From Geobacteraceae bacterium (GTDB lineage: Bacteria; Desulfobacterota; Desulfuromonadia; Geobacterales; Geobacteraceae): a stretch of DNA of 64,000 bases. The position numbers and the translations under genes were made by a program. The notes under the pieces are model-generated. The model ran no database searches. It was not told the origin of the DNA and saw only the letters and a program-made list of their open reading frames with translations. Location of the stretch: positions 124,001-188,000 of the forward strand of contig WSYB01000013.1 in assembly GCA_009773645.1 (NCBI GenBank), read 5' to 3'. Positions 1 to 64,000 of the stretch are shown here, one piece after another (the stretch's first letter is position 1; each line of letters begins with the position of its first letter).

Positions 1-1
1 A

Positions 2-1180
2 TGGGAACATGTATCAAGCAATTTCATCAGGACGGTAATTTCCAATCAGTCTGAGGATGGGTTCTGGTCGGAACACAACGGCCCGCTTGTTGACTATAAC
101 TTTATCTATATGAACGCTTTGGGGATATATTACGCTGAAACGTCAGATGAGTCTGCAAGAGCTGCTTTGGAAAAAGGCGCCCACTATCTCTACAAAATGA
201 GATACTTGGACGGAAGTAATGTTGAAACAGTAGATGAAAGAAATTATTACCGTAAGGATATCAGAGAAGGAAATATCGGCTTTGCCTTCAGTGATATCGG
301 GGCTTCGTATATTAACGAACAATACGAAACAAAGAAATATATCTGGTATTACACCACTGCCGATTTGTTGAATTACCGGCAACTGGTCAACAGCAGGCTG
401 TTGGCGGAAAAACCTCGAAGGAAACAGTCGAGTTTCGTTTCTTCGGATAATAAGTCTGCAGTCAGATACGATGGCAGTTGGCAATGCTCTGTAAGTGCCT
501 ATGTTGCAACACAAAGCGCGTCTCGCTGGATATCGGACCGGCAAAACTTCATCAGCATTTTTCATAAAAAAACAGGGCTTATTGTTGGCGGGGGCAATAC
601 CAAACTACAACCCCTTTGGAGCACTTTTACCGTTGGCGATACCGTCTTGATGAAATACGTCAATTCTGCGGATCCAAATTTCATTGCTCCGCGGGGTCTT
701 GTTCATGTCCCCGACAGTGCGGAACTGCTCCTGAAAGACGATTTCGGAGTGCGACTGGGCTATGGCGCCGAAGAATGCGCTGTAAGAACTCGTATCAATG
801 ACGACAGGACGATGACCCTAGAATATGACCGTTTGGCGGCAAGCAGCGCGCAGGTCAAGGCCCATGTCACAATAATCCCTCACCCCGGAAAGACGCTGGT
901 AGGTGAGAACGGGAAAAGGGCCGTTCTCACCGGCGCGCCGCTGCTTTGGAAGGGAGGCACATTCGGCGGCTATGTAGACCATGACGGCGTCAGGTTCCAT
1001 GTCCCGTCAAGCGCCCATGTATACTGGCCGGTGTTTCCCTATGACCAGTATAAGAAGGATGGGAAAGCCGATCTGCAGGATGCCAGGATTGTTATTGAAA
1101 TGCCGTTTGACAGAGGTATGGAGCGCCATTACGTCAGATTGGAAATCCTTTACGGCCGGGAAGGGGCGCCGTGGCAGTGA
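2..1180 (+). CDS. C-terminal part of an exopolysaccharide-locus protein, possibly polysaccharide lyase/heparinase-like (5' truncated)
   Basis: The reading frame is open from the first bases of the window, so the gene begins upstream; the first in-frame ATG at 110 is internal. The visible 392 residues begin with an aromatic-rich helical-looking part (EDGFWSEHNGPLVDYNF near the edge) and end in a beta-rich part with many aromatic residues. This two-part layout resembles alpha-toroid/beta-sandwich polysaccharide lyases of the heparinase type, but no catalytic signature is certain, so the function is inferred mainly from position at the head of an exopolysaccharide cluster. Its stop codon overlaps the GTG start of the next gene by 10 bases, implying translational coupling. 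Confidence 0.6.
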   Translation, partial: WEHVSSNFIRTVISNQSEDGFWSEHNGPLVDYNFIYMNALGIYYAETSDESARAALEKGAHYLYKMRYLDGSNVETVDERNYYRKDIREGNIGFAFSDIGASYINEQYETKKYIWYYTTADLLNYRQLVNSRLLAEKPRRKQSSFVSSDNKSAVRYDGSWQCSVSAYVATQSASRWISDRQNFISIFHKKTGLIVGGGNTKLQPLWSTFTVGDTVLMKYVNSADPNFIAPRGLVHVPDSAELLLKDDFGVRLGYGAEECAVRTRINDDRTMTLEYDRLAASSAQVKAHVTIIPHPGKTLVGENGKRAVLTGAPLLWKGGTFGGYVDHDGVRFHVPSSAHVYWPVFPYDQYKKDGKADLQDARIVIEMPFDRGMERHYVRLEILYGREGAPWQ

Positions 1181-2127
1181 AAGTCCTGGTTGTCACCAAT
1201 CTCTTTCCCACCGAGCGGAAACCGCAGTGGGGAACGTTCGTCAAGGAGCAGGTCGATTCGCTTTGTTCGGCATTTCCGGATGAGCTGCAAATTGACGTTT
1301 ATCTGGTCGATGGCTCTCTCTCCAAAGTTTCCTATGTCAAGGCATTGTTCGAACTTCCAAAGGTCGTTAAGTCGGGAAAGTACGACGTTGTGCATGTCCA
1401 TTATGGCTTGACCCTGCTGGCGCTGCTATTGGTTAAAGCCCCCATCGTCGCCACATTCCATGGGTCTGATCTTCTGCGACAGCCTGTTGGCTTCCTCTCA
1501 AGGATTCTTGCAAAGAAAGCCGACCGGGTCATTGTCGTTTCTGAGAACCTTCGTTCCGCTCTCGGCTATGGCGCGATCATCCCTTGTGGTATTGTCGCCG
1601 ACCGTTTTCTGCTGCCACAGAAATGGAAATATGACAACCCTTCCGGAGAACTGCGCGTCCTGTTCCCGGCAAATTCCACCGTTCCTGTAAAGAACTATCC
1701 TTTATTTGCAGAGGTTTGTCGGGCGCTGACTTCTCGCGGGTACAAGGTGCGCGAGGTACATCTTTCAGGGGTGCCAAGAGAGCAGGTCCCGCAGGTTTTC
1801 TGGGATTCAGATGTCATGCTGCTGACATCTCACTCCGAAGGATCGCCAACGGTGATCAAAGAGGCCATTGCCGCGAAGCTGCCGTTTGTTTCCGTTGATG
1901 TGGGGGATGCACGCTCCTGGGCAAGTAAAATCGATTTTGGTGCAGTTACGGAGAGCAGAGAGCCATCCCATATTGCAGACCTTGTTTCGCAGTTGTTGAA
2001 CAAAATTCATGATCGAAGCGCGTTAGTCAATACGCATCTGTTGGACCAATTGGATAGCCGGTCAATTGCTTGCAGGATTAAGGCTATTTACAGTGAACTG
2101 TCGCCGCCTTCACTCCGCCGCCCCTAA
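1171..2127 (+). CDS. Family 4-type glycosyltransferase
   Basis: The 318-residue protein has the two-domain GT-B look of GT4 transferases. It starts with a beta strand and the acceptor-side motif VVTNLFPTERKPQWGTFV, has HVHYGL and ATFHGSDLL in the N-terminal domain, and a C-terminal nucleotide-sugar region with SDVMLLTSHSEGSPTVIKEA containing the family's E-x7-E pattern. It is slightly shorter than typical GT4 enzymes (about 350-400 residues). It probably adds a sugar to a lipid-linked repeat unit on the cytoplasmic face of the membrane. It starts with GTG inside the end of the preceding gene. The donor sugar cannot be deduced. Confidence 0.85.
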   Translation: MAVKVLVVTNLFPTERKPQWGTFVKEQVDSLCSAFPDELQIDVYLVDGSLSKVSYVKALFELPKVVKSGKYDVVHVHYGLTLLALLLVKAPIVATFHGSDLLRQPVGFLSRILAKKADRVIVVSENLRSALGYGAIIPCGIVADRFLLPQKWKYDNPSGELRVLFPANSTVPVKNYPLFAEVCRALTSRGYKVREVHLSGVPREQVPQVFWDSDVMLLTSHSEGSPTVIKEAIAAKLPFVSVDVGDARSWASKIDFGAVTESREPSHIADLVSQLLNKIHDRSALVNTHLLDQLDSRSIACRIKAIYSELSPPSLRRP

Positions 2128-2250
2128 CGTCTCCCCCATCATTTCATCAAACATTCAACCGTCTGTCGTTAACCCGTAACAATTGTTGTCTATCATGCGC
2201 TTGCATTGAATGTGAAGATTCCTTTTGCACGTGAAGGGCATTATTTACTC

Positions 2251-3273
2251 ATGAAAATATGGCTGGACCTGACCAATTCCCCCCATGTCAATTTTTTTGC
2301 CGGCATGATCCGCGAACTGGAGAAAGAGCACGAGCTGGTGGTGACCTGCCGGCCTCTGGCGAATACAACCGAGCTCCTCGAACTTTTCGGCTTTCCCCAC
2401 CATGTGATCGGCAGGCATTACGGGCAGAGCAACGTAAAAAAAGCCGTCGGTTTTCTGATCAGGATCATGCAGCTCTACCGTTTCCTGAGAAGCAGAAAAA
2501 TCGATGTTGCCATATCGCACAGCTCATTCTACTCACCGGTCGTTGCACGGATTCTTGGCGCAAGGTGCATCTACCTGAACGACAACGAGCATGCGGCCGG
2601 CAATCGAATCTCGTTCCTTTTTGCCGACCGTGTCATGGTCCCTGAATTCCTGGATGTGGAGAAGGTTAAACGGCAAGGGGCACATCCCGGGAAGATTGTA
2701 CCTTATCCGGGTGTCAAGGAGGGAGTCTATCTCTGGGACTATCAACCCGCCAGGAAGAGCGGCTTTCTGCCTGACACCGTAGGCAAGCAGGCAATCTTTA
2801 TCCGACCGGAACCTTGGGCAGCCCAGTATTACACGGGGAGGCGCAACTTCATCGACGACCTGCTGTTGGCCATCAAGGACCGTTTCTCGGTGGTCCTGCT
2901 GCCTCGGGGAAAGGCCCAGGAGGAGTATTACCGTCAACCCAGGTTCGAAGGCGTATTCATACCCCCCCAATCCATCAGCCTTGAGGATATCATGGGGAGC
3001 TGCGACCTTTTCATAGGAGCAGGCGGCACCATGACACGGGAAGCAGCAGTGCTCGGCATCCCCACCATCTCCATCTATCAGGATGAATTGCTCGATGTTG
3101 ACGCGTATTTGCTGGCCCATGGATTCATGACCCATGAGAGAAACCCGGATGCCGAATATGTCGTGAATTTTCTGGAGAAGATGGAGAAGAGGCCGCCGGA
3201 CAGGCAACTGCTCTCAAAGGGGAAGAAAGCCTACGATCTGATAAAGACAACTTTACTGACAGACATGACATAA
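2251..3273 (+). CDS. DUF354-family glycosyltransferase-like protein
   Basis: The protein begins MKIWLDLTNSPHVNFFAGMI, the hallmark N-terminus of the DUF354 family, a GT-B fold group related to UDP-GlcNAc 2-epimerases and MurG-like transferases. The C-terminal half has a glycine-rich nucleotide-binding stretch (DLFIGAGGTMTREAAVLGIP). A TTG codon 15 codons upstream is in frame, but the ATG at 2251 with a GAAGGG ribosome site is preferred because family members begin here. At 340 residues the length fits the family. The neighbours point to surface polysaccharide or lipid-linked sugar assembly; the reaction is not known. Confidence 0.8.
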   Translation: MKIWLDLTNSPHVNFFAGMIRELEKEHELVVTCRPLANTTELLELFGFPHHVIGRHYGQSNVKKAVGFLIRIMQLYRFLRSRKIDVAISHSSFYSPVVARILGARCIYLNDNEHAAGNRISFLFADRVMVPEFLDVEKVKRQGAHPGKIVPYPGVKEGVYLWDYQPARKSGFLPDTVGKQAIFIRPEPWAAQYYTGRRNFIDDLLLAIKDRFSVVLLPRGKAQEEYYRQPRFEGVFIPPQSISLEDIMGSCDLFIGAGGTMTREAAVLGIPTISIYQDELLDVDAYLLAHGFMTHERNPDAEYVVNFLEKMEKRPPDRQLLSKGKKAYDLIKTTLLTDMT

Positions 3274-3282
3274 ACAGGGGGT

Positions 3283-4380
3283 ATGAAAGTGAAACTGAAA
3301 GCAGGTTTTATCGGGTTCGGCAGAATGGGGCTTACCCATTTTTCCATTCTAAACAATCATCCGCAGGTTGATGTATGCGCGATCTGTGATCAGTCCTCAA
3401 CCATGTTGGATGTGCTGAAAAAATACCTGAAAATCCGGGTCTACTCCGATTACAAGACTATGCTCTCCAGTGAAAAACTGGATTTTGTCATTGTTTCGAC
3501 ACCCACGGATTCCCACGCTGAGATCATCAAGGCTGCCATTGACCAGAACCTGCATATTTTTTCCGAAAAACCTTTCTCACTCTCAACGGAGGAAGGGGAG
3601 GGCATTGTTGCCTATCTCGACGGCAAGCCCCTCGTGAACCAGGTTGGTTATGTAAACCGTTTCAACGAGGTTTTCATGGAGGTCAAGGGACTGCTGCAGG
3701 CCGGCCTCATTGGTGAAGTAAAGTGCTTCAGCTCGGAAATGTACGGGGCAACCGTTCTCAAGGATGCTAAATCCAACTGGCGCAGCAAGAAGAACATGGG
3801 CGGCGGTTGCATGTATGAGATGGCTTCCCATTGCATCGACCTGGCGGTCTACCTTTTCGGCAAACCGGACAGGGTGGCGGGAAGTATCATGCAGAGCATT
3901 TACTCTTCGGATGTCGAGGACCTGGTTAGTTCGACGCTCATCTACAATAACGGCTACAACGGGACCATCCATGTCAACTGGAGCGACGCCGCCTATCGCA
4001 AGCCGACCAACATCGTGAAGATTTTCGGCGCCAAGGGGAAGATCGTAGCGGACAAGCACGCCTACAAAGTATATCTGCGGGAAGCGGCGCCGGCCCATGA
4101 TTTATTCGAAGGCTGGAACACAAGATACATAACCGATTTTGCCGAAAGCGTCCGGTTCTACGTCAGGGGGAATGAATTTACCCGGCAACTGGACTCTTTC
4201 GTCGAGTGCATAAAACAAAAGAAACCTGAAACAATCGCAAATTTTGCCGAGGCACTGAAGACCGACATGGTTATGGAGGAGATTACGCTCGATGCGGAGC
4301 GATCATTAACGTATGATCCTGTGCCGGCTCAAAAAGAAGGGACCCGTTCATCTTCTCTGTTAAGGAGATTCTTAAAATAG
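3283..4380 (+). CDS. Gfo/Idh/MocA-family NAD(P)-dependent oxidoreductase
   Basis: The N-terminal Rossmann domain carries the dinucleotide-binding motif GFIGFGRMG near residues 8-16, followed by the family's EKPFS motif near residue 95, whose lysine is the usual catalytic residue. The C-terminal alpha/beta domain starts around residue 130 (NQVGYVNRFNEVF). The length of 365 residues is normal. Such enzymes oxidise or reduce sugar hydroxyls and, in exopolysaccharide loci, usually make modified nucleotide sugars. The start has a strong AGGGGGT ribosome site, and the gene follows the DUF354 gene by 9 bases, so the two are probably one operon. The substrate is unknown. Confidence 0.9.
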   Translation: MKVKLKAGFIGFGRMGLTHFSILNNHPQVDVCAICDQSSTMLDVLKKYLKIRVYSDYKTMLSSEKLDFVIVSTPTDSHAEIIKAAIDQNLHIFSEKPFSLSTEEGEGIVAYLDGKPLVNQVGYVNRFNEVFMEVKGLLQAGLIGEVKCFSSEMYGATVLKDAKSNWRSKKNMGGGCMYEMASHCIDLAVYLFGKPDRVAGSIMQSIYSSDVEDLVSSTLIYNNGYNGTIHVNWSDAAYRKPTNIVKIFGAKGKIVADKHAYKVYLREAAPAHDLFEGWNTRYITDFAESVRFYVRGNEFTRQLDSFVECIKQKKPETIANFAEALKTDMVMEEITLDAERSLTYDPVPAQKEGTRSSSLLRRFLK

Positions 4381-4431
4381 AGGGTCGTGCAAAAACTTCT
4401 GCGGGGCACTCAATAGACAGGAGATTACGTC

Positions 4432-5304
4432 ATGCTCGATAATGTAATATTTGGTGACAACCAGTTCTTCGGCATCAACCATATGTCCGAGGAAAAGGCG
4501 GATGCCTTGGCCGAAAGGTTCAGGACCCTTGAGGCGATAACGGATGTGATAGACATCGCTTACGACAGCGGTATTCGGGCGTTCATGCTCAATACCAATG
4601 CACGGGCCAAGGAAATTTGCGACCACCTGCGCCGGAACCCTTCCCGGTATAAGGACCTTGTCCTCTATCCATCCATGCCCTATGCGCATAAATACGCCAC
4701 CATTGTCGCAGAAAAGGGGATTTTCGGCGCTATCAACGAGGTTATACTGACGGACAGCAGCGCCGGCGATATTCTGGGAATGGTGGGGAAGGGGAGCAGG
4801 ATCCTTTTTGAAAAAGATATCCTGAAAATGATGCAATTGCTGGTTGATATGGAGATGAAGACCTTCCGCGACCTTAATGTCAAAGTCATCTTCCTTCAGA
4901 ATATTGTTACCGATCTGTTGCTCGGTTTCGGCATCAAGGATATCTTCGCCGGATTTGCGGAGTATGTTAACAAAAAATACGGGGTAGAGGCCGGCTTTAA
5001 CACCATGAACTTGCCGAAGCTGGTGGGCTTTCTCCACGAATGCGGCGTCGAGGACCCCATAGTCTGTTCGTCTATAAACAAGGCAGGATATTTCATGAAC
5101 CCGGACATCGAGAGCTATGAAAAGACGGTAAGGGAAAAGCGCTTTCGTCCGATTGCCATGTCCGTTCTTGCATCAGGCGCAGTCAGGCCAAAGGATGCGA
5201 TTGACTATGTATGCAATGATCTGGGAATTAAATCGGTGGTATTCGGCGCATCCAGCAGACAGCATATCATGGAGACCAAGAAATTGATTGATAATTGCTG
5301 CTGA
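4432..5304 (+). CDS. Aldo/keto reductase-like TIM-barrel protein
   Basis: The 290-residue protein has the alternating strand-helix pattern of a TIM barrel, including IDIAYDSGIRAFMLNT early on and a C-terminal SVVFGASSRQHIMETKKLID stretch that resembles the end of aldo/keto reductases, where GASS contacts the cofactor phosphate. A clear catalytic Asp-Tyr-Lys-His tetrad cannot be assigned, so enzymatic activity is uncertain. A GGAG ribosome site lies 9 bases before the ATG. It lies 51 bases after the Gfo/Idh/MocA gene, and is probably a partner in making the same modified sugar. It could equally be a non-catalytic barrel protein. Confidence 0.6.
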   Translation: MLDNVIFGDNQFFGINHMSEEKADALAERFRTLEAITDVIDIAYDSGIRAFMLNTNARAKEICDHLRRNPSRYKDLVLYPSMPYAHKYATIVAEKGIFGAINEVILTDSSAGDILGMVGKGSRILFEKDILKMMQLLVDMEMKTFRDLNVKVIFLQNIVTDLLLGFGIKDIFAGFAEYVNKKYGVEAGFNTMNLPKLVGFLHECGVEDPIVCSSINKAGYFMNPDIESYEKTVREKRFRPIAMSVLASGAVRPKDAIDYVCNDLGIKSVVFGASSRQHIMETKKLIDNCC

Positions 5305-5317
5305 TATTAATCTACCT

Positions 5318-5493
5318 GTTTCCATCCGAAAACGGTCTTTTTCCGCCTTGGCGGTGTCAATCTGCGGGCTTGCTTGTGCGGCGTACCGATGTACGCCTCC
5401 GCGCAATCCCTTGATTTTCTTGCCAGGACAAAAAAATCCTCGTTTCCAATCTGGAAACCGATAGTTTCTCATCCGGACTTTCCGGATGGAAAC
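5318..5493. repeat. Intergenic palindromic element with 11-bp terminal inverted repeats
   Basis: The 236-bp gap between the reductase-like gene and wecB is filled by an element bounded by GTTTCCATCCG (5318-5328) and its reverse complement CGGATGGAAAC (5483-5493). Inside are further hairpins: GGCGTAC-CGAT-GTACGCC, GTTTCCA-ATC-TGGAAAC and CATCCGG-ACTTT-CCGGATG. No protein is encoded. It looks like a small non-autonomous repeat, but only one copy is present here, so its dispersal cannot be shown. Confidence 0.55.
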
Positions 5494-5540
5494 TACCTAT
5501 CGTTTCATAGCAAAACAACAAGGTTGCATGGAGAAAGACA

Positions 5541-6626
5541 ATGAAAATACTTTTGATAGCCGGCGCCAGGCCAAATTTCATGAAAATAGCCCCCATCTAC
5601 CGGGAGGCATTGCGGCACCCGCAGGTTGACTGCAAAATCGTCCATACCGGCCAGCATTACGACTATGAAATGTCCCAGGCGTTCTTCGATGACCTGGAGC
5701 TGCCGGCGCCCCATTTCTTTCTTGACGCAGGTCCCGGGTCTCATGCCGTGCAGACTGCGCGCATCATGGTGGCGTTTGAGGAGGTCTGCCGTAAGGAAGG
5801 ACCGGACCTGGTCATCGTGGTTGGGGACGTGAATTCCACCCTGGCATGCAGCATCGTGGCAAAAAAACTCCTGATAGAGGTTGCCCATGTGGAGGCGGGG
5901 CTCAGGAGTTTTGATCTGACCATGCCCGAAGAGATCAACCGGATGGTGACCGATTCCATTACCGATTATTTTTTCGTTACCGAGGAGAGCGGATTGCAAA
6001 ACCTTCTCCACGAAGGGAAAAACGCAGATCGTGTCCATATGGTCGGACATGTGATGATCGATAATCTGTTCCACCAGCTTCAGAAACTGGAAAAGCTTGA
6101 CGCACGGCTGCTTTCCGTTTACGGGATCAAGGCACAGACAAAGGAGTATGCCTTTCTCACCCTCCACCGGCCGAGCAATGTCGACTCCCGTGAAACCTTT
6201 ACGGAGATCGCCTCTGCGCTCAACGCCATCGCCGAGAAGATGACCATCTTCTTTCCTGTGCATCCCCGGACGCAGAAGATGATAAAGCAGCACGAAATCA
6301 GGTTTTCCGACAATATCGTCTGCCTGCCGCCGTTGGGGTTCAAGGAATCCCTTTATTTGTGGAAAGATGCGGAAGTAGTCCTGACCGACAGCGGCGGCCT
6401 GCAGGAGGAAACAACGGCGCTCGGCGTTCCCTGTCTGACCATCCGTGACAATACGGAACGACCCATCACCCTGCAACTGGGAACCAATATCCTGGCCGGA
6501 GTCGGCCGGGAATCCATCCTGGGCGCTTTCCATGAGTCTATTTCGCGGCAAGGTCGCCAGACCACCGCCCCCCCCATGTGGGACGGCAAGGCCGCCCAAA
6601 GGATCTGGGCTATCCTGCTGGGGTGA
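5541..6626 (+). CDS. wecB: UDP-N-acetylglucosamine 2-epimerase (non-hydrolysing)
   Basis: The 361-residue protein is a clear WecB/MnaA enzyme that interconverts UDP-GlcNAc and UDP-ManNAc. It opens with the family start (ILLIAGARPNFMKIAP), has HTGQHYDYEMS, the VVGDVNST and HVEAGLRSFD motifs, and the C-terminal TDSGGLQEE and VPCLTIRDNTERP motifs that bind UDP. The length is standard. A GGAGAAAG ribosome site precedes the ATG. In this cluster it would supply ManNAc-type residues for the exopolysaccharide. It acts in the cytoplasm. Confidence 0.95.
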   Translation: MKILLIAGARPNFMKIAPIYREALRHPQVDCKIVHTGQHYDYEMSQAFFDDLELPAPHFFLDAGPGSHAVQTARIMVAFEEVCRKEGPDLVIVVGDVNSTLACSIVAKKLLIEVAHVEAGLRSFDLTMPEEINRMVTDSITDYFFVTEESGLQNLLHEGKNADRVHMVGHVMIDNLFHQLQKLEKLDARLLSVYGIKAQTKEYAFLTLHRPSNVDSRETFTEIASALNAIAEKMTIFFPVHPRTQKMIKQHEIRFSDNIVCLPPLGFKESLYLWKDAEVVLTDSGGLQEETTALGVPCLTIRDNTERPITLQLGTNILAGVGRESILGAFHESISRQGRQTTAPPMWDGKAAQRIWAILLG

Positions 6627-6790
6627 CGGAACCGCTCTTTTCAGATTTTCCCCGTTGTTCATGCGCGAAATCTTTACCCTGTTGTAACACGATATCAATA
6701 CAAGAAGCTTATTATCCCTTCTGCGGTTCAGGCTATATGCATGTCTCCCGCTTCCGCCATACCACCTTTTCCTGCGAGGTCAGTCTTTAT

Positions 6791-8362
6791 ATGCTAGGAA
6801 GATTTTCTCCGTTCGCTTGGGCAAAATTCGGATTTTATCTGATTCTTACAGGTTGCGTCTATTCCTCCACCTTACACTGGCTGGTTACACGCGACTGGCC
6901 GCGGGAAGATTATAATTCCAGCTATTTCGTCCCTTTCATTGCGCTGTATCTCCTCTGGGAAAAACGGGAGGCACTGGCACGTCTCCCTTCGGTCCCTGCC
7001 TGGAAGGGTTTCCTGCCGCTCTGTGCAGGGGTCGCACTCTTCTGGCTGGGGGAGCTCTCAGGCGAATTTTATACATTGTACATCTCACTGTGGCTGGTGG
7101 TTGTGGGGCTGTGCTGGCTTCACCTCGGGTGGGATAAGCTGAAAACCGTTTCATTTCCTCTGGCTTTCAGCCTCACCATGTTTCCACTTCCCAATTTCAT
7201 CAACACCATGGTCACCCTCAAGCTCAAGCTGATCTCCTCCCAGTTGGGGGTGGCGATGATGCGGCTCTACGGCATGTCCGCCTATCGGGAAGGGAACGTC
7301 ATTGACGTGGGATTTACCCAGTTGCAGGTGGTTGACGCCTGCAGCGGCCTTCGCTATTTCATCCCCCTCGTCGTGCTGAGCATTCTTCTGGCCTATTATT
7401 TCAAGGGGGCGTTTTGGAAAAAAGGGGTGATCGTTCTCTCCGCGGTTCCCGTTTCGGTCGTCACCAACGGCCTGCGCATAGCATCAGTCGGCATCCTTTA
7501 CCAATTCTGGGGTCCGAAGGTGGCGGAAGGCTTTTTTCACGATTTTTCCGGCTGGTTCATCTTCATGTTCAGCTTGGGGCTGCTCCTTATCGAGATGTGG
7601 GCGCTGAAAAGGCTTTTCCCGGAAAAGGCCATACAGAAGGAAGGGAAGGGAGCCGTAGACACTCCATCCGTGTTATCGTCGCCCTTTCAGCATCATGAAA
7701 ACGGATGGTTGCGTGCGTTGTTGGCCCCTCCCCAGTTTGTCGTGGCCGTAGTGTTTCTCGGGGCAACCTTTGCCTTGTCCCAGGGGATAAATTTCCACGA
7801 GAAAACGCCGGCCACCAAGCCACTGGACCAATTCCCCCTGAAGATCGGCGACTGGTCAGGGGTCCGCACTGCCATGGAACAGATGTATCTTGATGCCCTG
7901 AAATTCGATGACTACGTAATGATCGATTTCAAAAACCGGCAGGGGCGTGATGTCGGTTTTTATACCGCCTATTACGGGAGCCAGAGCAAGGGGGGGTCTA
8001 TTCATTCTCCCGCAACCTGCCTGCCTGGGGGGGGATGGATTTTCGAGGAGTCGGGAGAATGCACGTTTTCGCTTAAGACCGGTACCGGCACAATGCGGGT
8101 CAATCGCGCCTATATGCAGAAAAGCGGTATAAAGGAGCTTACCTACTATTGGTTTCCCCAGCGCGGGAGAATTCTGACCAATCTTTATCAGTTGAAAATC
8201 TATGCGTTCTGGGACGCGCTGACGCGTCAGAGGACCGATGGCGCCCTGGTGCGGATTATTACGCCGGTGTATGACTCGGAAAGGCTGGCAGACGCAGAGA
8301 CAAGGCTCCAAGGATTTGCGCGCGAGATAGTGCCGGAGCTCGCCCGGTTTATCCCTCAATAG
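6791..8362 (+). CDS. Exosortase fused to a C-terminal EpsI domain (XrtD-like candidate)
   Basis: The 523-residue protein has an N-terminal multi-pass exosortase domain with the full catalytic set in order: Cys184 in VDACSGLRYF, Arg229 in VTNGLRIASVG and His250 in FFHDFSGWF. Residues about 315-523 are an EpsI domain with the typical HSPATCLPGGGW motif (405-416). Such enzymes cleave C-terminal sorting signals at the inner membrane. The fusion and length fit the exosortase D type (VPLPA-CTERM), but the subclass is not certain. A longer reading frame reaches back into wecB; the ATG at 6791 is chosen for its GAGGT ribosome site and because the membrane segments begin right after it. It lies between wecB and the initiating sugar-phosphate transferase. 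Confidence 0.9.
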   Translation: MLGRFSPFAWAKFGFYLILTGCVYSSTLHWLVTRDWPREDYNSSYFVPFIALYLLWEKREALARLPSVPAWKGFLPLCAGVALFWLGELSGEFYTLYISLWLVVVGLCWLHLGWDKLKTVSFPLAFSLTMFPLPNFINTMVTLKLKLISSQLGVAMMRLYGMSAYREGNVIDVGFTQLQVVDACSGLRYFIPLVVLSILLAYYFKGAFWKKGVIVLSAVPVSVVTNGLRIASVGILYQFWGPKVAEGFFHDFSGWFIFMFSLGLLLIEMWALKRLFPEKAIQKEGKGAVDTPSVLSSPFQHHENGWLRALLAPPQFVVAVVFLGATFALSQGINFHEKTPATKPLDQFPLKIGDWSGVRTAMEQMYLDALKFDDYVMIDFKNRQGRDVGFYTAYYGSQSKGGSIHSPATCLPGGGWIFEESGECTFSLKTGTGTMRVNRAYMQKSGIKELTYYWFPQRGRILTNLYQLKIYAFWDALTRQRTDGALVRIITPVYDSERLADAETRLQGFAREIVPELARFIPQ

Positions 8363-8369
8363 CAGGTTC

Positions 8370-10010
8370 ATGCAGGGCTTTATGATATTTCTCTCGACAT
8401 TACTCCTTTCGGTACTAATAACCATTGCGCTGACGCCGGTTTTCAGCACCCTTGCCCTGCGCTTTCAATTAGTGGACATTCCGAACGAGAGAAAAGTCCA
8501 CCAGCACCCGATACCGAGGATAGGCGGAATAGCCATGGCCTTGGGGGCCTTTGTTCCGATCCTTTTCTGGAACTACGAAGTGAATTTTGTCCGGGCCTAT
8601 CTGACAGGGGCGTTGGTGCTGGTGGTTTTCGGGTTGATTGATGATTTCCGGGAACTCTCCCCACGGGTGAAGTTTACCGGCCAGGTTGCCGCAGCACTGA
8701 TTGCCGTGCTGTACGGCGGGGTACAGATCAGGTGGCTGGGGAGCCTCCTCCCTGACGGTGTACTGCTTCCGGCATGGCTTGCCGTTCCCTTGACGGTCGT
8801 GGCTATCGTCGGCGTGACCAACGCCATCAATCTCGCGGACGGACTGGATGGACTGGCGGGAGGGATATGCCTTCTCATCTTTGCCGGGATAGGGTACCTT
8901 GCCTATCTGGGTGATAACGCCGTCATCGGATTTATTTCCCTGGCGCTGGTGGGGGTGATCTACGGATTTCTCCGCTTTAACACCCATCCGGCGTCAATTT
9001 TCATGGGTGATTCGGGAAGCCAGTTCCTCGGCTACTCCGCGATTACTCTCTCTCTGGCCCTTACCCAGCAGAATTCCGTGGTCAGTCCTACCCTGCCGCT
9101 CCTGCTCCTCGGTTTCCCGGTGCTGGATACCCTGACGGTGATGTGCACACGCATCGTCCAGGGAAGGTCGCCGTTTTCCGCCGACAAGAACCATTTTCAC
9201 CACAACCTGTTGAAGCTCGGTTTCCTCCATCCCGAATCGGTATTGATTATCTATGTGTTCCAGACGGTCCTCGTCATTGCTGCGGTCCTGTGCCGCTTTT
9301 ACTCGGACTGGTTCCTGCTGGCCGGCTATATGATGTTCTGTGGCGCCATCCTCTTCGGTTTCTCCCGCGCTGCCAGGACCGGTAACAGTATGAAAAGATT
9401 CCACTTCTTCGATGTCAAGATAGCAGGGAGACTGCGCATGCTCCGCAGAGAGGGGACCGTCATCAAGTCTTCTTTTAAAATCTTTGAATTCGGCATCCCG
9501 CTCCTTTTGATCATCACCTGCCTGCTGGCCACGAAAGTCCCGTTTTACGTATCCCTGGCCGGTTGCGGCTTTGCCGGCCTCATCGTTCTTGCCCGGATTT
9601 TCAGGAAGGAAATCCTTGGAGGGATGGTGCGTATCGCCCTCTATCTGCTGATCCCCTTCGCAGTCTATCTGAGCGATGCCCGGATGATGGAGTGGCAGAG
9701 TGACGAATTGGTCCGCCTCTACAATGCGACCTTCGGAATTTTTGCAGTCTTCATCATTATCATCTCTAAGTTTTCACGGCGCAAAAAGGGTTTTCACAGC
9801 ACACCGATGGATTTTCTTATCATCATTCTGGCCGTGGTCGTCCCGAACCTGCCGGTGGAAAAGGTCATGGAATACAAAGTAGGACTCATGGCCGCCAAAA
9901 TTATCATGCTCTATTTCAGCTATGAGGTGCTGATGGCTGAACTGCGGGGCAAATACAATCGTCTTGCGCTGTCTACAGTTGCGTCGCTGCTGGTGCTAGC
10001 CGCCGGGTGA
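8370..10010 (+). CDS. WecA/TagO/MraY-type undecaprenyl-phosphate sugar-1-phosphate transferase
   Basis: The 546-residue integral membrane protein carries all family motifs: GLIDDFRE with the catalytic aspartates near 91-92, NLADGLDGLAGG near 154-165, FMGDSGSQ near 211-218 and KNHFHHNLLKLG near 273-284. These bind Mg2+, UDP-HexNAc and the lipid carrier. It probably starts repeat-unit synthesis on undecaprenyl phosphate. About 200 extra residues follow the catalytic core, with further membrane segments from about 385 to the end, making it longer than ordinary WecA (about 360). A second start at 8382 (MIFLST) has a better-spaced ribosome site, so the true protein may be four residues shorter. 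Confidence 0.9.
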   Translation: MQGFMIFLSTLLLSVLITIALTPVFSTLALRFQLVDIPNERKVHQHPIPRIGGIAMALGAFVPILFWNYEVNFVRAYLTGALVLVVFGLIDDFRELSPRVKFTGQVAAALIAVLYGGVQIRWLGSLLPDGVLLPAWLAVPLTVVAIVGVTNAINLADGLDGLAGGICLLIFAGIGYLAYLGDNAVIGFISLALVGVIYGFLRFNTHPASIFMGDSGSQFLGYSAITLSLALTQQNSVVSPTLPLLLLGFPVLDTLTVMCTRIVQGRSPFSADKNHFHHNLLKLGFLHPESVLIIYVFQTVLVIAAVLCRFYSDWFLLAGYMMFCGAILFGFSRAARTGNSMKRFHFFDVKIAGRLRMLRREGTVIKSSFKIFEFGIPLLLIITCLLATKVPFYVSLAGCGFAGLIVLARIFRKEILGGMVRIALYLLIPFAVYLSDARMMEWQSDELVRLYNATFGIFAVFIIIISKFSRRKKGFHSTPMDFLIIILAVVVPNLPVEKVMEYKVGLMAAKIIMLYFSYEVLMAELRGKYNRLALSTVASLLVLAAG

Positions 10011-10048
10011 CATTTCGTATTACGTACAGATAGAAGGAGGAATGAATT

Positions 10049-12034
10049 ATGGTATTCAGATGGGTAAAAGTGTTTTGTACGATTATGGTGGTTTTGACGG
10101 CAGTCGCCTGCAGCGGCCCTGAACAGAAGAAAATGAAGTTTTTCTCCAAAGGGAAGACCCTCTATGAAAAAGGGGACATGGTAAAAGCCCGGCTGGAATT
10201 CAAGAATGCCTTGCAGATCGACCCAAAATTTGCCAATGCCTACCACATGCTCGGGATGATTGCCTTGAAATCGAATGATTTGAAGGGGGCGTACGGCAGT
10301 TTCAGCAAAGCGGTTGAACTTGATCCGAACAACCTGGATGCCCAGTATCAACTGGGGAAGATATTCCTGGGTGTCCGGGAATTGGACAAGGCGATGGAAA
10401 GGGCGGAGCTGGTTTTACGGAGTAACCCGAAACACGCTGACGGACTCCAGTTGAAAGGGGCCGTCTATGTGGCGAAAAAAGAGTATGACAAGGCGCGCGT
10501 CTACCTGGAAGGATTGCTCGGACAAGGGATCACCACGCCCGATGTGTATCTGATGCTGACCACTGTCCATATGCAGAAGGGAGATGGGAAAGGGGCAGAG
10601 AACTCTCTTCGGAAGGGGATTGAGGCCAACGGCAAATCCTTGCCTCTGAAGCTTGCCCTGGCCGACGTATACGTCCGCACCAACCGGGGTGAGGACGCTG
10701 CCGGGTTATTGCAGCAGATTATCGCCGCGGAACCGGACAATATGGCTCACAGACTGAATCTTGCCGGATTGTTCTGGGGGATGGGAAAAGAGCAGAAGGC
10801 GGTGGAAACTCTCAAGGCGGCTGTGTCATCCGCCCCCACAGACGAAGAAAGATGGACACAGATGGCCGTTTTCTATCTCGGCAGAAACCGGTCTGCCGAC
10901 GCGGAACGGGAGCTGAAAGAGGGGATCAGGCAGAACCCCAAGAGCTTCAAGCTCCGTTTCGCATTGAGCGAACTCTATCTGAATACGAATAAGGCCGACC
11001 AGTCCTTTGCCGTGCTGAAGGAGTGCCTGGGCCTGGAGAAGGACCCTTCCAATCCCGGCGTAATCCAAGCGAAAAACGCCCTTGCCCGGATTCATTTCAT
11101 GCGCGGGGAAATCGACAAGGCCACCCCCTATCTGAATGGAATCATAAAGGATAGCCCGAAAAATGTGGAAGCGCACTTCACCAAGGGGAACATCCATCTC
11201 CTGAAGGGGGAAGGCACCAATGCCGTGGCGGAATTCCGCATGGTTGTAAATGAAAAGCCCCAGTTTCTCCAGGGGCGCATTCGGCTTGCCGAAGCCCATG
11301 TGATGAACAAGGAGATAAATCTTGCCCTGGACAGCCTGAAAAACGCTCTCAAAGAGGCTCCGGAGGCGCGGGAAGTCCTTCTGGCGCTTGGCCGCTGTTA
11401 CGCCCTGCAGAAGGATTACAAAAGCGCTGAAGAGTCTGTCCGCAAGGTCGTTGCAAAAAATCCGAACGACCTTGAAGCGAAAGCGCAGCTTGGCGACATT
11501 TTCCTGACTTTAAATGAGTACAAAAAAGCGGAAGTCGAATACGCCGATCTGAAGCGGCGGGCACCCAAAATACCCCTCGGTTATGTGAAATTCGGCGAGT
11601 TGTACATTAAACAGGGGAAACCGGACCGGGCGATCGTTGAATATGACCAGGCGGCGAAAATCAATCCGCAGTCCTGGCGGATAGCCAATGATCTGGCGTT
11701 TCTGCTGGGAGAATCGGCCCGGTCGGGCAAAGAGCTGGAGAGGGCGGTCGGCCTTGCCCAGAGGGCACAGTCGCTCAATGCCGGCAATGTTACCATCCTG
11801 GATACGTTAGGTTGGATTCACTATAAAAAGGGGGATATCAATAAGGCGTTGGAGGTGCTCGGTCAGGCCCAGTCAAAAGCGCCCGCCATGCCGGTCATCA
11901 ATTACCACCTGGGGATGGCCTATTATAAAGCGGGGAAAAAGGACCAGGCAAAGAGCTACCTCAAGAAATCGCTGGATGGGAAGGAAGATTTTTCCGGCAA
12001 GAATGAGGTGGCCGCCATTTTGGCAAAGATTTAA
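10049..12034 (+). CDS. TPR-repeat lipoprotein of the exosortase/PEP-CTERM exopolysaccharide system (PrsT-like)
   Basis: The 661-residue protein begins with a lipoprotein signal ending LTAVAC, so Cys21 should be lipidated. The rest is a long array of about 34-residue tetratricopeptide repeats, visible as recurring A-x-x-x-L and D-P-x-N patterns (for example NALQIDPKFANAYHMLG and KAVELDPNNLDAQYQLG). Large TPR lipoproteins of this kind are a regular part of exosortase-linked polysaccharide loci and probably scaffold the export complex in the periplasm. An AAGGAGGAATG ribosome site precedes the ATG. It is somewhat shorter than the roughly 900-residue family standard. Confidence 0.85.
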   Translation: MVFRWVKVFCTIMVVLTAVACSGPEQKKMKFFSKGKTLYEKGDMVKARLEFKNALQIDPKFANAYHMLGMIALKSNDLKGAYGSFSKAVELDPNNLDAQYQLGKIFLGVRELDKAMERAELVLRSNPKHADGLQLKGAVYVAKKEYDKARVYLEGLLGQGITTPDVYLMLTTVHMQKGDGKGAENSLRKGIEANGKSLPLKLALADVYVRTNRGEDAAGLLQQIIAAEPDNMAHRLNLAGLFWGMGKEQKAVETLKAAVSSAPTDEERWTQMAVFYLGRNRSADAERELKEGIRQNPKSFKLRFALSELYLNTNKADQSFAVLKECLGLEKDPSNPGVIQAKNALARIHFMRGEIDKATPYLNGIIKDSPKNVEAHFTKGNIHLLKGEGTNAVAEFRMVVNEKPQFLQGRIRLAEAHVMNKEINLALDSLKNALKEAPEAREVLLALGRCYALQKDYKSAEESVRKVVAKNPNDLEAKAQLGDIFLTLNEYKKAEVEYADLKRRAPKIPLGYVKFGELYIKQGKPDRAIVEYDQAAKINPQSWRIANDLAFLLGESARSGKELERAVGLAQRAQSLNAGNVTILDTLGWIHYKKGDINKALEVLGQAQSKAPAMPVINYHLGMAYYKAGKKDQAKSYLKKSLDGKEDFSGKNEVAAILAKI

Positions 12035-12064
12035 CGGATTCCTGCATTGGGCGCCGCCGCAGTT

Positions 12065-12094
12065 TTGACTGAATCTTCAACAATCCGACATAAA
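12065..12094 (+). promoter_or_regulatory. Possible sigma-70 promoter before the polysaccharide export gene
   Basis: TTGACT (12065-12070) is followed after 18 bases by CATAAA (12089-12094), in the 162-bp gap after the TPR gene. This is the longest gap in the distal half of the locus and the natural place for an internal promoter. The match is only moderate. Confidence 0.3.
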
Positions 12095-12196
12095 GATGTA
12101 ACCATGCACGTCTATATTCCCGGTTTGTAACAATCGGCAAAAGTCTCATTTTGTCATGCATGGTGAAAATTCTCAGTTATCGTTGCAGGAGAACAC

Positions 12197-13024
12197 ATGG
12201 CTTTTCGAAAGATAGTACTTTGCATGTTGATAATGATGGCGCTGACCATACCGTATGCATCGGCCGCAGAAAATGAAGACCCCCCTTTGCAGGAGGGGGT
12301 GGAATTATCCGCCCCCGAAGAGGTTTCGTTGCCTGCAGGGGAGGAAGTCCCGATGACCTCTCCCCAGCCGGCTGCCGATTCCCAGGTAACTGAAAAAACC
12401 GCCCAAGAGTCGGCGTCCGCGCTTGACAGCCCTCGTCGGGAAAGTACTTCCTGGTGGGATAAGCTCCTGGGGGTGTTCGAGAGCGGTAGTGAATCGGTAG
12501 GTATTATGGCCCATACCGTTGATGTCCCGCCAGGGGAGACAAAGGAATATATTATCGGCTCCGGCGATGCTATCGGGATTTCCGTCTGGCGTGATGACGC
12601 CATGACGAGAACGGTTGTAGTTCTGCCTGACGGCACTATTTCCTTCCCGCTGATCGGGGATGTCGTTGCCGGGGGAAAGACGGTCGCGCAGTTGAAAGAA
12701 TATCTCAAGTCCAAATTGTCCCGGTATATCGCAGATACCGATCTGACCGTCGAGGTGAAACAGTCGAACAGCATGATCGTTTATGTGATCGGAAGGGTAA
12801 ACGTGCCCGGTCGCCAGGTCCTCTTTGCCAACACCAATGTGCTGCAGGCACTGGCCATGGCCGGCGGTCTGAACCCCTTTGCAAAAAAGGACCGGGTCAG
12901 GGTCTTCCGGCAGGATGAGGGGAAAACGAAGATGTTTACCTTCGACTACAGCGAAGTGGTCGAAGGGAGGCATTTGGAGGCAAACATCGAGCTCAGGCGT
13001 GGAGATGTAATCATTGTTCCCTGA
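12197..13024 (+). CDS. Wza-type polysaccharide export outer-membrane protein
   Basis: The 275-residue protein has a Sec signal peptide (cleavage likely after ASA near residue 23), an acidic low-complexity linker, then the polysaccharide export domain starting at EYIIGSGDAIGISVWRDD and an SLBB-type domain around VIGRVNVPGRQVLF. These are the standard parts of Wza/EpsA-like proteins that form the exit channel. It lacks a lipobox cysteine, unlike E. coli Wza. A GGAGAACAC ribosome site precedes the ATG. It overlaps the next gene, with which it probably builds the export pore. Confidence 0.9.
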   Translation: MAFRKIVLCMLIMMALTIPYASAAENEDPPLQEGVELSAPEEVSLPAGEEVPMTSPQPAADSQVTEKTAQESASALDSPRRESTSWWDKLLGVFESGSESVGIMAHTVDVPPGETKEYIIGSGDAIGISVWRDDAMTRTVVVLPDGTISFPLIGDVVAGGKTVAQLKEYLKSKLSRYIADTDLTVEVKQSNSMIVYVIGRVNVPGRQVLFANTNVLQALAMAGGLNPFAKKDRVRVFRQDEGKTKMFTFDYSEVVEGRHLEANIELRRGDVIIVP

Positions 13025-14252
13025 TTCCTCTTTCGTGCGCATTGTCCTGTCTGCCGCCATGCTGGTCGTCCTTTGCCGAAGTCACGTCAGGGGGGAGGAA
13101 CTGAAACTTCAGCCGAACGTGACGCTGCAGCAGGAATTCAATGACAACGTTTTTCTCGCAACCGCCGATAAAAAAGCGGACCTGATTTCGACCGTCACCC
13201 CGAAGCTCGATCTGACGGCCCGTTCCGAGATCGGGGAAGGCAGCCTGACGGCCGGTTTCAACTGGTTGAAATACATCGACAATTCCAGCCTGGATGCAAT
13301 TGATTACTTTGTCCAGGGGAACGGAGGATACTGGGTTTCTCCGCGTTTAAGCATCACCGGCGCTGCCGGTTACAGCCGGAATTCCCGTCCGGACACCATC
13401 AATGCGGAGACGGGATTGGCAATCAACTCCGGGAGCGTCAGGCAGAATTATCAGCTTTCCGGTACATACGCATGTTCGGAAAAAACGACAACCACCCTCT
13501 CCTATGCCTATGGCAGGGAAAACTATGACAGCTCACGATTTCTGGACACCACCACGCATTTTGCGAGCACCGGTATCGAGCATGATATAAGCCTCTATCT
13601 CCCGGAAACAAAAGTACGCACGACCATCAACTATACCCGGGACGAAACCACGCCGTCAAATGTGGAGAATTATTCGGCGACCGTCGGCGCTTCAAACAAA
13701 TTAAACGAGAAGTGGAGCATTTCCCTCAACGCAGGCGGCCGCTACACCCATTCGGAATTCGATGTGGCGCAGACGTCTTTGGCGATCGCAAGGGGAAATA
13801 AAGACAGCCTGGGGTGGGTGGGTGATCTGGCCTTGTCGTACAACGGCCTATATACTAATGCCGCACTTTCCTTCAAGCGTGATGTCACGCCGGCTTCAGG
13901 CAGGGCAGGGGCCACGGAACGCACCGGAGTCGGGGCGAATCTGGGGCTCCGGTTTACCAATGATTTTTCAGGATATTTCTCCATCGGCTATTCCCTGAAC
14001 AAGGCCAATCAGGATGAGTTTTCCGTACAGACAATCGATGAAAGATCACTCAATGTGAACGGCATGCTCCGTTACGTATTAACCGGTAACGCGGCAATCG
14101 AGGCAGGCTATAGTTACGCCGCCATAGATTTTGTCCAGGGGAATGCACGAGCGGAAAAGAATATCGTATCAATCAGACTGCTCATGGCATTTCCTTTTCG
14201 AAAAGATTCCGGGAGACTGACCGCAGACACGGGTCCCTATACAATACCATGA
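13014..14252 (+). CDS. Outer-membrane beta-barrel protein of the exopolysaccharide locus
   Basis: The 412-residue protein has an N-terminal signal (IVLSAAMLVVLCRSHVRG) and then alternating amphipathic strands typical of an outer-membrane barrel, with repeated YS/TLSYAYGRENYD-like strands and QQEFNDNVFLA at the mature start. Barrels of this type occur in PEP-CTERM/exosortase loci next to the export protein and may form or gate the polysaccharide pore. The start is TTG at 13014, inside the last codons of the export gene, with GGAG 9 bases upstream; a GTG at 13035 is the alternative. The coding overlap implies coupled translation. Confidence 0.75.
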   Translation: MFPDSSFVRIVLSAAMLVVLCRSHVRGEELKLQPNVTLQQEFNDNVFLATADKKADLISTVTPKLDLTARSEIGEGSLTAGFNWLKYIDNSSLDAIDYFVQGNGGYWVSPRLSITGAAGYSRNSRPDTINAETGLAINSGSVRQNYQLSGTYACSEKTTTTLSYAYGRENYDSSRFLDTTTHFASTGIEHDISLYLPETKVRTTINYTRDETTPSNVENYSATVGASNKLNEKWSISLNAGGRYTHSEFDVAQTSLAIARGNKDSLGWVGDLALSYNGLYTNAALSFKRDVTPASGRAGATERTGVGANLGLRFTNDFSGYFSIGYSLNKANQDEFSVQTIDERSLNVNGMLRYVLTGNAAIEAGYSYAAIDFVQGNARAEKNIVSIRLLMAFPFRKDSGRLTADTGPYTIP

Positions 14253-14274
14253 AAGATGAGCGAGCGAGGCAGGT

Positions 14275-15846
14275 ATGGAAAAGGAAATAAAAACGTTTAA
14301 CGATTTACTTGAAATTCTAAAACGGCGCAAGTGGAGCATTGTTATTCCGGCTGCGGCAATATTCATCCTGTCGGGAGTCATTGCGTTTGTCATCCCGCCC
14401 ACCTACAGGTCAACGTCCACAATTCTCATCGAGGACCAGGAAGTTCCCCGTGATTTTGTCACAACCACCGTGACCGGTTTTGCCGACCAACGCCTCCAGA
14501 CCATCAATCAGAAGATTATGGGTACCACCAAGCTTCTCGATATCATCAACCGCTTTAACCTCTATGGGGACCTCAGGGGCAAGTGGGCCACGGAAGACAT
14601 CATCGAAAAGATGCGCAAGAAGGATATCAAGTTTAATACGATCAGCGCCGATGTCATTGATCCACGAACCGGTCAGCCCCGTCCGGCGACCATTGCCTTC
14701 ACCCTTTCCTACGAGGGGAAAAACCCCGATGTTACACAGAAGATTGCAAGTGAGCTGGCTTCACTCTACCTGGATGAGAACCTGAAGGACCGTGAGAAAC
14801 AGTCGGAAGGGACATCCAAGTTCATGTCGGACGAAATGAAGAATGTCCAGAAGGAATTGGCTGATATCGATGCACAAATCTCCGCCTATAAGCAAAAAAA
14901 TATCAATTCGCTTCCGGAACTTGCTCAGTTGAATCTGCAAGCGTTTGATTCGGTTGATCGGGAAATCGTTCAGATGAACGATCAACTCCGCACTCTGAAG
15001 GAAAGAGAGAGTTACCTCCAGTCGGAATTGGCGGCTATACCCACCGATGCCGCAAACCAGGACAAGACGCGGCTCAGCGAATTGCGAGTCCGCCTGGTGG
15101 ACCTGAAGAGCCACTTTACCGATGAACATCCCGACGTCATCAAGACCAAGAATGAACTTGCGGAGCTTGTAAAACAGCTTCGTGCAACGGGCCGCGACAC
15201 TCCCGACAGCAAACCCGATAGCCCGGCGTATATAACGCTCTCCTCACAGCTTGCCAGCACCAGATCGGAGATAGACTCCGTCAAGCGGCAGATTGAAAGC
15301 TTTATCAAGAAAAGAGACACCTATCGCAAACGCGTGGAATCATCGCCGGGGGTGGAGGAAGGATATAAAAACATTCTGGTCCATAGAAACAATCTTCAAA
15401 TGAAATTCGATGAACTTTCCAAGAAAACGATGGATGCAAGAGTTTCCCAAGGGCTTGAAAAAGAGCAGAAAGGGGAGCGCTTTACAGTGATCGATGCTGC
15501 ACGCCTGCCGGAAAAGCCGGTCAGGCCGAATATTGCCGCCATCCTGCTGATCGGGCTGGTTCTCGGCATCGGCAGCGGGATCGGTGTTGCCGCAGTAAAA
15601 GAGCACGGTGATCAGACGGCGCATACTTCCGAAGTCCTGGCGCAGGCAACTGCTTTCCCGGTCCTTGCAACTATCCCGGAAATTGTCACATGGCAGGATA
15701 TCAACCGGTTGAAGGGGGAGCGAAGGAAGGTCATCGTCGGGGTCGTTCTGCTGATGATTGTTACGCCGCTCCTAGTTCACTTTCTGGTCATGGATCTGGA
15801 CATTTTTTGGGCCAAAGTCATGCGGCGGATGGCGAAGCTCGGGTGA
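14275..15846 (+). CDS. Wzz/GumC-type polysaccharide chain-length determinant
   Basis: The 523-residue protein has one membrane segment near residues 22-43, a large periplasmic region with long coiled coils (about 170-400, including LADIDAQISAYKQKNINSL) and a second membrane segment near residue 430 preceded by the proline-rich RLPEKPVRPN motif that is diagnostic of Wzz/GumC proteins. A third hydrophobic stretch lies near the C-terminus. The protein lacks a fused kinase domain; the separate ATPase gene follows 78 bases later, the arrangement seen in exosortase loci. It sets the length of the exported polymer by oligomerising in the inner membrane. Confidence 0.92.
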   Translation: MEKEIKTFNDLLEILKRRKWSIVIPAAAIFILSGVIAFVIPPTYRSTSTILIEDQEVPRDFVTTTVTGFADQRLQTINQKIMGTTKLLDIINRFNLYGDLRGKWATEDIIEKMRKKDIKFNTISADVIDPRTGQPRPATIAFTLSYEGKNPDVTQKIASELASLYLDENLKDREKQSEGTSKFMSDEMKNVQKELADIDAQISAYKQKNINSLPELAQLNLQAFDSVDREIVQMNDQLRTLKERESYLQSELAAIPTDAANQDKTRLSELRVRLVDLKSHFTDEHPDVIKTKNELAELVKQLRATGRDTPDSKPDSPAYITLSSQLASTRSEIDSVKRQIESFIKKRDTYRKRVESSPGVEEGYKNILVHRNNLQMKFDELSKKTMDARVSQGLEKEQKGERFTVIDAARLPEKPVRPNIAAILLIGLVLGIGSGIGVAAVKEHGDQTAHTSEVLAQATAFPVLATIPEIVTWQDINRLKGERRKVIVGVVLLMIVTPLLVHFLVMDLDIFWAKVMRRMAKLG

Positions 15847-15924
15847 ATCATGTATCGGTGCGATTGCAGAGATTATTTCTTGTTGAGCGCCAACAGGATA
15901 ATGGGGAAAAAGGAGTCCTGAACA

Positions 15925-16680
15925 ATGGTAAAGATCAGAAGGCCGTTGAGATATCAACAACAGACAGACAGCCGGGAGCCTGCGCTTGAGAAAGAACCGG
16001 TTGCGGAAGCCGGGGGTACGCAAGCAACAGCCATGCGCCCTGTTGTCGGGTGGGTCTCCCCGACGTATTCCGTTTCAAGAGCGGTGACACTCAATCCGAA
16101 AGTGCTGGCAGAAAACAGGTGTGTGGCGTTTCAGGGTGATACGCCGGTAACGGATTATTACCGGATACTTCGTTCTCAGATTCTGCAGCGGACCGAAGGG
16201 AAAACCGGCAGGACGGTAATGGTGACCAGCGCCCTTCCCGGCGAAGGGAAAACCCTGACGGCCATCAACCTTGCGCTTACATTCGCAAAGGAGTTCAAGC
16301 AGACTTCGCTCCTAGTCGATTGCGACCTGAAGCAGCAGAGGATCCATGAAGTCATCGGTTTCCCCAGCGATAAGGGGTTGGTGGATTATCTGATTGATGA
16401 CTGCCCCATATTTGAGCTTTTTGTCTGGCCCGGCATTGAAAAAATGACGGTAATTTCGGGCGGCAAAATGATCAATGAGAGCAGTGAGCTTCTGGGTTCG
16501 CCGGGGATGAGGAAACTGGTTGAGGATATGAAGACCCGTTATCCTGACCGTTATGTGTTTTTCGATGTCCCGCCGGTGTTGACCGAAGCTGATGCAATAG
16601 CCTTCGCGCCGCTGGTTGATTATATACTGGGGCTCGTCCTGAATCGTAAGAAGATGCCGGCAAAAAACGGGGCAAAATAA
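15925..16680 (+). CDS. BY-kinase/CpsD-like ATPase of the exopolysaccharide system, probably with an internal deletion
   Basis: The 251-residue protein has the bacterial tyrosine kinase ATPase motifs: Walker A SALPGEGKT (102-110), Walker A' LLVDCDLKQQ (129-138) and Walker B VFFDVPPVL (211-219). An N-terminal linker containing DYYRILRSQI fits XrtA-associated autokinases, which pair with a Wzz protein. The end is odd: family members run from a strand like DYILLVV through roughly 30 residues before GTVLNK, but here VDYIL (231-235) joins directly to GLVLNR (236-241). No tyrosine-rich tail is present. Kinase activity is therefore doubtful, though nucleotide binding may remain. A good AAGGAG ribosome site is present. 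Confidence 0.85.
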   Translation: MVKIRRPLRYQQQTDSREPALEKEPVAEAGGTQATAMRPVVGWVSPTYSVSRAVTLNPKVLAENRCVAFQGDTPVTDYYRILRSQILQRTEGKTGRTVMVTSALPGEGKTLTAINLALTFAKEFKQTSLLVDCDLKQQRIHEVIGFPSDKGLVDYLIDDCPIFELFVWPGIEKMTVISGGKMINESSELLGSPGMRKLVEDMKTRYPDRYVFFDVPPVLTEADAIAFAPLVDYILGLVLNRKKMPAKNGAK

Positions 16681-16706
16681 TTATCGACAAAATGGAGTGT
16701 AACAGG

Positions 16707-17225
16707 ATGAAAAGAACATTTGCCGTTATTGTGATCATGCTCGTAACGACTGTCGGCCAGGCCTTTGCTGCGCCTGTAAAGATTGGGGTTGTTGACCTGC
16801 AAAAAGCTGTTTCGCAATGTAAATCAGGAATCGCTGCGCGTGCCGAGCTTCTCAAAAAGACCGAGGAACTCAATTCGGAACTGAGGATTTTGAAGGCAGA
16901 CTTCGAAAAATCGCGTGCGGAGTTTGAGAAGGATACAGCCAGGCTGACCGACGAATCCCGGTCTGACAAGGAAAAACATCTCCTGAAAATGAGCCGCGAT
17001 CTCCAGAACAGGCAGCGGGATGCGCAGGAAGAGGTCAAGCAACTGGAATCCGACTACCTGAAGAAAGTGGTCAATCGACTTGGCTTGGTGCTCGGAAAGA
17101 TTGGTGATGAAGGAACCTTCTCTGCGATCCTCGATAAGAACGCCGGAGTTTTCTATACGGGCAAGGAGATTGACATCACCCCTTTACTGGTTAAGAGAGC
17201 TGATGAAGAGTACGGCAAGCAGTAG
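16707..17225 (+). CDS. OmpH/Skp-family periplasmic chaperone
   Basis: The 172-residue protein has a signal peptide ending near AFAA, the typical mature start KIGVVDLQKAV, and a long charged coiled coil (about residues 45-125) forming the Skp tentacle, then a C-terminal strand region. Skp holds unfolded outer-membrane proteins in the periplasm; here it may serve the barrel protein of the locus. The in-frame ATG at 16692 overlaps the GGAG ribosome site (16694-16697), so the ATG at 16707 is chosen. Confidence 0.88.
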   Translation: MKRTFAVIVIMLVTTVGQAFAAPVKIGVVDLQKAVSQCKSGIAARAELLKKTEELNSELRILKADFEKSRAEFEKDTARLTDESRSDKEKHLLKMSRDLQNRQRDAQEEVKQLESDYLKKVVNRLGLVLGKIGDEGTFSAILDKNAGVFYTGKEIDITPLLVKRADEEYGKQ

Positions 17226-17265
17226 TCTCTGACGGTCGTGACGGGAAGAAATCGCCGGTACGCGC

Positions 17266-17703
17266 ATGTCCTTATCCTGTAAAATCAAAGGGTCGTTTTC
17301 GAAGTTTCTGAATTGCGGCCTTTCGCCGCGGAAACTGGCTCTGACTCTTGCCCTGGGAGTGGCCATAGGGGTTCTTCCACTCCCATGGGGAACAACTCTG
17401 CTCTGTGCAGCCGCGGCTTTAGTATTCAGGCTGAACCAGGCAGGTATCCAGGTGATCAACTATCTTGCCTATCCGCTCCAGCTCATGCTTTTTTTCCCGT
17501 TTTACCGGTTGGGTGAACGGTTATTTCCAACCCGCGTGATCGCGCCGGCAGAAAGAAACAGCGGAGCTGCGATGTTTCTCGTTTCACATGCGGCGGAATC
17601 GACTATCAAGGCCATGGGAGCCTGGCTCCTGATTGCGCCTGAGCTGGCCATTCTGCTGTATTGCATCTCCCTCCTCATTTTTCGTAGAAAAGCCCGTACA
17701 TAA
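17266..17703 (+). CDS. DUF2062-domain membrane protein
   Basis: The 145-residue protein shows the DUF2062 pattern: LALTLALGVAIGVLPLPWGTT followed by a second hydrophobic stretch, a short loop with a proline-rich turn (YLAYPLQLMLFFPFYRLGE) and a C-terminal membrane segment ending in basic residues. Proteins of this family are small inner-membrane proteins of unknown function often found near polysaccharide or lipid genes. No strong ribosome site is visible. Its TAA stop ends one base before the stop of the convergent protease gene, so the two transcripts must overlap or end inside coding sequence. Confidence 0.75.
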   Translation: MSLSCKIKGSFSKFLNCGLSPRKLALTLALGVAIGVLPLPWGTTLLCAAAALVFRLNQAGIQVINYLAYPLQLMLFFPFYRLGERLFPTRVIAPAERNSGAAMFLVSHAAESTIKAMGAWLLIAPELAILLYCISLLIFRRKART

Positions 17704-17704
17704 A

Positions 17705-19909
17705 TCAATATCCGTCCCTCCGCCGATATCCGAGCAGCAGTGCCAACCCACCTGCCGACATAACCAAGCCCCACGGGCCGATCGCCGGGACCGGCGCCGC
17801 TGCGGTCAGAGTGAAGGTGGCCTGGACAGAATGGGGTGCCGTGACATCGGCTATCGAGTACGTGAACGTTCCGACCGGACCTTCTGCCGCCGCTACAGTC
17901 GATCCGTTATCGGTCAGTGTTACAAGCGTATAGCCCGCATCCGGCACGATGGTGAAGGTTACACTGCCTCCGTAGTTGATGGTCGAAGCGCTGGAGGTTA
18001 TGGTGCCGCCGGTTGCGTTCGTGACTGAAGTCGAGATCGAAAAGGTGGTGATGTTTGACGAACAGGATGCGGTGCTCCCGCCGTTCTGACCAATGCAGGT
18101 CCAGTCCCAGGGTCCGGCGCCGGTCACAGAGGACGCTGTCCCGGCTACGCAGAAAGTTGCAGATGGGGGGAACGGATATGAGTCGAAAGTCTGGCCATTG
18201 GCGCTGCCGCAGACGCCGTTGATGGGGAGGGCGAATGTCGCGGTTACGTTTTTCGTTGCGTCCATGGCGACCGTGCAGGCGCCGGCGCCGTTGCAGGCGC
18301 CGGACCAGCCGGTAAAAGCGGAGCCGGTTTCAGGGGTTGCGGCGAGAGTGACGTTGGTGCCGCTGGTGAAGCCGGCTAAACAGGTGGAGCCACAGACAAT
18401 GCCGACGGGAGAGGATGTGACTGTGCCGAAACCGTTGCCGGCTTTGGTGACGGTAAGGACCGGTGGAACAAGGGCGTATACCGCCTGATCTACTTGAATT
18501 CTCGGCTTGATTACGCCGTTGCGCGAATCTGTAACAGGTTTGCCGGTGTTCACCAGGGCATTCAATACGTCACTTACCGCAGCCGTCGGTTTTGCCGACT
18601 TGAGGACCGCCCAGGCGCCGGCCACATGGGGTGTCGCCATGGATGTGCCGCTTGCGGTTGCATAGAGCCCGGCCGGATATGATGATGTGATAGATGACCC
18701 CGGCGCCAGGAGATTCAGGAATGAGGCGCTGTTTGAGTAGGAGGCAACCACGTCTGCCTTGTCGGTAGCGCCGACACTGATTGCGGTTGAGATGCAGGCC
18801 GGCAGACTGATGCTATTTGTGTAACCGTCGTTGCCCGAAGCAATTACCGTGGCGATGCCGGCTGCGCGCAGGTTGTCAATGGCAGCCTTCAATGAAGGTA
18901 TGGTGGAGTCGCAATTTGAGCCGTACTGCCCGCCTCCCAGGCTCATGTTGACAGAAGCGATGTTGTATGTATTTCTCAGGTTGTAAACATATTGAAGAGC
19001 GCTGATCTGGTCGGAGATATAAGACAAAGGACATGTAGCATACGAACCACAGTTACCTGATCCGGAAAATTGAGAGAACACCTGGATGGAGATAAGGGCT
19101 GCATCCCTTGCCGCACCTGACGGGGCGCCGGTCGGGCCGTTTTTCCCCGCCGCGATACCGGCGACATGGGTCCCATGATAGCAGCCGGATGCCGTATCCG
19201 AGCAAGGCAGGCCGGAACCGGCCGCTGTCGAACCCGGGGTGCAATAGGCAATGGAATTGTCGGGAGCGTGGGCTGTCGTTGAAAAGCATCCCTCGGCCAC
19301 CACTTTCCCGCTGAGGAAGGGATGGGTTTTTTCCACACCGGTATCCAGAATGGCCACGGTCTGGCCGCTACCCGTGTAGCCGCTGAAAGAGCCGTTAACG
19401 CCTCCTGTCAGTGGAACGCTCTGGGCTAAAAGCGGCGGTACGGCAAAATCTTCCTCGATAAAGTCGATCTCCGGAGAAGCGATTAGGGTCTGCAGGTCTG
19501 TTTGATCCACTTCCAGGGCCATGAAGGGGATAAAGTCATAACGTTTGGCTGCTGCGGCCCGTTTCATGGAGACTCTGGAGAGGACAGTGTTGTGAAGCCG
19601 GGCAATTATTGACCGCTGATTGATTACGCCGACCTGGTCAAGGTCAGTTTCCAATGCAAAACCTCCCGGCAGCGAAACTGGTGCGGCAAAGCGCACAATA
19701 ACCCTTGCGGCGCCTTTTGTCTGAATCATGTTTTGGATAATCCCATGTGCGGGGATCTCCAGAAGGGGCGCTCCGGCGGGACGAGCCTGGAGCAATCCGG
19801 CAGCCATGGCCTCTGCTTCATCCAGAAAAGCCAGCAGCAGCAGCAACATCATTATCCCGAACAACAGCCACGCAAGCGGCAGACTGAATTGTATGTGTCG
19901 ATTTTTCAC
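17705..19909 (-). CDS. Secreted subtilisin-like (S8) protease with IPTL-CTERM-like sorting tail
   Basis: The 734-residue protein starts at a GTG with AAAGG 8 bases upstream; an open frame extends further but runs through a terminator, so it is excluded. A signal/anchor lies at 8-30, an inhibitor-like prodomain at about 60-160, and a peptidase S8 domain with Asp189 (AILDTG), His245 (HGTHVAG), Asn360 (ASGND) and Ser423 (GTSMATPH). Two bacterial-repeat-like beta domains follow. The C-terminus is PVPAIGPWG, a hydrophobic helix and RRRDGY, a variant of the IPTLxxWG sorting signal used by exosortases. It is probably cut and attached or released at the cell surface by an exosortase, perhaps the one at 6.8 kb. 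Confidence 0.92.
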   Translation of the reverse strand: MKNRHIQFSLPLAWLLFGIMMLLLLLAFLDEAEAMAAGLLQARPAGAPLLEIPAHGIIQNMIQTKGAARVIVRFAAPVSLPGGFALETDLDQVGVINQRSIIARLHNTVLSRVSMKRAAAAKRYDFIPFMALEVDQTDLQTLIASPEIDFIEEDFAVPPLLAQSVPLTGGVNGSFSGYTGSGQTVAILDTGVEKTHPFLSGKVVAEGCFSTTAHAPDNSIAYCTPGSTAAGSGLPCSDTASGCYHGTHVAGIAAGKNGPTGAPSGAARDAALISIQVFSQFSGSGNCGSYATCPLSYISDQISALQYVYNLRNTYNIASVNMSLGGGQYGSNCDSTIPSLKAAIDNLRAAGIATVIASGNDGYTNSISLPACISTAISVGATDKADVVASYSNSASFLNLLAPGSSITSSYPAGLYATASGTSMATPHVAGAWAVLKSAKPTAAVSDVLNALVNTGKPVTDSRNGVIKPRIQVDQAVYALVPPVLTVTKAGNGFGTVTSSPVGIVCGSTCLAGFTSGTNVTLAATPETGSAFTGWSGACNGAGACTVAMDATKNVTATFALPINGVCGSANGQTFDSYPFPPSATFCVAGTASSVTGAGPWDWTCIGQNGGSTASCSSNITTFSISTSVTNATGGTITSSASTINYGGSVTFTIVPDAGYTLVTLTDNGSTVAAAEGPVGTFTYSIADVTAPHSVQATFTLTAAAPVPAIGPWGLVMSAGGLALLLGYRRRDGY

Positions 19910-19950
19910 ATTTTTTACCTTTGGGATAATGGGTATCTCCTGAAGCCCAC

Positions 19951-19988
19951 AAAAAAAACCCGCTACAAAAACTGACTCGTAGCGGGCT
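19951..19988 (-). terminator. Rho-independent terminator
   Basis: On the minus strand an 8-bp perfect stem CCCGCTAC/GTAGCGGG with a 12-base loop is followed by eight T residues. It lies after the hypothetical gene at 20072-20524 and just before the protease start, so it should end the upstream transcript and insulate the protease. Confidence 0.85.
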
Positions 19989-20071
19989 TTCTGGTTCTCC
20001 TGTTTTAGGGACAGCAAAGTACCCAGGATCGGTAATCTATCCTGCAATGAGTTATGTTCCTGCATGCACAA

Positions 20072-20524
20072 TCAGCCGGGATGAAGGCGATAATGTCCGG
20101 CCATGCTTCTATTCTCACAATCGGTGTAAAATTCTCCGCACGAAAGTATTCCTTCCACGCCATAAGAGTTATATGCAATCCTGCCGGAAATTTCTTCGCC
20201 ATGGGAATTCCAGGTTTCTTCGTACTCCTCGGTAACAACCAATTCGGCGCTTTCATCCCAGTCGCCCCAGATACTCTCGCCTCCCCTATGGATGGCCGCC
20301 ATCGATTTGTTGTGCCAGATGGTTATTGTGCCACGGATGACGTCAGTCTTATTATCGAAATAAATAACGCTGATGACGTCTCCCGCCTCGATTGCTTCCC
20401 TCTGGTCAAGGGGCACTATACCTCCGAACTTTTCAAAGTTGTATTCAGTGACGACCTCGCGCCGGAAGACATAGATAAACTGGCCGGCCGCTTGCGACGG
20501 GTCGAGGTTTTTACATGACTTCAT
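20072..20524 (-). CDS. Uncharacterised 150-residue protein
   Basis: No family is recognised. The protein has no signal peptide or membrane segment, is acidic and rich in Glu, Tyr and Trp, and has a cysteine near each end (MKSCKN and SCGEFYTDC). Beta-type patterns such as GDVISVIYFDNKTDVIRGTI suggest a small all-beta fold. A GGAAGG ribosome site lies 8-9 bases before the ATG and a strong terminator follows the stop, which supports it as a real single gene. It may share a minus-strand transcript with the two small cysteine-rich genes upstream. Confidence 0.65.
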   Translation of the reverse strand: MKSCKNLDPSQAAGQFIYVFRREVVTEYNFEKFGGIVPLDQREAIEAGDVISVIYFDNKTDVIRGTITIWHNKSMAAIHRGGESIWGDWDESAELVVTEEYEETWNSHGEEISGRIAYNSYGVEGILSCGEFYTDCENRSMAGHYRLHPG

Positions 20525-20558
20525 AATCCGTTACCTTCCAGGTGGCTCTAAAGCAAAG

Positions 20559-20741
20559 TTATTTGTTACCCATGTCATTGAATTGCACTATCAATTCCTT
20601 TACCCGGCACTCGCTGCACAAGTCGCCAAAAGGCTCGCCTGACGGCAATATCAGGCTTGAAAATTTAGATTCGGGCCAATGTGAACAGTATTTATGCCAA
20701 TGCCAGGTGTTCTTTCCTATTAATCGTCTGTATTCAGGCAT
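20559..20741 (-). CDS. Small Cys/Trp-rich protein (60 residues)
   Basis: The frame is longer, but starting at the ATG at 20741 removes an overlap with the upstream gene and uses GAGGGG just before it. The product contains NTWHWHKYCSHWP and then a CSEC knuckle (DLCSECRVKE), so two cysteine-containing clusters could bind zinc. The TWHW-x-x-x-C-x-x-WP pattern looks like a conserved small protein type of this bacterial group, from memory only. The stop of the upstream zinc-ribbon gene is 16 bases away, suggesting one operon. Confidence 0.6.
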   Translation of the reverse strand: MPEYRRLIGKNTWHWHKYCSHWPESKFSSLILPSGEPFGDLCSECRVKELIVQFNDMGNK

Positions 20742-20757
20742 TATCCCCTCACTTACA

Positions 20758-20946
20758 TTATCTGCCCAGCCCTGACGGCACAATGCCGTTGCTGTCATCA
20801 ATAATCGTATAATTAATCACACTTGTCACATCTTCACTTATCCAATAACCGCACATGTAACAAGACATCCCCTGCGTTATGTTGCCATAAATGGAGATTT
20901 TGCATTTATACAAACCTATTCTCGCATTGCATTTTGGGCAGAACAT
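20758..20946 (-). CDS. Small zinc-ribbon protein (62 residues)
   Basis: The product begins MFCPKCNARIGLYKC and has a second knuckle MSCYMCGYWI, giving two CxxC pairs that would bind one zinc ion. AAGGAGTCACC directly before the ATG is an excellent ribosome site. It heads the small minus-strand group 20072-20946. No function can be given beyond likely metal binding; it may be a regulator or a stress protein. Confidence 0.7.
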   Translation of the reverse strand: MFCPKCNARIGLYKCKISIYGNITQGMSCYMCGYWISEDVTSVINYTIIDDSNGIVPSGLGR

Positions 20947-21297
20947 GGTGACTCCTTGATATTTTGAATGTCATCGCTGCAGTATCATGTAATTGATGAT
21001 TTGATTCCCGTTCATCGAGGGGAGAGAACCCGCATTATCAAGAAAGCCCCGTCAGATTTGTATTATAGATATGAAAAGTTGATAACATGCTACAACCGGG
21101 TAAATTCTTTTTTACATCAATAAATAGTTTGCAAGGGCTTGAATTGTTACAACTGTGCAACAATTTGACTCATTTGGGGTTTTGCATTGAATATTTGAAA
21201 ATATCTGTTTAAATGTGCCATATATTGGCCATATTTGATGAAACGGCTGCTGCCATCACGTGAAGGCAAGGCATGAATAACTGTAAACGGAGGACGC
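20947..21297. other. Divergent intergenic region with an inverted repeat
   Basis: This 351-bp gap separates the divergent zinc-ribbon and HhH genes and should hold both promoters. An inverted repeat AATTGTTACA-ACTG-TGCAACAATT lies at 21142-21165 (9 of 10 positions pair) and abuts a possible -35 element TTGACT at 21165-21170, so it could be an operator for the HhH gene. The rest is AT-rich with no coding frame. Confidence 0.4.
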
Positions 21298-21822
21298 ATG
21301 AAAGGGAAAATCAGTGAACTGACAAAGCTGAAGGGAGTTGGGAAGGTTCTGGCCGGGCGCTTGACAGAGGTGGGAATCGACACCTTTGAAAAGGTCGTTG
21401 CCGCCGGTGAGGAGGGATTGAAGAGGATCAGAGGGCTCAACCCGAGAATGATCCCCTCGATCCTGGCCCAGGCCAACGATCTGGCCGGTGAGGCTGCAAA
21501 AAGCCGCGAAACGAAGATCGAAGAATTAAAGAAAAGGGCGGCTGCGCTGAAAGAGCAGGTGCAGGGAATCGCCATCGGTGTAAGAGACCGTTTCAAGGAG
21601 GAGGTTGCCGGCAAGAACGGCAGGAAGGTGGAGAAGGAGATCCTGAAAGCGGTCACATCCCTGGAAAAAGTGGAGGCAAAACTGGCCAAAAGAGTGAAGA
21701 GGGCCGGCAAGGGGTTGGCAAAGGCCGAGAAACGTCTCGCGGTGCTGGGCGACGCCGGACTCAAGGTAGTCGGCAAGGGGCTGAAAAAGGCCAGAAAGTC
21801 GTTAAAAAGGATATACGCCTAA
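21298..21822 (+). CDS. Helix-hairpin-helix protein with a basic coiled tail
   Basis: Residues 1-65 resemble the helix-hairpin-helix pairs of DNA-binding proteins (LTKLKGVGKVLAGRLTEVGI and GLKRIRGLNPRMIPSI). Residues 70-174 are helical and very lysine-rich, with a histone-like run of KKARKSLKRIYA at the end. Together these suggest a DNA- or nucleoid-binding protein. The ribosome site is GGAGGACGC. A truncated copy of the C-terminal part lies at 55871-56095, also upstream of an Mth938/RMD1 pair, so the gene belonged to the ancestral duplicated block. Confidence 0.75.
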   Translation: MKGKISELTKLKGVGKVLAGRLTEVGIDTFEKVVAAGEEGLKRIRGLNPRMIPSILAQANDLAGEAAKSRETKIEELKKRAAALKEQVQGIAIGVRDRFKEEVAGKNGRKVEKEILKAVTSLEKVEAKLAKRVKRAGKGLAKAEKRLAVLGDAGLKVVGKGLKKARKSLKRIYA

Positions 21823-21881
21823 ATGACGCCGACCTTACAACGAGGCTCCACGGGAGGCTGATCGCCGTTGGTGCCCCCTTC

Positions 21882-21908
21882 TGAGAATAATCTCAATGAG
21901 TTTTTTTA
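21882..21908 (+). terminator. Weak possible terminator after the HhH gene
   Basis: A short stem TGAGA-ATAA-TCTCA is followed, after a few bases, by seven T residues. The stem is too short for confidence. Confidence 0.25.
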
Positions 21909-22038
21909 CAGTCATAATACGGTTGCCCTGAGAGAATCAATCTCATACTCCACCCGAGGATGCTTCATAGTCTCTTTCGACTTAAGGCTTTACGATTTGT
22001 GAGCAAAAGAGTCCGCAACTATCCGGTTTGCATACATA

Positions 22039-22185
22039 AAAGCTCAAACCAACGGGACGCGGATAAAATCGAAAAAGGCGGATCAAGCGGGTATAAAACT
22101 TCATGTTCTGGCTTTGGTTTACGTTTGATCCGCCGCTACCAGATTTTTTCGCCTTTTCCGCGTTCCATCAAGGTTTTGCTTTTCC
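22039..22185. repeat. Long imperfect palindrome with repeated GCGGAT(C/A)AA units
   Basis: The gap 21823-22245 holds a large stem-loop. GACGCGGAT and GGCGGATCAA on the left pair with TTGATCCGCC (22125-22134) and CCGCGTTCC (near 22158-22166) on the right; weaker pairing extends outward to about 22039 and 22185. The frame that crosses it (21960-22241) has no family features and is probably not a gene. It resembles dispersed intergenic repeats, but only one copy is in this window. Confidence 0.5.
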
Positions 22186-22245
22186 TGTTTGGTTCCGGCT
22201 TTGCCAGCTTAGGTTTTACCGGGAAAGCTTGCATATCGTAAACCA

Positions 22246-22602
22246 TTAGCAGGTGACGTGGAAGAGGGCTATTTTATGGCCTTTTTCATGATTGAACGCA
22301 ACGATGGCGCGGGGGGTAGGCTCGGCGAGAACTGCGCAACCTTTGCGGGCAAAGAATTCCGCCGCTTCCGGTGAAAGACGCAGGTTGCCGTCCTGGCCGG
22401 TTCCCACGATCAGCAAGTTGCTCCCTTTCTCGTAGATGAAGTCCGCCTCCTCCATGGATACGATGTGTGAAGTTCCATAATGTTTTTTCGACAGCTTTTT
22501 CTTCCGCTTCCTGATCTTCCCCGATAACCGGATGAGGACGTCGTAGGGATAGGTTTCGCCGTCGATGGTGATGCTGCCGAATTCGGTGTCGTCGATTTTC
22601 AT
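22246..22602 (-). CDS. Mth938-like (DUF498) domain protein, copy A
   Basis: The 118-residue protein matches the small Mth938/NDUFAF3-like fold: FGSITIDGETYPYDVLIRL at the start, LLIVGTGQDGNLRLSPEA in the middle and a C-terminal AIVAFNHEKGHKIALFHVTC. In mitochondria NDUFAF3 helps assemble complex I; the bacterial role is unknown. GGGAGGCTGACC precedes the ATG. It follows the RMD1-family gene by 28 bases, so they are one operon. Copy B at 59987-60343 differs at 7 of 118 positions. A TAA stop is used here and TGA in copy B. Confidence 0.85.
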   Translation of the reverse strand: MKIDDTEFGSITIDGETYPYDVLIRLSGKIRKRKKKLSKKHYGTSHIVSMEEADFIYEKGSNLLIVGTGQDGNLRLSPEAAEFFARKGCAVLAEPTPRAIVAFNHEKGHKIALFHVTC

Positions 22603-23631
22603 GGTCAGCCTCCCGTGTTCTGCGGCAGCTTTACATCATCTCGAAGAGATAGATGACGATCTCGATGAAAATGAGGGCGATGATGATCCACTCCAGCCGG
22701 GATGCCCTTCTGGCGTGGCTCAGACTTGTGAATACCCCGGTGATGTCCATGAGGGTTTCCGATTTGTGCTTGATCTCCTGGTAGCGCTGGTTGAGTTCGA
22801 AAAGGTTGTCCATGGTCATGTAGAGGCGGTCGGCCTCCTGATTTTCCCAGGTGATCTCCGGTTTATCGAGTACCATGATGTAGGCAATGGAGCGGTATTT
22901 GAAGTTAAGAATCTTCGAGGCGAGGTTTGCGAGCCTTTTGTCGGGTATGCTCAGCTTCCCCTGATCGAGAAGCGCTATCACCCCTTCCATCTCGTCGAGC
23001 ACCATGTCCACCTGTTCTTCGATCCGTTCCAGCGCCACCGATTTGGCGATGACGAAGGCGATGATGTCGATGAAAGCACGGTTATAGCGCGGCATGACGG
23101 CGTAATCATTGGTGATGGCAAGCTTTCCCCCTTCTTCGATCCGCAGGGAGTAATGATCCTGGTATTTGATGTTCGGAAACCCCTTGAAGATGTCGGTGAT
23201 TTTTCCCATCTCCCGGGAAAATTCCCGGATGACACTATCGGTACAGTTGAGGAAAACCACCCCGCCGAAATAGTAGAGGTAGACCTGCTGCTCTTCCAAA
23301 CGATCACCCGTTAACGGCTGAAAAGTCGCTGGATTCAACAACATCGGTTCCTCCCACCGGTATTTTCGGACGATACCGATCTGGGTCCCGAGTCTGTTCA
23401 GGTCCAACTCCCCCGAGAGGGCAAAGGCTGTGAACTGATAATCGGCCATTTCCGTTTCTCCCTGCACTAAAGCTTACCCGATGCCGGACAGGGACGCAAA
23501 TCGGGAAAACAGCGCAACTTAGAACGTTACTTTCCCTCAGCCGCAAATGTTTCATAATTTTAAGATAATCGAAATAAAAACGAATAGTTTTGTCTTTAGT
23601 ATTGTCAGCAACGACAAAGTAATAAAACAGT
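22248..23631. repeat. Segmental duplication, copy A (Mth938-like plus RMD1-family genes)
   Basis: This 1384-bp stretch matches 59989-61361 almost throughout. The match begins at AGCAGGTGACGTGG at the end of the Mth938-like gene and ends at CAAAGTAATAAAACAGT upstream of the RMD1-family gene, so it includes both genes and about 180 bp of upstream DNA. Copy B lacks about 14 bp of the upstream part. The encoded proteins are about 94% identical by direct comparison. Confidence 0.95.
22631..23449 (-). CDS. RMD1/DUF155-family membrane-anchored protein, copy A
   Basis: The 272-residue protein has the RMD1/DUF155 layout: a soluble N-terminal region containing QVYLYYFGGVVFLNC and LAITNDYAVMPRYNRAF, a helical middle with DKRLANLASKILNFK, and one C-terminal membrane segment (LEWIIIALIFIEIVIYLFEM). 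Yeast RMD1 and its relatives are mitochondrial or bacterial membrane-tethered proteins of poorly known role. The start at 23449 matches copy B and has GGAGAAACGG before it. Copy B differs at 16 residues, all within the first 200; the last 70 or so are identical. Confidence 0.85.
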   Translation of the reverse strand: MADYQFTAFALSGELDLNRLGTQIGIVRKYRWEEPMLLNPATFQPLTGDRLEEQQVYLYYFGGVVFLNCTDSVIREFSREMGKITDIFKGFPNIKYQDHYSLRIEEGGKLAITNDYAVMPRYNRAFIDIIAFVIAKSVALERIEEQVDMVLDEMEGVIALLDQGKLSIPDKRLANLASKILNFKYRSIAYIMVLDKPEITWENQEADRLYMTMDNLFELNQRYQEIKHKSETLMDITGVFTSLSHARRASRLEWIIIALIFIEIVIYLFEMM

Positions 23632-23645
23632 ACGGAGGGATAGCT

Positions 23646-23828
23646 ATGAACATAATGCCGATGGGAGATTATTACGTCTGGTATTGTGACTGGTGCGATT
23701 CTAAGAATCTCACGATCTGGACACGGTTTGAAAAGGGTGAGGCCTCCTGTGGCGCTTGCCACAACCGAATGAAAACGGACGGCATAGATGCGACGGAACT
23801 GGAGAACTTCGTCCCGGGAGGTTTTTAG
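23646..23828 (+). CDS. Small zinc-ribbon-like protein (60 residues)
   Basis: The ATG at 23646 follows a strong ACGGAGGG ribosome site; an upstream in-frame start has none and lies in the duplicated promoter DNA. The product has VWYCDWCDSKNLTIW and SCGACHNRMK, two CxxC pairs that could bind zinc. It begins exactly where duplication copy A ends, and copy B has no equivalent. Function unknown. Confidence 0.6.
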   Translation: MNIMPMGDYYVWYCDWCDSKNLTIWTRFEKGEASCGACHNRMKTDGIDATELENFVPGGF

Positions 23829-23985
23829 GCCCCGTTTGCCGGCAGAGCCGCATTCAAAGGGGAGTTACTCATAGGCGCCTGATGGAAATATGTCGAACTT
23901 TACATTGTAGGAAAACTGCGTCGGTAACCAAAAAGTTACATGGAATAAATATCGTTGTAATGATCTTATGGGATAAATATAAAGC

Positions 23986-26394
23986 ATGAGAACATTCAAA
24001 GCAGACCTGCACGTACATTCCAGTCATTCCAACAAACCCACCTATTGGGCGTTACGCAAGTTCAGATGCCCGGAGAGTTACACATCACCCGAATTCATCT
24101 ATAAGACGGCGAAGCAGCGGGGAATGGATTATGTGACCATTACGGACCATAACACCATTACCGGCGCTTTGGAGATAGCCCACCTCCCCGGCACCTTCAT
24201 CAGCGTCGAGGTGACCGCCTATTTCCCCGATGACGGGTGCAAGGTGCATGTGGTGGTGCTCAATATCAACGAAGGCATCTACCGGGACTTGATGGGGGTG
24301 CGGAAAAACATCCATGAGCTGGTCGCCTATCTCCGGCAAAACCGGATCGCCCATTTCATCGCCCATCCCCTCTATGCCCAGAACGAGAAACTGACCGCTG
24401 ATCATATCGAGAAGATGCTCCTTCTCTTTACCGTCTTTGAGGTAAAAAACGGTTCCAGGGCAAAACGTTACAACAGGTTCATGGAACATGTGCTTTCGTC
24501 GCTCACTCCGGAGAAGATCGAGTTTCTCTCCGACAAACACGGCATCGAACCGTATGGGGATACGCCCTGGCGCAAGGGGATGGTGGGAGGTTCCGATGAC
24601 CACAGCGGCTTTTTCATCGGCCAGACATGCACCGCTTCCTCCCACGGGGATTCGCCAACCGACTTCATAAGCTCCGTAAAAGAGCGGCACTGTTGGGCGG
24701 AAGGTGAAGATGGCGACGCCCTTACCCTTGCCCACAGCCTTTACGGCATCGGCTACAATTTTTACCGGGAGCGTTTCGGCACCAGAAAGGGACGCTCCAC
24801 CCCCTTTATAAACGCGCTCTTGAGCAGGTTTTTCGATACGGGGGAAGGTCAGCAGTCTTTTCTGGAGCGGATCAAGCTGTTTGTCAAAAAGAACCTCCCA
24901 GAATTCTATGACAGCTACGACGGCAGGACCTTCGAGGAAATCCTGGACAGAGAGGCCAAACGGCTTTTAAATGACGCCGGTTTTATGGCCAGCATCAGCG
25001 CCGAGGGGAGAAACCGGAAGATCTTCGCGGTCACAAGCTATCTGGCCAACAGGATTATCTATATCTACACCGAACGTCTCACCAGAATGAAGTTCGACAG
25101 CGGCTTTTTTGAACTGGTCCACTCGCTCTCCACCATAGGATTGGTTCATCTGCTGGTCTCCCCCTATTATGTGGCGTTTCATCATCAGCATCGCAGCAAG
25201 AACCTTTTGACTGAGCTTGAGGACAGGCTTTACCTTGAAGATGATGGGAAGAGTCAGAAGATCGCCCTTTTTACCGACACCCTCCACGAGATCAACGGGG
25301 TCGCCATCACCATCAAGCGTATGATCCAGACCGCAAAAAACCAGGGCGTTGAACTGGTGGTCATCACCTCCACACCAGCCGAGACTTCTTTCAGCGACGG
25401 GGTGATGAATTTCAAGTGCATCGGCGATTTTTCCCTCCCCGAGTATCCCGAGCTCAGACTCCACTTCCCGCCGATTCTCGACGTAATCGACTACTTCGAG
25501 CGGGAAGGATTCACCCGTATCCATGTCAGCACTCCCGGCACGTTGGGTCTTCTGGCCCTGTTCATTGCAAAGCTGATGGACGTGCCCGTTGCCGCCACCT
25601 ATCACACCGATATTCCCCAGTACGTGAAAAGCCTTACCAACGACGACTTCCTGGAAAATGCCGCCTGGCAATACATGATCTGGTTTTACAATCAGATGGC
25701 GGAAGTTACCGTGCCGTCTGCCAGCACCAGAGCTCAGCTCGTCGAGCACGGCCTCCCCGTCGAAAAGACGAAACCCTTGCCGCGCTGGGTAAACACGGAG
25801 CAGTTTTCACCCGCAAAGCGGGACCCGTCTTTCTGGGGGCAGCACGGAATGGCAGACGGGGTGAAGTTCCTCTATGTGGGACGGGTCTCAAAGGAGAAGA
25901 ATCTGGAGCTCCTGGCGGACGCCTTTGTTGAGGTGGCGGAGACAGGAAACAATTGCTGGCTGGTCATCGTCGGCGACGGGCCGTACCGCCATGAGCTGGA
26001 GCAGAAGCTCAAAGGGTACCCCGTGCTGTTCACCGGCTTTATGGAGGGAGAGGCATTGAGCAGGGTTTACGCCTCTGCCGACGTATTCGTATTCCCCAGC
26101 ACCACCGACACCTTCGGGAATGTGGTGCTTGAGGCCCAGGCGTCGGGCCTGCCGGTTATCGTCTCAGACGAGGGGGGACCTCAAGAGTTGATGATGAACG
26201 GCGAAACCGGCCTGATAACCCGGAGCGGCTCTAAAACCGCACTCTTGGAAGCGATGGCCGGCTTCACCGATGACCCGGGCAAAATCTCCATGATGGGGAG
26301 AAACGCCCGTGTTTTTACCGAAACACGGGCGATTAAATCTGACACCGCTTACAGCACCATTCTTCATACCCCGGCAAAAGCCGTAAATGACTGA
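23986..26394 (+). CDS. PHP-domain phosphoesterase fused to a family 4 glycosyltransferase
   Basis: The 802-residue protein has two enzymes in one chain. Residues 1-260 are a PHP domain with metal-binding motifs DLHVHSSHSN, TITDHNT, HFIAHPLY and GGSDDHSG. After a helical linker, residues about 415-800 form a GT4 glycosyltransferase with the N-terminal strand IALFTDTLHEINGVA, ATYHTDIPQY, FLYVGRVSKEKNLELL, VGDGPYR and the catalytic-site pattern STTDTFGNVVLEAQASGLPV. The GT part resembles those that glycosylate lipids. The PHP part could hydrolyse a phosphoester of the same product. It lies close to a secreted protein gene (next entry), with which it may act. Confidence 0.88.
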   Translation: MRTFKADLHVHSSHSNKPTYWALRKFRCPESYTSPEFIYKTAKQRGMDYVTITDHNTITGALEIAHLPGTFISVEVTAYFPDDGCKVHVVVLNINEGIYRDLMGVRKNIHELVAYLRQNRIAHFIAHPLYAQNEKLTADHIEKMLLLFTVFEVKNGSRAKRYNRFMEHVLSSLTPEKIEFLSDKHGIEPYGDTPWRKGMVGGSDDHSGFFIGQTCTASSHGDSPTDFISSVKERHCWAEGEDGDALTLAHSLYGIGYNFYRERFGTRKGRSTPFINALLSRFFDTGEGQQSFLERIKLFVKKNLPEFYDSYDGRTFEEILDREAKRLLNDAGFMASISAEGRNRKIFAVTSYLANRIIYIYTERLTRMKFDSGFFELVHSLSTIGLVHLLVSPYYVAFHHQHRSKNLLTELEDRLYLEDDGKSQKIALFTDTLHEINGVAITIKRMIQTAKNQGVELVVITSTPAETSFSDGVMNFKCIGDFSLPEYPELRLHFPPILDVIDYFEREGFTRIHVSTPGTLGLLALFIAKLMDVPVAATYHTDIPQYVKSLTNDDFLENAAWQYMIWFYNQMAEVTVPSASTRAQLVEHGLPVEKTKPLPRWVNTEQFSPAKRDPSFWGQHGMADGVKFLYVGRVSKEKNLELLADAFVEVAETGNNCWLVIVGDGPYRHELEQKLKGYPVLFTGFMEGEALSRVYASADVFVFPSTTDTFGNVVLEAQASGLPVIVSDEGGPQELMMNGETGLITRSGSKTALLEAMAGFTDDPGKISMMGRNARVFTETRAIKSDTAYSTILHTPAKAVND

Positions 26395-26409
26395 CGGCTT
26401 CATACCATA

Positions 26410-28620
26410 GTGAGACTTTGTTCCCGCTTATGCGCGGCCCTCTGCCTGGTGGCCGCGCTCCATTGCCTTCCCCCCCGGCACGCGACTGCCGCCGGTGCCC
26501 CGGCACAGCTTCGCTCCATCAGTGTCATTGCTCCCCGATCCGTGCTGGAAAACACCATCTCTCGTGTTACCATCGATGATGTATTGCGGCTTCTGCGACA
26601 GGGTTTTCCTGCAGCCCACGTAGCACTCAACAATCCGGCCGCTCAGGTAAAGATCATCCTGCCCGATCTTGTTAAGACCAGGTCTTCCCTGAATGCGCCT
26701 TTCGGTGTAAGAGGGCGCCTCAATTACCCCAACCATGACTACCAGTGGAGCTCATTCAGCCAAAACAAGAGGACGGTCCTGCAATTACGTACATCCTCGC
26801 CACAAGGGGCGAGTTTTGCCCTCTATGGGCTGTTACAGGAAAAGCTCGGCTATAAATTCCATCACCCGAAACGGACCCTGATTCCTCGCCATACGCGCTG
26901 GCCTCTGCCGGCCCGCTTCCGGTGGGAAGCTGCGCCGCGGTTTGTCAAAAAAGGGTTTCATCTCCATACCCTGCACCCCATGGAACTGACCGAGCAGTTG
27001 CACAACCCTGCGTATCCCGGCGCAGATGTCGACGTGAAAGAGTATATCGACTGGCTGGTGAGAAATCAGCAGAATACGTTTCAGTTCTACCTGTTGAGGG
27101 ATATCGACCGCGCTCGCTGGATAATGCATGCCAGGCAAATAGTGGATTACGCACATAAACGGGGAATACTGGTGGGAGTTGAATTTTCCCTCTCAACCAT
27201 CCAGCAGAAGGCTTTTCAGGCCGTGAAACTCTTGCGTATATTCTCCTCGTACAGGCGCCAGATCGATCGCACCCTGGCCTGGCTGTTCCAGGCCAAATGG
27301 GACTTTGTCACCGTCGATTTCACCATAGGGGAGTATCTTCCGGATATGGGAAAGTTGCGGGCAGGGGTGAAGGATTATCTGATCGGGGAGGTCACCGGGA
27401 GATATCACACGACGCTCATGGAGGCGACTCACGTCATCCGCAGTGCGCAGGAACGTGGCGATGCAACAATGCGATATGTCGCTGCCCCCTTTCCAGCGGC
27501 CGGGCTGCCGGATGGAGCGGCCAATTGCGGCGTTCTGATCCATACCGTCATGTGTTATTCGGTTACGGAACCGAAGGCGCCGGTGTACGGCAACGTCAAC
27601 CAGCGCTTCATGTTGGAACGGGCCAGGGAGGAGAACCTGCGACGGGAGACCTGGTATTGGCCCGAGTCTTCCTACTGGGTCGCCTTTGATAATTCGGTAC
27701 CACTGTTTCTCCTCCCGTATCTCGATGCGAGGTGGAATGACATGCAAACCATGGGGAAACTAGGAGTTGCAGGGCATCTTACCTTCAGTTCAGGCTGGGA
27801 ATGGGGCTATTGGCTCATTGACTGGAGCATAGCCCGCTGGTCATGGGAATATACGGACAATGGCATGATACAGATTACTGAGCCGTCGAGTGTGCTCAAA
27901 GACTTGTTTCCTGAGCGGAGCACCTTGAATTTATGGAGAGAAGCGCTGCGTTTGCAAAATCATTATCTGAAGGAGAAGGAACTGTTGAAATTCATGGCCG
28001 TCCTGGACCCCTTCAGTGAACTTCCCCCACCATTCAATGATCCTTTCCAGCCGCGCCCTGATTTCAGCTATGCATGGCTTTTGCACGATGCTTCCAACGC
28101 TGAAGCCGAGCGGGTGCTCAGGGGACCGGTTGCCGATCTGAACGACTATGCCGAGAAGATGGGTTTGATTGTCGACAGGCTTGCGCAGGAGATAAAGAAC
28201 GACCCGACTGCATTGCAGAGTCTGGCATGGGAACTGAACAGAGGGCTCGAGGTAACAGTCCTGCGCGCACAACACCGTGCTTTGACTCTCAAGGCACTGG
28301 TGGCATTGAGGAAATGCAGGCAAAGATGGGAGCCGATTCCGCAGGAAACGGAAAAACATCTTAAGGAAGCGACACTGGTCCGCCGTCGTGCCCTTGCCCT
28401 GGTAAGGGAGCAGGAACAGATATACCGCTATTCCGTACAGTTGATCGCTCGACAGAGAAAGGACTTCACCGCCTATCATTTCGGCTATCTCTATCCAGTG
28501 AGCAATCTGTTCTTCTGGGAGCGGGAAGAGGAGCAGGTCAGAAACAGAAGGTTTGACGCCTTTTACCGCAAGCTCTGGAATTTCAGAAGGACCATTGGGG
28601 TGGAGAGCCTCCTGTTCTAG
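26410..28620 (+). CDS. Large secreted protein, possibly a glycoside hydrolase-like TIM barrel
   Basis: The 736-residue protein has a signal peptide (MRLCSRLCAALCLVAALHCL, cleavage near ATAAG). Residues about 35-170 look like the small alpha/beta domain found before the barrel in GH20/GH67-type enzymes (ASFALYGLLQEKLGYKFHHP). The middle has TIM-barrel-like strands such as GILVGVEFSLS, WDFVTVDFTIGEYL and HLTFSSGWEWGYWLIDWS. The last 250 residues are helical and basic. No catalytic pair is identified, so enzyme activity is inference. The start is GTG with no good ribosome site, 15 bases after the PHP-GT gene; translation may be coupled. Confidence 0.65.
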   Translation: MRLCSRLCAALCLVAALHCLPPRHATAAGAPAQLRSISVIAPRSVLENTISRVTIDDVLRLLRQGFPAAHVALNNPAAQVKIILPDLVKTRSSLNAPFGVRGRLNYPNHDYQWSSFSQNKRTVLQLRTSSPQGASFALYGLLQEKLGYKFHHPKRTLIPRHTRWPLPARFRWEAAPRFVKKGFHLHTLHPMELTEQLHNPAYPGADVDVKEYIDWLVRNQQNTFQFYLLRDIDRARWIMHARQIVDYAHKRGILVGVEFSLSTIQQKAFQAVKLLRIFSSYRRQIDRTLAWLFQAKWDFVTVDFTIGEYLPDMGKLRAGVKDYLIGEVTGRYHTTLMEATHVIRSAQERGDATMRYVAAPFPAAGLPDGAANCGVLIHTVMCYSVTEPKAPVYGNVNQRFMLERAREENLRRETWYWPESSYWVAFDNSVPLFLLPYLDARWNDMQTMGKLGVAGHLTFSSGWEWGYWLIDWSIARWSWEYTDNGMIQITEPSSVLKDLFPERSTLNLWREALRLQNHYLKEKELLKFMAVLDPFSELPPPFNDPFQPRPDFSYAWLLHDASNAEAERVLRGPVADLNDYAEKMGLIVDRLAQEIKNDPTALQSLAWELNRGLEVTVLRAQHRALTLKALVALRKCRQRWEPIPQETEKHLKEATLVRRRALALVREQEQIYRYSVQLIARQRKDFTAYHFGYLYPVSNLFFWEREEEQVRNRRFDAFYRKLWNFRRTIGVESLLF

Positions 28621-28778
28621 CACTAGAAAATGGCGCACAAGGTGTTGGATGGTGTGCGTGTTGATACTGCCCAATTGTTACAATTTCATGAACTTTCCAT
28701 CACCCCATCAAGTTTCATTTACATGCTGACGATGGTATCAGCAGTGGTAGAGATACTCTGCATTGGGGGGATTACAAA

Positions 28779-29951
28779 TTGCAAGCAGCAGTTGATCAAA
28801 ACGTGTTTTTGGCCGGGGAGCTTATCGTTTCGAGTGATATGGTGCTTCCCCAAACCCTCGTGAGGACGGTCTTCGATCTGTTTTCCCTCAGCCCACAACT
28901 GGAAGCCTTGGCCCTGGTTGACGAGAAAAAACCGGTGGGATTGATTACCAGAACGAAGTTCTTTTTTATCTTGTCCCGCAGATATGGCTACGAACTTTAT
29001 GCAAAGCTCCCAATTATTACCATCATGGATACCCCACCCCTTATCGTTTCTGAAGAGGAAGTTCTTGAAGCGGTTATAGAAAAGGCGCTGGAGCGGCCAC
29101 CTCAGGATATCTATGACGAGATCATTGTAAAGTGCTCTGATGGGACCTATCGGGGCCTCCTGTCGGTAAAACAGCTGATAATTCAGCAAAGCAACGCCCT
29201 GACGCGGAGCGTTCTGCTGAAGGAGATGGCTACGGCGCGTGCGCAGGAACTCGAAAGGATCAATCAGGTTAAGTCGCAGTTTCTTGCCAACGTCACCCAT
29301 GAACTCCGTTCACCGGTGAATGCAATAGTCGGGCTGGCTGAATTGCTGAAGATGGCGGCGGACACCGGGTCGATAGAACAGATACAGGAACGCCTCTCCT
29401 TCATGATGTCCACAGCGACGAATCTCAGGGCGGTCATCACCAACATTCTGGACTTGTCGAAGATCGAGGCGGGAAAGATGGAAGTGGTGCACCAAGTGGT
29501 CGATGTGGTGTCACTGTTGTCTGAAGTCGCTGAGACAGCCCGCATTCTCTTAGGCGATAAGCCGGTCACTGTTCGCCTCACTATACCAGCCGAGCCCGTC
29601 ATGATCACGACTGATCCGATCAAACTGCGGCAGATCGTTACCAACCTGACCAGCAATGCCGCAAAATTCACGGATGAGGGCACCATCGACATCTGTCTCT
29701 CCATCGGCGTTGGGAGTCTGGAGATCGAGATCAGCGACACCGGTATCGGCATTAAGGAAGAGGATCTGGATCTTGTTTTTACCGCCTTTGGGCAGGTCGA
29801 GGACGCCACCACCAAGTTCCATGAAGGCACGGGACTCGGGTTGACGATCAGCAGGAACCTCGCCAGGCTTATCGGCGGCGCTATCTCCGTCACAAGCACA
29901 TACGGTAAAGGCACGAAATTCAGCGTTTGCATTCCACTGCAAAATCCATAG
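28779..29951 (+). CDS. Soluble sensor histidine kinase with N-terminal CBS pair
   Basis: The 390-residue protein lacks membrane segments. Residues about 15-135 look like paired CBS domains (ALALVDEKKPVGLITRTKFF and CSDGTYRGLLSVKQLI). A short coiled coil leads to the HisKA domain with His174 in FLANVTHELRSPV, then a HATPase domain with an N box (NLTSNAAKFTDEG), G1 (EISDTGIGI), F box and G2 (EGTGLGLTIS). CBS pairs bind adenine nucleotides, so it may sense energy state. The start is TTG after GGGGGG. A CheY-like gene follows within 90 bases and is the likely partner. Confidence 0.88.
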   Translation: MQAAVDQNVFLAGELIVSSDMVLPQTLVRTVFDLFSLSPQLEALALVDEKKPVGLITRTKFFFILSRRYGYELYAKLPIITIMDTPPLIVSEEEVLEAVIEKALERPPQDIYDEIIVKCSDGTYRGLLSVKQLIIQQSNALTRSVLLKEMATARAQELERINQVKSQFLANVTHELRSPVNAIVGLAELLKMAADTGSIEQIQERLSFMMSTATNLRAVITNILDLSKIEAGKMEVVHQVVDVVSLLSEVAETARILLGDKPVTVRLTIPAEPVMITTDPIKLRQIVTNLTSNAAKFTDEGTIDICLSIGVGSLEIEISDTGIGIKEEDLDLVFTAFGQVEDATTKFHEGTGLGLTISRNLARLIGGAISVTSTYGKGTKFSVCIPLQNP

Positions 29952-30037
29952 CCGGGAAGTCGGAACTCAGAAAGTTCATTTTGCTCAATTGTTGTCAATA
30001 GTGAAATAGGAAGAGACTAATAAAGGAGTCACTCATT

Positions 30038-30424
30038 ATGCAAGACAAAAAGAAAGTATTGATTATCGATGACGAGGAAATGCATCTTTACACAGCGAAA
30101 AAGCTGCTGGAAAGCGCACACATTGAAGTACTCACCCATAGGGGCTCTTTCGGCGCGACGAACAGCGTGAAGAACAGCCTGCCCGACCTGGTCTTGCTCG
30201 ACATCAATATGCCTGCGCTTTCAGGAGACAACCTCGTTGCCCTGATAAAACCTTTTTGCATGGAGATGCAAATCCCCATACTGTTTTACTCATCCAATGA
30301 TGAAGGCAACCTGCAAGGGCTCGCGGAAACTCATGGTGTTCAGGGGTATATCTGTAAAGGGGATATCGCTGCGCTTCGCAACACAGTCGACGAACATATA
30401 AAAGTCGAAACCGGCAACTGCTGA
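30038..30424 (+). CDS. CheY-like response regulator
   Basis: The 128-residue protein is a lone receiver domain: VLIIDDEE with acidic residues at 11-12, the phosphoacceptor Asp55 in VLLDINMPALSG, the switch residue in LFYSSND and a conserved lysine in YICKGD. No output domain is present. AAAGGAGTCACTC precedes the ATG. It lies directly after the CBS-histidine kinase gene and probably receives phosphate from it, passing it to an unlinked target or acting by protein contact. Confidence 0.9.
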   Translation: MQDKKKVLIIDDEEMHLYTAKKLLESAHIEVLTHRGSFGATNSVKNSLPDLVLLDINMPALSGDNLVALIKPFCMEMQIPILFYSSNDEGNLQGLAETHGVQGYICKGDIAALRNTVDEHIKVETGNC

Positions 30425-30487
30425 ATCGGTGATAACCATAGGGTGGAGAGCCTCCCGTTCTGAACTGGGAAGCGGGGAAGCGTGTCC

Positions 30488-30616
30488 TTACCGACGCTCG
30501 ATGCTTTGTTCCGGGGTGAACTCACTGCCGCAAGAGGAACAGAGAAACCTCTGTTTCCCCTTCACGGTTTTGCCAAAGTAGTAAATGATCTTCGTGTTGC
30601 ATGTCGGACAGTGCAT
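30488..30616 (-). CDS. Very small zinc-ribbon protein (42 residues)
   Basis: Reading the minus strand gives MHCPTCNTKIIYYFGKTVKG and then FLCSSCGSEFTPEQ, two CxxC pairs spaced as in zinc ribbons. AAAGGAG lies 8 bases before the ATG, supporting expression. It could be a stand-alone metal-binding protein or a relic of a zinc-ribbon-containing transposase; the small size and clean start and stop favour a real gene. Confidence 0.6.
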   Translation of the reverse strand: MHCPTCNTKIIYYFGKTVKGKQRFLCSSCGSEFTPEQSIERR

Positions 30617-30631
30617 ATGGTTTCTCCTTTG

Positions 30632-30666
30632 TGAACGCTGCGTTCAATTAGTACGTGATCGATCAC
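30632..30666. promoter_or_regulatory. Two adjacent perfect palindromes upstream of the small zinc-ribbon gene
   Basis: TGAACG-CTG-CGTTCA (30632-30646) and GTGATCGATCAC (30655-30666) lie in the 81-bp gap between the Lgt-like gene's stop and the zinc-ribbon gene's start. They could be operators for the small gene. No -10/-35 pair is clear. Confidence 0.3.
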
Positions 30667-30697
30667 CGCTCAGTATAAGCAAAACGGATCATGGGCG

Positions 30698-31750
30698 CTA
30701 AACCTTGTCCCTGTGGACGTGGAACGTCATCATTGCGCCCGTTACCGTGCTCCGGCCGGTATAGAGAAAGATGACAAGCCAGATGGATTGCAGAAACAGA
30801 AGCATCGCGGGATGCCAGAGGGACCTGATCCCGGTTGCGATGTCCGGAGCGAGCACCGATCCGGACGGAGCAAAAAGTATAACGCCGCACACATAAGGGA
30901 TTGCCAGGAGGCACATCACCTGATAAGCGGAAAATAGACCTTCGCCCCGGTAATCGGCCCGCAGCGTCTCGGACAGAAACCGCCATCCCTGGGTGACAAT
31001 CGTAGCCAGGATAAATGCTTCGGCATACCGGGCGTGCATGAAGAGCAATGTCGATATTAGGCCGGTTGCTACATAGAGAAGCGCGGTAATTGCCTGCACC
31101 GGCAGGACCTTTTCCCCTTCCATGCCGCTTGCATAGGCGATCTTCTTGGTGTGACCGGAAAAAACGAAGCAGCGGCCGGTAAAAATCCGCCGCAGCCAGG
31201 AAGGGGCTTCAGCCAGCTGTTTTCCATAGCAGCAGCCGAAGCTGATGCATGCCAGACGCCCCAGCCCCTCGCCGAACGAATAAGCGATGGTGAAAGCGGC
31301 AAGCGCAGCCATGGGGTGGACATGGAAACCCATAGTCGCTCCCACGGTGCGATTTACGCAGAGCACGACCCATGGGGCGGCGATAATCCCCACAAAAACT
31401 GCGCCGCCAACGGTGAAGGTCTGCGACTTTTTCTCAACGATCCTGGCTACTAGACGGGAAGCAGGAATACAGAGGATGAAAAGTGTGATTGTCATTGCCG
31501 CAATACCCGGCAGCGGAGTTCTGATGGCGCCCAGGAGAATGAAGAGCATTACCACTGCGACGGCGTAGGCATTGGCGGTAAGAAGGCCGTACCAGGTCAG
31601 GTTGACCCCCTGCCAGCGGCCGGAACCGTCTCTGATGGTGGGGAGCGAGGCAAATATCTGCCAACGCTCGGAAGGCAGGGTTTTGAATCCCCACAGGAGG
31701 TAGATGGAGGTGAGAATAGCGAGGAGCACAAGGAAGACAGTGTTGATCAT
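30698..31750 (-). CDS. Lgt-family (prolipoprotein diacylglyceryl transferase-like) membrane protein
   Basis: The 350-residue protein has about seven to eight membrane segments and the motif FGEGLGRLACISFGCCYGK, which matches the phospholipid-binding signature of Lgt (GRxGNFxNGxxxG type) but with cysteines in place of the usual NG. It also has the HVHPMAALAAF segment typical of Lgt-like proteins. The essential Lgt residues are only partly present, so it may transfer a lipid to another acceptor. Two genes further upstream (minus strand) encode a phosphatidylserine decarboxylase homologue and a large unknown protein, suggesting a phospholipid-linked function. Confidence 0.65.
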   Translation of the reverse strand: MINTVFLVLLAILTSIYLLWGFKTLPSERWQIFASLPTIRDGSGRWQGVNLTWYGLLTANAYAVAVVMLFILLGAIRTPLPGIAAMTITLFILCIPASRLVARIVEKKSQTFTVGGAVFVGIIAAPWVVLCVNRTVGATMGFHVHPMAALAAFTIAYSFGEGLGRLACISFGCCYGKQLAEAPSWLRRIFTGRCFVFSGHTKKIAYASGMEGEKVLPVQAITALLYVATGLISTLLFMHARYAEAFILATIVTQGWRFLSETLRADYRGEGLFSAYQVMCLLAIPYVCGVILFAPSGSVLAPDIATGIRSLWHPAMLLFLQSIWLVIFLYTGRSTVTGAMMTFHVHRDKV

Positions 31751-31817
31751 CGGTATCCTTTCTTTTTGACGGTTTTTGTGAAGTGCAGGGGCGTAACCCT
31801 CTCAGACTGTTAAGGCT

Positions 31818-32825
31818 CTACAAGCGGGCTGCAATCCTGGAGCGGACCTTGACGTCCGTTTCCACCAGAGGCCTGCCGAATCCCTGGGAAAAGCGGCTTT
31901 CGGCATTCAGGTTAAACATGTTGTTGACCAGATCGTCGGCAAAAGAGATGCGCCCCTTCTGGAAGATCAGGACGTCGGTGCTGCTGCCGGGGCGGTAAAG
32001 ACTTTTGGGCGCCCCCTTTTTCAGAAACATGCCGCGCTCGACCGGCCGGGGATAGCTGTAACGTTCTTCGCTGTAGCGCTGGACTATGTCGCCGATCATC
32101 AGGGCAACCACCTCGATCATGGCGACCAGACCGATGCCGCTGCCGTTTTGGACGTCCGTGTTGATGATGGTGACGACCCGTTTGTTCTTTGAATACGGGG
32201 TGGCTATCTGGACGACCGCTCCCGGGTTGCATGAATGGAAGCCGCCGGGGATTTGGTAGAAGTCCACCACCTTCCCCGCGACCGGTGTGTGGTTATAGTG
32301 GTACTTGTCCGGGGTCAGCCGGCAGACGGCAAAGTCCCCCCCGCGAAACGACCTGAGCCACCCTCTTTTGTCACGTCCCAGGAGTTCTTCGAAGTCGAAG
32401 AACTTTTCCTTGAGAAAGAGGGCGGAACTCTCGCGGAAAGAGCCTACCAGCAACCTGGCGTCTGCCGGGCTGACAATAGCCCCGGGATCGTCCGGCATGG
32501 GGCGGCACTCCCAGTAGCGGATCTTTCGCTCGAAGACCTTCCTGGGTGTGTCGAAGAACACCGGGCTTTCCTGGCACTCGCCGAGATCGACCCCGCATTC
32601 CGCCAGAAACCGCCTGTTTCCCGTAAATGCTGCGGCAAAGGGGGCGTCGAAATTGACGAAGCCGAGGAGGCTCGAGGCTTGGGCGGAGGTAAAGAGGCGG
32701 AAGAGGATCGGGGCGGTTTCCCTCACTTCGTTGTAAAGGAGTCTGATGAACCGGTCGCCGTAAAGCTTTTCCGTACGGATCTCGCCGCTGTCACGCTCGA
32801 TGTATTGGTGCCGGATCGTTTGCAT
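31818..32825 (-). CDS. Phosphatidylserine decarboxylase-family protein
   Basis: The 335-residue protein fits the PSD family. It has the conserved FFDFEELLG and AVCRLTPDKYHYNHTPVAG (canonical RL-x-P-x-D-YH-x-x-H-x-P-x-x-G), and near the C-terminus VERGMFLKK then YRPGSSTDVLIF, where the GSS would self-cleave to give the pyruvoyl cofactor. The spacing between MFLKK and GSS is unusual: canonical enzymes read G-x-F-x-x-GS with only two or three residues, while about ten lie between here, so self-processing should be checked. The start at 32825 overlaps the end of the upstream gene by 35 bases. Confidence 0.8.
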   Translation of the reverse strand: MQTIRHQYIERDSGEIRTEKLYGDRFIRLLYNEVRETAPILFRLFTSAQASSLLGFVNFDAPFAAAFTGNRRFLAECGVDLGECQESPVFFDTPRKVFERKIRYWECRPMPDDPGAIVSPADARLLVGSFRESSALFLKEKFFDFEELLGRDKRGWLRSFRGGDFAVCRLTPDKYHYNHTPVAGKVVDFYQIPGGFHSCNPGAVVQIATPYSKNKRVVTIINTDVQNGSGIGLVAMIEVVALMIGDIVQRYSEERYSYPRPVERGMFLKKGAPKSLYRPGSSTDVLIFQKGRISFADDLVNNMFNLNAESRFSQGFGRPLVETDVKVRSRIAARL

Positions 32826-35232
32826 AATCTCTGGTTTTCTCAAGTAGTGTATCTGTCTGACAAGTATCGTGGTCGATGGTGAGGAGGAGCAGGTTGATAA
32901 GCTTCCGTAATGTCTGTGTCTGTGCCCGTTCGTCCAATACGTCTCTTCTGACCGCCTGGAGGAATTCCGAAGCGCCTTTCCCTTGCAGGACAAAACGAAA
33001 AGCCGCTCTGGCGAAACCATCGGCGCCAGCCTCGTCCAGGTCGATCCTCAGGAAGTCTTCTTCCATAAAACGGAGTGCCTCGTCCAGGTGACGCCGCCGC
33101 AGTGTACCGCGATAATATTTTTCGGCACCGCTGTTGAACTCCCGTGCGTTAAGTCCCATAGGGGTTGCGGCGTTCATGTCATCGAGAATCCCGCGGGTCA
33201 ATTTCCCTGCCGTCGAGTGCTTTTCAGGATGCTCCAGGCGTAACATCAGGTCTGCCACCGTTCCCCTGAGATTCAGCGTCTCTATCAGGTCAGCGGCGTC
33301 TTCCAGCAAAACCTGCACAAGGGCCTTGCGGTACTCAAGATTTTGGACTCGCAGGTAGCCGGGATACCTGTGGCTCGGACGAACCTGCCCGGTCCTCATG
33401 ATAATTTTTTTAAGGAACTGATTACTGGTGTTTTTACGCACGTAAAACGTGGGGATGCCGATGGCCGCACCGAAGAATATCTGCCGCCGCTCGCTCTCCA
33501 CGTATGGGTCGTCGGGAATATGAGCGTGGAACAGCTTACCCTCGGCCATGTATTTGAAGGCCAAGGCTGTAATCAGTGTCTGCAAGTCGGCGGCCCCTCC
33601 CATATCATCTTCCAGGCTTTCAAACAGGCTGTAATGGCGCCCCTCGAAACCGGAAAAGCCCATTTTGCGAAATTCGCGAAGCTTATAGAGAAGGTAAAGG
33701 GACATCTGGTTGTCGAATACCCCCATATCTGCCAGGTCTTTCCTCAATCTGTCGTCGTTGCCCGGTTTGCCGTCCAGGGCAGGGCTGCGATCGGTAGAGA
33801 GGAGGCAGACAAGGTAATCGATCAAACGGAAGTCCGGCACAAAATCCCCCTTCTGTCGAAAAAAGCCGCTTACCAGACTGTCAAACCATTCCGGTCCGAA
33901 CGGGGTGAGGGGGCGGCCGAACAGGGATATCTGCGCCTTCTTCTTCCAGCGGCGCCAGATCATGCGAAGATGGGTGTAATCCAGTTCATGGGCAAGGAAG
34001 CCGAGAGCCCGTTCCGGATGGAAGTCGGTGTAAGCGAGCCGGTAGGGGGCTGCGCTGTAACTTCCCACAAAAAGCGGGAGGAAATGCTCCGCCATCTTGA
34101 TTGTCAAGTCACCCAGACATTTTTCGTGCGCTTGAGTATAACCGGAGGCAGGATCTGCGAGGCTCTGCGTCAATTTTCGGCTACCGATGCTTATATGGGT
34201 GCCATTGTTGGCGAGGCTTATATTGGAGACATTGGGAAGTACCACCAGGTTGTTGACGATAATCCCCGCCTCCCGCAGCTTGGCTACGGCGTTAAGCTGG
34301 CTGCGTGAAAGGACTTGGTGGCAGAGGTGCATATAACGGTATTTATCTTCTCCCTGATCCCATCCTGAAAGACAGGGGCTCATGAACAATTCCCGGTAGA
34401 AGGCATCGGAGATATGGCTGTTCAGCTCCTTTTGACGTACCGGTGGATGAGGGGCAAAATAGACTATGGCTTCCTGACCGTTATCCCGGAGGCCGAAACT
34501 CTTGTTAGCGTACATTACCAGGAGCTGCGTCAAGAGGAAACGTTTGGATGTTTCCCGTGCAATTGACCTTCCCATGCCGCTTTCAGGTCGGAGAGGAACC
34601 ACGTGAAACGAGAAGGTTTCCGGCGAGGTGTTGTCGCTTAGAAAGTGATTCATCAACCTCTCCCCGGTCCGCCGGACGGGAGCCGGGAGGTTGTCCTGCG
34701 ATCCCATGACGTCGGCCAGGGCCAGTTTGATGAGGTAGCTTATGGGGATTCGGAGGCATTCCCCTTTATCCCCGTCGTGTATAACGAACCGTTGGACATC
34801 GTTGCGCATCCCTTTTGAAGGGTTGTTTTTGTCTGCGAGGAGGTCGAGATCGAATACCCGTTTGGCAAAGGAGGATAAGACTGATATGGGGAAACGGACC
34901 CAGCTGTTTTCCCAGATGTTTCCCGGGTTGTTGCTGAGAAACCGTTCCAGGTCGGTGATCAGATGTTTCGGTGTCTCTCCTGCGGCTGCCCTTTTCAGGA
35001 TATTGGCAAAATAGTTGGATTGTCCGATGGTTTTGGGGAGATCCACAGAATCCCTTCCTCCCGCAACTACCGCCTGTAACTCTGTTTCTGAGCCGCAGGT
35101 CGTGTCGTGCAGGGAAAAAGGAAGAGAGGCGCAGAGAGCGCCAGGGGATGAGAATGAGACGCCAATCCTTCCCAGGAGCCTTTTAAGAGATTCAGGGTTT
35201 TCTAAAGAAGAAGTCAATTCGATTATCTTCAC
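32791..35232 (-). CDS. Large uncharacterised protein coupled to a PSD-family gene
   Basis: The 813-residue protein has no signal peptide or membrane segment and is not recognised. It reads as a soluble alpha/beta protein; visible stretches include FSFHVVPLRPESGMGRSIAR, GLRDNGQEAIVYFAPHPPVR and IVNNLVVLPNVSNISLANNG. Its C-terminus is helical with several charged segments. The downstream PSD-family gene starts inside its last 12 codons, so the two products are probably made together, and a role in lipid or lipid-head-group chemistry is a context guess only. It starts next to a 311-bp upstream gap that should hold its promoter. Confidence 0.7.
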   Translation of the reverse strand: MKIIELTSSLENPESLKRLLGRIGVSFSSPGALCASLPFSLHDTTCGSETELQAVVAGGRDSVDLPKTIGQSNYFANILKRAAAGETPKHLITDLERFLSNNPGNIWENSWVRFPISVLSSFAKRVFDLDLLADKNNPSKGMRNDVQRFVIHDGDKGECLRIPISYLIKLALADVMGSQDNLPAPVRRTGERLMNHFLSDNTSPETFSFHVVPLRPESGMGRSIARETSKRFLLTQLLVMYANKSFGLRDNGQEAIVYFAPHPPVRQKELNSHISDAFYRELFMSPCLSGWDQGEDKYRYMHLCHQVLSRSQLNAVAKLREAGIIVNNLVVLPNVSNISLANNGTHISIGSRKLTQSLADPASGYTQAHEKCLGDLTIKMAEHFLPLFVGSYSAAPYRLAYTDFHPERALGFLAHELDYTHLRMIWRRWKKKAQISLFGRPLTPFGPEWFDSLVSGFFRQKGDFVPDFRLIDYLVCLLSTDRSPALDGKPGNDDRLRKDLADMGVFDNQMSLYLLYKLREFRKMGFSGFEGRHYSLFESLEDDMGGAADLQTLITALAFKYMAEGKLFHAHIPDDPYVESERRQIFFGAAIGIPTFYVRKNTSNQFLKKIIMRTGQVRPSHRYPGYLRVQNLEYRKALVQVLLEDAADLIETLNLRGTVADLMLRLEHPEKHSTAGKLTRGILDDMNAATPMGLNAREFNSGAEKYYRGTLRRRHLDEALRFMEEDFLRIDLDEAGADGFARAAFRFVLQGKGASEFLQAVRRDVLDERAQTQTLRKLINLLLLTIDHDTCQTDTLLEKTRDYANDPAPIHRA

Positions 35233-35543
35233 CGCAGGCTTCCTTTAATAGCTTACGTGAATGATAATACGGGAATATTGTTAAGTATATGTGGCGGTCA
35301 TGTAAATCATTTGTTAAAGATGCGCAGTAAAACCTTGGCTGTTCGGGTTTTCGCTGAAACCCCGGTGGGAGCGGCGTAAATTCTCATGAAGAGCAATTTT
35401 GGCCGTATCAATTCCTGATCTTCCGGGGGTGGAAGGATGCTCGTAACATAATCTTTACATTCCAAAACTTGACATGGACTGCCGTGAAGGATTAAGGATA
35501 ACAGGTCTATTTTGCCCAATCCGACCATCCGTCAGGAGATATC
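35233..35543. other. Divergent intergenic region
   Basis: The 311-bp gap separates the large minus-strand gene from a plus-strand secreted protein gene and should hold both promoters. It is AT-rich near 35260-35310. A TTGACA-like site (ACTTGACATGG near 35466) precedes the plus-strand gene. A half-match to the local PhoB box (CGTAACATAATCTTTACA near 35446) is too weak to call. Nothing else was seen. Confidence 0.35.
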
Positions 35544-36281
35544 ATGAACCTCTTCAGTAAAGGCCGCATAGTATTGCAGGGTGCGGTGCTCCTCTCGTTT
35601 CTCCTTATCTGCCCGTTAGACACCTCAACTGCCGATACATCAAACGCTAAAGAGTCTAGGTACACTATTTATTCCAAAGGGCTGAGAGTCGGCAACCTCA
35701 AAACCGTCTATTCGCTGCTCCCCGGCAACAACAAAAAAGTCCTCAAGTTTGAATCCGTTACCCGTATAGACGCCGATTTTATCGTCTACTCGTATGCGCT
35801 TGACTCAAAAGAGGAGGCCTTTGTGGGGGATGAGGGGACATTTCGTTACAACCGCACTACCCGAGAAAACGACACATCCTGTGAAGTTGACGGGCGCCTT
35901 GAAAACGGGAGATTCCATTTCGACATCAGGGAAAACGGCGTCAGACGTTCCCTGACAATCAACAAGGACCAGTATGATTACACCACCATGGAGTGCCCGG
36001 AAATCTCCATGAAAAAAGAAGGTGATGAAATGTCGCTCAGGCTCCTGGACCTCGAACACTTAGCGGTAGTGACGCGTAAGTACAGATGGGTTAAGAGTGA
36101 AGATGTTAAGGTTGACGGCAAAAGTATTCGCTGCCGGGTGATCGATTTTGAGGACCCGAACAAGAAGGGCCGCCGCTGGATCAGGAAAGACGATGTCGGG
36201 GTTACGATCGCGCGGCAGGATGGAAAAGGAAAGGGAGGCTCCTATTCGCTAAAAATAGCAACTCTTACCACAAGGCCCTGA
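35544..36281 (+). CDS. Secreted DUF3108/DUF6134-like protein
   Basis: The 245-residue protein has a Sec signal (LQGAVLLSFLLICPL, cleavage after TSTADT or so) and a beta-rich mature part with a pattern seen in periplasmic DUF3108/DUF6134 proteins: RYTIYSKGLRVGNLKTVYSL, a middle of alternating strands, and the end VIDFEDPNKKGRRWIRKDD. The K-x-R-x-W-x-R-x-D-D stretch resembles the conserved end of these lipid- or LPS-linked periplasmic proteins. CAGGAGATATC precedes the ATG. It is a single gene with no co-directional partner. Confidence 0.55.
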   Translation: MNLFSKGRIVLQGAVLLSFLLICPLDTSTADTSNAKESRYTIYSKGLRVGNLKTVYSLLPGNNKKVLKFESVTRIDADFIVYSYALDSKEEAFVGDEGTFRYNRTTRENDTSCEVDGRLENGRFHFDIRENGVRRSLTINKDQYDYTTMECPEISMKKEGDEMSLRLLDLEHLAVVTRKYRWVKSEDVKVDGKSIRCRVIDFEDPNKKGRRWIRKDDVGVTIARQDGKGKGGSYSLKIATLTTRP

Positions 36282-36378
36282 CCGGATCGTGCCGGCCTCC
36301 CTGCAGCCTATTTTCCTCCCATGCTTGATTTTCAAAACATGTTCATTCGTAAAACAAGGCAGCGGCAGATGCATAGGG

Positions 36379-38076
36379 TCACGCTGATCGCCGGTCCGCC
36401 GGCGCTTCCACTTCAAAACGCTTGATCTTGCGCGTGGTGGTCTTGGGGAATTCCTCTTTACGGATCGTAAACTTTTTGACGCGTTTGTAAGGGGCCAGCC
36501 TTTCGCAGGCGGAAGAGACCTCCGCCCGTATTAGCGACTCGATTTCCGCGCCTGAAAAGGTCGCTTTCCCCAGCTTGCCGGCATGCTCCTCCAGCGCTTC
36601 CCGGCTGGGATAGATCATCGCGTGGATTTCCTCCCAAACCGGGTCCGTCCTGTTGGCGTACACTACGACCTCTGCGATGAACGCGCTTTTGAGTATCTCG
36701 TTCTCCACCTCTTCCGGATAGACGTTCCTCCCGTTGGGGGTAACGATCAGGTTCCTGGCCCTGCCGCAGATGGAGAGGAGCCCGTCATCGTCGAGACGTC
36801 CCAGGTCGCCGGTCCGGTACCAGCCGTCAGCAAGTACTTCCGCAGTGGCATCCGGGTCCTTGAAATACCCCTGCATAACGTTGGGACCCCTGACCTGGAT
36901 CTCCCCCACCATCTCATCGTCGGGGTTGTCGATCCTCACCTCGACCCCGGCCATGACCCGCCCCACTGTCCCCGGCTGTCGCCATTTTCGGCACTCTGCC
37001 GAAATGACAGGCGACGTTTCCGTTATTCCATACCCCTGGAAGATCGTTATCCCCAGCTTTGCAAACTGTCTGGATATTTCCGAATCGAGAGCGGCGCCGC
37101 CGCTGATGAAAACCGTCCCGGAGCCCAGCTTTCTGCGGACCCGTGAAGCAAGAAGCGGTCGAGTCAGGGGAAAGGTGAAGAGAAACCGGGAAACCGCGTC
37201 CTCCTCGATCTTTTTCATGATCCGGCCCAGCATCATCCGGAAGACCGCCGGCACCCCCACGAAGAACGTCGGCTTCACCTCAGCCAGATTTTCACCGAGC
37301 TTTTTCAGGGATTCGCAAAAGGAGACCTTCCCCCCGAGGGAAAGGGGGAGGAGGATTCCGCATACCTGTTCGAAAACGTGATTGATGGGGAGAAATGACA
37401 GGGTATGAACCGATTGATCCACCTCCAGATGGGCAATGACTCCGCGGATGTTGGATACAATGTTTGCATGGCTGAGCATTGCCCCCTTGGAACGCCCGGT
37501 GGTTCCCGACGTGTACAGGATAAGGGCAGGGTCGTTTGGCCGGCGCTGAACGGTGGAGCATTCCTCCGGATGGAGCAGCTCGTGAAGGGGGAAAACCGTG
37601 CAGCGGACTCTGCTGCGCGGGCTGATGGAAGGACCCCGGCCGCACCTTTCGGCAGAAGGTGCTTCACCGGGTGAGTCGAACGTGATGATCCGGCGAAGTG
37701 ACGGCATTTCGTCCGCCATTCCGAGGACGATTTCGAGACGGTCCCCATCGACGAAAAGCGCCTGTGACTCGCTATGCCCCAGGATGTGCCGCACCTCGAT
37801 GCTTTTCAGGTCCTTGTCGATGGGAACGACTACCCCTCCGGCCTTGAGGATTCCGATGTAGACCATCACCCACTGCGGAGAGGAAGGGGCCAGCAGGGCC
37901 GCACGATCTCCTGGCTGGAAACCGCTCCTCATCAGCCCCGCAGCGATCCGGTCGGAAGCCGTCCTGAGTTCCCCGTAGGGGGTTTCGCGCCACACTCCTC
38001 CGGCCTTCTGCAGGAAGGCCGTCCTGTCGCCGAATTTACGGCAGCTATCTTCGATCAGAGCGATTATCGTTTCCAT
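36379..38076 (-). CDS. AMP-forming long-chain acyl-CoA synthetase-type ligase
   Basis: The 565-residue protein has the full ANL adenylate-forming signature: the P-loop LILYTSGTTGRSKGAMLSH, GYGITETSP, GWYRTGDLGRLDDDG and the hinge GRARNLIVTPNGRNVYPEEVE, with a catalytic lysine in TTRKIKR near the C-terminus. The length suits bacterial FadD-like ligases that activate fatty acids as acyl-AMP and then acyl-CoA. It could also feed acyl groups to another acceptor. No neighbour forms an obvious operon with it. A repeat element and a candidate PhoB box lie in the 283-bp upstream gap. Confidence 0.9.
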   Translation of the reverse strand: METIIALIEDSCRKFGDRTAFLQKAGGVWRETPYGELRTASDRIAAGLMRSGFQPGDRAALLAPSSPQWVMVYIGILKAGGVVVPIDKDLKSIEVRHILGHSESQALFVDGDRLEIVLGMADEMPSLRRIITFDSPGEAPSAERCGRGPSISPRSRVRCTVFPLHELLHPEECSTVQRRPNDPALILYTSGTTGRSKGAMLSHANIVSNIRGVIAHLEVDQSVHTLSFLPINHVFEQVCGILLPLSLGGKVSFCESLKKLGENLAEVKPTFFVGVPAVFRMMLGRIMKKIEEDAVSRFLFTFPLTRPLLASRVRRKLGSGTVFISGGAALDSEISRQFAKLGITIFQGYGITETSPVISAECRKWRQPGTVGRVMAGVEVRIDNPDDEMVGEIQVRGPNVMQGYFKDPDATAEVLADGWYRTGDLGRLDDDGLLSICGRARNLIVTPNGRNVYPEEVENEILKSAFIAEVVVYANRTDPVWEEIHAMIYPSREALEEHAGKLGKATFSGAEIESLIRAEVSSACERLAPYKRVKKFTIRKEEFPKTTTRKIKRFEVEAPADRRSA

Positions 38077-38123
38077 AGGAACGGACCCCGGCTGGAAATA
38101 TATTTCTGAATCTGCGACAGATT

Positions 38124-38184
38124 TTGTAGGGGCGCACCTTGCGGGTGCCCGAAATCAGGATACCCCCAAGGGGTATCCCTACAA
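38124..38184. repeat. Small palindromic repeat with TTGTAGGG/CCCTACAA ends
   Basis: The element is bounded by TTGTAGGG (38124-38131) and CCCTACAA (38177-38184) and contains two internal hairpins, GCACC/GGTGC and GATACCCC/GGGGTATC. Palindromes with GTAGGGG ends are a common type of dispersed bacterial intergenic repeat. It sits between the acyl-CoA ligase start and the candidate PhoB box, on the 5' side of the ligase gene. Confidence 0.6.
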
Positions 38185-38295
38185 TATTTTCTTTCGCCCG
38201 AGTATTTTGATAACATATTGAATTGTGAGAAGGTGTCGATCAATTTCACGGAATCGGGTAATGATAGAAATATACATCTCTAATATCTAAATTCA

Positions 38296-38313
38296 GTTAC
38301 CGTTCCGTTACAT
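38296..38313 (-). promoter_or_regulatory. Weak candidate PhoB box upstream of the acyl-CoA ligase
   Basis: Read on the minus strand, ATGTAAC-GGAA-CGGTAAC gives two direct 7-bp half sites with an 11-bp period, like the boxes before pstS and phoB. No good -10 box occurs at the expected 11 bases downstream (ATTAGA is the sequence there), and the ligase start is 220 bp away beyond a repeat, so this is weaker than the others. Confidence 0.35.
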
Positions 38314-38359
38314 TTGTGATAAAGCGTGCCGGTGCAGGCAGGTTCAGAGAAACTCCGGT

Positions 38360-39400
38360 CTACTGTGGCCGTATCTGCCGGGCACTCCCCGCTTCGACCA
38401 CCCAACGGATTGCCTCGACGACCGAGAGAGCGTGGTGACGATGCGTGACCAGCGTAACATGGTTGGCCCCTTTGACGGCGACGTGGACTTTATTCGACGA
38501 GAGTGCCGCAAGTTCCCTCTGGAGTTCGGGGTGTCCCGGCAGCACGTCCTTGCCGGCGGTCACCACTGCCAGCGGCATGTTGCCCAAGCCCCGCGTTTCC
38601 CTCACTTCGGCGCAGATCTCCTCCCATGCCAGCGATTCATCCCGCGTTGACCTGAGGTGCCGGTATGATGTCAAAAATGCTGCCGCTTCCGCGTGCTGCC
38701 GGGGTGGGAGTCCTGCCGGCCATGAATTGAAAAACCCGGTGAGGCGGACATACCCCAGTTTCGTAAGGAGAGGTATCGCTTTGAGCATCCGGAAGCCTCT
38801 CCGCATGTGCCGGTGGATGGCCGGACTTCGCAGGTGCTGTTCCGGGTGCGCGGCATCCACCAGAACCATACCGACCACCTCGTCGGGGTGCTGGTCCGCA
38901 AAAACACGGGTGAACAGCCCCCCCATGGAGTGACCTACGAGGACGTAAGGGGGAGCGATTTCCGAGATCCGCAGGAGGTCTCGCAGACGCCGGACATCGC
39001 GCCGGGCCGTTTGGGGGGCGTTGTCCGCTTCACTCCAGCCGAGTCCGGCCCTGTCGTAGGAAACGACGCGGCAGAATTTTGCGGCTTCCGGCTGGACCCA
39101 CCCCCATGAGGATGACATGCCCCCCAGTCCCGCCTCCAGAACAATCGCGGGACTTCCGTTGCCTGCCGTCTGCACGTGCAAACGGCAGCCGTCGACTTCC
39201 ACAAGTCTGCCCGGATGAAGGTGCCTGCGCCGGTCCCGAAACTCGGCTAAGGCCTGGTACGCGCAGCCGATTCCGGTGAGGCAGGGAATGAGCGCGGTCA
39301 GGAGACGTTTCCCGCCGGGTGAAAAACGATGGTTCTCACGATACTCGAAGAGTATATCCGGTTCATCAGGCTGCAACGGAAGGGGTGCGGGTATCTTCAT
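38360..39400 (-). CDS. Alpha/beta-hydrolase
   Basis: The 346-residue protein has an N-terminal extension with one hydrophobic stretch, then a typical alpha/beta-hydrolase fold: oxyanion region VLEAGLGGMSSSW, SYDRAGLGWS, the nucleophile elbow LVGHSMGGLF with the serine, VLVDAAHPEQH, and a late catalytic histidine in GANHVTL. The start at 39400 is chosen for the GGAGGTCGCCC ribosome site; an upstream in-frame codon exists. It probably cleaves a carboxylic ester, but the substrate cannot be told. It stands alone between the ligase and the M28 peptidase gene. Confidence 0.88.
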   Translation of the reverse strand: MKIPAPLPLQPDEPDILFEYRENHRFSPGGKRLLTALIPCLTGIGCAYQALAEFRDRRRHLHPGRLVEVDGCRLHVQTAGNGSPAIVLEAGLGGMSSSWGWVQPEAAKFCRVVSYDRAGLGWSEADNAPQTARRDVRRLRDLLRISEIAPPYVLVGHSMGGLFTRVFADQHPDEVVGMVLVDAAHPEQHLRSPAIHRHMRRGFRMLKAIPLLTKLGYVRLTGFFNSWPAGLPPRQHAEAAAFLTSYRHLRSTRDESLAWEEICAEVRETRGLGNMPLAVVTAGKDVLPGHPELQRELAALSSNKVHVAVKGANHVTLVTHRHHALSVVEAIRWVVEAGSARQIRPQ

Positions 39401-39567
39401 GGGCGACCTCCAGGGGATTGATGGAGGGAGAAAGGTGAACTTTGACGATTCGTTCACCACAACCGATAGTTAACCACATGCCGAGGAATTTGCAACACAA
39501 TCGGAAACGGGCCGCAACGCGGCAGTGACATATGGTCGGGGAGGCTCACCCGCCACAAGGGTTGGGC

Positions 39568-40494
39568 TCACTCCATGAGCCGCGCGAGTTCCACCAGTAG
39601 GCCCCCTGTGGCTCGGCAAACGTTTGCGGCGAAGTCAAGATTCAGCGTCTCCAGCGTGTCGGTCGGCCGGTGGTAGTGAGGACTGCGGAAGTTCGTCGTG
39701 TCGGTCACCATGACCGCTTTGTAGCCGTGGTCCCAGAAAGGGGCATGGTCCGACCGTCGGGTATCCGGGAGTGCTTCCCCGTTGGCGGGGACGGCCAGGG
39801 AGGCGAAGGGGAGATCGCTCCGGTACCGCTCGACGGCCCGAGCGAAGCCGCGGACCAGTTCGATCGAACGTGCGTTCCCCACAACCGCGATAAAGTTGCC
39901 GGTTTCGGGCACCGTGACCGGAATGCCCGGAGGAACGGTCTGGACGATGGATTCGCTGGCGAAAGCGACCGATTCGAGAACCACGACCCCTTCGATTCTC
40001 CAGTCGTTTTCCCGGGCGTAAGCCGCCAGTGCCCGGCTCCCCCGGGTCCCGGAGTCGGGATCGTCGTCTCTCTCGTTTTCTTCAAGGCTGACGCCGATGA
40101 AATGGATGGTCCGCTCGAACCTGAACCGCTCCAATACTCTCGCCACCTCCAGCATTACCGCTACGCCGCTGGCGTTGTCATCGGCACCCGGCGTCCCCGC
40201 GACCGTATCATAATGGGCAAGGACTACGACCCGTTCATCGGGATGGCGCAGACCATGGCGGGTGGCGATGATGTTCCGGAATTCGCGGCCGCTGTCCGGG
40301 AAGCGTTGTTCCGCCATCTCGTAGTTCAGAGAGCGGAGGAAGTCTGCAATATAATCGGCGGCATGCTCCAACGCTTCGGGCGCCGCCACTGGATGCCGGG
40401 TACCTTCGAGCGCCCGTATATGGTTGCGGATGCGATTGACGGAAACCATTTCATTGAAAAATTTCGGCATGAGATGCCCCATTTTGTTTCTCAT
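39568..40494 (-). CDS. M28-family zinc aminopeptidase-type metallohydrolase
   Basis: The 308-residue protein lacks a clear signal peptide. It has the M28 metal ligands in order: AHYDTV (His), PGADDNASG (bridging Asp), SLEENE (catalytic Glu and ligand), a later Asp in DTTNFRSPHYH and the final His in HYHRPTDT. This is the pattern of bacterial aminopeptidases of the aminopeptidase Y/S type. The length is short but normal for a single-domain M28 enzyme. The GADDN motif is intact, so it should be active. The start is ATG with AGGGAA upstream. Confidence 0.88.
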   Translation of the reverse strand: MRNKMGHLMPKFFNEMVSVNRIRNHIRALEGTRHPVAAPEALEHAADYIADFLRSLNYEMAEQRFPDSGREFRNIIATRHGLRHPDERVVVLAHYDTVAGTPGADDNASGVAVMLEVARVLERFRFERTIHFIGVSLEENERDDDPDSGTRGSRALAAYARENDWRIEGVVVLESVAFASESIVQTVPPGIPVTVPETGNFIAVVGNARSIELVRGFARAVERYRSDLPFASLAVPANGEALPDTRRSDHAPFWDHGYKAVMVTDTTNFRSPHYHRPTDTLETLNLDFAANVCRATGGLLVELARLME

Positions 40495-40617
40495 GATTGA
40501 GCATTCCCTATGGCAGGAGCACGGCAGGCAGATTGTCGTCGAGGGGGCCGATCATGTTACCATTGTGACGGAGAGTCGTCATGGGCGGACGGAGTCCGGA
40601 AATTGAGATGGGAAAAT

Positions 40618-40648
40618 GGCCGCTTCCGGGAAAGAGCGGCCTTTATTT
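40618..40648 (-). terminator. Probable bidirectional terminator
   Basis: A 7-bp GC stem GGCCGCT/AGCGGCC (40618-40624 and 40635-40641) is flanked by AT-rich sequence on both sides (TTTATTT on plus, ATTTTCCC on minus). It lies between the M28 gene and the small cysteine-rich gene, and should end the transcript of the latter. Confidence 0.6.
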
Positions 40649-40672
40649 ATGCCCTTCCAGGAGTAACGTGCA

Positions 40673-40942
40673 TCAGACGCTCACGGTACCCAATTCTTGT
40701 CGCAACGACTCCCCGCAGTCAAGAGGGCGCTCAAGCTTCAGGATGAAGTCGGTGAGAAGAGAATGGAGAGAATCCCACTTGTCTGCCCATATTTCTTCAC
40801 AGCGGAGCAGGTCTACCACGTCGTGCGGCAGTTTGAGGACGACCGAATTGCACGAGCGGCAGAAAACTCCGTCGTTCACGAGTTCGCACTGCTTGCAGCC
40901 AGTGCAGTTCATCAGATGTTCCCGGAGAAATGCCTGTGCCAT
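40673..40942 (-). CDS. Small cysteine-rich protein (89 residues)
   Basis: AAGGAGGCTACC directly before the ATG at 40942 marks the start, although the frame is open further upstream. The product has MNCTGCKQC and FCRSCNSV, two knuckles with five cysteines in the first 33 residues, followed by a helical part with two further cysteines (LLRCEEIW and LDCGESL). It could be a small zinc- or metal-binding protein. No family is recognised. A terminator follows the stop codon, which suggests an independent transcript. Confidence 0.6.
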   Translation of the reverse strand: MAQAFLREHLMNCTGCKQCELVNDGVFCRSCNSVVLKLPHDVVDLLRCEEIWADKWDSLHSLLTDFILKLERPLDCGESLRQELGTVSV

Positions 40943-41060
40943 GGTAGCCTCCTTGATTATAGGTGATGGGTTCGCAAGTCTTGCATCTGGAGCTTTTTGC
41001 GAACCCATCAAAGTTGGAGAAAAGGAGATGCGATAATTGTATCCGGAAAGGGGGTCATGT

Positions 41061-41155
41061 GCATAAAATAATTTTTGGGTCGTAAGTGTAGGTAGATGGG
41101 GACGCCCATTATTTTATGCGTAAAGTGCAAAAAGCATAATTTCATGGGCGCCCCA
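41061..41155. repeat. Palindromic repeat of GCATAA-ATGGGCG-CCCCA units
   Basis: The 390-bp gap downstream of the metallophosphoesterase gene holds TGGGGACGCCCAT...TTATGC (41097-41119) facing GCATAAT...ATGGGCGCCCCA (41134-41155), an imperfect hairpin of about 21 bp. A further related arm, GCATAAAATAAT-TTTTGGG, lies at 41061-41079. It has no coding capacity and looks like a REP-type palindrome. Confidence 0.5.
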
Positions 41156-41257
41156 CTTAGGCCCTCGTTAGCATAAGTTGTCTATAAGTCCTGCCCGTTC
41201 AGCTTGCCCTTTGCCGGAACCTGACCAGTCCAGCAAGGCCTGAACCAAACAATCACG

Positions 41258-41293
41258 CCGTCCCTTACCGGCAGGCTTGCCGGTAAGGGACGG
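41258..41293. repeat. Perfect 16-bp hairpin
   Basis: CCGTCCCTTACCGGCA (41258-41273) and TGCCGGTAAGGGACGG (41278-41293) are exact inverse complements around a GGCT loop. No T run follows on either strand, so it is not a standard terminator, but it lies 40 bases past the metallophosphoesterase stop and may protect the 3' end of that mRNA. Confidence 0.65.
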
Positions 41294-41332
41294 AAGGGCA
41301 AAGCTGTATAGTTCACTTTTGGCGATGCGTTT

Positions 41333-43006
41333 TTAATCATCAAGCCGGGCGACGGCAAAATCCCCCTCATGATTAACGATTGCCCATGCGGTTTTTGTGA
41401 AGGGATCGACACCGTATGTGCCCAGCCCATAGCCCGGTTGCCAGGAACCTTTGACAAACTTGCCGGTGCCGCCGAAATTCTTCTCCACGGCGTTGACCCA
41501 GTTGCCGTCGGCATCTTTTGTGGCAAGGCGGTAACCGCCGTTTCCGCGGTGCCGGCCATGGGATCTCTCGTCGTCATAGGTCATCGAGAGGGTGTAAATG
41601 TCGCTCTCTTTGGTTTCGGCTGCATTCGGCAGAAGACCTGTAAGGTCGAGGCCGCTGCCCGGATTTTCCCACAGGCTCAGGTTGTCAGCCATCCCCCAAA
41701 GACTGAGGACCTTGCTTGCGGCGTTGTCCCGCTCCCGGGGAGCGGACCAGCCGGTATTCACGGTTTTTGCCAGGGGGCGAGCGAGGTAGTCGGTTTCAGT
41801 GTTGCCGTTCGTTCCGTTGAGAATTTTGGCTGTCGTGCCCTGGAAGGTGTCCTCCACACTGGTGTAAGACTCGCCATGGGCCACCTGGAACTGCTTGCCG
41901 TTGAGGCTGTAACCGAAGGTCTCCCGCAGATGGAAAACAAAACCGGCGGGAGAGGCGAGGAGGTCGATGTCGCCGTACTCGGAGCCGTGGCTCGACGAGT
42001 AGAAATCCACGGTCACCCGGGGGCCGTCAACGGTGAAGATGTAGTAGCCGATGCTGAACAGCTCCTGCTGGAGCGGCGTCTCCCGCCCATCATCACCGGT
42101 TCTCGGAATGTAGAATTTGTAGCTGTTTGAAGAGCAGATGATCTGACCGGTACTGGACAGGCCGTCAGAGCTCTTGACGATGGAGCGGTGGTGCATATGG
42201 TCATGGCCGCCAATCTGGTAGCGGACGCCGTTGGCGCAGAGACTCCTGATGAATTCATCCCGGGGAACGGCATTGGCAGTTAGATCTGCACCGAAGAGGA
42301 CGTCCTTGTGATTTTGTCCGATCAGGTTCTTGTGTGAAAAAACGAACGCATGGCTGTCGGAAGGCCTGGACGAAACCATCGAATCGATCCACTCCACCTG
42401 ATCGACGGCATTGTTGTTGGTACTGCCGTTGTATTTGCTGCCATCGGTCCTGGTAAACTGGTCGATCAGGATGCAGCGGACATTGTCGTAATCGAAAGAA
42501 TAACTCAGGCCTTTGAGCGTTTCAAAAGGGCTGGCGAAGTTCGTGGCGCCGTAAGCGTTGGGACCGGCACCTTGCGTCTGGGGGAACAGACCCGGAAATT
42601 CCAGGGCCGCAGTCTGGCTGCCTTCATGATTGCCGCGGAGCGGAAAGAATCCGATGCCTCTATCGTAGAGCGCCTGGGCTGCGGCGGCCCGTGTCGGCAA
42701 GGTGCGAACGCCGTAAACACTTTCCACATCAACCAGGTCGCCGACTTGTATGGCGAACTTGACGTCGTGATGGATGTACTGCTGGTTCAACGCATTGATG
42801 ATCGAGACCGCACATGAAGCGGGGTTTTCCCCGTTGTTGGGATAAGCTGCCTTCCACTGGGTATCCGCCATGACCCCGAATTTCCAGGCGGTGCCTGAAG
42901 CCAGGGCTCTCCGCGGGGTTAACAGCGGAAAATGCAATGCTACGGCCAAGCCTGCCAGCCCGGCACCACTGACCTTCATGAAATCTCTTCTGTTCATGCT
43001 CTTCAT
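41333..43006 (-). CDS. Tat-exported metallophosphoesterase
   Basis: The 557-residue protein has a Tat signal (MNRRDFMKVSGAGLAGLAVA, RR-x-F-x-K type), then a calcineurin-like phosphoesterase core with FGVMADTQ, FAIQVGDLVD, PLRGNHEGS, VFSHKN and a late GGHDHMHH motif supplying the metal ligands. The last 250 residues are beta-rich and unassigned. The first ATG at 43006 follows AAGGAGGAAGAA. Such enzymes are periplasmic phosphatases or nucleotidases. It follows the SAP-domain gene by 80 bases on the same strand and could be part of the same operon, which has a candidate PhoB box. Confidence 0.87.
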   Translation of the reverse strand: MKSMNRRDFMKVSGAGLAGLAVALHFPLLTPRRALASGTAWKFGVMADTQWKAAYPNNGENPASCAVSIINALNQQYIHHDVKFAIQVGDLVDVESVYGVRTLPTRAAAAQALYDRGIGFFPLRGNHEGSQTAALEFPGLFPQTQGAGPNAYGATNFASPFETLKGLSYSFDYDNVRCILIDQFTRTDGSKYNGSTNNNAVDQVEWIDSMVSSRPSDSHAFVFSHKNLIGQNHKDVLFGADLTANAVPRDEFIRSLCANGVRYQIGGHDHMHHRSIVKSSDGLSSTGQIICSSNSYKFYIPRTGDDGRETPLQQELFSIGYYIFTVDGPRVTVDFYSSSHGSEYGDIDLLASPAGFVFHLRETFGYSLNGKQFQVAHGESYTSVEDTFQGTTAKILNGTNGNTETDYLARPLAKTVNTGWSAPRERDNAASKVLSLWGMADNLSLWENPGSGLDLTGLLPNAAETKESDIYTLSMTYDDERSHGRHRGNGGYRLATKDADGNWVNAVEKNFGGTGKFVKGSWQPGYGLGTYGVDPFTKTAWAIVNHEGDFAVARLDD

Positions 43007-43085
43007 TTCTTCCTCCTTATCCAGGATCAAAATAGTGTTACACGAATCTCCAGAGCTCCGCCCCAATGGCACACACACAAGAAGG

Positions 43086-43265
43086 TCACTTACAGTCTAT
43101 ACGCCAAAGACAGTTTACTTGATTGCACTCGTCTGCTTTTCCCGTATCAAAGCAAGGATAATTTCCCTCGGCTTCCTGAATAGTTGTAATGAGTTCACTC
43201 TTTTTCACTTTCCCTACCTTTAAACCTTTTTGTCTTGCGATTTCTTTTATCTCCTGCACGTTCAT
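43086..43265 (-). CDS. Small SAP-domain protein (59 residues) with a cysteine-rich tail
   Basis: Reading the minus strand gives MNVQEIKEIARQKGLKVGKV followed by KKSELITTIQEAEGN, which matches the SAP helix-turn-helix of DNA-binding proteins, and then a tail with four cysteines (CFDTGKADEC, VNCLWRIDC). The ribosome site AAAGGAGACAGAAG precedes the ATG. Short proteins with this SAP-plus-cysteine layout seem to be conserved in this bacterial group (from memory). It starts 18 bases after the stop of the GH3-type gene, so it is the third gene of that operon. Function unknown. Confidence 0.65.
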   Translation of the reverse strand: MNVQEIKEIARQKGLKVGKVKKSELITTIQEAEGNYPCFDTGKADECNQVNCLWRIDCK

Positions 43266-43283
43266 CTTCTGTCTCCTTTCGTT

Positions 43284-44894
43284 TCAGTGTGCTGCTGAGC
43301 CTATTTGTTCTTCCGTCAGATTGACGAACCGGACCAGGCTTCTCACCATTTCCCCGTCCACTGACGGGTCGATATGGGGAATCTTGCTCTGTCCGCCGAG
43401 TTTTCCTCTTACTTCCTTCGACCATCGGTAAATCGAATCTTCCCCTACCATTACCACCAATGGCTCCTTAATTCTTCCCTGGCTGCGGAAGGTGGCATAG
43501 TCGGCGTTCATGGTCATGAGGCTTCTGTCAAGATGAACGGCCAGTTCAGCAGTATGCCGGCTTCCACCCTTTGCGGCGAGGACCCACAAATGACGCCTTT
43601 CGCTTATTTCCGGTCCGACGATGAACTCTTTTATTTCGACGCCGTCAATGCGGTTCAATTTGGCAACCGCTTCTTCCACCTCACTCTGGGTGACTTTTTC
43701 CTCAAAACGGTCGAGGAACTTGTCCCGGCCGGTGAATTCGATAAACAGGGGGGAAAGGGATGTGAAGCGAATGGTGTCGCCGATGTGGTAGCGCCAGAGC
43801 CCCGCGCAGGTGGAGAGGATGATGGCGTAACGCCTGCCCGTTTCCACCCCTTCCAGGGGCACTGTTTCTGCATCGGGGGCCGGAATCCCACGTTCATCCA
43901 GCTTCTCGAACGGAACAAACTCGAAATAAACGCCGTAGTAAGGGGCCAGCCGCATATACTCTTCACCGAACAGCTGGAAGGCCATGAACGCCTCAGAGGA
44001 GGGAAGCACCTCAATGAAGTTGGGAGCCTGCTTCGGGAACAGCTCGGCGAATTCCTTGGAGTACGGTTTGATGCTGGTCCCGCCGTGGATGATCAGTTCC
44101 AGGTTCGGCAGGAGTTCGCGGAGCGGTTTTTTACCCAGTTCCGCACACCGTTTCAGGAGGAGGATGATCCACGGAGGGACGCCGGAGATGCCGCGAATAT
44201 TGCCGTCCGTAAGGAGGAGTGCGGCCAGCGCTTCGAGCTTATCGTCCCAGGGGAGAGCGGATATCGCAGCCTTTGGAGCGATAAAGGGTTTCAGGTAGGG
44301 AGGGGGGTAACGGAGAGTAATGGCACTCATGTCACCGCTTTTGACCCCGTCACCCAGGTCTGAAAGGGAAGTATTCCCCGCCATGTAGAGGAGTTTTCCT
44401 CTAAACAGGCGGCTTTTGCGGTTTCTGTCCAGGTAACAGGCGGCAAGGTCCAGGGCCGCCCGCTTGTTTGCCTGAAACATTTTCCGGGAAAAAGGGATGT
44501 ACTTGGTCGGCGCCGTGGTGCCGGAAGTCTCGCAGAAGAAGGGGATTTTCCCCGGCCAGGTGACATCTTCCAGGCAGAGGCGCTTCATCTCTTCCCCTTT
44601 CTGGAGACCGGCGCTGAAGTACTCTTTCCAGAAATCGCCGTAGGTCCTGATCGGGACCTGGCGCCGGTAAAATCGATGGGCCTGGTCAAACGGAAGGCCG
44701 GTGAGATCGGTCAGGCCATGGTCTTTGCCGAAGCGGGTGGCAGCCCCCTGCATGAGCAGCCGGGTAAAGATGTCACGTTGACTGGCAAAGGGGTCACGAC
44801 TTTCAAAGTTCCTCGCCATGAAAGATGCACCGGTTTTCAGCATCAGGTCGAGGGGGGAAGCGGTCAGATTACGGAGAGTTGACGAGTTTCCCAT
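43284..44894 (-). CDS. GH3-family acyl-adenylating ligase
   Basis: The 536-residue protein matches the GH3 family, named from plant auxin-responsive genes, which links carboxylic acids to amino acids or other amines through an acyl-AMP. It has the nucleotide motif FFCETSGTTAPTKYIPFS, a middle with IIHGGTSIKPYSKEF and the conserved VLPSSEAFMAFQ, YYGVYFEFVPFE and LWRYHIGDTIRFTS blocks, and a small C-terminal domain. The length is normal for bacterial members. Its ATG overlaps the TGA of the upstream hydrolase gene by one base, so the two are co-translated. The acid and acceptor are unknown. Confidence 0.87.
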   Translation of the reverse strand: MGNSSTLRNLTASPLDLMLKTGASFMARNFESRDPFASQRDIFTRLLMQGAATRFGKDHGLTDLTGLPFDQAHRFYRRQVPIRTYGDFWKEYFSAGLQKGEEMKRLCLEDVTWPGKIPFFCETSGTTAPTKYIPFSRKMFQANKRAALDLAACYLDRNRKSRLFRGKLLYMAGNTSLSDLGDGVKSGDMSAITLRYPPPYLKPFIAPKAAISALPWDDKLEALAALLLTDGNIRGISGVPPWIILLLKRCAELGKKPLRELLPNLELIIHGGTSIKPYSKEFAELFPKQAPNFIEVLPSSEAFMAFQLFGEEYMRLAPYYGVYFEFVPFEKLDERGIPAPDAETVPLEGVETGRRYAIILSTCAGLWRYHIGDTIRFTSLSPLFIEFTGRDKFLDRFEEKVTQSEVEEAVAKLNRIDGVEIKEFIVGPEISERRHLWVLAAKGGSRHTAELAVHLDRSLMTMNADYATFRSQGRIKEPLVVMVGEDSIYRWSKEVRGKLGGQSKIPHIDPSVDGEMVRSLVRFVNLTEEQIGSAAH

Positions 44895-45979
44895 CAGACC
44901 ACCGCGAAGAGGGCCGGTTGCCGGAGCTTGTCGTACCATGCCTCAATCAGGGGATTATAGCAGTGGTGGTGGAAGATCAGCGACGCATGGACCACAGCGT
45001 CATTCTTGACGGGGGAAATCACATGTTTCACCTTGCCGCGCGGGAAGAGTGCGGTGCGGATGTCGGGATTTTTCAGCGCCGCCAGGGTAGGTGAAGCGGA
45101 GACGAGAAGGTTTTCTTCCATTTCTGCAAGGAGGGCCAATGCCGGACCGGAAAAGATCGGTGCATTGCCGGTGGGAGAAGGGAAGTCCTTCAGAGCCAGA
45201 ACCCTCTGATACCCTCCGACTGCGGAGGTTTTTTCCACCACTTCCATGATCTTCTTCCTGATGGAGAGGTGTCTGCTGGTAAGCACCCGGTTTTCCGCTC
45301 CCGCTTCAAACAGGCTCAGGAAGCAGCGCCTGGCCCTCTCGATCTGGCGGTTGACATCTTGCCCGTTCTCCGCATGGGCCTTGAGGATCCTTCTCAGGTT
45401 ACTCTCCAGCATCCTGACCCCGCCGGTTTTCTCCCCTTCAGGCCTGACCAGGTCTTCGGTGCACAGCACGGGGCTTGCCATCACCACTCCCCGGATATCG
45501 AGGCGATCATTAACCGCCGTTTCCCGGAGGAACTGGGCGATCAGCCCGCAGCCAAAGCTGATGCCGAAAAGGACCGGCTTTTTCCCGCGGCGGTTTATAT
45601 CTTCGATAAGATCCGCCAGCTGGGCGAAAAACATCCCAATGGAAAAACCGTTTCTGGGGTAGTTCATGTAGTAGATACTGCCGTAGTTCCTGAGAAGGGG
45701 GCGCTGAAATTCGGTTACTTCGGTGGCGTCGGGGACAAATCCGGCGATGATGATGGTCGGGATGTCGCCTGCCCCCTTTTCCTTGAAGATTTGGTTTCTG
45801 ACCGCATGGAGACTGGTCACCCGATCTTTGAGCAGGAATTCGCGCCGTCTCTTGCGGGGGGTAAAGGGCTTTATCGTCATCTGGCGGATAAAACCGGATG
45901 CGGCGGTGGCTACAGTGACGAGGGCGGGGTGATTACGCACGACGTTTTGCACAAACGGCATTACAGTAACGTTTTTCAT
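44894..45979 (-). CDS. Alpha/beta-hydrolase-like protein heading a GH3-SAP operon
   Basis: The 361-residue protein has the alpha/beta-hydrolase layout with a nucleophile elbow LFGISFGCGLIAQF (G-x-S-x-G), an oxyanion region IIIAGFVPDATEV and a helical cap with charged helices. A late catalytic histidine may be the one in AVVHASLIFHHHC. A long basic N-terminal region (residues 1-70) could bind membrane. The GH3 gene begins in its last codon, and a candidate PhoB box lies about 40-60 bases upstream, so transcription may rise under phosphate starvation. The hydrolase and ligase pair suggests removal and re-attachment of acyl groups, which is inference. Confidence 0.7.
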   Translation of the reverse strand: MKNVTVMPFVQNVVRNHPALVTVATAASGFIRQMTIKPFTPRKRRREFLLKDRVTSLHAVRNQIFKEKGAGDIPTIIIAGFVPDATEVTEFQRPLLRNYGSIYYMNYPRNGFSIGMFFAQLADLIEDINRRGKKPVLFGISFGCGLIAQFLRETAVNDRLDIRGVVMASPVLCTEDLVRPEGEKTGGVRMLESNLRRILKAHAENGQDVNRQIERARRCFLSLFEAGAENRVLTSRHLSIRKKIMEVVEKTSAVGGYQRVLALKDFPSPTGNAPIFSGPALALLAEMEENLLVSASPTLAALKNPDIRTALFPRGKVKHVISPVKNDAVVHASLIFHHHCYNPLIEAWYDKLRQPALFAVV

Positions 45980-46019
45980 GACGTCTCCTTGCTGTTTTCT
46001 TTGTTTATCGCATAGGAGA

Positions 46020-46037
46020 GTTACGGCTGTGTTGCGG
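46020..46037 (-). promoter_or_regulatory. Candidate PhoB box for the hydrolase-GH3 operon
   Basis: On the minus strand CCGCAAC-ACAG-CCGTAAC gives two 7-bp direct half sites with an 11-bp period, as in the boxes before phoB and pstS. GATAAA, a fair -10 box, lies 10 bases downstream, close to the 11 bases seen in those two. The hydrolase ATG follows at 45979. Confidence 0.6.
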
Positions 46038-46086
46038 ATGGGAAAATATTTTGTAGATATTATAAGTTGCAGGTTGATGGAATTTC

Positions 46087-46776
46087 TTACTTTTCGTCCG
46101 ACGTGGAAGGGATGGTATGCCGTATATCCTTCCCTTTCACCATAAAGATAACCATCTCCGCCACGTTGGTAGCATGGTCTGCGATCCGCTCCAGGTATTT
46201 TGAAATGTAGTTCAGCCTCAGGGAGCGGGTTATGGTCCCCGGGTCCTCCATCATGAACGTCAGGAGCTCCCGCTGTATCTGAACATTCAAGTCGTCGACA
46301 AACTGGTCATCCTTGCAGACTTTCATGGCCAGTTTCTCGTCGCCGCGGACAAAGGCATCCAGCGCCTCCTTCACCATGACTGATGTCCAATTTGCCATTC
46401 TGGGGAGATCAATATAAGGCTTGAGGATTGGCTCTTCGTTGAGTTCCTTGGCACGATTCGCGATATTCACGCACTGGTCACCGATCCGCTCCAGATCGGT
46501 TACAATTTTCAGTGCCAGGGTTAGAAAACGCAAGTCACGGCCTGCGGGCTGGCGCCGTGCGAGGACCTGGATACATTTTTCGTCAATCTCCATTTCCATC
46601 TGATTGATCCCAGGGTCTGAGGCGATGGTCCGGTCGGCCAGTTCAGAATTTCTCTCCACCAGCGCCTTCATGGAGTTCGAGATCATCAACTCGACCTTCC
46701 CCCCCATTTCCAGAAGCTTCTCCCGGATATCGTTCAGTTCCTCATCGTACAGTTTGCTGAAGTGCTCTCTTTCCAT
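46087..46776 (-). CDS. phoU: Phosphate transport regulator PhoU
   Basis: The 229-residue protein is all-helical with two related PhoU halves, each with a metal-binding pattern of the type E/D-x-x-x-D (DEKCIQVLARRQPAGRDLRF in the first, ERIADHATNVAEMVIFMVKG in the second). The length is standard. PhoU restrains PhoR when phosphate is ample and limits Pst uptake. It follows pstB by 109 bases with a hairpin between. GAGGTAGAA precedes the ATG. Confidence 0.95.
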   Translation of the reverse strand: MEREHFSKLYDEELNDIREKLLEMGGKVELMISNSMKALVERNSELADRTIASDPGINQMEMEIDEKCIQVLARRQPAGRDLRFLTLALKIVTDLERIGDQCVNIANRAKELNEEPILKPYIDLPRMANWTSVMVKEALDAFVRGDEKLAMKVCKDDQFVDDLNVQIQRELLTFMMEDPGTITRSLRLNYISKYLERIADHATNVAEMVIFMVKGKDIRHTIPSTSDEK

Positions 46777-46789
46777 TTCTACCTCGTGA

Positions 46790-46865
46790 TTCGGGAAGCG
46801 TGAACCGGGAAGTGGAAACCGTTTTTATCAGTCACGGATCCCGGTTCCCGAATTCCGGTTCCCGA
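46790..46865. repeat. Imperfect inverted repeat between pstB and phoU
   Basis: TTCGGGAA-GCGTGAA-CCGGGAA on one side faces TTCCCGAA-TTCC-GGTTCCCG on the other. It can form a stem without a T run and could lower phoU expression relative to pstB or stabilise the upstream mRNA. Confidence 0.4.
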
Positions 46866-46885
46866 AAAGTGATTGCCTGATCCGT

Positions 46886-47644
46886 TTACCCGAACCTGCC
46901 GGTAATGTAATCTTCGGTCTGTTTTTTGTCCGGGGTGGTGAAAATTTTCTTGGTCTCTCCGAATTCGATCAATTCGCCCAGGTAGAAAAAGGCTGTGTAG
47001 TCGGATATGCGGGCAGCCTGCTGCATGTTGTGGGTGACTATGACGATGGTGTACTTTTCTTTCAACCCCTCGATCAGTTCCTCTATCTTCAGAGTTGATA
47101 GCGGGTCGAGGGCCGAGGCCGGCTCGTCCATGAGGATCACCTCGGGTTTTACCGCGATGGTCCTGGCGATGCAAAGCCGCTGCTGCTGCCCGCCGGAGAG
47201 CTCCATGGAGTTCGCTTTCAGACGATCCTTGACTTCATCCCAGAGAGCGACCCTTTTCAGGCTTGATTCCACAAGTTCATCGGCCTCGTCTTTGTTGATC
47301 CTGCCGTTCAGCTTGTAACCTGCGATCACATTGTCGTAGACGGACATGGCGGGGAAGGGATTCGGTTTCTGGAACACCATCCCGACCAGCCGCCGAATGG
47401 AGACCGAGTCAATAGTGCGTTCATAGATGTTGATTCCATCGAGCAGAATCCTGCCGGTTACTTTGGCAGTGGGTACCAGATCATGCATCCTGTTGATGCT
47501 GCGCAAAACTGTTGATTTCCCGCAGCCGGACGGGCCGATGATTGCGGTAACGCTGTTTTCACCGAAATCGATTGTAGTCCCCTTGACCGCATGATTCTTA
47601 TCGAAATGAACATTCAGATCTTCAAGTTTTACTTTTGTTTTCAT
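46886..47644 (-). CDS. pstB: Phosphate ABC transporter ATP-binding protein PstB
   Basis: The 252-residue protein is a complete ABC ATPase: Walker [13 protein letters not shown]-loop FQKPNPFPA, signature [14 protein letters not shown], Walker [14 protein letters not shown] and the switch histidine in IVTHNMQQ. The DPxST-type PstB ending YITGRFG is present. The start at 47644 is chosen for GAGGCTAGTG upstream. It energises phosphate import together with PstA and PstC. Confidence 0.96.
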
Positions 47645-47684
47645 CACTAGCCTCATATTACACACTTCCAAATTCCGGGCGTTG

Positions 47685-48524
47685 TCAGGATTGCTGTTTA
47701 GTTCGGCCTAAATACCGGGCCGACAGGCTTAAGCCAAACATGAGTGTCACCAGTACTAGCGCTCCGGCCCAGGCCAGCCGGTGCCAATCTTCATAGGGTG
47801 AGATTGCAAAAGTGAAAATCTGCAGCGGCATGGCGGCGATCGGCTCGGTCAGTTTGTTGCTCCAGAACTGATTCCCCAGCGCAGTAAAGAGAAGGGGGGC
47901 GGTTTCACCGGAAATACGAGCGATTGCCAGCAGTATTCCGGTAACGACTCCTTTCATGGCGCTTCTCAAAGTCACCTTGAGACTTGTGCGCCAGAGGGGC
48001 ACACCCAAAGCCAATGACGCTTCTCGCAATGTATCGGGGACCATTTTCAGTTGCTCTTCGGTGGTGCGGAGCACTATAGGCACCATGATAAGTGACAGAG
48101 CAAGGGAACCGGCAAGGGCGGAGAAGCCTTTCATTGGCTCTACCAGCATGGCATAGGCCACCATGCCGGTGATAATGGAAGGAATCCCCGATAGGACGTC
48201 CGCGGCAAAACGAATCACGGCGGAGATGCGGGTACCGCCGTATTCCACGAGGTAAACCGCCCCGAGTATGCCGACTGGAAGACCTATGAGCGAAGCCAAG
48301 GCTATGAGGACAAAGGTTCCGGCCATTCCATTGGCCATGCCACCGCCTGTTTCACCGGTCGGCTTTGGGATTTGAACAAAGAAATCGAGGTTTATGGAAC
48401 TGAGCCCCATTTTCATTATATGAAAAAAGATCAAGCCCAGGGGAACCAGCACTAAAATGGTGGCCATCACCATTGACAGCGTCATCACGCTGTTATTTAG
48501 TTTACGAAACGAGAATATTTTCAT
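47685..48524 (-). CDS. pstA: Phosphate ABC transporter permease PstA
   Basis: The 279-residue protein has six membrane segments and the EAA-type loop for the ATPase ([20 protein letters not shown]). The mature pattern [16 protein letters not shown] fits PstA. The ATG at 48524 lies directly after the pstC stop (TAATAATG), so the two are translated in series. Length fits the family. Confidence 0.95.
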
Positions 48525-48526
48525 TA

Positions 48527-49483
48527 TTACACGTTTCCTCCCGACTGTCTGGTGACTCCCCACAGGAGAAGCCTTGCCAGGACATTGATAACAAGCGTAA
48601 CCGCCAGCAGAATAAGGCCGATCTCCATCAAGGCTGAAGCATGCAGTTTGGATGTGGTTTCGGCAAATTCATTGGCTATGACGCTTGGCATCGTATACGC
48701 AGGAGAGAGTAATGAAAGCGATATTTGCGGGTTGTTGCCGATCACCATGGTGACTGCCATGGTTTCACCTATGGCCCGTCCAAGTCCGAGAATTACCGCT
48801 CCCAGGATGCCGGAGCGGCCGTAAGGAAGCATTGCCGTGCGAATCATCTCCCAGCGGGTTGCACCCAGGGCAATTGCGGCTTCTTTCTGGCTCTGGGGTA
48901 CGGCCAGAAGTACTTCTTTAGTTATAGAGGTAATGATCGGCACAATCATGATCATCAGGATAAATACGGCAGCAAGCATGCTCACCCCGTAGGGAGCTCC
49001 CTGAAAGAAGGGAAGAAACCCCAGGTGCTCGATAAGAAAAGGCTGGACGGTCTTCTGCAGCCAGGGAGCCATGACAAGGATTCCCCATAAACCGTAGATG
49101 ACGCTTGGGATGGCCGCAAGGAGTTCCACAAGCGCAGCTACCAACCCTCCGAACTTTTTCGGAGCAATTTCCGTAATAAATATGGCCGTTCCAACGCTCA
49201 GGGGAGTCGCCAGGGCAAGCGCCAGAATGGATGAAACCACAGAACCGTATAGGTATGGAAGGGCTGCGAACTCACTTTGCACCGCGTCCCACTCGCTGCC
49301 GGAGACAAAGCTCCAGCCGAATTTCCGGATGGCTGGGAGGCTCTCATGACTCATCTCATAAAGCATCAGGAGAAGGATGGCGAGAATGCTGAAGGCGAAC
49401 AGAATGGTCACCCCCTTGAAGATGAAGTCACCGTTCAGGCCATTCTCAATTTTCCACTTATGGGGTTGTGTATCCTGTGGCAA
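48527..49483 (-). CDS. pstC: Phosphate ABC transporter permease PstC
   Basis: The 318-residue protein has six membrane segments and the conserved PstC stretches EIAPKKFGGLVAALVELLAA, IPSVIYGLWG and the ATPase loop KEAAIALGATRWEMIRTAML. The start choice matters: a GTG at 49489 overlaps the GGAGG ribosome site, while the TTG at 49483 sits 5 bases after it and is preferred. It shows no Pho box of its own; transcription probably reads through the terminator after pstS. Confidence 0.94.
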   Translation of the reverse strand: MPQDTQPHKWKIENGLNGDFIFKGVTILFAFSILAILLLMLYEMSHESLPAIRKFGWSFVSGSEWDAVQSEFAALPYLYGSVVSSILALALATPLSVGTAIFITEIAPKKFGGLVAALVELLAAIPSVIYGLWGILVMAPWLQKTVQPFLIEHLGFLPFFQGAPYGVSMLAAVFILMIMIVPIITSITKEVLLAVPQSQKEAAIALGATRWEMIRTAMLPYGRSGILGAVILGLGRAIGETMAVTMVIGNNPQISLSLLSPAYTMPSVIANEFAETTSKLHASALMEIGLILLAVTLVINVLARLLLWGVTRQSGGNV

Positions 49484-49527
49484 TGGCACCTCCGTGCACT
49501 AAGATTCTGCACGCAACCGCGAACGGC

Positions 49528-49575
49528 AAAAAAGGCCTGAACAGGCGCACCATAGGGAATGAGCCTGTCCAGGCC
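49528..49575 (-). terminator. Terminator after pstS
   Basis: On the minus strand GGCCTG-GACAGGC and GCCTGTT-CAGGCC form a 12-13 bp stem with about 16 bases in the loop, followed by six T residues. Part of the transcripts should end here, giving more PstS than transporter subunits, as is common in pst operons. Confidence 0.85.
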
Positions 49576-49595
49576 GGATAATGCCAGTTAATTAG

Positions 49596-50627
49596 TTAGT
49601 ACTTTATTGTTTTTATTGTCTTTTCCACCATCTTTTCTACGTTTTCCGGCAGTGGTGCGTAGAGAAGAGCGGAAGCCATTTTCTGCCCTTTATTCATGCT
49701 CCAGTTCAGGAATTCCACCAGCTTTTTCCCTTTGACCGGATCCTTCTGTTGCTCATAAACGAGAAGCCAGGTAAAGCCGACGATGGGATATGTGTCCTTG
49801 CCTGGCTGATTAACGAGAGAGACCCGGAAATCTGACGGCATATGTTTGGCAGCGCCGGCGGCAGCAGCACTGGTGGTTTTGATGCTGGGCTCCACGAAAT
49901 TCCCGTCGCGGTTCTTGAGATACGCATAGGTGAGTTTGTTTTCCACGGCATAGGCAAGCTCAACGTAACCGATGGCGTAATTGATGTTTTTTACCTGTCC
50001 GGCAACACCTTCATTCCCTTTGCCGCCGAGACCAATCGGCCATTTCACGGAGGCTCCTTTACCAACCTTTTCTTTCCACTCTTTGTTTACGCTGGTGAGG
50101 TAGTCGGTAAAGATACTGGTAGTGCCGCTGCCATCCGAACGGTGGACTACGATGATCGGCTGGTCGGGAAGTTTTACGCCCGGATTGTCATTGGTGATTT
50201 TTGGATCGTTCCATTTGGTTATCTTCCCCAAAAAGATGTCAGCCAGGTCTTCCTGGGAGATTTTAAGCCCTTTGCCTATTCCGGGGATATTGTAGGTAAC
50301 GACCACAGCCCCCATGACGGTCGGGATGTGAAGAAGCTTGCCGGGCGCCGCTTTTAACTCTTCATCGGTAAGGAACTTGTCTGAAGCGCCGAAATCAACG
50401 GTTTGCGCCGTGATCTGCTTGATACCGCCGCCGCTGCCGATGGACTGGTAGTTAAACTTAGCGGTGGGATCAACCTTGGCGTATTCGCTGAACCATTTTG
50501 AATAGAGGGGGTAGGGGAAAGTAGCGCCTGCACCGTTAATAAGCGTCTCGGCCGAGGCCTGTCCGGCCACGGTAGAGACTGCCAAAAGGGCAAGAGCAAT
50601 AATACTTTTGCGGATATTGTTAAACAT
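49596..50627 (-). CDS. pstS: Periplasmic phosphate-binding protein PstS
   Basis: The 343-residue protein has a signal peptide ending GQASA, then the PstS start ETLINGAGATFPYPLYSKW and the phosphate-binding pieces YQSIGSGGGIKQI, DFGASDKFLT and VHRSDGSGTTSIF. It captures phosphate for PstCAB. The ATG at 50627 follows AAGGAGGAAACAG. A PhoB-box promoter lies 45-65 bases upstream and a terminator follows, so it is made in excess under phosphate starvation. Confidence 0.97.
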   Translation of the reverse strand: MFNNIRKSIIALALLAVSTVAGQASAETLINGAGATFPYPLYSKWFSEYAKVDPTAKFNYQSIGSGGGIKQITAQTVDFGASDKFLTDEELKAAPGKLLHIPTVMGAVVVTYNIPGIGKGLKISQEDLADIFLGKITKWNDPKITNDNPGVKLPDQPIIVVHRSDGSGTTSIFTDYLTSVNKEWKEKVGKGASVKWPIGLGGKGNEGVAGQVKNINYAIGYVELAYAVENKLTYAYLKNRDGNFVEPSIKTTSAAAAGAAKHMPSDFRVSLVNQPGKDTYPIVGFTWLLVYEQQKDPVKGKKLVEFLNWSMNKGQKMASALLYAPLPENVEKMVEKTIKTIKY

Positions 50628-50655
50628 CTGTTTCCTCCTTTTCATTTTTTTGTGA

Positions 50656-50690
50656 ATTATAACCCGCTTGATGTTACATCCGAGTTACGT
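50656..50690 (-). promoter_or_regulatory. PhoB-box promoter of pstS
   Basis: On the minus strand ACGTAAC-TCGG-ATGTAAC (50673-50690) gives two 7-bp direct repeats with an 11-bp period; then exactly 11 bases later comes a perfect -10 box TATAAT (50656-50661). There is no -35 box, which is the known layout of PhoB-activated promoters, where PhoB replaces the -35 contact. Confidence 0.85.
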
Positions 50691-50733
50691 GTTCGGAAAT
50701 ATTCGGTGAATTCGTGAACAGTATTGTTGCAGG

Positions 50734-52503
50734 TTAAGCCTTTTTGAGAGTGAAGGAGAAGGTAGCCCCCTTTCCCGGCGAGCTCTCTGCTGACACGGTT
50801 CCCCCATGTAACTGCACGATGTGTTTTACGATGGCGAGGCCGAGTCCGGTCCCCTCCACTTCACGACTCCTGGCTGTGTCCACCCGGTAGAAACGTTCAA
50901 AAATCCTGGGAAGGTCTTTTGGAGGGATTCCTGGCCCCGTGTCAGAGACCGATATTTTTACCATATCCTCCATATCTGCCGCAGAGAGAGTCACGGAACC
51001 GTTTTCCGGAGTATATTTTATTGCGTTGTCCAACAGATTAACGAGGACCTGCTCAAGTCTCCCGGGATCACCCTGCACAGGCGACAACTCATTAATTCCG
51101 CTCCGGTCAATGGTAATTTTTTTGTTGTGGGCTTTCTGATCCAGCAGGACACATGCCCTTTTAACGACGCTTTCAATGTTGATTGACGCGAACCCCAGGT
51201 TCAGATTCCCTGATTCAAGCTCCGAAAGAGAAAGAAGGTCTCTGATCAGGTTTGCCAACCTGCCCGCATGGTTATGGATAATCTCAATAAAGCGACCGAC
51301 ACGTTGGGGATTGTTTTCCAGCCCGCCTTCCAGCAGGGTTTCGGCATAACCTTTTATGACAGTGACAGGCGTGCGTAGTTCATGGGACACGTTAGCCACA
51401 AAGTCTTTGCGGATTATTTCCAACTTTTTCAAGTTGCTGATGTCGTGAAATACAGCCACTACCCCCTTAAGCTCCCCATTTTCCTTAAGAGGAACCCAGT
51501 GTGTCAGAATTGTTCTTTCTTCATTCAATTGAAAATTGATTTCTTCGAGCTTTTCGTTCTCGGTGGTAATAACCGTTTTGAAGGCATTGTTGAGGGCAGG
51601 GTGTCTCGTGATATCGATGAGCTGTTTTCCGTTCACTTCTTCGTGAATTGAGAAGAGATTGCGGAAAGCGGGGTTAACCATGGTGATGGTTCCCTTTGCG
51701 TCTGTAACCATCAATCCCTCACCCATGCTACGCAGAATGGTATCAAGCTGATTTTTTTCCGCGTAAATACTCTCAAACTGTCCCTTGATTCTTGTTGTCA
51801 TCTCGTTCATGACGATGGCCAAATCACCCAGTTCGTCACGGGTGGTGACGGGAATCCGCCTGCTGAATTCACCTTTGCCTATCTGTGTCGCGATTGACGC
51901 CATGGTACGCAGTGAACGGGATGTAACATTTGAAAGAACATAACTCAGAAGCAATGAAAGGATAATAGCACCGAATAAAGAAGCCATGAGGGCTGATCGG
52001 ATGTTAGTTCTGGTTTTTTCCAGAGTTGAGAGGGGAATTGCCAACCGAAGGAAACCTGCCTCCTGGCTGACGGCTTTAAAAGGGAAGGCGACGTAGAGCA
52101 TGGGATACTGCAGGGTTGAAGAGTAACGGATGGAATCTCCTTGGCCGTTTTGCATGGCTTTTTGTACTTCGGGGCGATTCAGGTGATTGTCGAGCTCCTT
52201 GAGCCCTGTTGGTTCGATTTCAGAATCTGCTTTGACATCTCCGGTCGAAGAAATTATGGTGACCCTCGTCTTTGTCTCTTTTGCGATTGCTGAGGCGACA
52301 GTCGGTGCATCCTCCCCCATTTTCCTTATCTCTTTGGTGGCTATGAGCCGTGCAAGCCTTGCTTCGTTAAGAAGATTTTCTCTTATTTCCGTAACCAGGT
52401 TATGTTGCAGGACATGGTTCAGATAGCCATAGAGCGATACGCCCATAAGAAGCACCAGCAGCGCATATGAGCACATCAGCTTCCATCTTATCTTGAACCT
52501 CAT
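50734..52503 (-). CDS. phoR: Phosphate-sensing histidine kinase PhoR
   Basis: The 589-residue protein has a membrane segment at about 9-28, a periplasmic domain with a PAS-like fold, a second membrane segment at about 170-193, HAMP to about 245, a PAS domain around 250-360, HisKA with His374 in FVANVSHELRTPV and a HATPase domain with DTGPGIPP and GTGLGLAIVKH. It is longer than E. coli PhoR (431) because it has a true periplasmic domain, so it might also read a signal outside the cell. It overlaps phoB by four bases (ATGA) and responds to Pst and PhoU state. Confidence 0.93.
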   Translation of the reverse strand: MRFKIRWKLMCSYALLVLLMGVSLYGYLNHVLQHNLVTEIRENLLNEARLARLIATKEIRKMGEDAPTVASAIAKETKTRVTIISSTGDVKADSEIEPTGLKELDNHLNRPEVQKAMQNGQGDSIRYSSTLQYPMLYVAFPFKAVSQEAGFLRLAIPLSTLEKTRTNIRSALMASLFGAIILSLLLSYVLSNVTSRSLRTMASIATQIGKGEFSRRIPVTTRDELGDLAIVMNEMTTRIKGQFESIYAEKNQLDTILRSMGEGLMVTDAKGTITMVNPAFRNLFSIHEEVNGKQLIDITRHPALNNAFKTVITTENEKLEEINFQLNEERTILTHWVPLKENGELKGVVAVFHDISNLKKLEIIRKDFVANVSHELRTPVTVIKGYAETLLEGGLENNPQRVGRFIEIIHNHAGRLANLIRDLLSLSELESGNLNLGFASINIESVVKRACVLLDQKAHNKKITIDRSGINELSPVQGDPGRLEQVLVNLLDNAIKYTPENGSVTLSAADMEDMVKISVSDTGPGIPPKDLPRIFERFYRVDTARSREVEGTGLGLAIVKHIVQLHGGTVSAESSPGKGATFSFTLKKA

Positions 52504-53180
52504 TCCTCCTCCATTTTATAGCCGAAGCCCCGGACGGTTTTTATCAGATCACCCGCTTCACCTATTTTTGTGCGAAGTCTGGTGATATGGGTGTCCACAG
52601 TGCGTGTGTCCCCTGTGTAATTATAACCCCACACGTCTTTCAGGAGGAGTTCGCGGCTTTGTACCCTTCCTAACCGCTCAGCCAGATTCTGAAGGAGTTT
52701 GAACTCAGTGGTGGTGAGGATTACCTCTTCGTCGCTGACGATAACTTTGTGTCGCTCGGTGTCTATAATTACGGTGCCTATCTTAATGATTTTTTCGGAA
52801 CCCTTTTCCGGCAAAGTTCGCCGCAGCACTGCTTTGATGCGCAGCAAGAGCTCTCTGGTGGAAAAAGGTTTCACCACATAATCATCGGCGCCTACCTCGA
52901 AGCCAACTACCCGGTCGATCTCTTCCCCTTTGGCTGTCAGCATGATGATTGGAATTCCGCTGGTTTTTTCGCTTTGTTTCAAGAGTTTGCAAATTTCTGT
53001 CCCCATCATGCCTGGAAGCATCAGGTCGAGGAGTATCAAGTCTGGCGGTTCATTGCGCACAGTTTCCAGCGCGGATGTCCAGTCTCCGGCAATGACAGGA
53101 CGGTATCCTTCTTTTTCCAGATTGAAGGCCACTAGTTCTGCCAGGTCCTGTTCATCTTCAATGACAAGAATGGTTTTCAT
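52500..53180 (-). CDS. phoB: Phosphate regulon response regulator PhoB
   Basis: The 226-residue protein has a receiver domain with EDEQ near the start, Asp52 in LILLDLMLPGMMG and KPFSTREL, and an OmpR-type winged helix with RLGRVQSRELLLKDVWGY and TRTVDTHITRLRTKIGE. It should bind the TGTAAC-type boxes at phoB, pstS and perhaps two other operons in this window. GGGGTGAATAA precedes the ATG. Confidence 0.94.
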   Translation of the reverse strand: MKTILVIEDEQDLAELVAFNLEKEGYRPVIAGDWTSALETVRNEPPDLILLDLMLPGMMGTEICKLLKQSEKTSGIPIIMLTAKGEEIDRVVGFEVGADDYVVKPFSTRELLLRIKAVLRRTLPEKGSEKIIKIGTVIIDTERHKVIVSDEEVILTTTEFKLLQNLAERLGRVQSRELLLKDVWGYNYTGDTRTVDTHITRLRTKIGEAGDLIKTVRGFGYKMEEE

Positions 53181-53203
53181 TTATTCACCCCTTTTCGCGC
53201 GAA

Positions 53204-53238
53204 ATTATAACAGGACAAAAGTTGCAGGCGTGTTACAG
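53204..53238 (-). promoter_or_regulatory. PhoB-box promoter of phoB-phoR (autoregulation)
   Basis: On the minus strand CTGTAAC-ACGC-CTGCAAC (53221-53238) is followed after exactly 11 bases by TATAAT (53204-53209), the same layout as at pstS. The phoB ATG follows 24 bases later. It implies positive autoregulation. Confidence 0.85.
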
Positions 53239-53331
53239 GCGGGTAAATAAATGGAAAAATCTACTGTATTCCACAATCTTTGCGTAAAGATTTGTGGATA
53301 AAGAAGCTACACTGTGACAAAAGGGTATTAA

Positions 53332-53843
53332 GTGAGCCACCTCCGGCAGCGCCGGGGGATTATTCTTAAGAAAATATGCAAAAATCGCCGATGCTGTTCG
53401 ACAGGTACCGGCGCTGCGCCGTGGGAATTTTTTTGTCTTCCTGTCGAATTTCGCTTTCCTGTAGAGGGTGGCCTGGTGGAGGCAATCCTAGAGCATCTCT
53501 GCGCCTGGAGCATTCCGACTATTGTCTTCGCAGTGCAGGGAGGTTCGTTTTGGAGGGGATGGAGTACGCAGAAGAGATGGTGATCGGAGCTTTTGTGATT
53601 GGCCTACCGTTGCCGAATTACGATCTCCAACGCGAGCAGATGAGGGAGTATTATCAACGGCAGTACAGCACCGGTTTCGACTATGCCTACACGATACCTG
53701 TAATGGCCAAGATTCAGTCCGCAGGGAGAGTCATCCGCCCCGGAACCGACTGCGGACTCATCGTCCTGATGGACAGTAGGTTCATGGAAACGAGCTACAG
53801 CCTGTCGATGCCGGTTGATTGGTTCAATCCAGATGTGACATAA
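53332..53843 (+). pseudogene. Frameshifted C-terminal remnant of a DinG/Rad3-type DNA helicase
   Basis: Two frames together spell the end of a superfamily 2 helicase. In one frame VEAILEHLCAWSIP then TIVFAVQGGSF (to about 53550), and in another LEGMEYAEEMVIGAFVIGLP, LPNYDLQREQM, FDYAYTIPVMAKIQSAGRVI and LIVLMDSRFMETSY. The order matches motifs V and VI of Rad3/DinG helicases, with the break at about 53545-53552 (a TTTT tract). The N-terminal two thirds, including Walker A, is missing. It is a decayed fragment next to the integrase. Confidence 0.8.
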
Positions 53844-53942
53844 CTGGTTTCTGACAGCATCTTGAGCGAAGTTGCTGATTTCTGAGCTGAATAATCTCTA
53901 AGCTTCGTCATGTAGTCACTATTTGCACGGGGCTATCTGGTT

Positions 53943-55280
53943 TTACTCCTCATCCTTCTTCTGTCCTGGATTCAAAAGTGTCAGCAAGAACTCCTCCCAC
54001 GCGATAAGTGCGGCTTTCTTCTCTTTATCGTACCGGTACTTATTATACACTCCTATGATCCCCGGCTTGGTATGGTTCAAGACTTCTTCAGCATGTTCGT
54101 CTGAAACGCCTACGCGCGGCATGTTAGTCCTAGCGGTGCGTCGGAGATCGTGCGGGCTCCAAGGGGGCATTCCGAAATAAGGCTCTTTCCTTGCCTTGAT
54201 TTTTCTGGTTCCGACCACCTTGACAACTTCATCGGACAAGTAGCCCCGGTTGATTGCCTGAGAAAGCGTGTTAACAGCAACATGTCCAATATTTCCCTTT
54301 CCCGATGGGAAAATATAACCTTTTCTATTCCCGATGAGGGATAGGGCTGTGTCGGTAAGGTAAACTCGATGCTCTCTTCCGTTCTTTGCCACTTTTGCGG
54401 GAATAGTCCACCATCTATCCTTGATCTGCTCGCTGTGCATCTGTGATACTTCACCAGAACGTTGCGCCGTAACGAGAATCATTTTGATAGCACGTTTCAC
54501 GGAATCAGAAGAAGGCGATTTGGATATTTCTGTCCATGCCTGAAGCACCTCATCATCATCTAGTGCTCTCTCACATTTTTTTGCCCCTGCCTTCGGCACA
54601 GCTTTCGTTATTTGTAAGAAAGGTTGGGTTTCCACCCATTCCAGCTGCAGTGCGTACTCGAATATTTGTCTACCAGCTTTGAGCACATTCCCAGCTTGCC
54701 CGGGAGCGCGAGATGCGATACCTTGAATCAGCTCGATAGCATCCTTACGTCGAACCTCGGTTATGAGCTTCTTTCCGATTGTGGAATTGATGCCGCTCTT
54801 CGTGTGGTAGAGGAAATTCCTCTGGGTTTGAAAGCCATGATTAACTTTGGAGTACTTGACGTAGTAGACTGCGGCAAGCTGCTCAACGGTTGAGGGAATG
54901 TAACCATCCGGTATCCCTTCGTCCACGAGAGACTGGAACGTGCATTGCTCCAGCAAAACGGCTGTAGCGGCGATAACCTCGGCCTTCTTTCGCGATTTGG
55001 CCAACTCCTCTTTGGCGGCTTTCTTCTGGTCACGAGGGTCAATACCACTCTTGATTAACTTGTACGCATCATTATACGCTATCCTGGCATCGGCCAAGGA
55101 CATGGTGGGGTAGTTACCAAGTTGCAAGTACCCTTTTTGTTTGTCTAGCTCGAAGATGTACAAGAATGACTTCGATCCTGAGGGGAGGACTTGGAACGCG
55201 AAACCCCGTCCCTCTCTGATTACAATTTTCTTCTTTTGAGGCTTGATTGACGCGAGGAATCTATCTGTGAATTGCTTCAT
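53943..55280 (-). CDS. Tyrosine recombinase integrase (P4-type)
   Basis: The 445-residue protein has the N-terminal arm-binding domain of P4-like integrases (MKQFTDRFLASIKPQKKKIV, SGSKSFLYIFELDKQKGYLQ, GNYPTMSLADAR), a core-binding domain and a catalytic domain with Arg274 (TAQRSGEV), His377 and Arg380 (SPHDLRRTART), His403 (LNHT) and Tyr412 (GVYNKY). All catalytic residues are intact, so it could be active. It lies beside a truncated tRNA-Gly and paired 11-bp repeats, as expected for an element integrated at a tRNA. No other mobile genes are seen next to it. Confidence 0.92.
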   Translation of the reverse strand: MKQFTDRFLASIKPQKKKIVIREGRGFAFQVLPSGSKSFLYIFELDKQKGYLQLGNYPTMSLADARIAYNDAYKLIKSGIDPRDQKKAAKEELAKSRKKAEVIAATAVLLEQCTFQSLVDEGIPDGYIPSTVEQLAAVYYVKYSKVNHGFQTQRNFLYHTKSGINSTIGKKLITEVRRKDAIELIQGIASRAPGQAGNVLKAGRQIFEYALQLEWVETQPFLQITKAVPKAGAKKCERALDDDEVLQAWTEISKSPSSDSVKRAIKMILVTAQRSGEVSQMHSEQIKDRWWTIPAKVAKNGREHRVYLTDTALSLIGNRKGYIFPSGKGNIGHVAVNTLSQAINRGYLSDEVVKVVGTRKIKARKEPYFGMPPWSPHDLRRTARTNMPRVGVSDEHAEEVLNHTKPGIIGVYNKYRYDKEKKAALIAWEEFLLTLLNPGQKKDEE

Positions 55281-55296
55281 TCCCCCTCCTTTTTTT

Positions 55297-55359
55297 GCAT
55301 CCGTTTTGCATCCGTTTTAGTTGTCTTGGAACCAGTTGCATCCGTTTTGCATCCGTTTT
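55297..55359. repeat. Two tandem pairs of GCATCCGTTTT (candidate integrase arm sites)
   Basis: Copies of the 11-mer start at 55297, 55308, 55338 and 55349, so two abutting pairs are offset by 41 bp, close to four helical turns. They lie just upstream of the integrase start (55280), between it and the tRNA fragment. This is the expected place for arm-type binding sites of a tyrosine recombinase, or an operator for its own promoter. Confidence 0.7.
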
Positions 55360-55498
55360 ATGGATGGCAAAAGATGAAAAAACGTGAAACATCAAGACGC
55401 AAATCTACGATAAAAATAGAGATATGTCAAGGAGTTATAAATGGTGGGAGAAACAAACAGATGCAATGTGAAGCGGTCTGATTAGGGAAACAACAAAA

Positions 55499-55543
55499 TT
55501 GCCAAGGTCGAAGTCGCGGGTTCGAATCCCGTTTCCCGCTCCA
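55499..55543 (+). tRNA. 3' fragment of tRNA-Gly(GCC), likely attachment-site copy
   Basis: The sequence from TTGCCAAG through GGTCGAAGTC and the T-arm GCGGGTTCGAATCCCG to TTTCCCGCTCCA matches the anticodon loop to the CCA end of a glycine tRNA with GCC anticodon. No 5' half (GCGGGAA acceptor, D arm) is present upstream, so it is not a working gene. It is the kind of 3' tRNA copy left by integration of an element at a tRNA gene; the intact tRNA is not in this window. Confidence 0.8.
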
Positions 55544-55551
55544 AAGAATTG

Positions 55552-55586
55552 AAACCCCGGTGGCTTTAAAGCTGCCGGGGTTTTTG
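55552..55586 (+). terminator. Terminator after the tRNA fragment
   Basis: AACCCCGG-TGGC...GC-TGCCGGGGTT forms a strong stem-loop followed by five T residues. It is the former terminator of the tRNA gene. Confidence 0.8.
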
Positions 55587-55680
55587 TTTATAGGTTTCTG
55601 TAAACGTAACATCTTGGAAGACCCTGGGCATTCTTCACTGACCTGTAAATTTACTCAGTCCCAGCCCCTGAATTAAAAGA

Positions 55681-55720
55681 GCCGTTGCAAGCCGAATCAA
55701 AGGCTTGGGCGGCTTTTTTT
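55681..55720 (+). terminator. Second terminator-like hairpin
   Basis: GCCGTTGCAAGCC and GGCTTGGGCGGC pair around GAATCAAA with seven T residues following. No gene ends just upstream, so it may be a leftover of a lost gene. Confidence 0.65.
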
Positions 55721-55803
55721 GTTTGGTGGGGTAGGGGAGAGTAAGCTAGAGTTGGCGGGGAAGACCGTTTCTGTTATTGAGCCGAAGGGGTTTGTCAACA
55801 TCA

Positions 55804-55866
55804 AAGATTTGACCCCCAAGCCTCCATTTGACCCCCAAGCCTCCAAGATTTGACCCCCAAGCCTCC
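55804..55866. repeat. Three tandem copies of (AAG)ATTTGACCCCCAAGCCTCC
   Basis: Units of 22, 19 and 22 bp occupy 55804-55825, 55826-55844 and 55845-55866. A short open frame enters from about 55730 (reading GKTVSVIEPKGFVNIKDL) and stops in the third unit, so the repeats may lie in the tail of a decayed gene. The truncated HhH copy begins right after them. Confidence 0.7.
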
Positions 55867-55870
55867 CTTT

Positions 55871-56095
55871 TTCAAAGAGGAAATCGCCGGGAAAACCGGC
55901 AGGAATGTGGAGAAGGAAATCCTGAAGGCGGTCACATCCCTGGAAAAGGCAAAACTGGCCAAAAGAGTGAAACGGGCCGGCAAGGGGTTGGCTAAGGCCG
56001 AGAAACGGCTTGCGGGGCTTGTAGACTCCGGGCTCAAGGGGGTCGGCAAGGGGCTGAAAAAGGCCAGAAAGTCGTTGAAAAGGATATATGCATAA
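55871..56095 (+). pseudogene. 5'-truncated copy of the HhH protein gene
   Basis: The stretch encodes the last 75 or so residues of the protein at 21298-21822, from FKEE to the terminal KKARKSLKRIYA, with a 6-bp in-frame deletion; DNA similarity continues about 40 bp past the stop. The HhH domains are missing and a tandem repeat lies at the break. It marks the left part of a duplicated block whose right part is at 59989-61361. Confidence 0.85.
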
Positions 56096-56254
56096 ATGAC
56101 CGAACTTCACGCCGAACTCCACGGGGGGCACAACGGCATGGAATTAACCGAATGCCCGGAACCGGTTTGCGCCAGCTCTTGGGTACGACCCTTGACGACC
56201 ATGGTCAAGGCCCTTTAAAGGGGGGCCGACTCACTCCAATTCCTGAAAGTGCAC

Positions 56255-56283
56255 TTGACAGAATTACCAATTGGGGTTTACTT
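56255..56283 (+). promoter_or_regulatory. Possible promoter of the metal-uptake operon
   Basis: TTGACA (56255-56260) is followed after 17 bases by TTACTT (56278-56283). It lies about 30 bp before the first gene of the operon. No recognisable Zur or Fur box was seen. Confidence 0.4.
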
Positions 56284-56312
56284 TGCTTAAACCTGATTTC
56301 CGAGTTGGAACT

Positions 56313-56576
56313 ATGTGCAAGCGCGCTTCTCTCATTTTTATAATCCTCCTCCTGCTTTCCACCCTGGTAGGATCCTTTCATTACCATGACGATGGAACAG
56401 ACCATCCCGAATGCTCCATCTGCGTTGCAACCCACCAGCAGGCCGACACCTGGAATACCGCGCCTGTACACGGAATTCTAAGCCATTCTGCGGAAACTCC
56501 CTATCCTCGGCCAGTTCTGCCAATTGTTGCTAAAGCCTTTTTCTCTCCCTTCAACAACCGCGCTCCTCCCGCCTAG
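56313..56576 (+). CDS. Small secreted His/Cys-containing protein
   Basis: The 87-residue protein starts at the ATG at 56313 with a signal peptide (SLIFIILLLLSTLVGS) followed by FHYHDDGTDHPECSICVATH, a cluster of histidines, acidic residues and a CxxC pair that looks metal-binding, as in DUF2946-type periplasmic proteins. The rest is proline-rich. It is the first gene before a barrel, a metal-binding lipoprotein-type protein and a permease, so a periplasmic metal chaperone is plausible. The ribosome site is weak. Confidence 0.6.
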   Translation: MCKRASLIFIILLLLSTLVGSFHYHDDGTDHPECSICVATHQQADTWNTAPVHGILSHSAETPYPRPVLPIVAKAFFSPFNNRAPPA

Positions 56577-56644
56577 GAGTCTGTCGGACTTAAAAATCGT
56601 AGCGAAAATTCGACTGGTCGAGGACAGATTTTGTCGATTTTGCA

Positions 56645-56667
56645 GGTCAATAGTTGTTCTATTGACC
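56645..56667. repeat. Perfect 9-bp hairpin upstream of the barrel gene
   Basis: GGTCAATAG-TTGTT-CTATTGACC lies in the 237-bp gap 56577-56813. No T run follows. It could be an mRNA 5' structure or part of an intergenic repeat (the flanking GTCTGTCGGACT is also partly self-complementary). Confidence 0.4.
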
Positions 56668-56813
56668 AAGAAAGTCACTCACTCATTATCTCCGTCATGC
56701 GGACCCGGAAATTTACGGGTAATACGCCAGTGCGTCTTTCACCTGATCCGGACGGGACGGGGATATCTTTATCTTCTCACAATTCAATAAATTACAGTTT
56801 TCTTGGAGGAACC

Positions 56814-58163
56814 ATGAAACAATTACTCTGTCTTCTGAGCATGGCAGTGTTTTGCTCTTTCAGCGTTTCCGCTTTCGGCCAGGATACCGCTGAACGTCAC
56901 AACTCGCTTGAAACTGCGATAAAGAGTCAGTCAAAAACCATCGAAGAACAGCAAAAGACCATTGAAGGCTTAAAGGACGAAATCGAAAAACAAAAGAACC
57001 AGGAACCCCAGCAAAAAGAGGCAGAATCTCCTTTATCGTCAAAGGTAAGCGGCTTCTTCGGCGGCAACGTCCTCACCAACCCGAACATCTCCCTGCTGCT
57101 GGATACATTTGTCTACAGGTCGAACCTGAGCGATAGCGAACTGGCAAACCGCGGCATACCGGGCTTTACCACCCTTGGCAAGGACGCGCGCAATGGGTTT
57201 AACATGGGTGCGGCCGAGGATGGCGCCGAGCTTTTCATCTTTGCGCCGGTCGATCCCTACTTCAATCTGTACGCTAATATCCCGTTTTCAGATGAGGGGG
57301 TAGTCTTAGAGGAGATATTTGCCGTTACCACCGCGCTTCCGGAAGGCTTCCAGGCAAAAGTGGGGAAGTTCAAGAGCAACTTCAGCAGGCTTGATGCCCA
57401 GCACCCCCACCAATGGGACTTTTTCGACATAGCCTTACCGTACCGCGCATTTGTTGGCGGTGAGGGGCTGGGAGGAGAGAAGGGGGTGCAGCTCACGTGG
57501 CTCCCCGCACTTCCCTTCTACACCCAGTTCGGGGCGGAGGTGCTCCAGGGGGAGAATGACCTCCTGTTCGGCGCGGATGCCCGTTCCGGCCCCCACGCCT
57601 TCTCCATCTTCGTCAAAAGCTCCTTTGAGACGACGGAAAACTCCACCCTCTATTTTGGCCCGTCGGTGCTGTTCGGCAAGACGAAAACCGGCAGTATCGT
57701 TGCGGATAGCGAATTCCGTGGGAACAGCGCCCTCTACGGCATGGAAGCAGTCTGGAAATGGAAACCTGCAAGAAAGCGGGGCCTGACGCTCCAGGGGGAA
57801 TACCTCTACCTGGCACAGCAAGGCGACCTGGAAGACCCGGTGGCGGCGACCGTCGACTCATTGAGGCGCAGGCAGGACGGCCTTTACGTGCAAGGTGTCT
57901 GTCAGTTGGATCGCTGGCGGCTCGCCGCCCGCTACGACATGTTGGAACTGTTCGCCGACACATTTAAGCAGGCTGATGCAAAACTGGATCTGGGCGAGGC
58001 CCCCTGGCGGGCGTCGGCTTCCATTGAATTCAATCCGTCCGAGTTCACCCGCATCCGGCTCCAGTACAACCATGACCGCTCAGGACGGGACGGTCGGAGC
58101 AACGACGAGGGAATCCTGCAGTTTATATTCGGGATCGGCGCCCACGCCTCCCACACATTCTAG
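56814..58163 (+). CDS. Outer-membrane barrel protein of a metal-uptake operon
   Basis: The 449-residue protein has a signal peptide ending near SAFG, a short coiled coil (residues 28-70, with repeated KTIEEQQ/KTIEGLKDE) and then a long beta-barrel pattern (DPYFNLYANIPFSDEGVVLE, GVQLTWLPALPFYTQFGAEV) ending in a typical barrel C-terminal segment with a terminal Phe (ILQFIFGIGAHASHTF). It has no TonB box. It is probably a porin-like passage for metal ions or chelates to the periplasmic binding protein encoded next. TTGGAGGAACC precedes the ATG; the longer frame upstream lacks a ribosome site. Confidence 0.78.
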   Translation: MKQLLCLLSMAVFCSFSVSAFGQDTAERHNSLETAIKSQSKTIEEQQKTIEGLKDEIEKQKNQEPQQKEAESPLSSKVSGFFGGNVLTNPNISLLLDTFVYRSNLSDSELANRGIPGFTTLGKDARNGFNMGAAEDGAELFIFAPVDPYFNLYANIPFSDEGVVLEEIFAVTTALPEGFQAKVGKFKSNFSRLDAQHPHQWDFFDIALPYRAFVGGEGLGGEKGVQLTWLPALPFYTQFGAEVLQGENDLLFGADARSGPHAFSIFVKSSFETTENSTLYFGPSVLFGKTKTGSIVADSEFRGNSALYGMEAVWKWKPARKRGLTLQGEYLYLAQQGDLEDPVAATVDSLRRRQDGLYVQGVCQLDRWRLAARYDMLELFADTFKQADAKLDLGEAPWRASASIEFNPSEFTRIRLQYNHDRSGRDGRSNDEGILQFIFGIGAHASHTF

Positions 58164-58285
58164 CTTTTAATCGGAGGATAGGCATCTTGCCTGTTTCGGG
58201 CAAAAGGCCCGTTTATGGCGTCTTCGCCGCCAACACAGCCTTGAAGGCTATGCTCCACGAAACGGCTGCTACAGGAGGATAAACA

Positions 58286-59167
58286 ATGCAAAAAATATTT
58301 CTCGCGTTATTTCTAACATTAATTGTAACAAGCCCCGCCTTTGCCGGGCTCAACGTCGTCGCCACCCTCCCCTGGATCGGGAGCCTGGCCAAGGAGATCG
58401 GCAAGGACAAAGTCTCCGTAACCACCCTGGTTAAGCCGAACCAGGACCCGCACCTGATGGAGGCGAAACCGAGCATGATCCTTGCCGGGCGCAAGGCCGA
58501 CATCATCATGTACAACGGTCTCGACCTGGAGATCGGCTATCTCCCCCTCATTCTCGAATCGGCAAAAAATCCAAAAATAGTCCCAGGCAAGCCCGGCAAC
58601 TGCGACTGCTCCCGGTTCGTCAAGGCCATCGAGAAGCAGACGGCGGTGGACCGGAGCATGGGCGACGTCCACCCCCTCGGTAACCCCCACTACCATTACT
58701 CGCCCGCCAATATCCTCCGTGTTGCGGAGGGAATGACGAATACCCTGGCCGACCTGGACAGGGCAAATGCGGACTATTATCGGGCGAATTTCAAGAGCTT
58801 TGCCGAGCGGCTGAAGGAGAGGCAGAAGAAGTGGAGCACGATACCCTTGAAAGGGAAAAAGTTTGTCGCTTATCATAAGCTGTTCGAGTATCTGGCGGGA
58901 GAATTCGGCTTTCAGCTGGTCGGGTATGTTGAGGCGAAACCGGGCATTCCCCCGTCGGCGGGACATGTTGAGTCACTGATCGAGAGCATGAAGGCTAACA
59001 AACCGAACGGTATTCTCACCACGAGCTTTTACGGCAAGAAAGAGTCGGAATCGATCTCGGCAAAGACCGGGGTGAAGCTCATAACCCTGCCCGGTGATGT
59101 CGGCGGCATGAAGGGGACCGACGATTGGTTCTCATTCATGGACACGGTTCTGGCATCTCTGCAATAA
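58286..59167 (+). CDS. Metal ABC transporter substrate-binding protein (ZnuA/TroA family)
   Basis: The 293-residue protein has a signal peptide ending PAFAG and the cluster 9 binding-protein layout with three metal-binding histidine sites: DPHLMEAKPS, the GDVHPLGNPHYHY stretch and VAYHKLFEYL, plus a late acidic ligand in TLPGDVGG. This pattern fits zinc or manganese uptake; zinc is the better guess from the His content. CAGGAGGATAAACA precedes the ATG. No cysteine is present for lipidation. It works with the permease immediately downstream. Confidence 0.9.
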   Translation: MQKIFLALFLTLIVTSPAFAGLNVVATLPWIGSLAKEIGKDKVSVTTLVKPNQDPHLMEAKPSMILAGRKADIIMYNGLDLEIGYLPLILESAKNPKIVPGKPGNCDCSRFVKAIEKQTAVDRSMGDVHPLGNPHYHYSPANILRVAEGMTNTLADLDRANADYYRANFKSFAERLKERQKKWSTIPLKGKKFVAYHKLFEYLAGEFGFQLVGYVEAKPGIPPSAGHVESLIESMKANKPNGILTTSFYGKKESESISAKTGVKLITLPGDVGGMKGTDDWFSFMDTVLASLQ

Positions 59168-59178
59168 CGAGGAAACAA

Positions 59179-59997
59179 ATGGAAGCGTTCAATTTTCTTG
59201 TCTGGCCGTTCCTGGCGTGCCTGCTCCTGATATTCATCCATGCCTATTTCGGCATCCACATCCTGGAGCGGGGGATCATCTTCGTCGACCTGGCCCTGGC
59301 CCAGTTCATCGGTGTGGGAATAGCCCTGTCGTTTGTTATCGGAGAGGAGAAGAGCCTTCTCCTCTCCCTCATCTTCGCCTTCCTCGGGTCGGTCATTCTT
59401 GCCCTATCCAGGAAGGCGGCCCGGTATGTGAACATCGAGGCGTTCATCGGCGTTCTTTACATCTTCTCCTTCTCCGCCGCCATCCTGATTCTGGACAAGA
59501 GTCCGCACGGTCTGGAGGAGTTCAAGACCATCATGAACGGCAACATCATCTGGGTTACGCCGAAAGATATCCTATCTACTTTCATAATATATGGGGTGGT
59601 CGGCGCGCTGCACTTTTTCCTCCGCAAGCAGTTCTACGCGCTTTCCTTCGAGGGTAGGGGGGGCTTCCTGCTGGAGTTTCTCTTCTTCGCCAGCTTTGCC
59701 GTAGTCCTCGTAAAATCGGTGCACATTGCCGGCATTCTCCAGGTCTTCTCGTTTCTCGTTATCCCGGCCCTGGTCGGCCGCCTCTTTTTCCGGGAACCGT
59801 TCAAGGTGCTCATGGTCGGCTGGCTGGTGGGGGTTCTCATCAGCATGGGGGGGATTTTCCTGTCGTTCAAGCTGGATATCCCGACTTCACCGGTCATCGT
59901 GGCAGGGCTGGCGGTGGTGTTCTTTGCGCTGCTGTTTGTAAAGATTTTTGCTAAGAAAGCCGGTATATCGCAAGAAAGACCTGACATCAGCAGGTGA
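59179..59997 (+). CDS. Metal ABC transporter permease (ZnuB-type)
   Basis: The 272-residue protein has eight or so membrane segments and the family stretches IIFVDLALAQFIGVGIALSF, EGRGGFLLEFLFFASFAVV and VFSFLVIPALVGRLFF. The start is the ATG at 59179 after GAGGAAACAA. The last codons, ending ISR and TGA, lie inside the duplicated segment, whose first bases supply the stop. No ATPase gene follows or precedes it; in the usual order an ATPase would be next. The original C-terminus may therefore have been replaced. Confidence 0.85.
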   Translation: MEAFNFLVWPFLACLLLIFIHAYFGIHILERGIIFVDLALAQFIGVGIALSFVIGEEKSLLLSLIFAFLGSVILALSRKAARYVNIEAFIGVLYIFSFSAAILILDKSPHGLEEFKTIMNGNIIWVTPKDILSTFIIYGVVGALHFFLRKQFYALSFEGRGGFLLEFLFFASFAVVLVKSVHIAGILQVFSFLVIPALVGRLFFREPFKVLMVGWLVGVLISMGGIFLSFKLDIPTSPVIVAGLAVVFFALLFVKIFAKKAGISQERPDISR

Positions 59998-60343
59998 CGT
60001 GGAAGAGGGCTATTTTATGGCCTTTTTCTTGATTGAACGCAACGATGGCGCGGGGGGTAGGCTCGGCGAGAACCGTGCAAACTTTGCGGGCAAAGAATTC
60101 CGCGGCCTCCGGTGAAAGACGCAGGTTGCCGTCCTGTCCGGTTCCCACGATCAGCAGGCTGCTCCCTTTCTCGTAGATGAAGTCGGCCTCCTCCAGGGAT
60201 ACGATGTGTGACGTTCCATAATGCTTTTTCGACAGCTTTTTCTTCCGCTTCCTGATCTTCCCGGATAACCGGATGAGGACGTCGTAGGGATAGGTTTCGC
60301 CGTCGATGGTGATGCTGCCGAATTCGGTGCCGTCGATATTCAT
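59987..60343 (-). CDS. Mth938-like (DUF498) domain protein, copy B
   Basis: The 118-residue protein is the second copy of the gene at 22246-22602 and differs at 7 positions (for example MNIDGTEFG for MKIDDTEFG). The start at 60343 has the same GGGAGG ribosome site. Its stop region overlaps the end of the plus-strand permease gene by 11 bases. It is in an operon with the RMD1-family gene upstream. Both copies look intact. Confidence 0.85.
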   Translation of the reverse strand: MNIDGTEFGSITIDGETYPYDVLIRLSGKIRKRKKKLSKKHYGTSHIVSLEEADFIYEKGSSLLIVGTGQDGNLRLSPEAAEFFARKVCTVLAEPTPRAIVAFNQEKGHKIALFHVTC

Positions 60344-61361
60344 GGCAGCCTCCCGTGTTCTGCGCGGCAGCTTTACATCATCTCGAAGAGATAGATGACG
60401 ATCTCGATGAAGATGAGGGCGATGATGATCCATTCCAGCCGGGATGCCCTTCTGGCGTGGCTCAGGCTTGTGAATACCCCGGTGATGTCCATGAGGGTTT
60501 CCGATTTGTGCTTGATCTCCTGGTAGCGCTGGTTTAGTTCGAACAGGTTGTCCATGGTCATGTAAAGGCGGTCTGCCTCCTGGTTCTCCCAGGTGATCTC
60601 CGGTTTGTCGAGTACCATGACGTAGGAAATGGAGCGGTATTTGAAGTTGAGGATCTTCGAGGCGAGGTTGGCGAGCCTTTTGTCGGGTATGCTCAGTTTC
60701 CCCTGATCGAGAAGCGCTATCACTCCTTCCATCTCGTCGAGCACCATGTCAACCTGTTCCTCGATCCGTTCCAGCGCCACCGATTTGGCGATGACGAAGG
60801 CGATGATGTCGATGAAGGCGCGGTCATGGCGCGGCATGACGGCGTAATCGTTGGTGATGGCAAGCGTTCCTCCTGCTTCGATCCGCAGGGAGTAGTGGTC
60901 CTGGTATTTGATGTTCGGGAACCCCTTGAATGCATCGGTGATTTTTTCCATCTCCCGGGAAAATTCCTGGATGACACTATCGGCGCAGTTGAGGAAAACC
61001 ACCCCCCCGAAATAGTAGAGATAGACCTGCTGCTCTTCCGCACGGTCACCCGTCAGTGGCTGAAAAGCCACGGGATTCAACAGCATCGGTTCTTCCCAGC
61101 GGTATTTTCGGATGATGCTGAGCTGGGTCCCCAGTCTGTTCAGGTCCAGCTCCCCTGAGAGGGCAAAGGCTGTGAACTGATAATCGGCCATTTCCGTTTC
61201 TCCCTGATCTAAAGCTTACCCGATGCCGGACCGGTGCGCAAATCGGGAAAACAGAGCAACTTTGAACTTTATTTTCCCCTCAGCCGCAAATGTTTCATGA
61301 TTTTAAGATAATCGTAGTTTTGTCTTTAATATTGTCAGCAACGACAAAGTAATAAAACAGT
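59989..61361. repeat. Segmental duplication, copy B
   Basis: This 1373-bp stretch matches 22248-23631, from AGCAGGTGACGTGG to GTAATAAAACAGT. The plus-strand permease gene runs into its left end, and a palindromic repeat begins 12 bases after its right end. Confidence 0.95.
60373..61191 (-). CDS. RMD1/DUF155-family membrane-anchored protein, copy B
   Basis: The 272-residue protein is the second copy of the gene at 22631-23449, with 16 differences, none in the last 70 residues, which include the membrane segment. All features of the family are kept, including the C-terminal anchor. Copy B has the conserved upstream DNA minus about 14 bp. Whether the two copies are expressed alike cannot be told. 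Confidence 0.85.
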   Translation of the reverse strand: MADYQFTAFALSGELDLNRLGTQLSIIRKYRWEEPMLLNPVAFQPLTGDRAEEQQVYLYYFGGVVFLNCADSVIQEFSREMEKITDAFKGFPNIKYQDHYSLRIEAGGTLAITNDYAVMPRHDRAFIDIIAFVIAKSVALERIEEQVDMVLDEMEGVIALLDQGKLSIPDKRLANLASKILNFKYRSISYVMVLDKPEITWENQEADRLYMTMDNLFELNQRYQEIKHKSETLMDITGVFTSLSHARRASRLEWIIIALIFIEIVIYLFEMM

Positions 61362-61372
61362 GGACTCTCAGT

Positions 61373-61473
61373 GGGACGTTGCTTGCTAATTAGCTAAAAT
61401 GACCTTTGAACTTCATAATAGCAAGATAGCAAGCAACGTCCCTCCAGCCCCTAGCAACGTCCCTCCAGCCCCT
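61373..61473. repeat. Palindromic element with GGGACGTTGC ends and two 21-bp tandem units
   Basis: GGGACGTTGCTTGCTA (61373-61388) pairs with TAGCAAGCAACGTCCC (61427-61442), giving a 16-bp perfect outer stem. AGCAACGTCCCTCCAGCCCCT then occurs twice in tandem (61432-61452 and 61453-61473), so the right end has been doubled. REP-type palindromes with GGGACGTTG-like ends are linked to RAYT transposases in other genomes; none is encoded here. The remaining bases to 61551 hold nothing more. Confidence 0.7.
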
Positions 61474-61551
61474 TGGTGTCCCCGGAATTCCAAGCTCAGA
61501 TGCGGCGCCTGCCCACTGGGGAAGAAGTGTGCATGCAACGGCTACGACCCG

Positions 61552-62565
61552 TCACAACGGTATGATGCCGGAGCGCAGTCCAAGCACCTTGGCCGCCAAC
61601 TCGCCTCTGCGCCTTATTCCAGTCTTTTCGAAAATAACATGAAGATGGTCCTTGACGGTCTGCTCAGAGATAAAAAGCTGCTCCGCAATCTCCCGATTGG
61701 AATGGCCCTGAATGACAAGTACCCCGATCTCTCTTTCCCGCCTGCTCAGTTTGAAATCATCTAGTTTTGGATGTAGCCTGTGCTCAGCCGGGTAGCGTTC
61801 CAGGAGGATGAGTCTGCCTCTCCGGTCTCTGCCTAGAGGGACAGTCCGGACGCGGTAAGTGCCCGATCTGCTTTTGAAAAAGGCCGGAGCTGAACCGATG
61901 CCCGGCTCGGGGATGCGCTCTAACGGCATCCCCTTGAGTGCCAGCTTCGCCGCCTCATTCATGTAAATCGGCCTTCCGTCCTCCCCTGTGGTTATCACGC
62001 CGTTCGGCTCTTTGGTCAGCTCACTGCCATGTATTAAATCAAGGCTGCGGATGGCCCTGGCCATGTGGGGGAGAAGGATATTTATGATCTCCTTGTCGCG
62101 ATCGCTGAAGTCACCCTCCTGCTTCTGGCGGTGGAAGCCCGCAGTCCCGACCATATCACCCTGGGAGGCGAGTGAGACTGCGAGGACATAGAATACGGAA
62201 GCTAGTGGCAAGAGGAAATCGCAGGCGAACTCGCTCCGAATCAGGCTCCGCTCCAACACAAGGTCGGTGTTTCGCGCTACCCTGTTTGCGTTTTTATACC
62301 ACTCGCAGGTAATGAAGGGGTCGAGGGTTACGTAGTGGTCGAGATAGAGGACCATTGCCCCTTCGGAATTATTGAAAACCTCATAGCCGTTGAAGTAGTA
62401 TTCCCCGGTTTTTGGTTCGGTTGGGACAAAAATGGCACTATAGATGCCGATGAATTTCTGTAACTTTTCGCAGACTGCCCGGAACATGGCACTTCTGTCC
62501 GGCACCGAATAGATGGTATCGATGATTTCGAGTATATTCCTGTAGTCCTTTGCGGAAATGGTCAT
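61552..62565 (-). CDS. LuxR-type transcriptional regulator (first of a tandem pair)
   Basis: The 337-residue protein ends in a LuxR/NarL-type helix-turn-helix (KLSRREREIGVLVIQGHSNR, EIAEQLFISEQTVKDHLHVI). The N-terminal 250 residues contain a GAF/autoinducer-like sensor region and a PAS-like insert around GVITTGEDGRPIYMNE. The start at 62565 aligns with the paralogue encoded next; an upstream ATG at 62613 lacks a ribosome site. It is about 40% similar by eye to the gene at 62663-63679, from which it probably arose by duplication. Target genes are unknown. Confidence 0.85.
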   Translation of the reverse strand: MTISAKDYRNILEIIDTIYSVPDRSAMFRAVCEKLQKFIGIYSAIFVPTEPKTGEYYFNGYEVFNNSEGAMVLYLDHYVTLDPFITCEWYKNANRVARNTDLVLERSLIRSEFACDFLLPLASVFYVLAVSLASQGDMVGTAGFHRQKQEGDFSDRDKEIINILLPHMARAIRSLDLIHGSELTKEPNGVITTGEDGRPIYMNEAAKLALKGMPLERIPEPGIGSAPAFFKSRSGTYRVRTVPLGRDRRGRLILLERYPAEHRLHPKLDDFKLSRREREIGVLVIQGHSNREIAEQLFISEQTVKDHLHVIFEKTGIRRRGELAAKVLGLRSGIIPL

Positions 62566-62662
62566 AATCAAATCCCGGCTTTCGTGAGGAAAACAAATTC
62601 CGGTTTCCCGCATGAAACCGTCGCTATGCCCTTTCTTCCCAATTTTCTTCCTGCTATTGCCT

Positions 62663-63679
62663 CTATTCTTCACCTTCAGCGCGGAGGCCCATAATCTTTG
62701 CCGTCAATTCGCTTCGCCGTCTGACGCCGATTTTTTCAAATATGTCGTAGATATGGTCCTTGACGGTTTGCTCCGCTATGAACAGCCGGTCCGAAATTTC
62801 CCGGTTGGAATGCCCGAGAACCACAAGCCATGCGATCTCCTCCTGCCGCCTGCTCAAACCGAAACCTGCCAGCTTCGACTTAACCTTAAGGCTATTTTCA
62901 ACCGGCAGCAGATCAAGAAAGATGGTGCTTTTAGCCGCAGCTTCCCTCCGCACATGGTAGCGACCTTCTTCCGTCAGGAAGGATGCAGTATCCGCACCAT
63001 GCCCAGCGATTGGGATGGTCTTCCAAGGGGGTCCTTTTACCAGCCGTTTTGCCTCATTGTCCATATAAAGTGGATGGCCATCCGCCTTCGTCATGATCAA
63101 ACCGGTCTTCCGGAAGCCGTTTCCCCCCTTCATTTCAAACTCATGTAACGCACGGGCGAAGTGTGGCATTAGGAGAGTTACGATTTCCTTTTCCCTTTTG
63201 CTGAAGTCGCGGTCTTTTCGTGTGCGGTGCAAACCGAACCTGCCAACGGGCTTGCCATGATAGCCTAACGCGCCGCCCAATTCGTAAAAAATCGGATGGA
63301 GAGACTGGAAATCCCGGGAATATTCTGTTTCTGCAAGACGTGATGCGGGAATGACATCGGTCAGGGAGATTGCCTTGTTATGGCAACGATCCATCAATTC
63401 CGGAATTTGTCCATTCATTGCAAAAGGATGGAGAGGGGCGTAGTACGTGCAGAATAACCGGAGATTTTTTTCCGGTACATTGAATTCGAGGCCGTTTTGG
63501 AGGATAAGGTTTCCGGCGAGTGGCGTCGCCGGCAGAAAAGCCGCGCTGGAAATAGGGACCAGCTTCCCCATATTTTCGCAGAAGGCCTCGAACATGGCGA
63601 TTCTGTCGTCAATCGCATAGATGGTATCAATCACGTCCAGAATATCTTTAGTGATCGTGGGTAGTGGACTTGGGCACAT
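62663..63679 (-). CDS. LuxR-type transcriptional regulator (second of a tandem pair)
   Basis: The 338-residue protein has the same layout as its neighbour: a sensor region beginning ITKDILDVIDTIYAIDDRIA, a PAS-like stretch (GLIMTKADGHPLYMDNEAKR) and a C-terminal helix-turn-helix (LSRRQEEIAWLVVLGHSNRE, ISDRLFIAEQTVKDHIYDI). The two genes are 97 bases apart on the same strand. The start at 63679 matches the paralogue; a longer frame exists. As neither sits next to an obvious target operon, the pair may control unlinked genes or each other. Confidence 0.85.
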   Translation of the reverse strand: MCPSPLPTITKDILDVIDTIYAIDDRIAMFEAFCENMGKLVPISSAAFLPATPLAGNLILQNGLEFNVPEKNLRLFCTYYAPLHPFAMNGQIPELMDRCHNKAISLTDVIPASRLAETEYSRDFQSLHPIFYELGGALGYHGKPVGRFGLHRTRKDRDFSKREKEIVTLLMPHFARALHEFEMKGGNGFRKTGLIMTKADGHPLYMDNEAKRLVKGPPWKTIPIAGHGADTASFLTEEGRYHVRREAAAKSTIFLDLLPVENSLKVKSKLAGFGLSRRQEEIAWLVVLGHSNREISDRLFIAEQTVKDHIYDIFEKIGVRRRSELTAKIMGLRAEGEE

Positions 63680-64000
63680 ACAAAAATATATCCCTGACGA
63701 TAATGTCAAGCCGGAAAATCAAGGTGACAAGCAAAATCCTACTTTTGTAGGGTTGTGTTCAAATACGCTCTGCCTTATAAATACCATACCAGCCAACAAT
63801 CTTGCAATGAATTGACTATAGCACAAGAATATGACTGATTACACCCATCTTCAGCCATGTGCTTTTGTAATAGCAACATTCAATCTACTGTTTTAAAGGG
63901 GGGTAATGGCGAGCGTCTGTGAAAATATCTGAGATTGTATGTTCCAGTGTGTCCAACGAACAGGATAAGAAGGAGATAAAAAAGTGAAGGAGATAAAAAA
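63680..64000. other. Non-coding end of the window with a repeated ribosome-site motif
   Basis: The stretch holds the promoter region of the tandem regulators (TTGACA-like on the minus strand near 63704-63709), a CCTACTTTTGTAGG hairpin and, at the very end, AAGGAGATAAAAAA twice (63971-63983 region and 63987-64000) separated by GTG. The second copy may be the real ribosome site of a gene starting beyond the window, or GTG 63984 may start it. No complete gene is seen. Confidence 0.4.

Follow-up and report, generated by a model that had tools for sequence, protein, structure and literature searches.

The locus examined here raises the question of what three adjacent genes, which look at first sight like parts of ordinary lipid metabolism, might make together. 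They lie in a window of 64,000 nucleotides from a contig of a Geobacteraceae bacterium and, all on the minus strand, comprise an 813-aa ORF (the large gene), a gene of the phosphatidylserine decarboxylase (PSD) family, and an Lgt-like gene (Table 1). An earlier, sequence-only reading had proposed that the large ORF overlaps the PSD gene by 35 bp, which was borne out when the start of the latter was set at the ATG at 32825; this start is backed by homologues, the listed one at 33020 being an upstream extension. The gap between the PSD gene and the Lgt-like gene is 67 bp.

Table 1. Coordinates of the trio, its predicted motifs and neighbouring features within the window.
Feature	Position	Strand	Basis or remark
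Large gene (813 aa)	32791..35232	-	GTG start; carboxylate-amine-ligase-like, predicted GCL/GS fold
G47-S-E49-T-E51-L-Q53, putative equivalent of the GxExE metal-binding strand in GCL/YbdK	35074..35094	-	Motif comparison
E530-G-R532, putative counterpart of the ExR motif	33637..33645	-	Motif comparison
Overlap of large-gene and PSD reading frames, 35 bp	32791..32825	-	
PSD-family proenzyme, supernumerary subtype (335 aa)	31818..32825	-	PF02666, 1.6e-38
Predicted self-cleavage site G280-S281-S282-T283	31977..31988	-	
Lgt-like membrane protein (350 aa)	30698..31750	-	Fold and PF01790
GEGLGRLACISFGCCYGK, altered Lgt signature, with R143 and G154 retained and Cys in place of N146 and E151	31220..31273	-	
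Pho-box-like tandem TCGTAACATAATCTTTAC, weak	35441..35458	+	Divergent intergenic region; score 10.4-10.5
Divergent 245-aa gene with hydrophobic segment	35544..36281	+	Family at 14 trio loci including the window
PHP-domain and GT4 glycosyltransferase gene, frequent companion (context)	23986..26394	+	Pfam
Complete phoB-phoR-pstS-pstC-pstA-pstB-phoU cluster (context, outside the trio)	46087..53180	-	Same strand as the trio, ~11 kb away

A conserved three-gene unit

Among 297 Desulfobacterota genomes, the large gene was found in 31 (plus one short fragment), and the PSD and Lgt subtypes encoded beside it were found in 32 each. All 31 genomes with the large gene also carried both subtypes (Fisher p = 3e-41), and one further genome (G172) had the PSD and Lgt subtypes without the large gene; the trio was present in 11% of the genomes sampled. 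In a wider contig collection, 290 stretches matched the large gene, of which 80 loci from named genomes were surveyed for their neighbourhood. At 76 of these, the ORF caller found the large gene; it was directly followed by the PSD gene in 67 cases, and in 63 the Lgt-like gene came next. Gene order is therefore conserved and, because dozens of genera have all three genes together, their association is not due to chance. The sequence-only reading had suggested a small lipid-modification operon; a small conserved operon of undefined, probably lipid-related, function is well supported by this recurring order and by co-occurrence.

Among the carriers of the trio are Trichlorobacter thiogenes, Citrifermentans bremense, Geomonas, Desulforhabdus, and Desulfatibacillum alkenivorans. 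Matches also came from single MAG contigs with the labels Brocadia, Nitrospinae, and Acidobacteria, for which mis-binning is possible. The distribution is patchy even inside one family, and the genes flanking the trio vary between loci. The trio is a conserved unit but does not belong to the housekeeping genes because the genome encodes canonical versions of both enzymes elsewhere, the PSD on another contig and the Lgt with a score of 271 bits, and at least two PSDs were present in 31 of the 32 carriers of the PSD subtype in the Desulfobacterota sample.

Recurrent companions of the trio were the PHP-domain and GT4 glycosyltransferase, a Zn-dependent phospholipase C-like protein, and a DUF2062 membrane protein. 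The gene for the first was present in 14 of 32 trio genomes compared with 36 of 265 others (p = 1e-4); with only 14 of the 32 carriers encoding it, it was rejected as a fourth core member. Relatives of the divergent 245-aa gene often lie, at other loci, directly upstream of the large gene and on the same strand.

Predicted folds and active-site residues

The large protein had been described from its sequence as lacking a recognised domain. For sequence libraries this description holds: no Pfam or NCBIfam match was obtained at E ≤ 1, hmmscan of 37 homologues gave no consistent Pfam or NCBIfam family at E ≤ 10, a PDB sequence search yielded nothing useful, and hhalign of the family against the GCS2 (PF04107) and GshA profiles gave no signal. 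It does not hold for the predicted structure. The AlphaFold2 model (pLDDT 87.8, pTM 0.91; 69 homologues in the alignment) was closest, in a VIA structural comparison, to GshF (Z 16.6) and E. coli GCL (Z 16.4; 413-419 residues), followed by YbdK (Z 14.7), PafA/Dop (Z ∼14; PafA 14.0), and GS III (Z 6.8), whereas the first rows outside the GS/GCL superfamily had a Z of 2.9. The fold shared with GshA/GshF, YbdK, and PafA/Dop (Z 14-16.6) extends over 330-420 residues. Foldseek alone reached a best E of only 0.02, with GCL-type chains ranked at the top, and a viral structure library contained nothing that matched the model.

Two motifs accompany the fold, their equivalence with those of GCL and YbdK being based on motif and order rather than on residue-level superposition. 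The first long strand carries the putative GxExE counterpart (G25-L-E27-R-E29 in E. coli GshA and GIELEIQL in YbdK-like proteins), of which E49 and E51 are kept in 68 of the 68 homologues that reach this point. On a late strand, E530 and R532, preceded by Phe, would correspond to E328-V-R330 of GshA and to E-x-R-x-x-D of GCS2; both are kept in 69/69 homologues, but a Ser is found where GCL-type proteins have Asp after the ExR. In addition, the large protein differs from GshA/GshF, YbdK, and PafA/Dop in the absence of detectable sequence similarity, in its length (813 aa compared with 370-520), and in that its gene is nearly always located beside the PSD and Lgt-like genes. Judged by the modelled fold and the two motifs, it is a new carboxylate-amine-ligase-like family within the GS/GCL superfamily, to which it would add a new branch. 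The natural expectation from this assignment is that it acts as an ATP-dependent ligase, apparently of the cytosolic type, as the protein has no hydrophobic segment (maximal KD19 1.36).

The PSD homologue matches PF02666 (E = 1.6e-38; 132.8 bits, the curated cut-off being 22) but does not reach the NCBIfam equivalog cut-offs of housekeeping PSDs. Members of its subtype scored at least 478 bits in the 297 Desulfobacterota genomes, where no other PSD exceeded 129, a gap that marks it, at the level of sequence, as a clean subfamily far from the housekeeping enzymes. It shares with the family the SPAD Asp, the YHxxH pair of His, and the Ser region of self-cleavage. The replacement of GST by GSS with odd spacing, as read earlier from the sequence, was confirmed by comparison with E. 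coli Psd: the region reads RPGSST instead of KLGST, and the one extra residue falls before the downstream Phe. Because G280, S281, and S282 are invariant in 61/61 homologues of the subtype and D122 (61/61) and H176 and H179 (60/60) are kept, the variant looks competent for self-cleavage.

That an Lgt-like gene follows next downstream, as also claimed earlier, is correct with respect to presence and fold, but the protein is probably not a lipoprotein Lgt. Its AlphaFold2 model (pLDDT 92.7) gave a Z of 13.1 to E. coli Lgt (5azb), with the next match at 5.2 (VIA). In a genome search PF01790 scored 35.1 bits (cut-off 24.9); hmmscan of the protein alone listed no Pfam family, and NCBIfam PRK00052.3-4 (1.6e-6) stayed below its cut-off. 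The catalytic centre of E. coli Lgt consists of R143, R239, E243, and R246 (PMC4728403). The equivalents, R165, R257, E261, and R264, are kept in 53/53 sequences with the same spacing, and that of G154 is likewise invariant. In contrast, alignment with E. coli Lgt and homologues revealed no equivalent of the HGGL His (H103), N146, or E151, the latter two being replaced by Cys, and the family has three invariant Cys. In E. coli Lgt, H103 is essential, with a proposed role in binding of the lipobox peptide, and E151 touches the PG head group (PMC4728403). It is this loss of acceptor-site and PG-recognition residues that makes a function in lipoprotein synthesis improbable. The core handling diacylglyceryl is thus kept, with the sites for acceptor and donor head group both changed, which points to a diacylglyceryl transferase with a different acceptor and to a probable reuse of the Lgt fold beyond lipoproteins.

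Phosphate-related genes around the trio

At many trio loci, genes of the Pho regulon (for PstS, PstC, PstA, PstB, PhoU, PhoB, PhoR, Ppk, or Pit) were observed. With seven specific families considered, at least one Pho gene lay within 8 kb at 28 of 80 trio loci compared with 2 of 40 windows of 18 kb taken from carrier genomes as controls (p = 1.5e-4, related loci not being independent), which leaves about two thirds of the trio loci without one. At two loci (L071 and L093), the trio is situated inside, or directly adjoins, a pst-phoU-phoR cluster. The sequence-only reading had missed this association with phosphate-starvation genes, of which the window's complete pho/pst cluster is part.

A Pho-box motif, trained only on nearby Pho genes from a starting half-site matrix of E. 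coli Pho boxes, gave higher scores in the upstream regions of the large gene (median 8.0) than in those of other genes (median 5.6; p = 3e-6), a modest effect among loci that are not independent. In the window, the same motif gave 17.5 for phoB and 16.7 for pstS, compared with the weak score of the site near the large gene, which faces the divergent 245-aa gene (Table 1). The trio may be under phosphate control.

The metal- and sulfate-reducing anaerobes of the Desulfobacterota are major bacteria of sediments and, to our knowledge, their membrane chemistry under phosphate limitation has been detailed for few strains only. One sulfate reducer replaces more than 80-90% of its phospholipids by phosphorus-free lipids (glycolipids, ornithine lipids) when phosphate is limiting (PMC5193443). 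With its Pho-gene neighbourhood and with GT4 and phospholipase C-like companion genes, the trio resembles the known systems for lipid replacement during phosphate starvation (PlcP/Agt for glycolipids, BtaAB for betaine lipids, and OlsBA/OlsF for ornithine lipids), but its enzymes are none of the known synthases. The BtaA-type DUF3419 was not found in the same genome; GNATs of PF13444 were, a family that is not specific for OlsB.

A candidate lipid pathway

From these parts we infer a joint pathway, with its substrates, chemistry, order of steps, and product. We assign a probability of roughly one half to the trio being one enzyme set for a membrane lipid derived from an amino acid or amine, made most likely under phosphate scarcity; the product would probably be one that nobody has described. 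The large protein would activate a carboxylate with ATP as acyl phosphate (by superfamily precedent, the γ-carboxylate of glutamate) and couple the acyl group to an amine. This amine would come from the self-processing PSD variant through decarboxylation of a head group of the serine or amino acid type, and the Lgt-like protein would move diacylglyceryl from a phospholipid onto an acceptor other than a lipoprotein. Such a transfer would release glycerol phosphate and leave a lipid free of, or sparing in, phosphorus. In its most specific form, which is put forward only tentatively, the trio would constitute a full biosynthetic route, not described before, to phosphorus-free glycerolipids of a new class that carry an amide head group and are used by anaerobic Desulfobacterota short of phosphate. 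The new GCL-fold ligase and the second PSD would build the glutamyl-amine head group, and the Lgt-type transferase would place the diacylglyceryl moiety on it.

Phosphatidylserine is the normal substrate of PSD enzymes, and given this substrate a phosphorus-containing product is just as easy to draw. The PSD variant could make or remake PE or an analogue, the large ligase could N-acylate this lipid with a glutamyl or other aminoacyl group, and the Lgt-like protein could supply or trim the diacylglyceryl part. Membership of the PSD family with the D/H/H/S residues kept and the cytosolic type of the ligase would fit, as would the fact that carriers make PE with other PSDs, the extra enzyme suggesting a special PS-like substrate. 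We nevertheless consider this route rather unlikely, as it leaves both the frequent Pho-gene neighbourhood and the loss of PG-recognition residues in the Lgt-like protein unexplained.

Alternatively, the product could be a lipidated metabolite instead of a bulk membrane lipid. In that case the PSD variant would resemble the tryptophan decarboxylase PsiD in using a free amino acid or a dipeptide as substrate, the large protein would form a γ-glutamyl amide, and the Lgt-like protein would add diacylglyceryl to a thiol or amine. The PSD profile indeed also matches PsiD-type L-tryptophan decarboxylases, GCL/YbdK-like ligases couple Glu with small amines, and the invariant Cys residues of the Lgt-like protein are compatible with such a function. 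However, within the PDB the PSD homologue best matches true phosphatidylserine decarboxylases, and no transporter or biosynthetic-cluster partner recurring with the trio was found among the neighbour ORFs, which renders this explanation unlikely. The close rank of PafA and Dop behind GCL (Z 14) could mean that the large protein, like PafA, couples the carboxylate of a protein or peptide to a lysine or a lipid amine, the other two enzymes preparing a lipid anchor; this is very improbable, because YbdK and GCL match slightly better and no Pup-like small conserved gene recurred beside the trio among ORFs of more than 80 aa. An ordinary housekeeping locus, in which genes for PE and lipoprotein synthesis lie next to an unrelated conserved hypothetical as the family names alone would have it, is refuted by the co-occurrence of three genes that are gained and lost together, in only 11% of genomes, with a canonical PSD and Lgt encoded elsewhere.

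The lipid composition of one trio carrier bears on the membrane lipid favoured here. During growth on hexadecene, the main phospholipids of D. alkenivorans were limited to PE, PG, and cardiolipins (PMC11150832). This rules out an abundant, constitutive phospholipid as the product and leaves room for a phosphate-controlled one; any product of the trio is therefore minor, not a phospholipid, or conditional. An ether-lipid pathway was also considered for the trio and was rejected, the same lipidome giving it no support.

No publication joining the three genes was found (subscription literature and preprints lay outside the scope of the search). Novelty appears to lie in the ligase family, in the altered Lgt, and in the combination of genes; the component proteins are members of known superfamilies, and the response in which they probably function is of a known kind. 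The sharply co-inherited trio provides a direct genetic handle on an undescribed lipid and could account for unassigned lipids of anoxic settings. Trichlorobacter thiogenes, Citrifermentans bremense, Geomonas, and D. alkenivorans are in culture, so that the trio is open to testing now.

Around the pho/pst cluster

The product of the gene next to phoB reads like a phage-type (tyrosine) integrase; a tRNA search across the 64-kb window found none. The Tat-signal phosphoesterase is probably a secreted phosphatase belonging to the phosphate region of the window. The GH3-family protein is of the acyl-acid amido synthetase type (PF03321), and its 361-aa neighbour has no Pfam match; homologues of both recur in other loci carrying the trio (big, PSD-family and Lgt-like genes).

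Further genes of the window
Feature	Position	Strand	Location
Phage-type (tyrosine) integrase-like protein	53943-55280	-	immediately upstream of phoB
GH3-family protein and 361-aa neighbour	43284-45979	-	flanked by pho/pst cluster and trio
Calcineurin-like phosphoesterase with Tat signal	41333-43078	-	
Two adjoining LuxR-type-regulator-like proteins	61552-63709	-	
Histidine-kinase-like protein and single-domain response regulator	30038-30424 and 28779-29951	+	
PHP-domain and GT4 fusion, then 736-aa protein	23986-28620	+	

Regulator-like genes

The adjoining pair, whose members are similar to each other, look like LuxR-type regulators. The histidine-kinase-like and response regulator genes are convergent with the Lgt-like gene.

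Genes within or beside the trio elsewhere

The 736-aa protein downstream of the PHP-GT4 fusion has no Pfam match. In some carriers (loci L022, L049 and L050), both genes interrupt the trio, filling the gap from its PSD gene to its Lgt-like gene. About nine trio loci, including L071, L076, L089, L093 and L103, encode a DksA/TraR-like zinc-finger protein (126-154 aa), either immediately ahead of the big gene or in that same gap.
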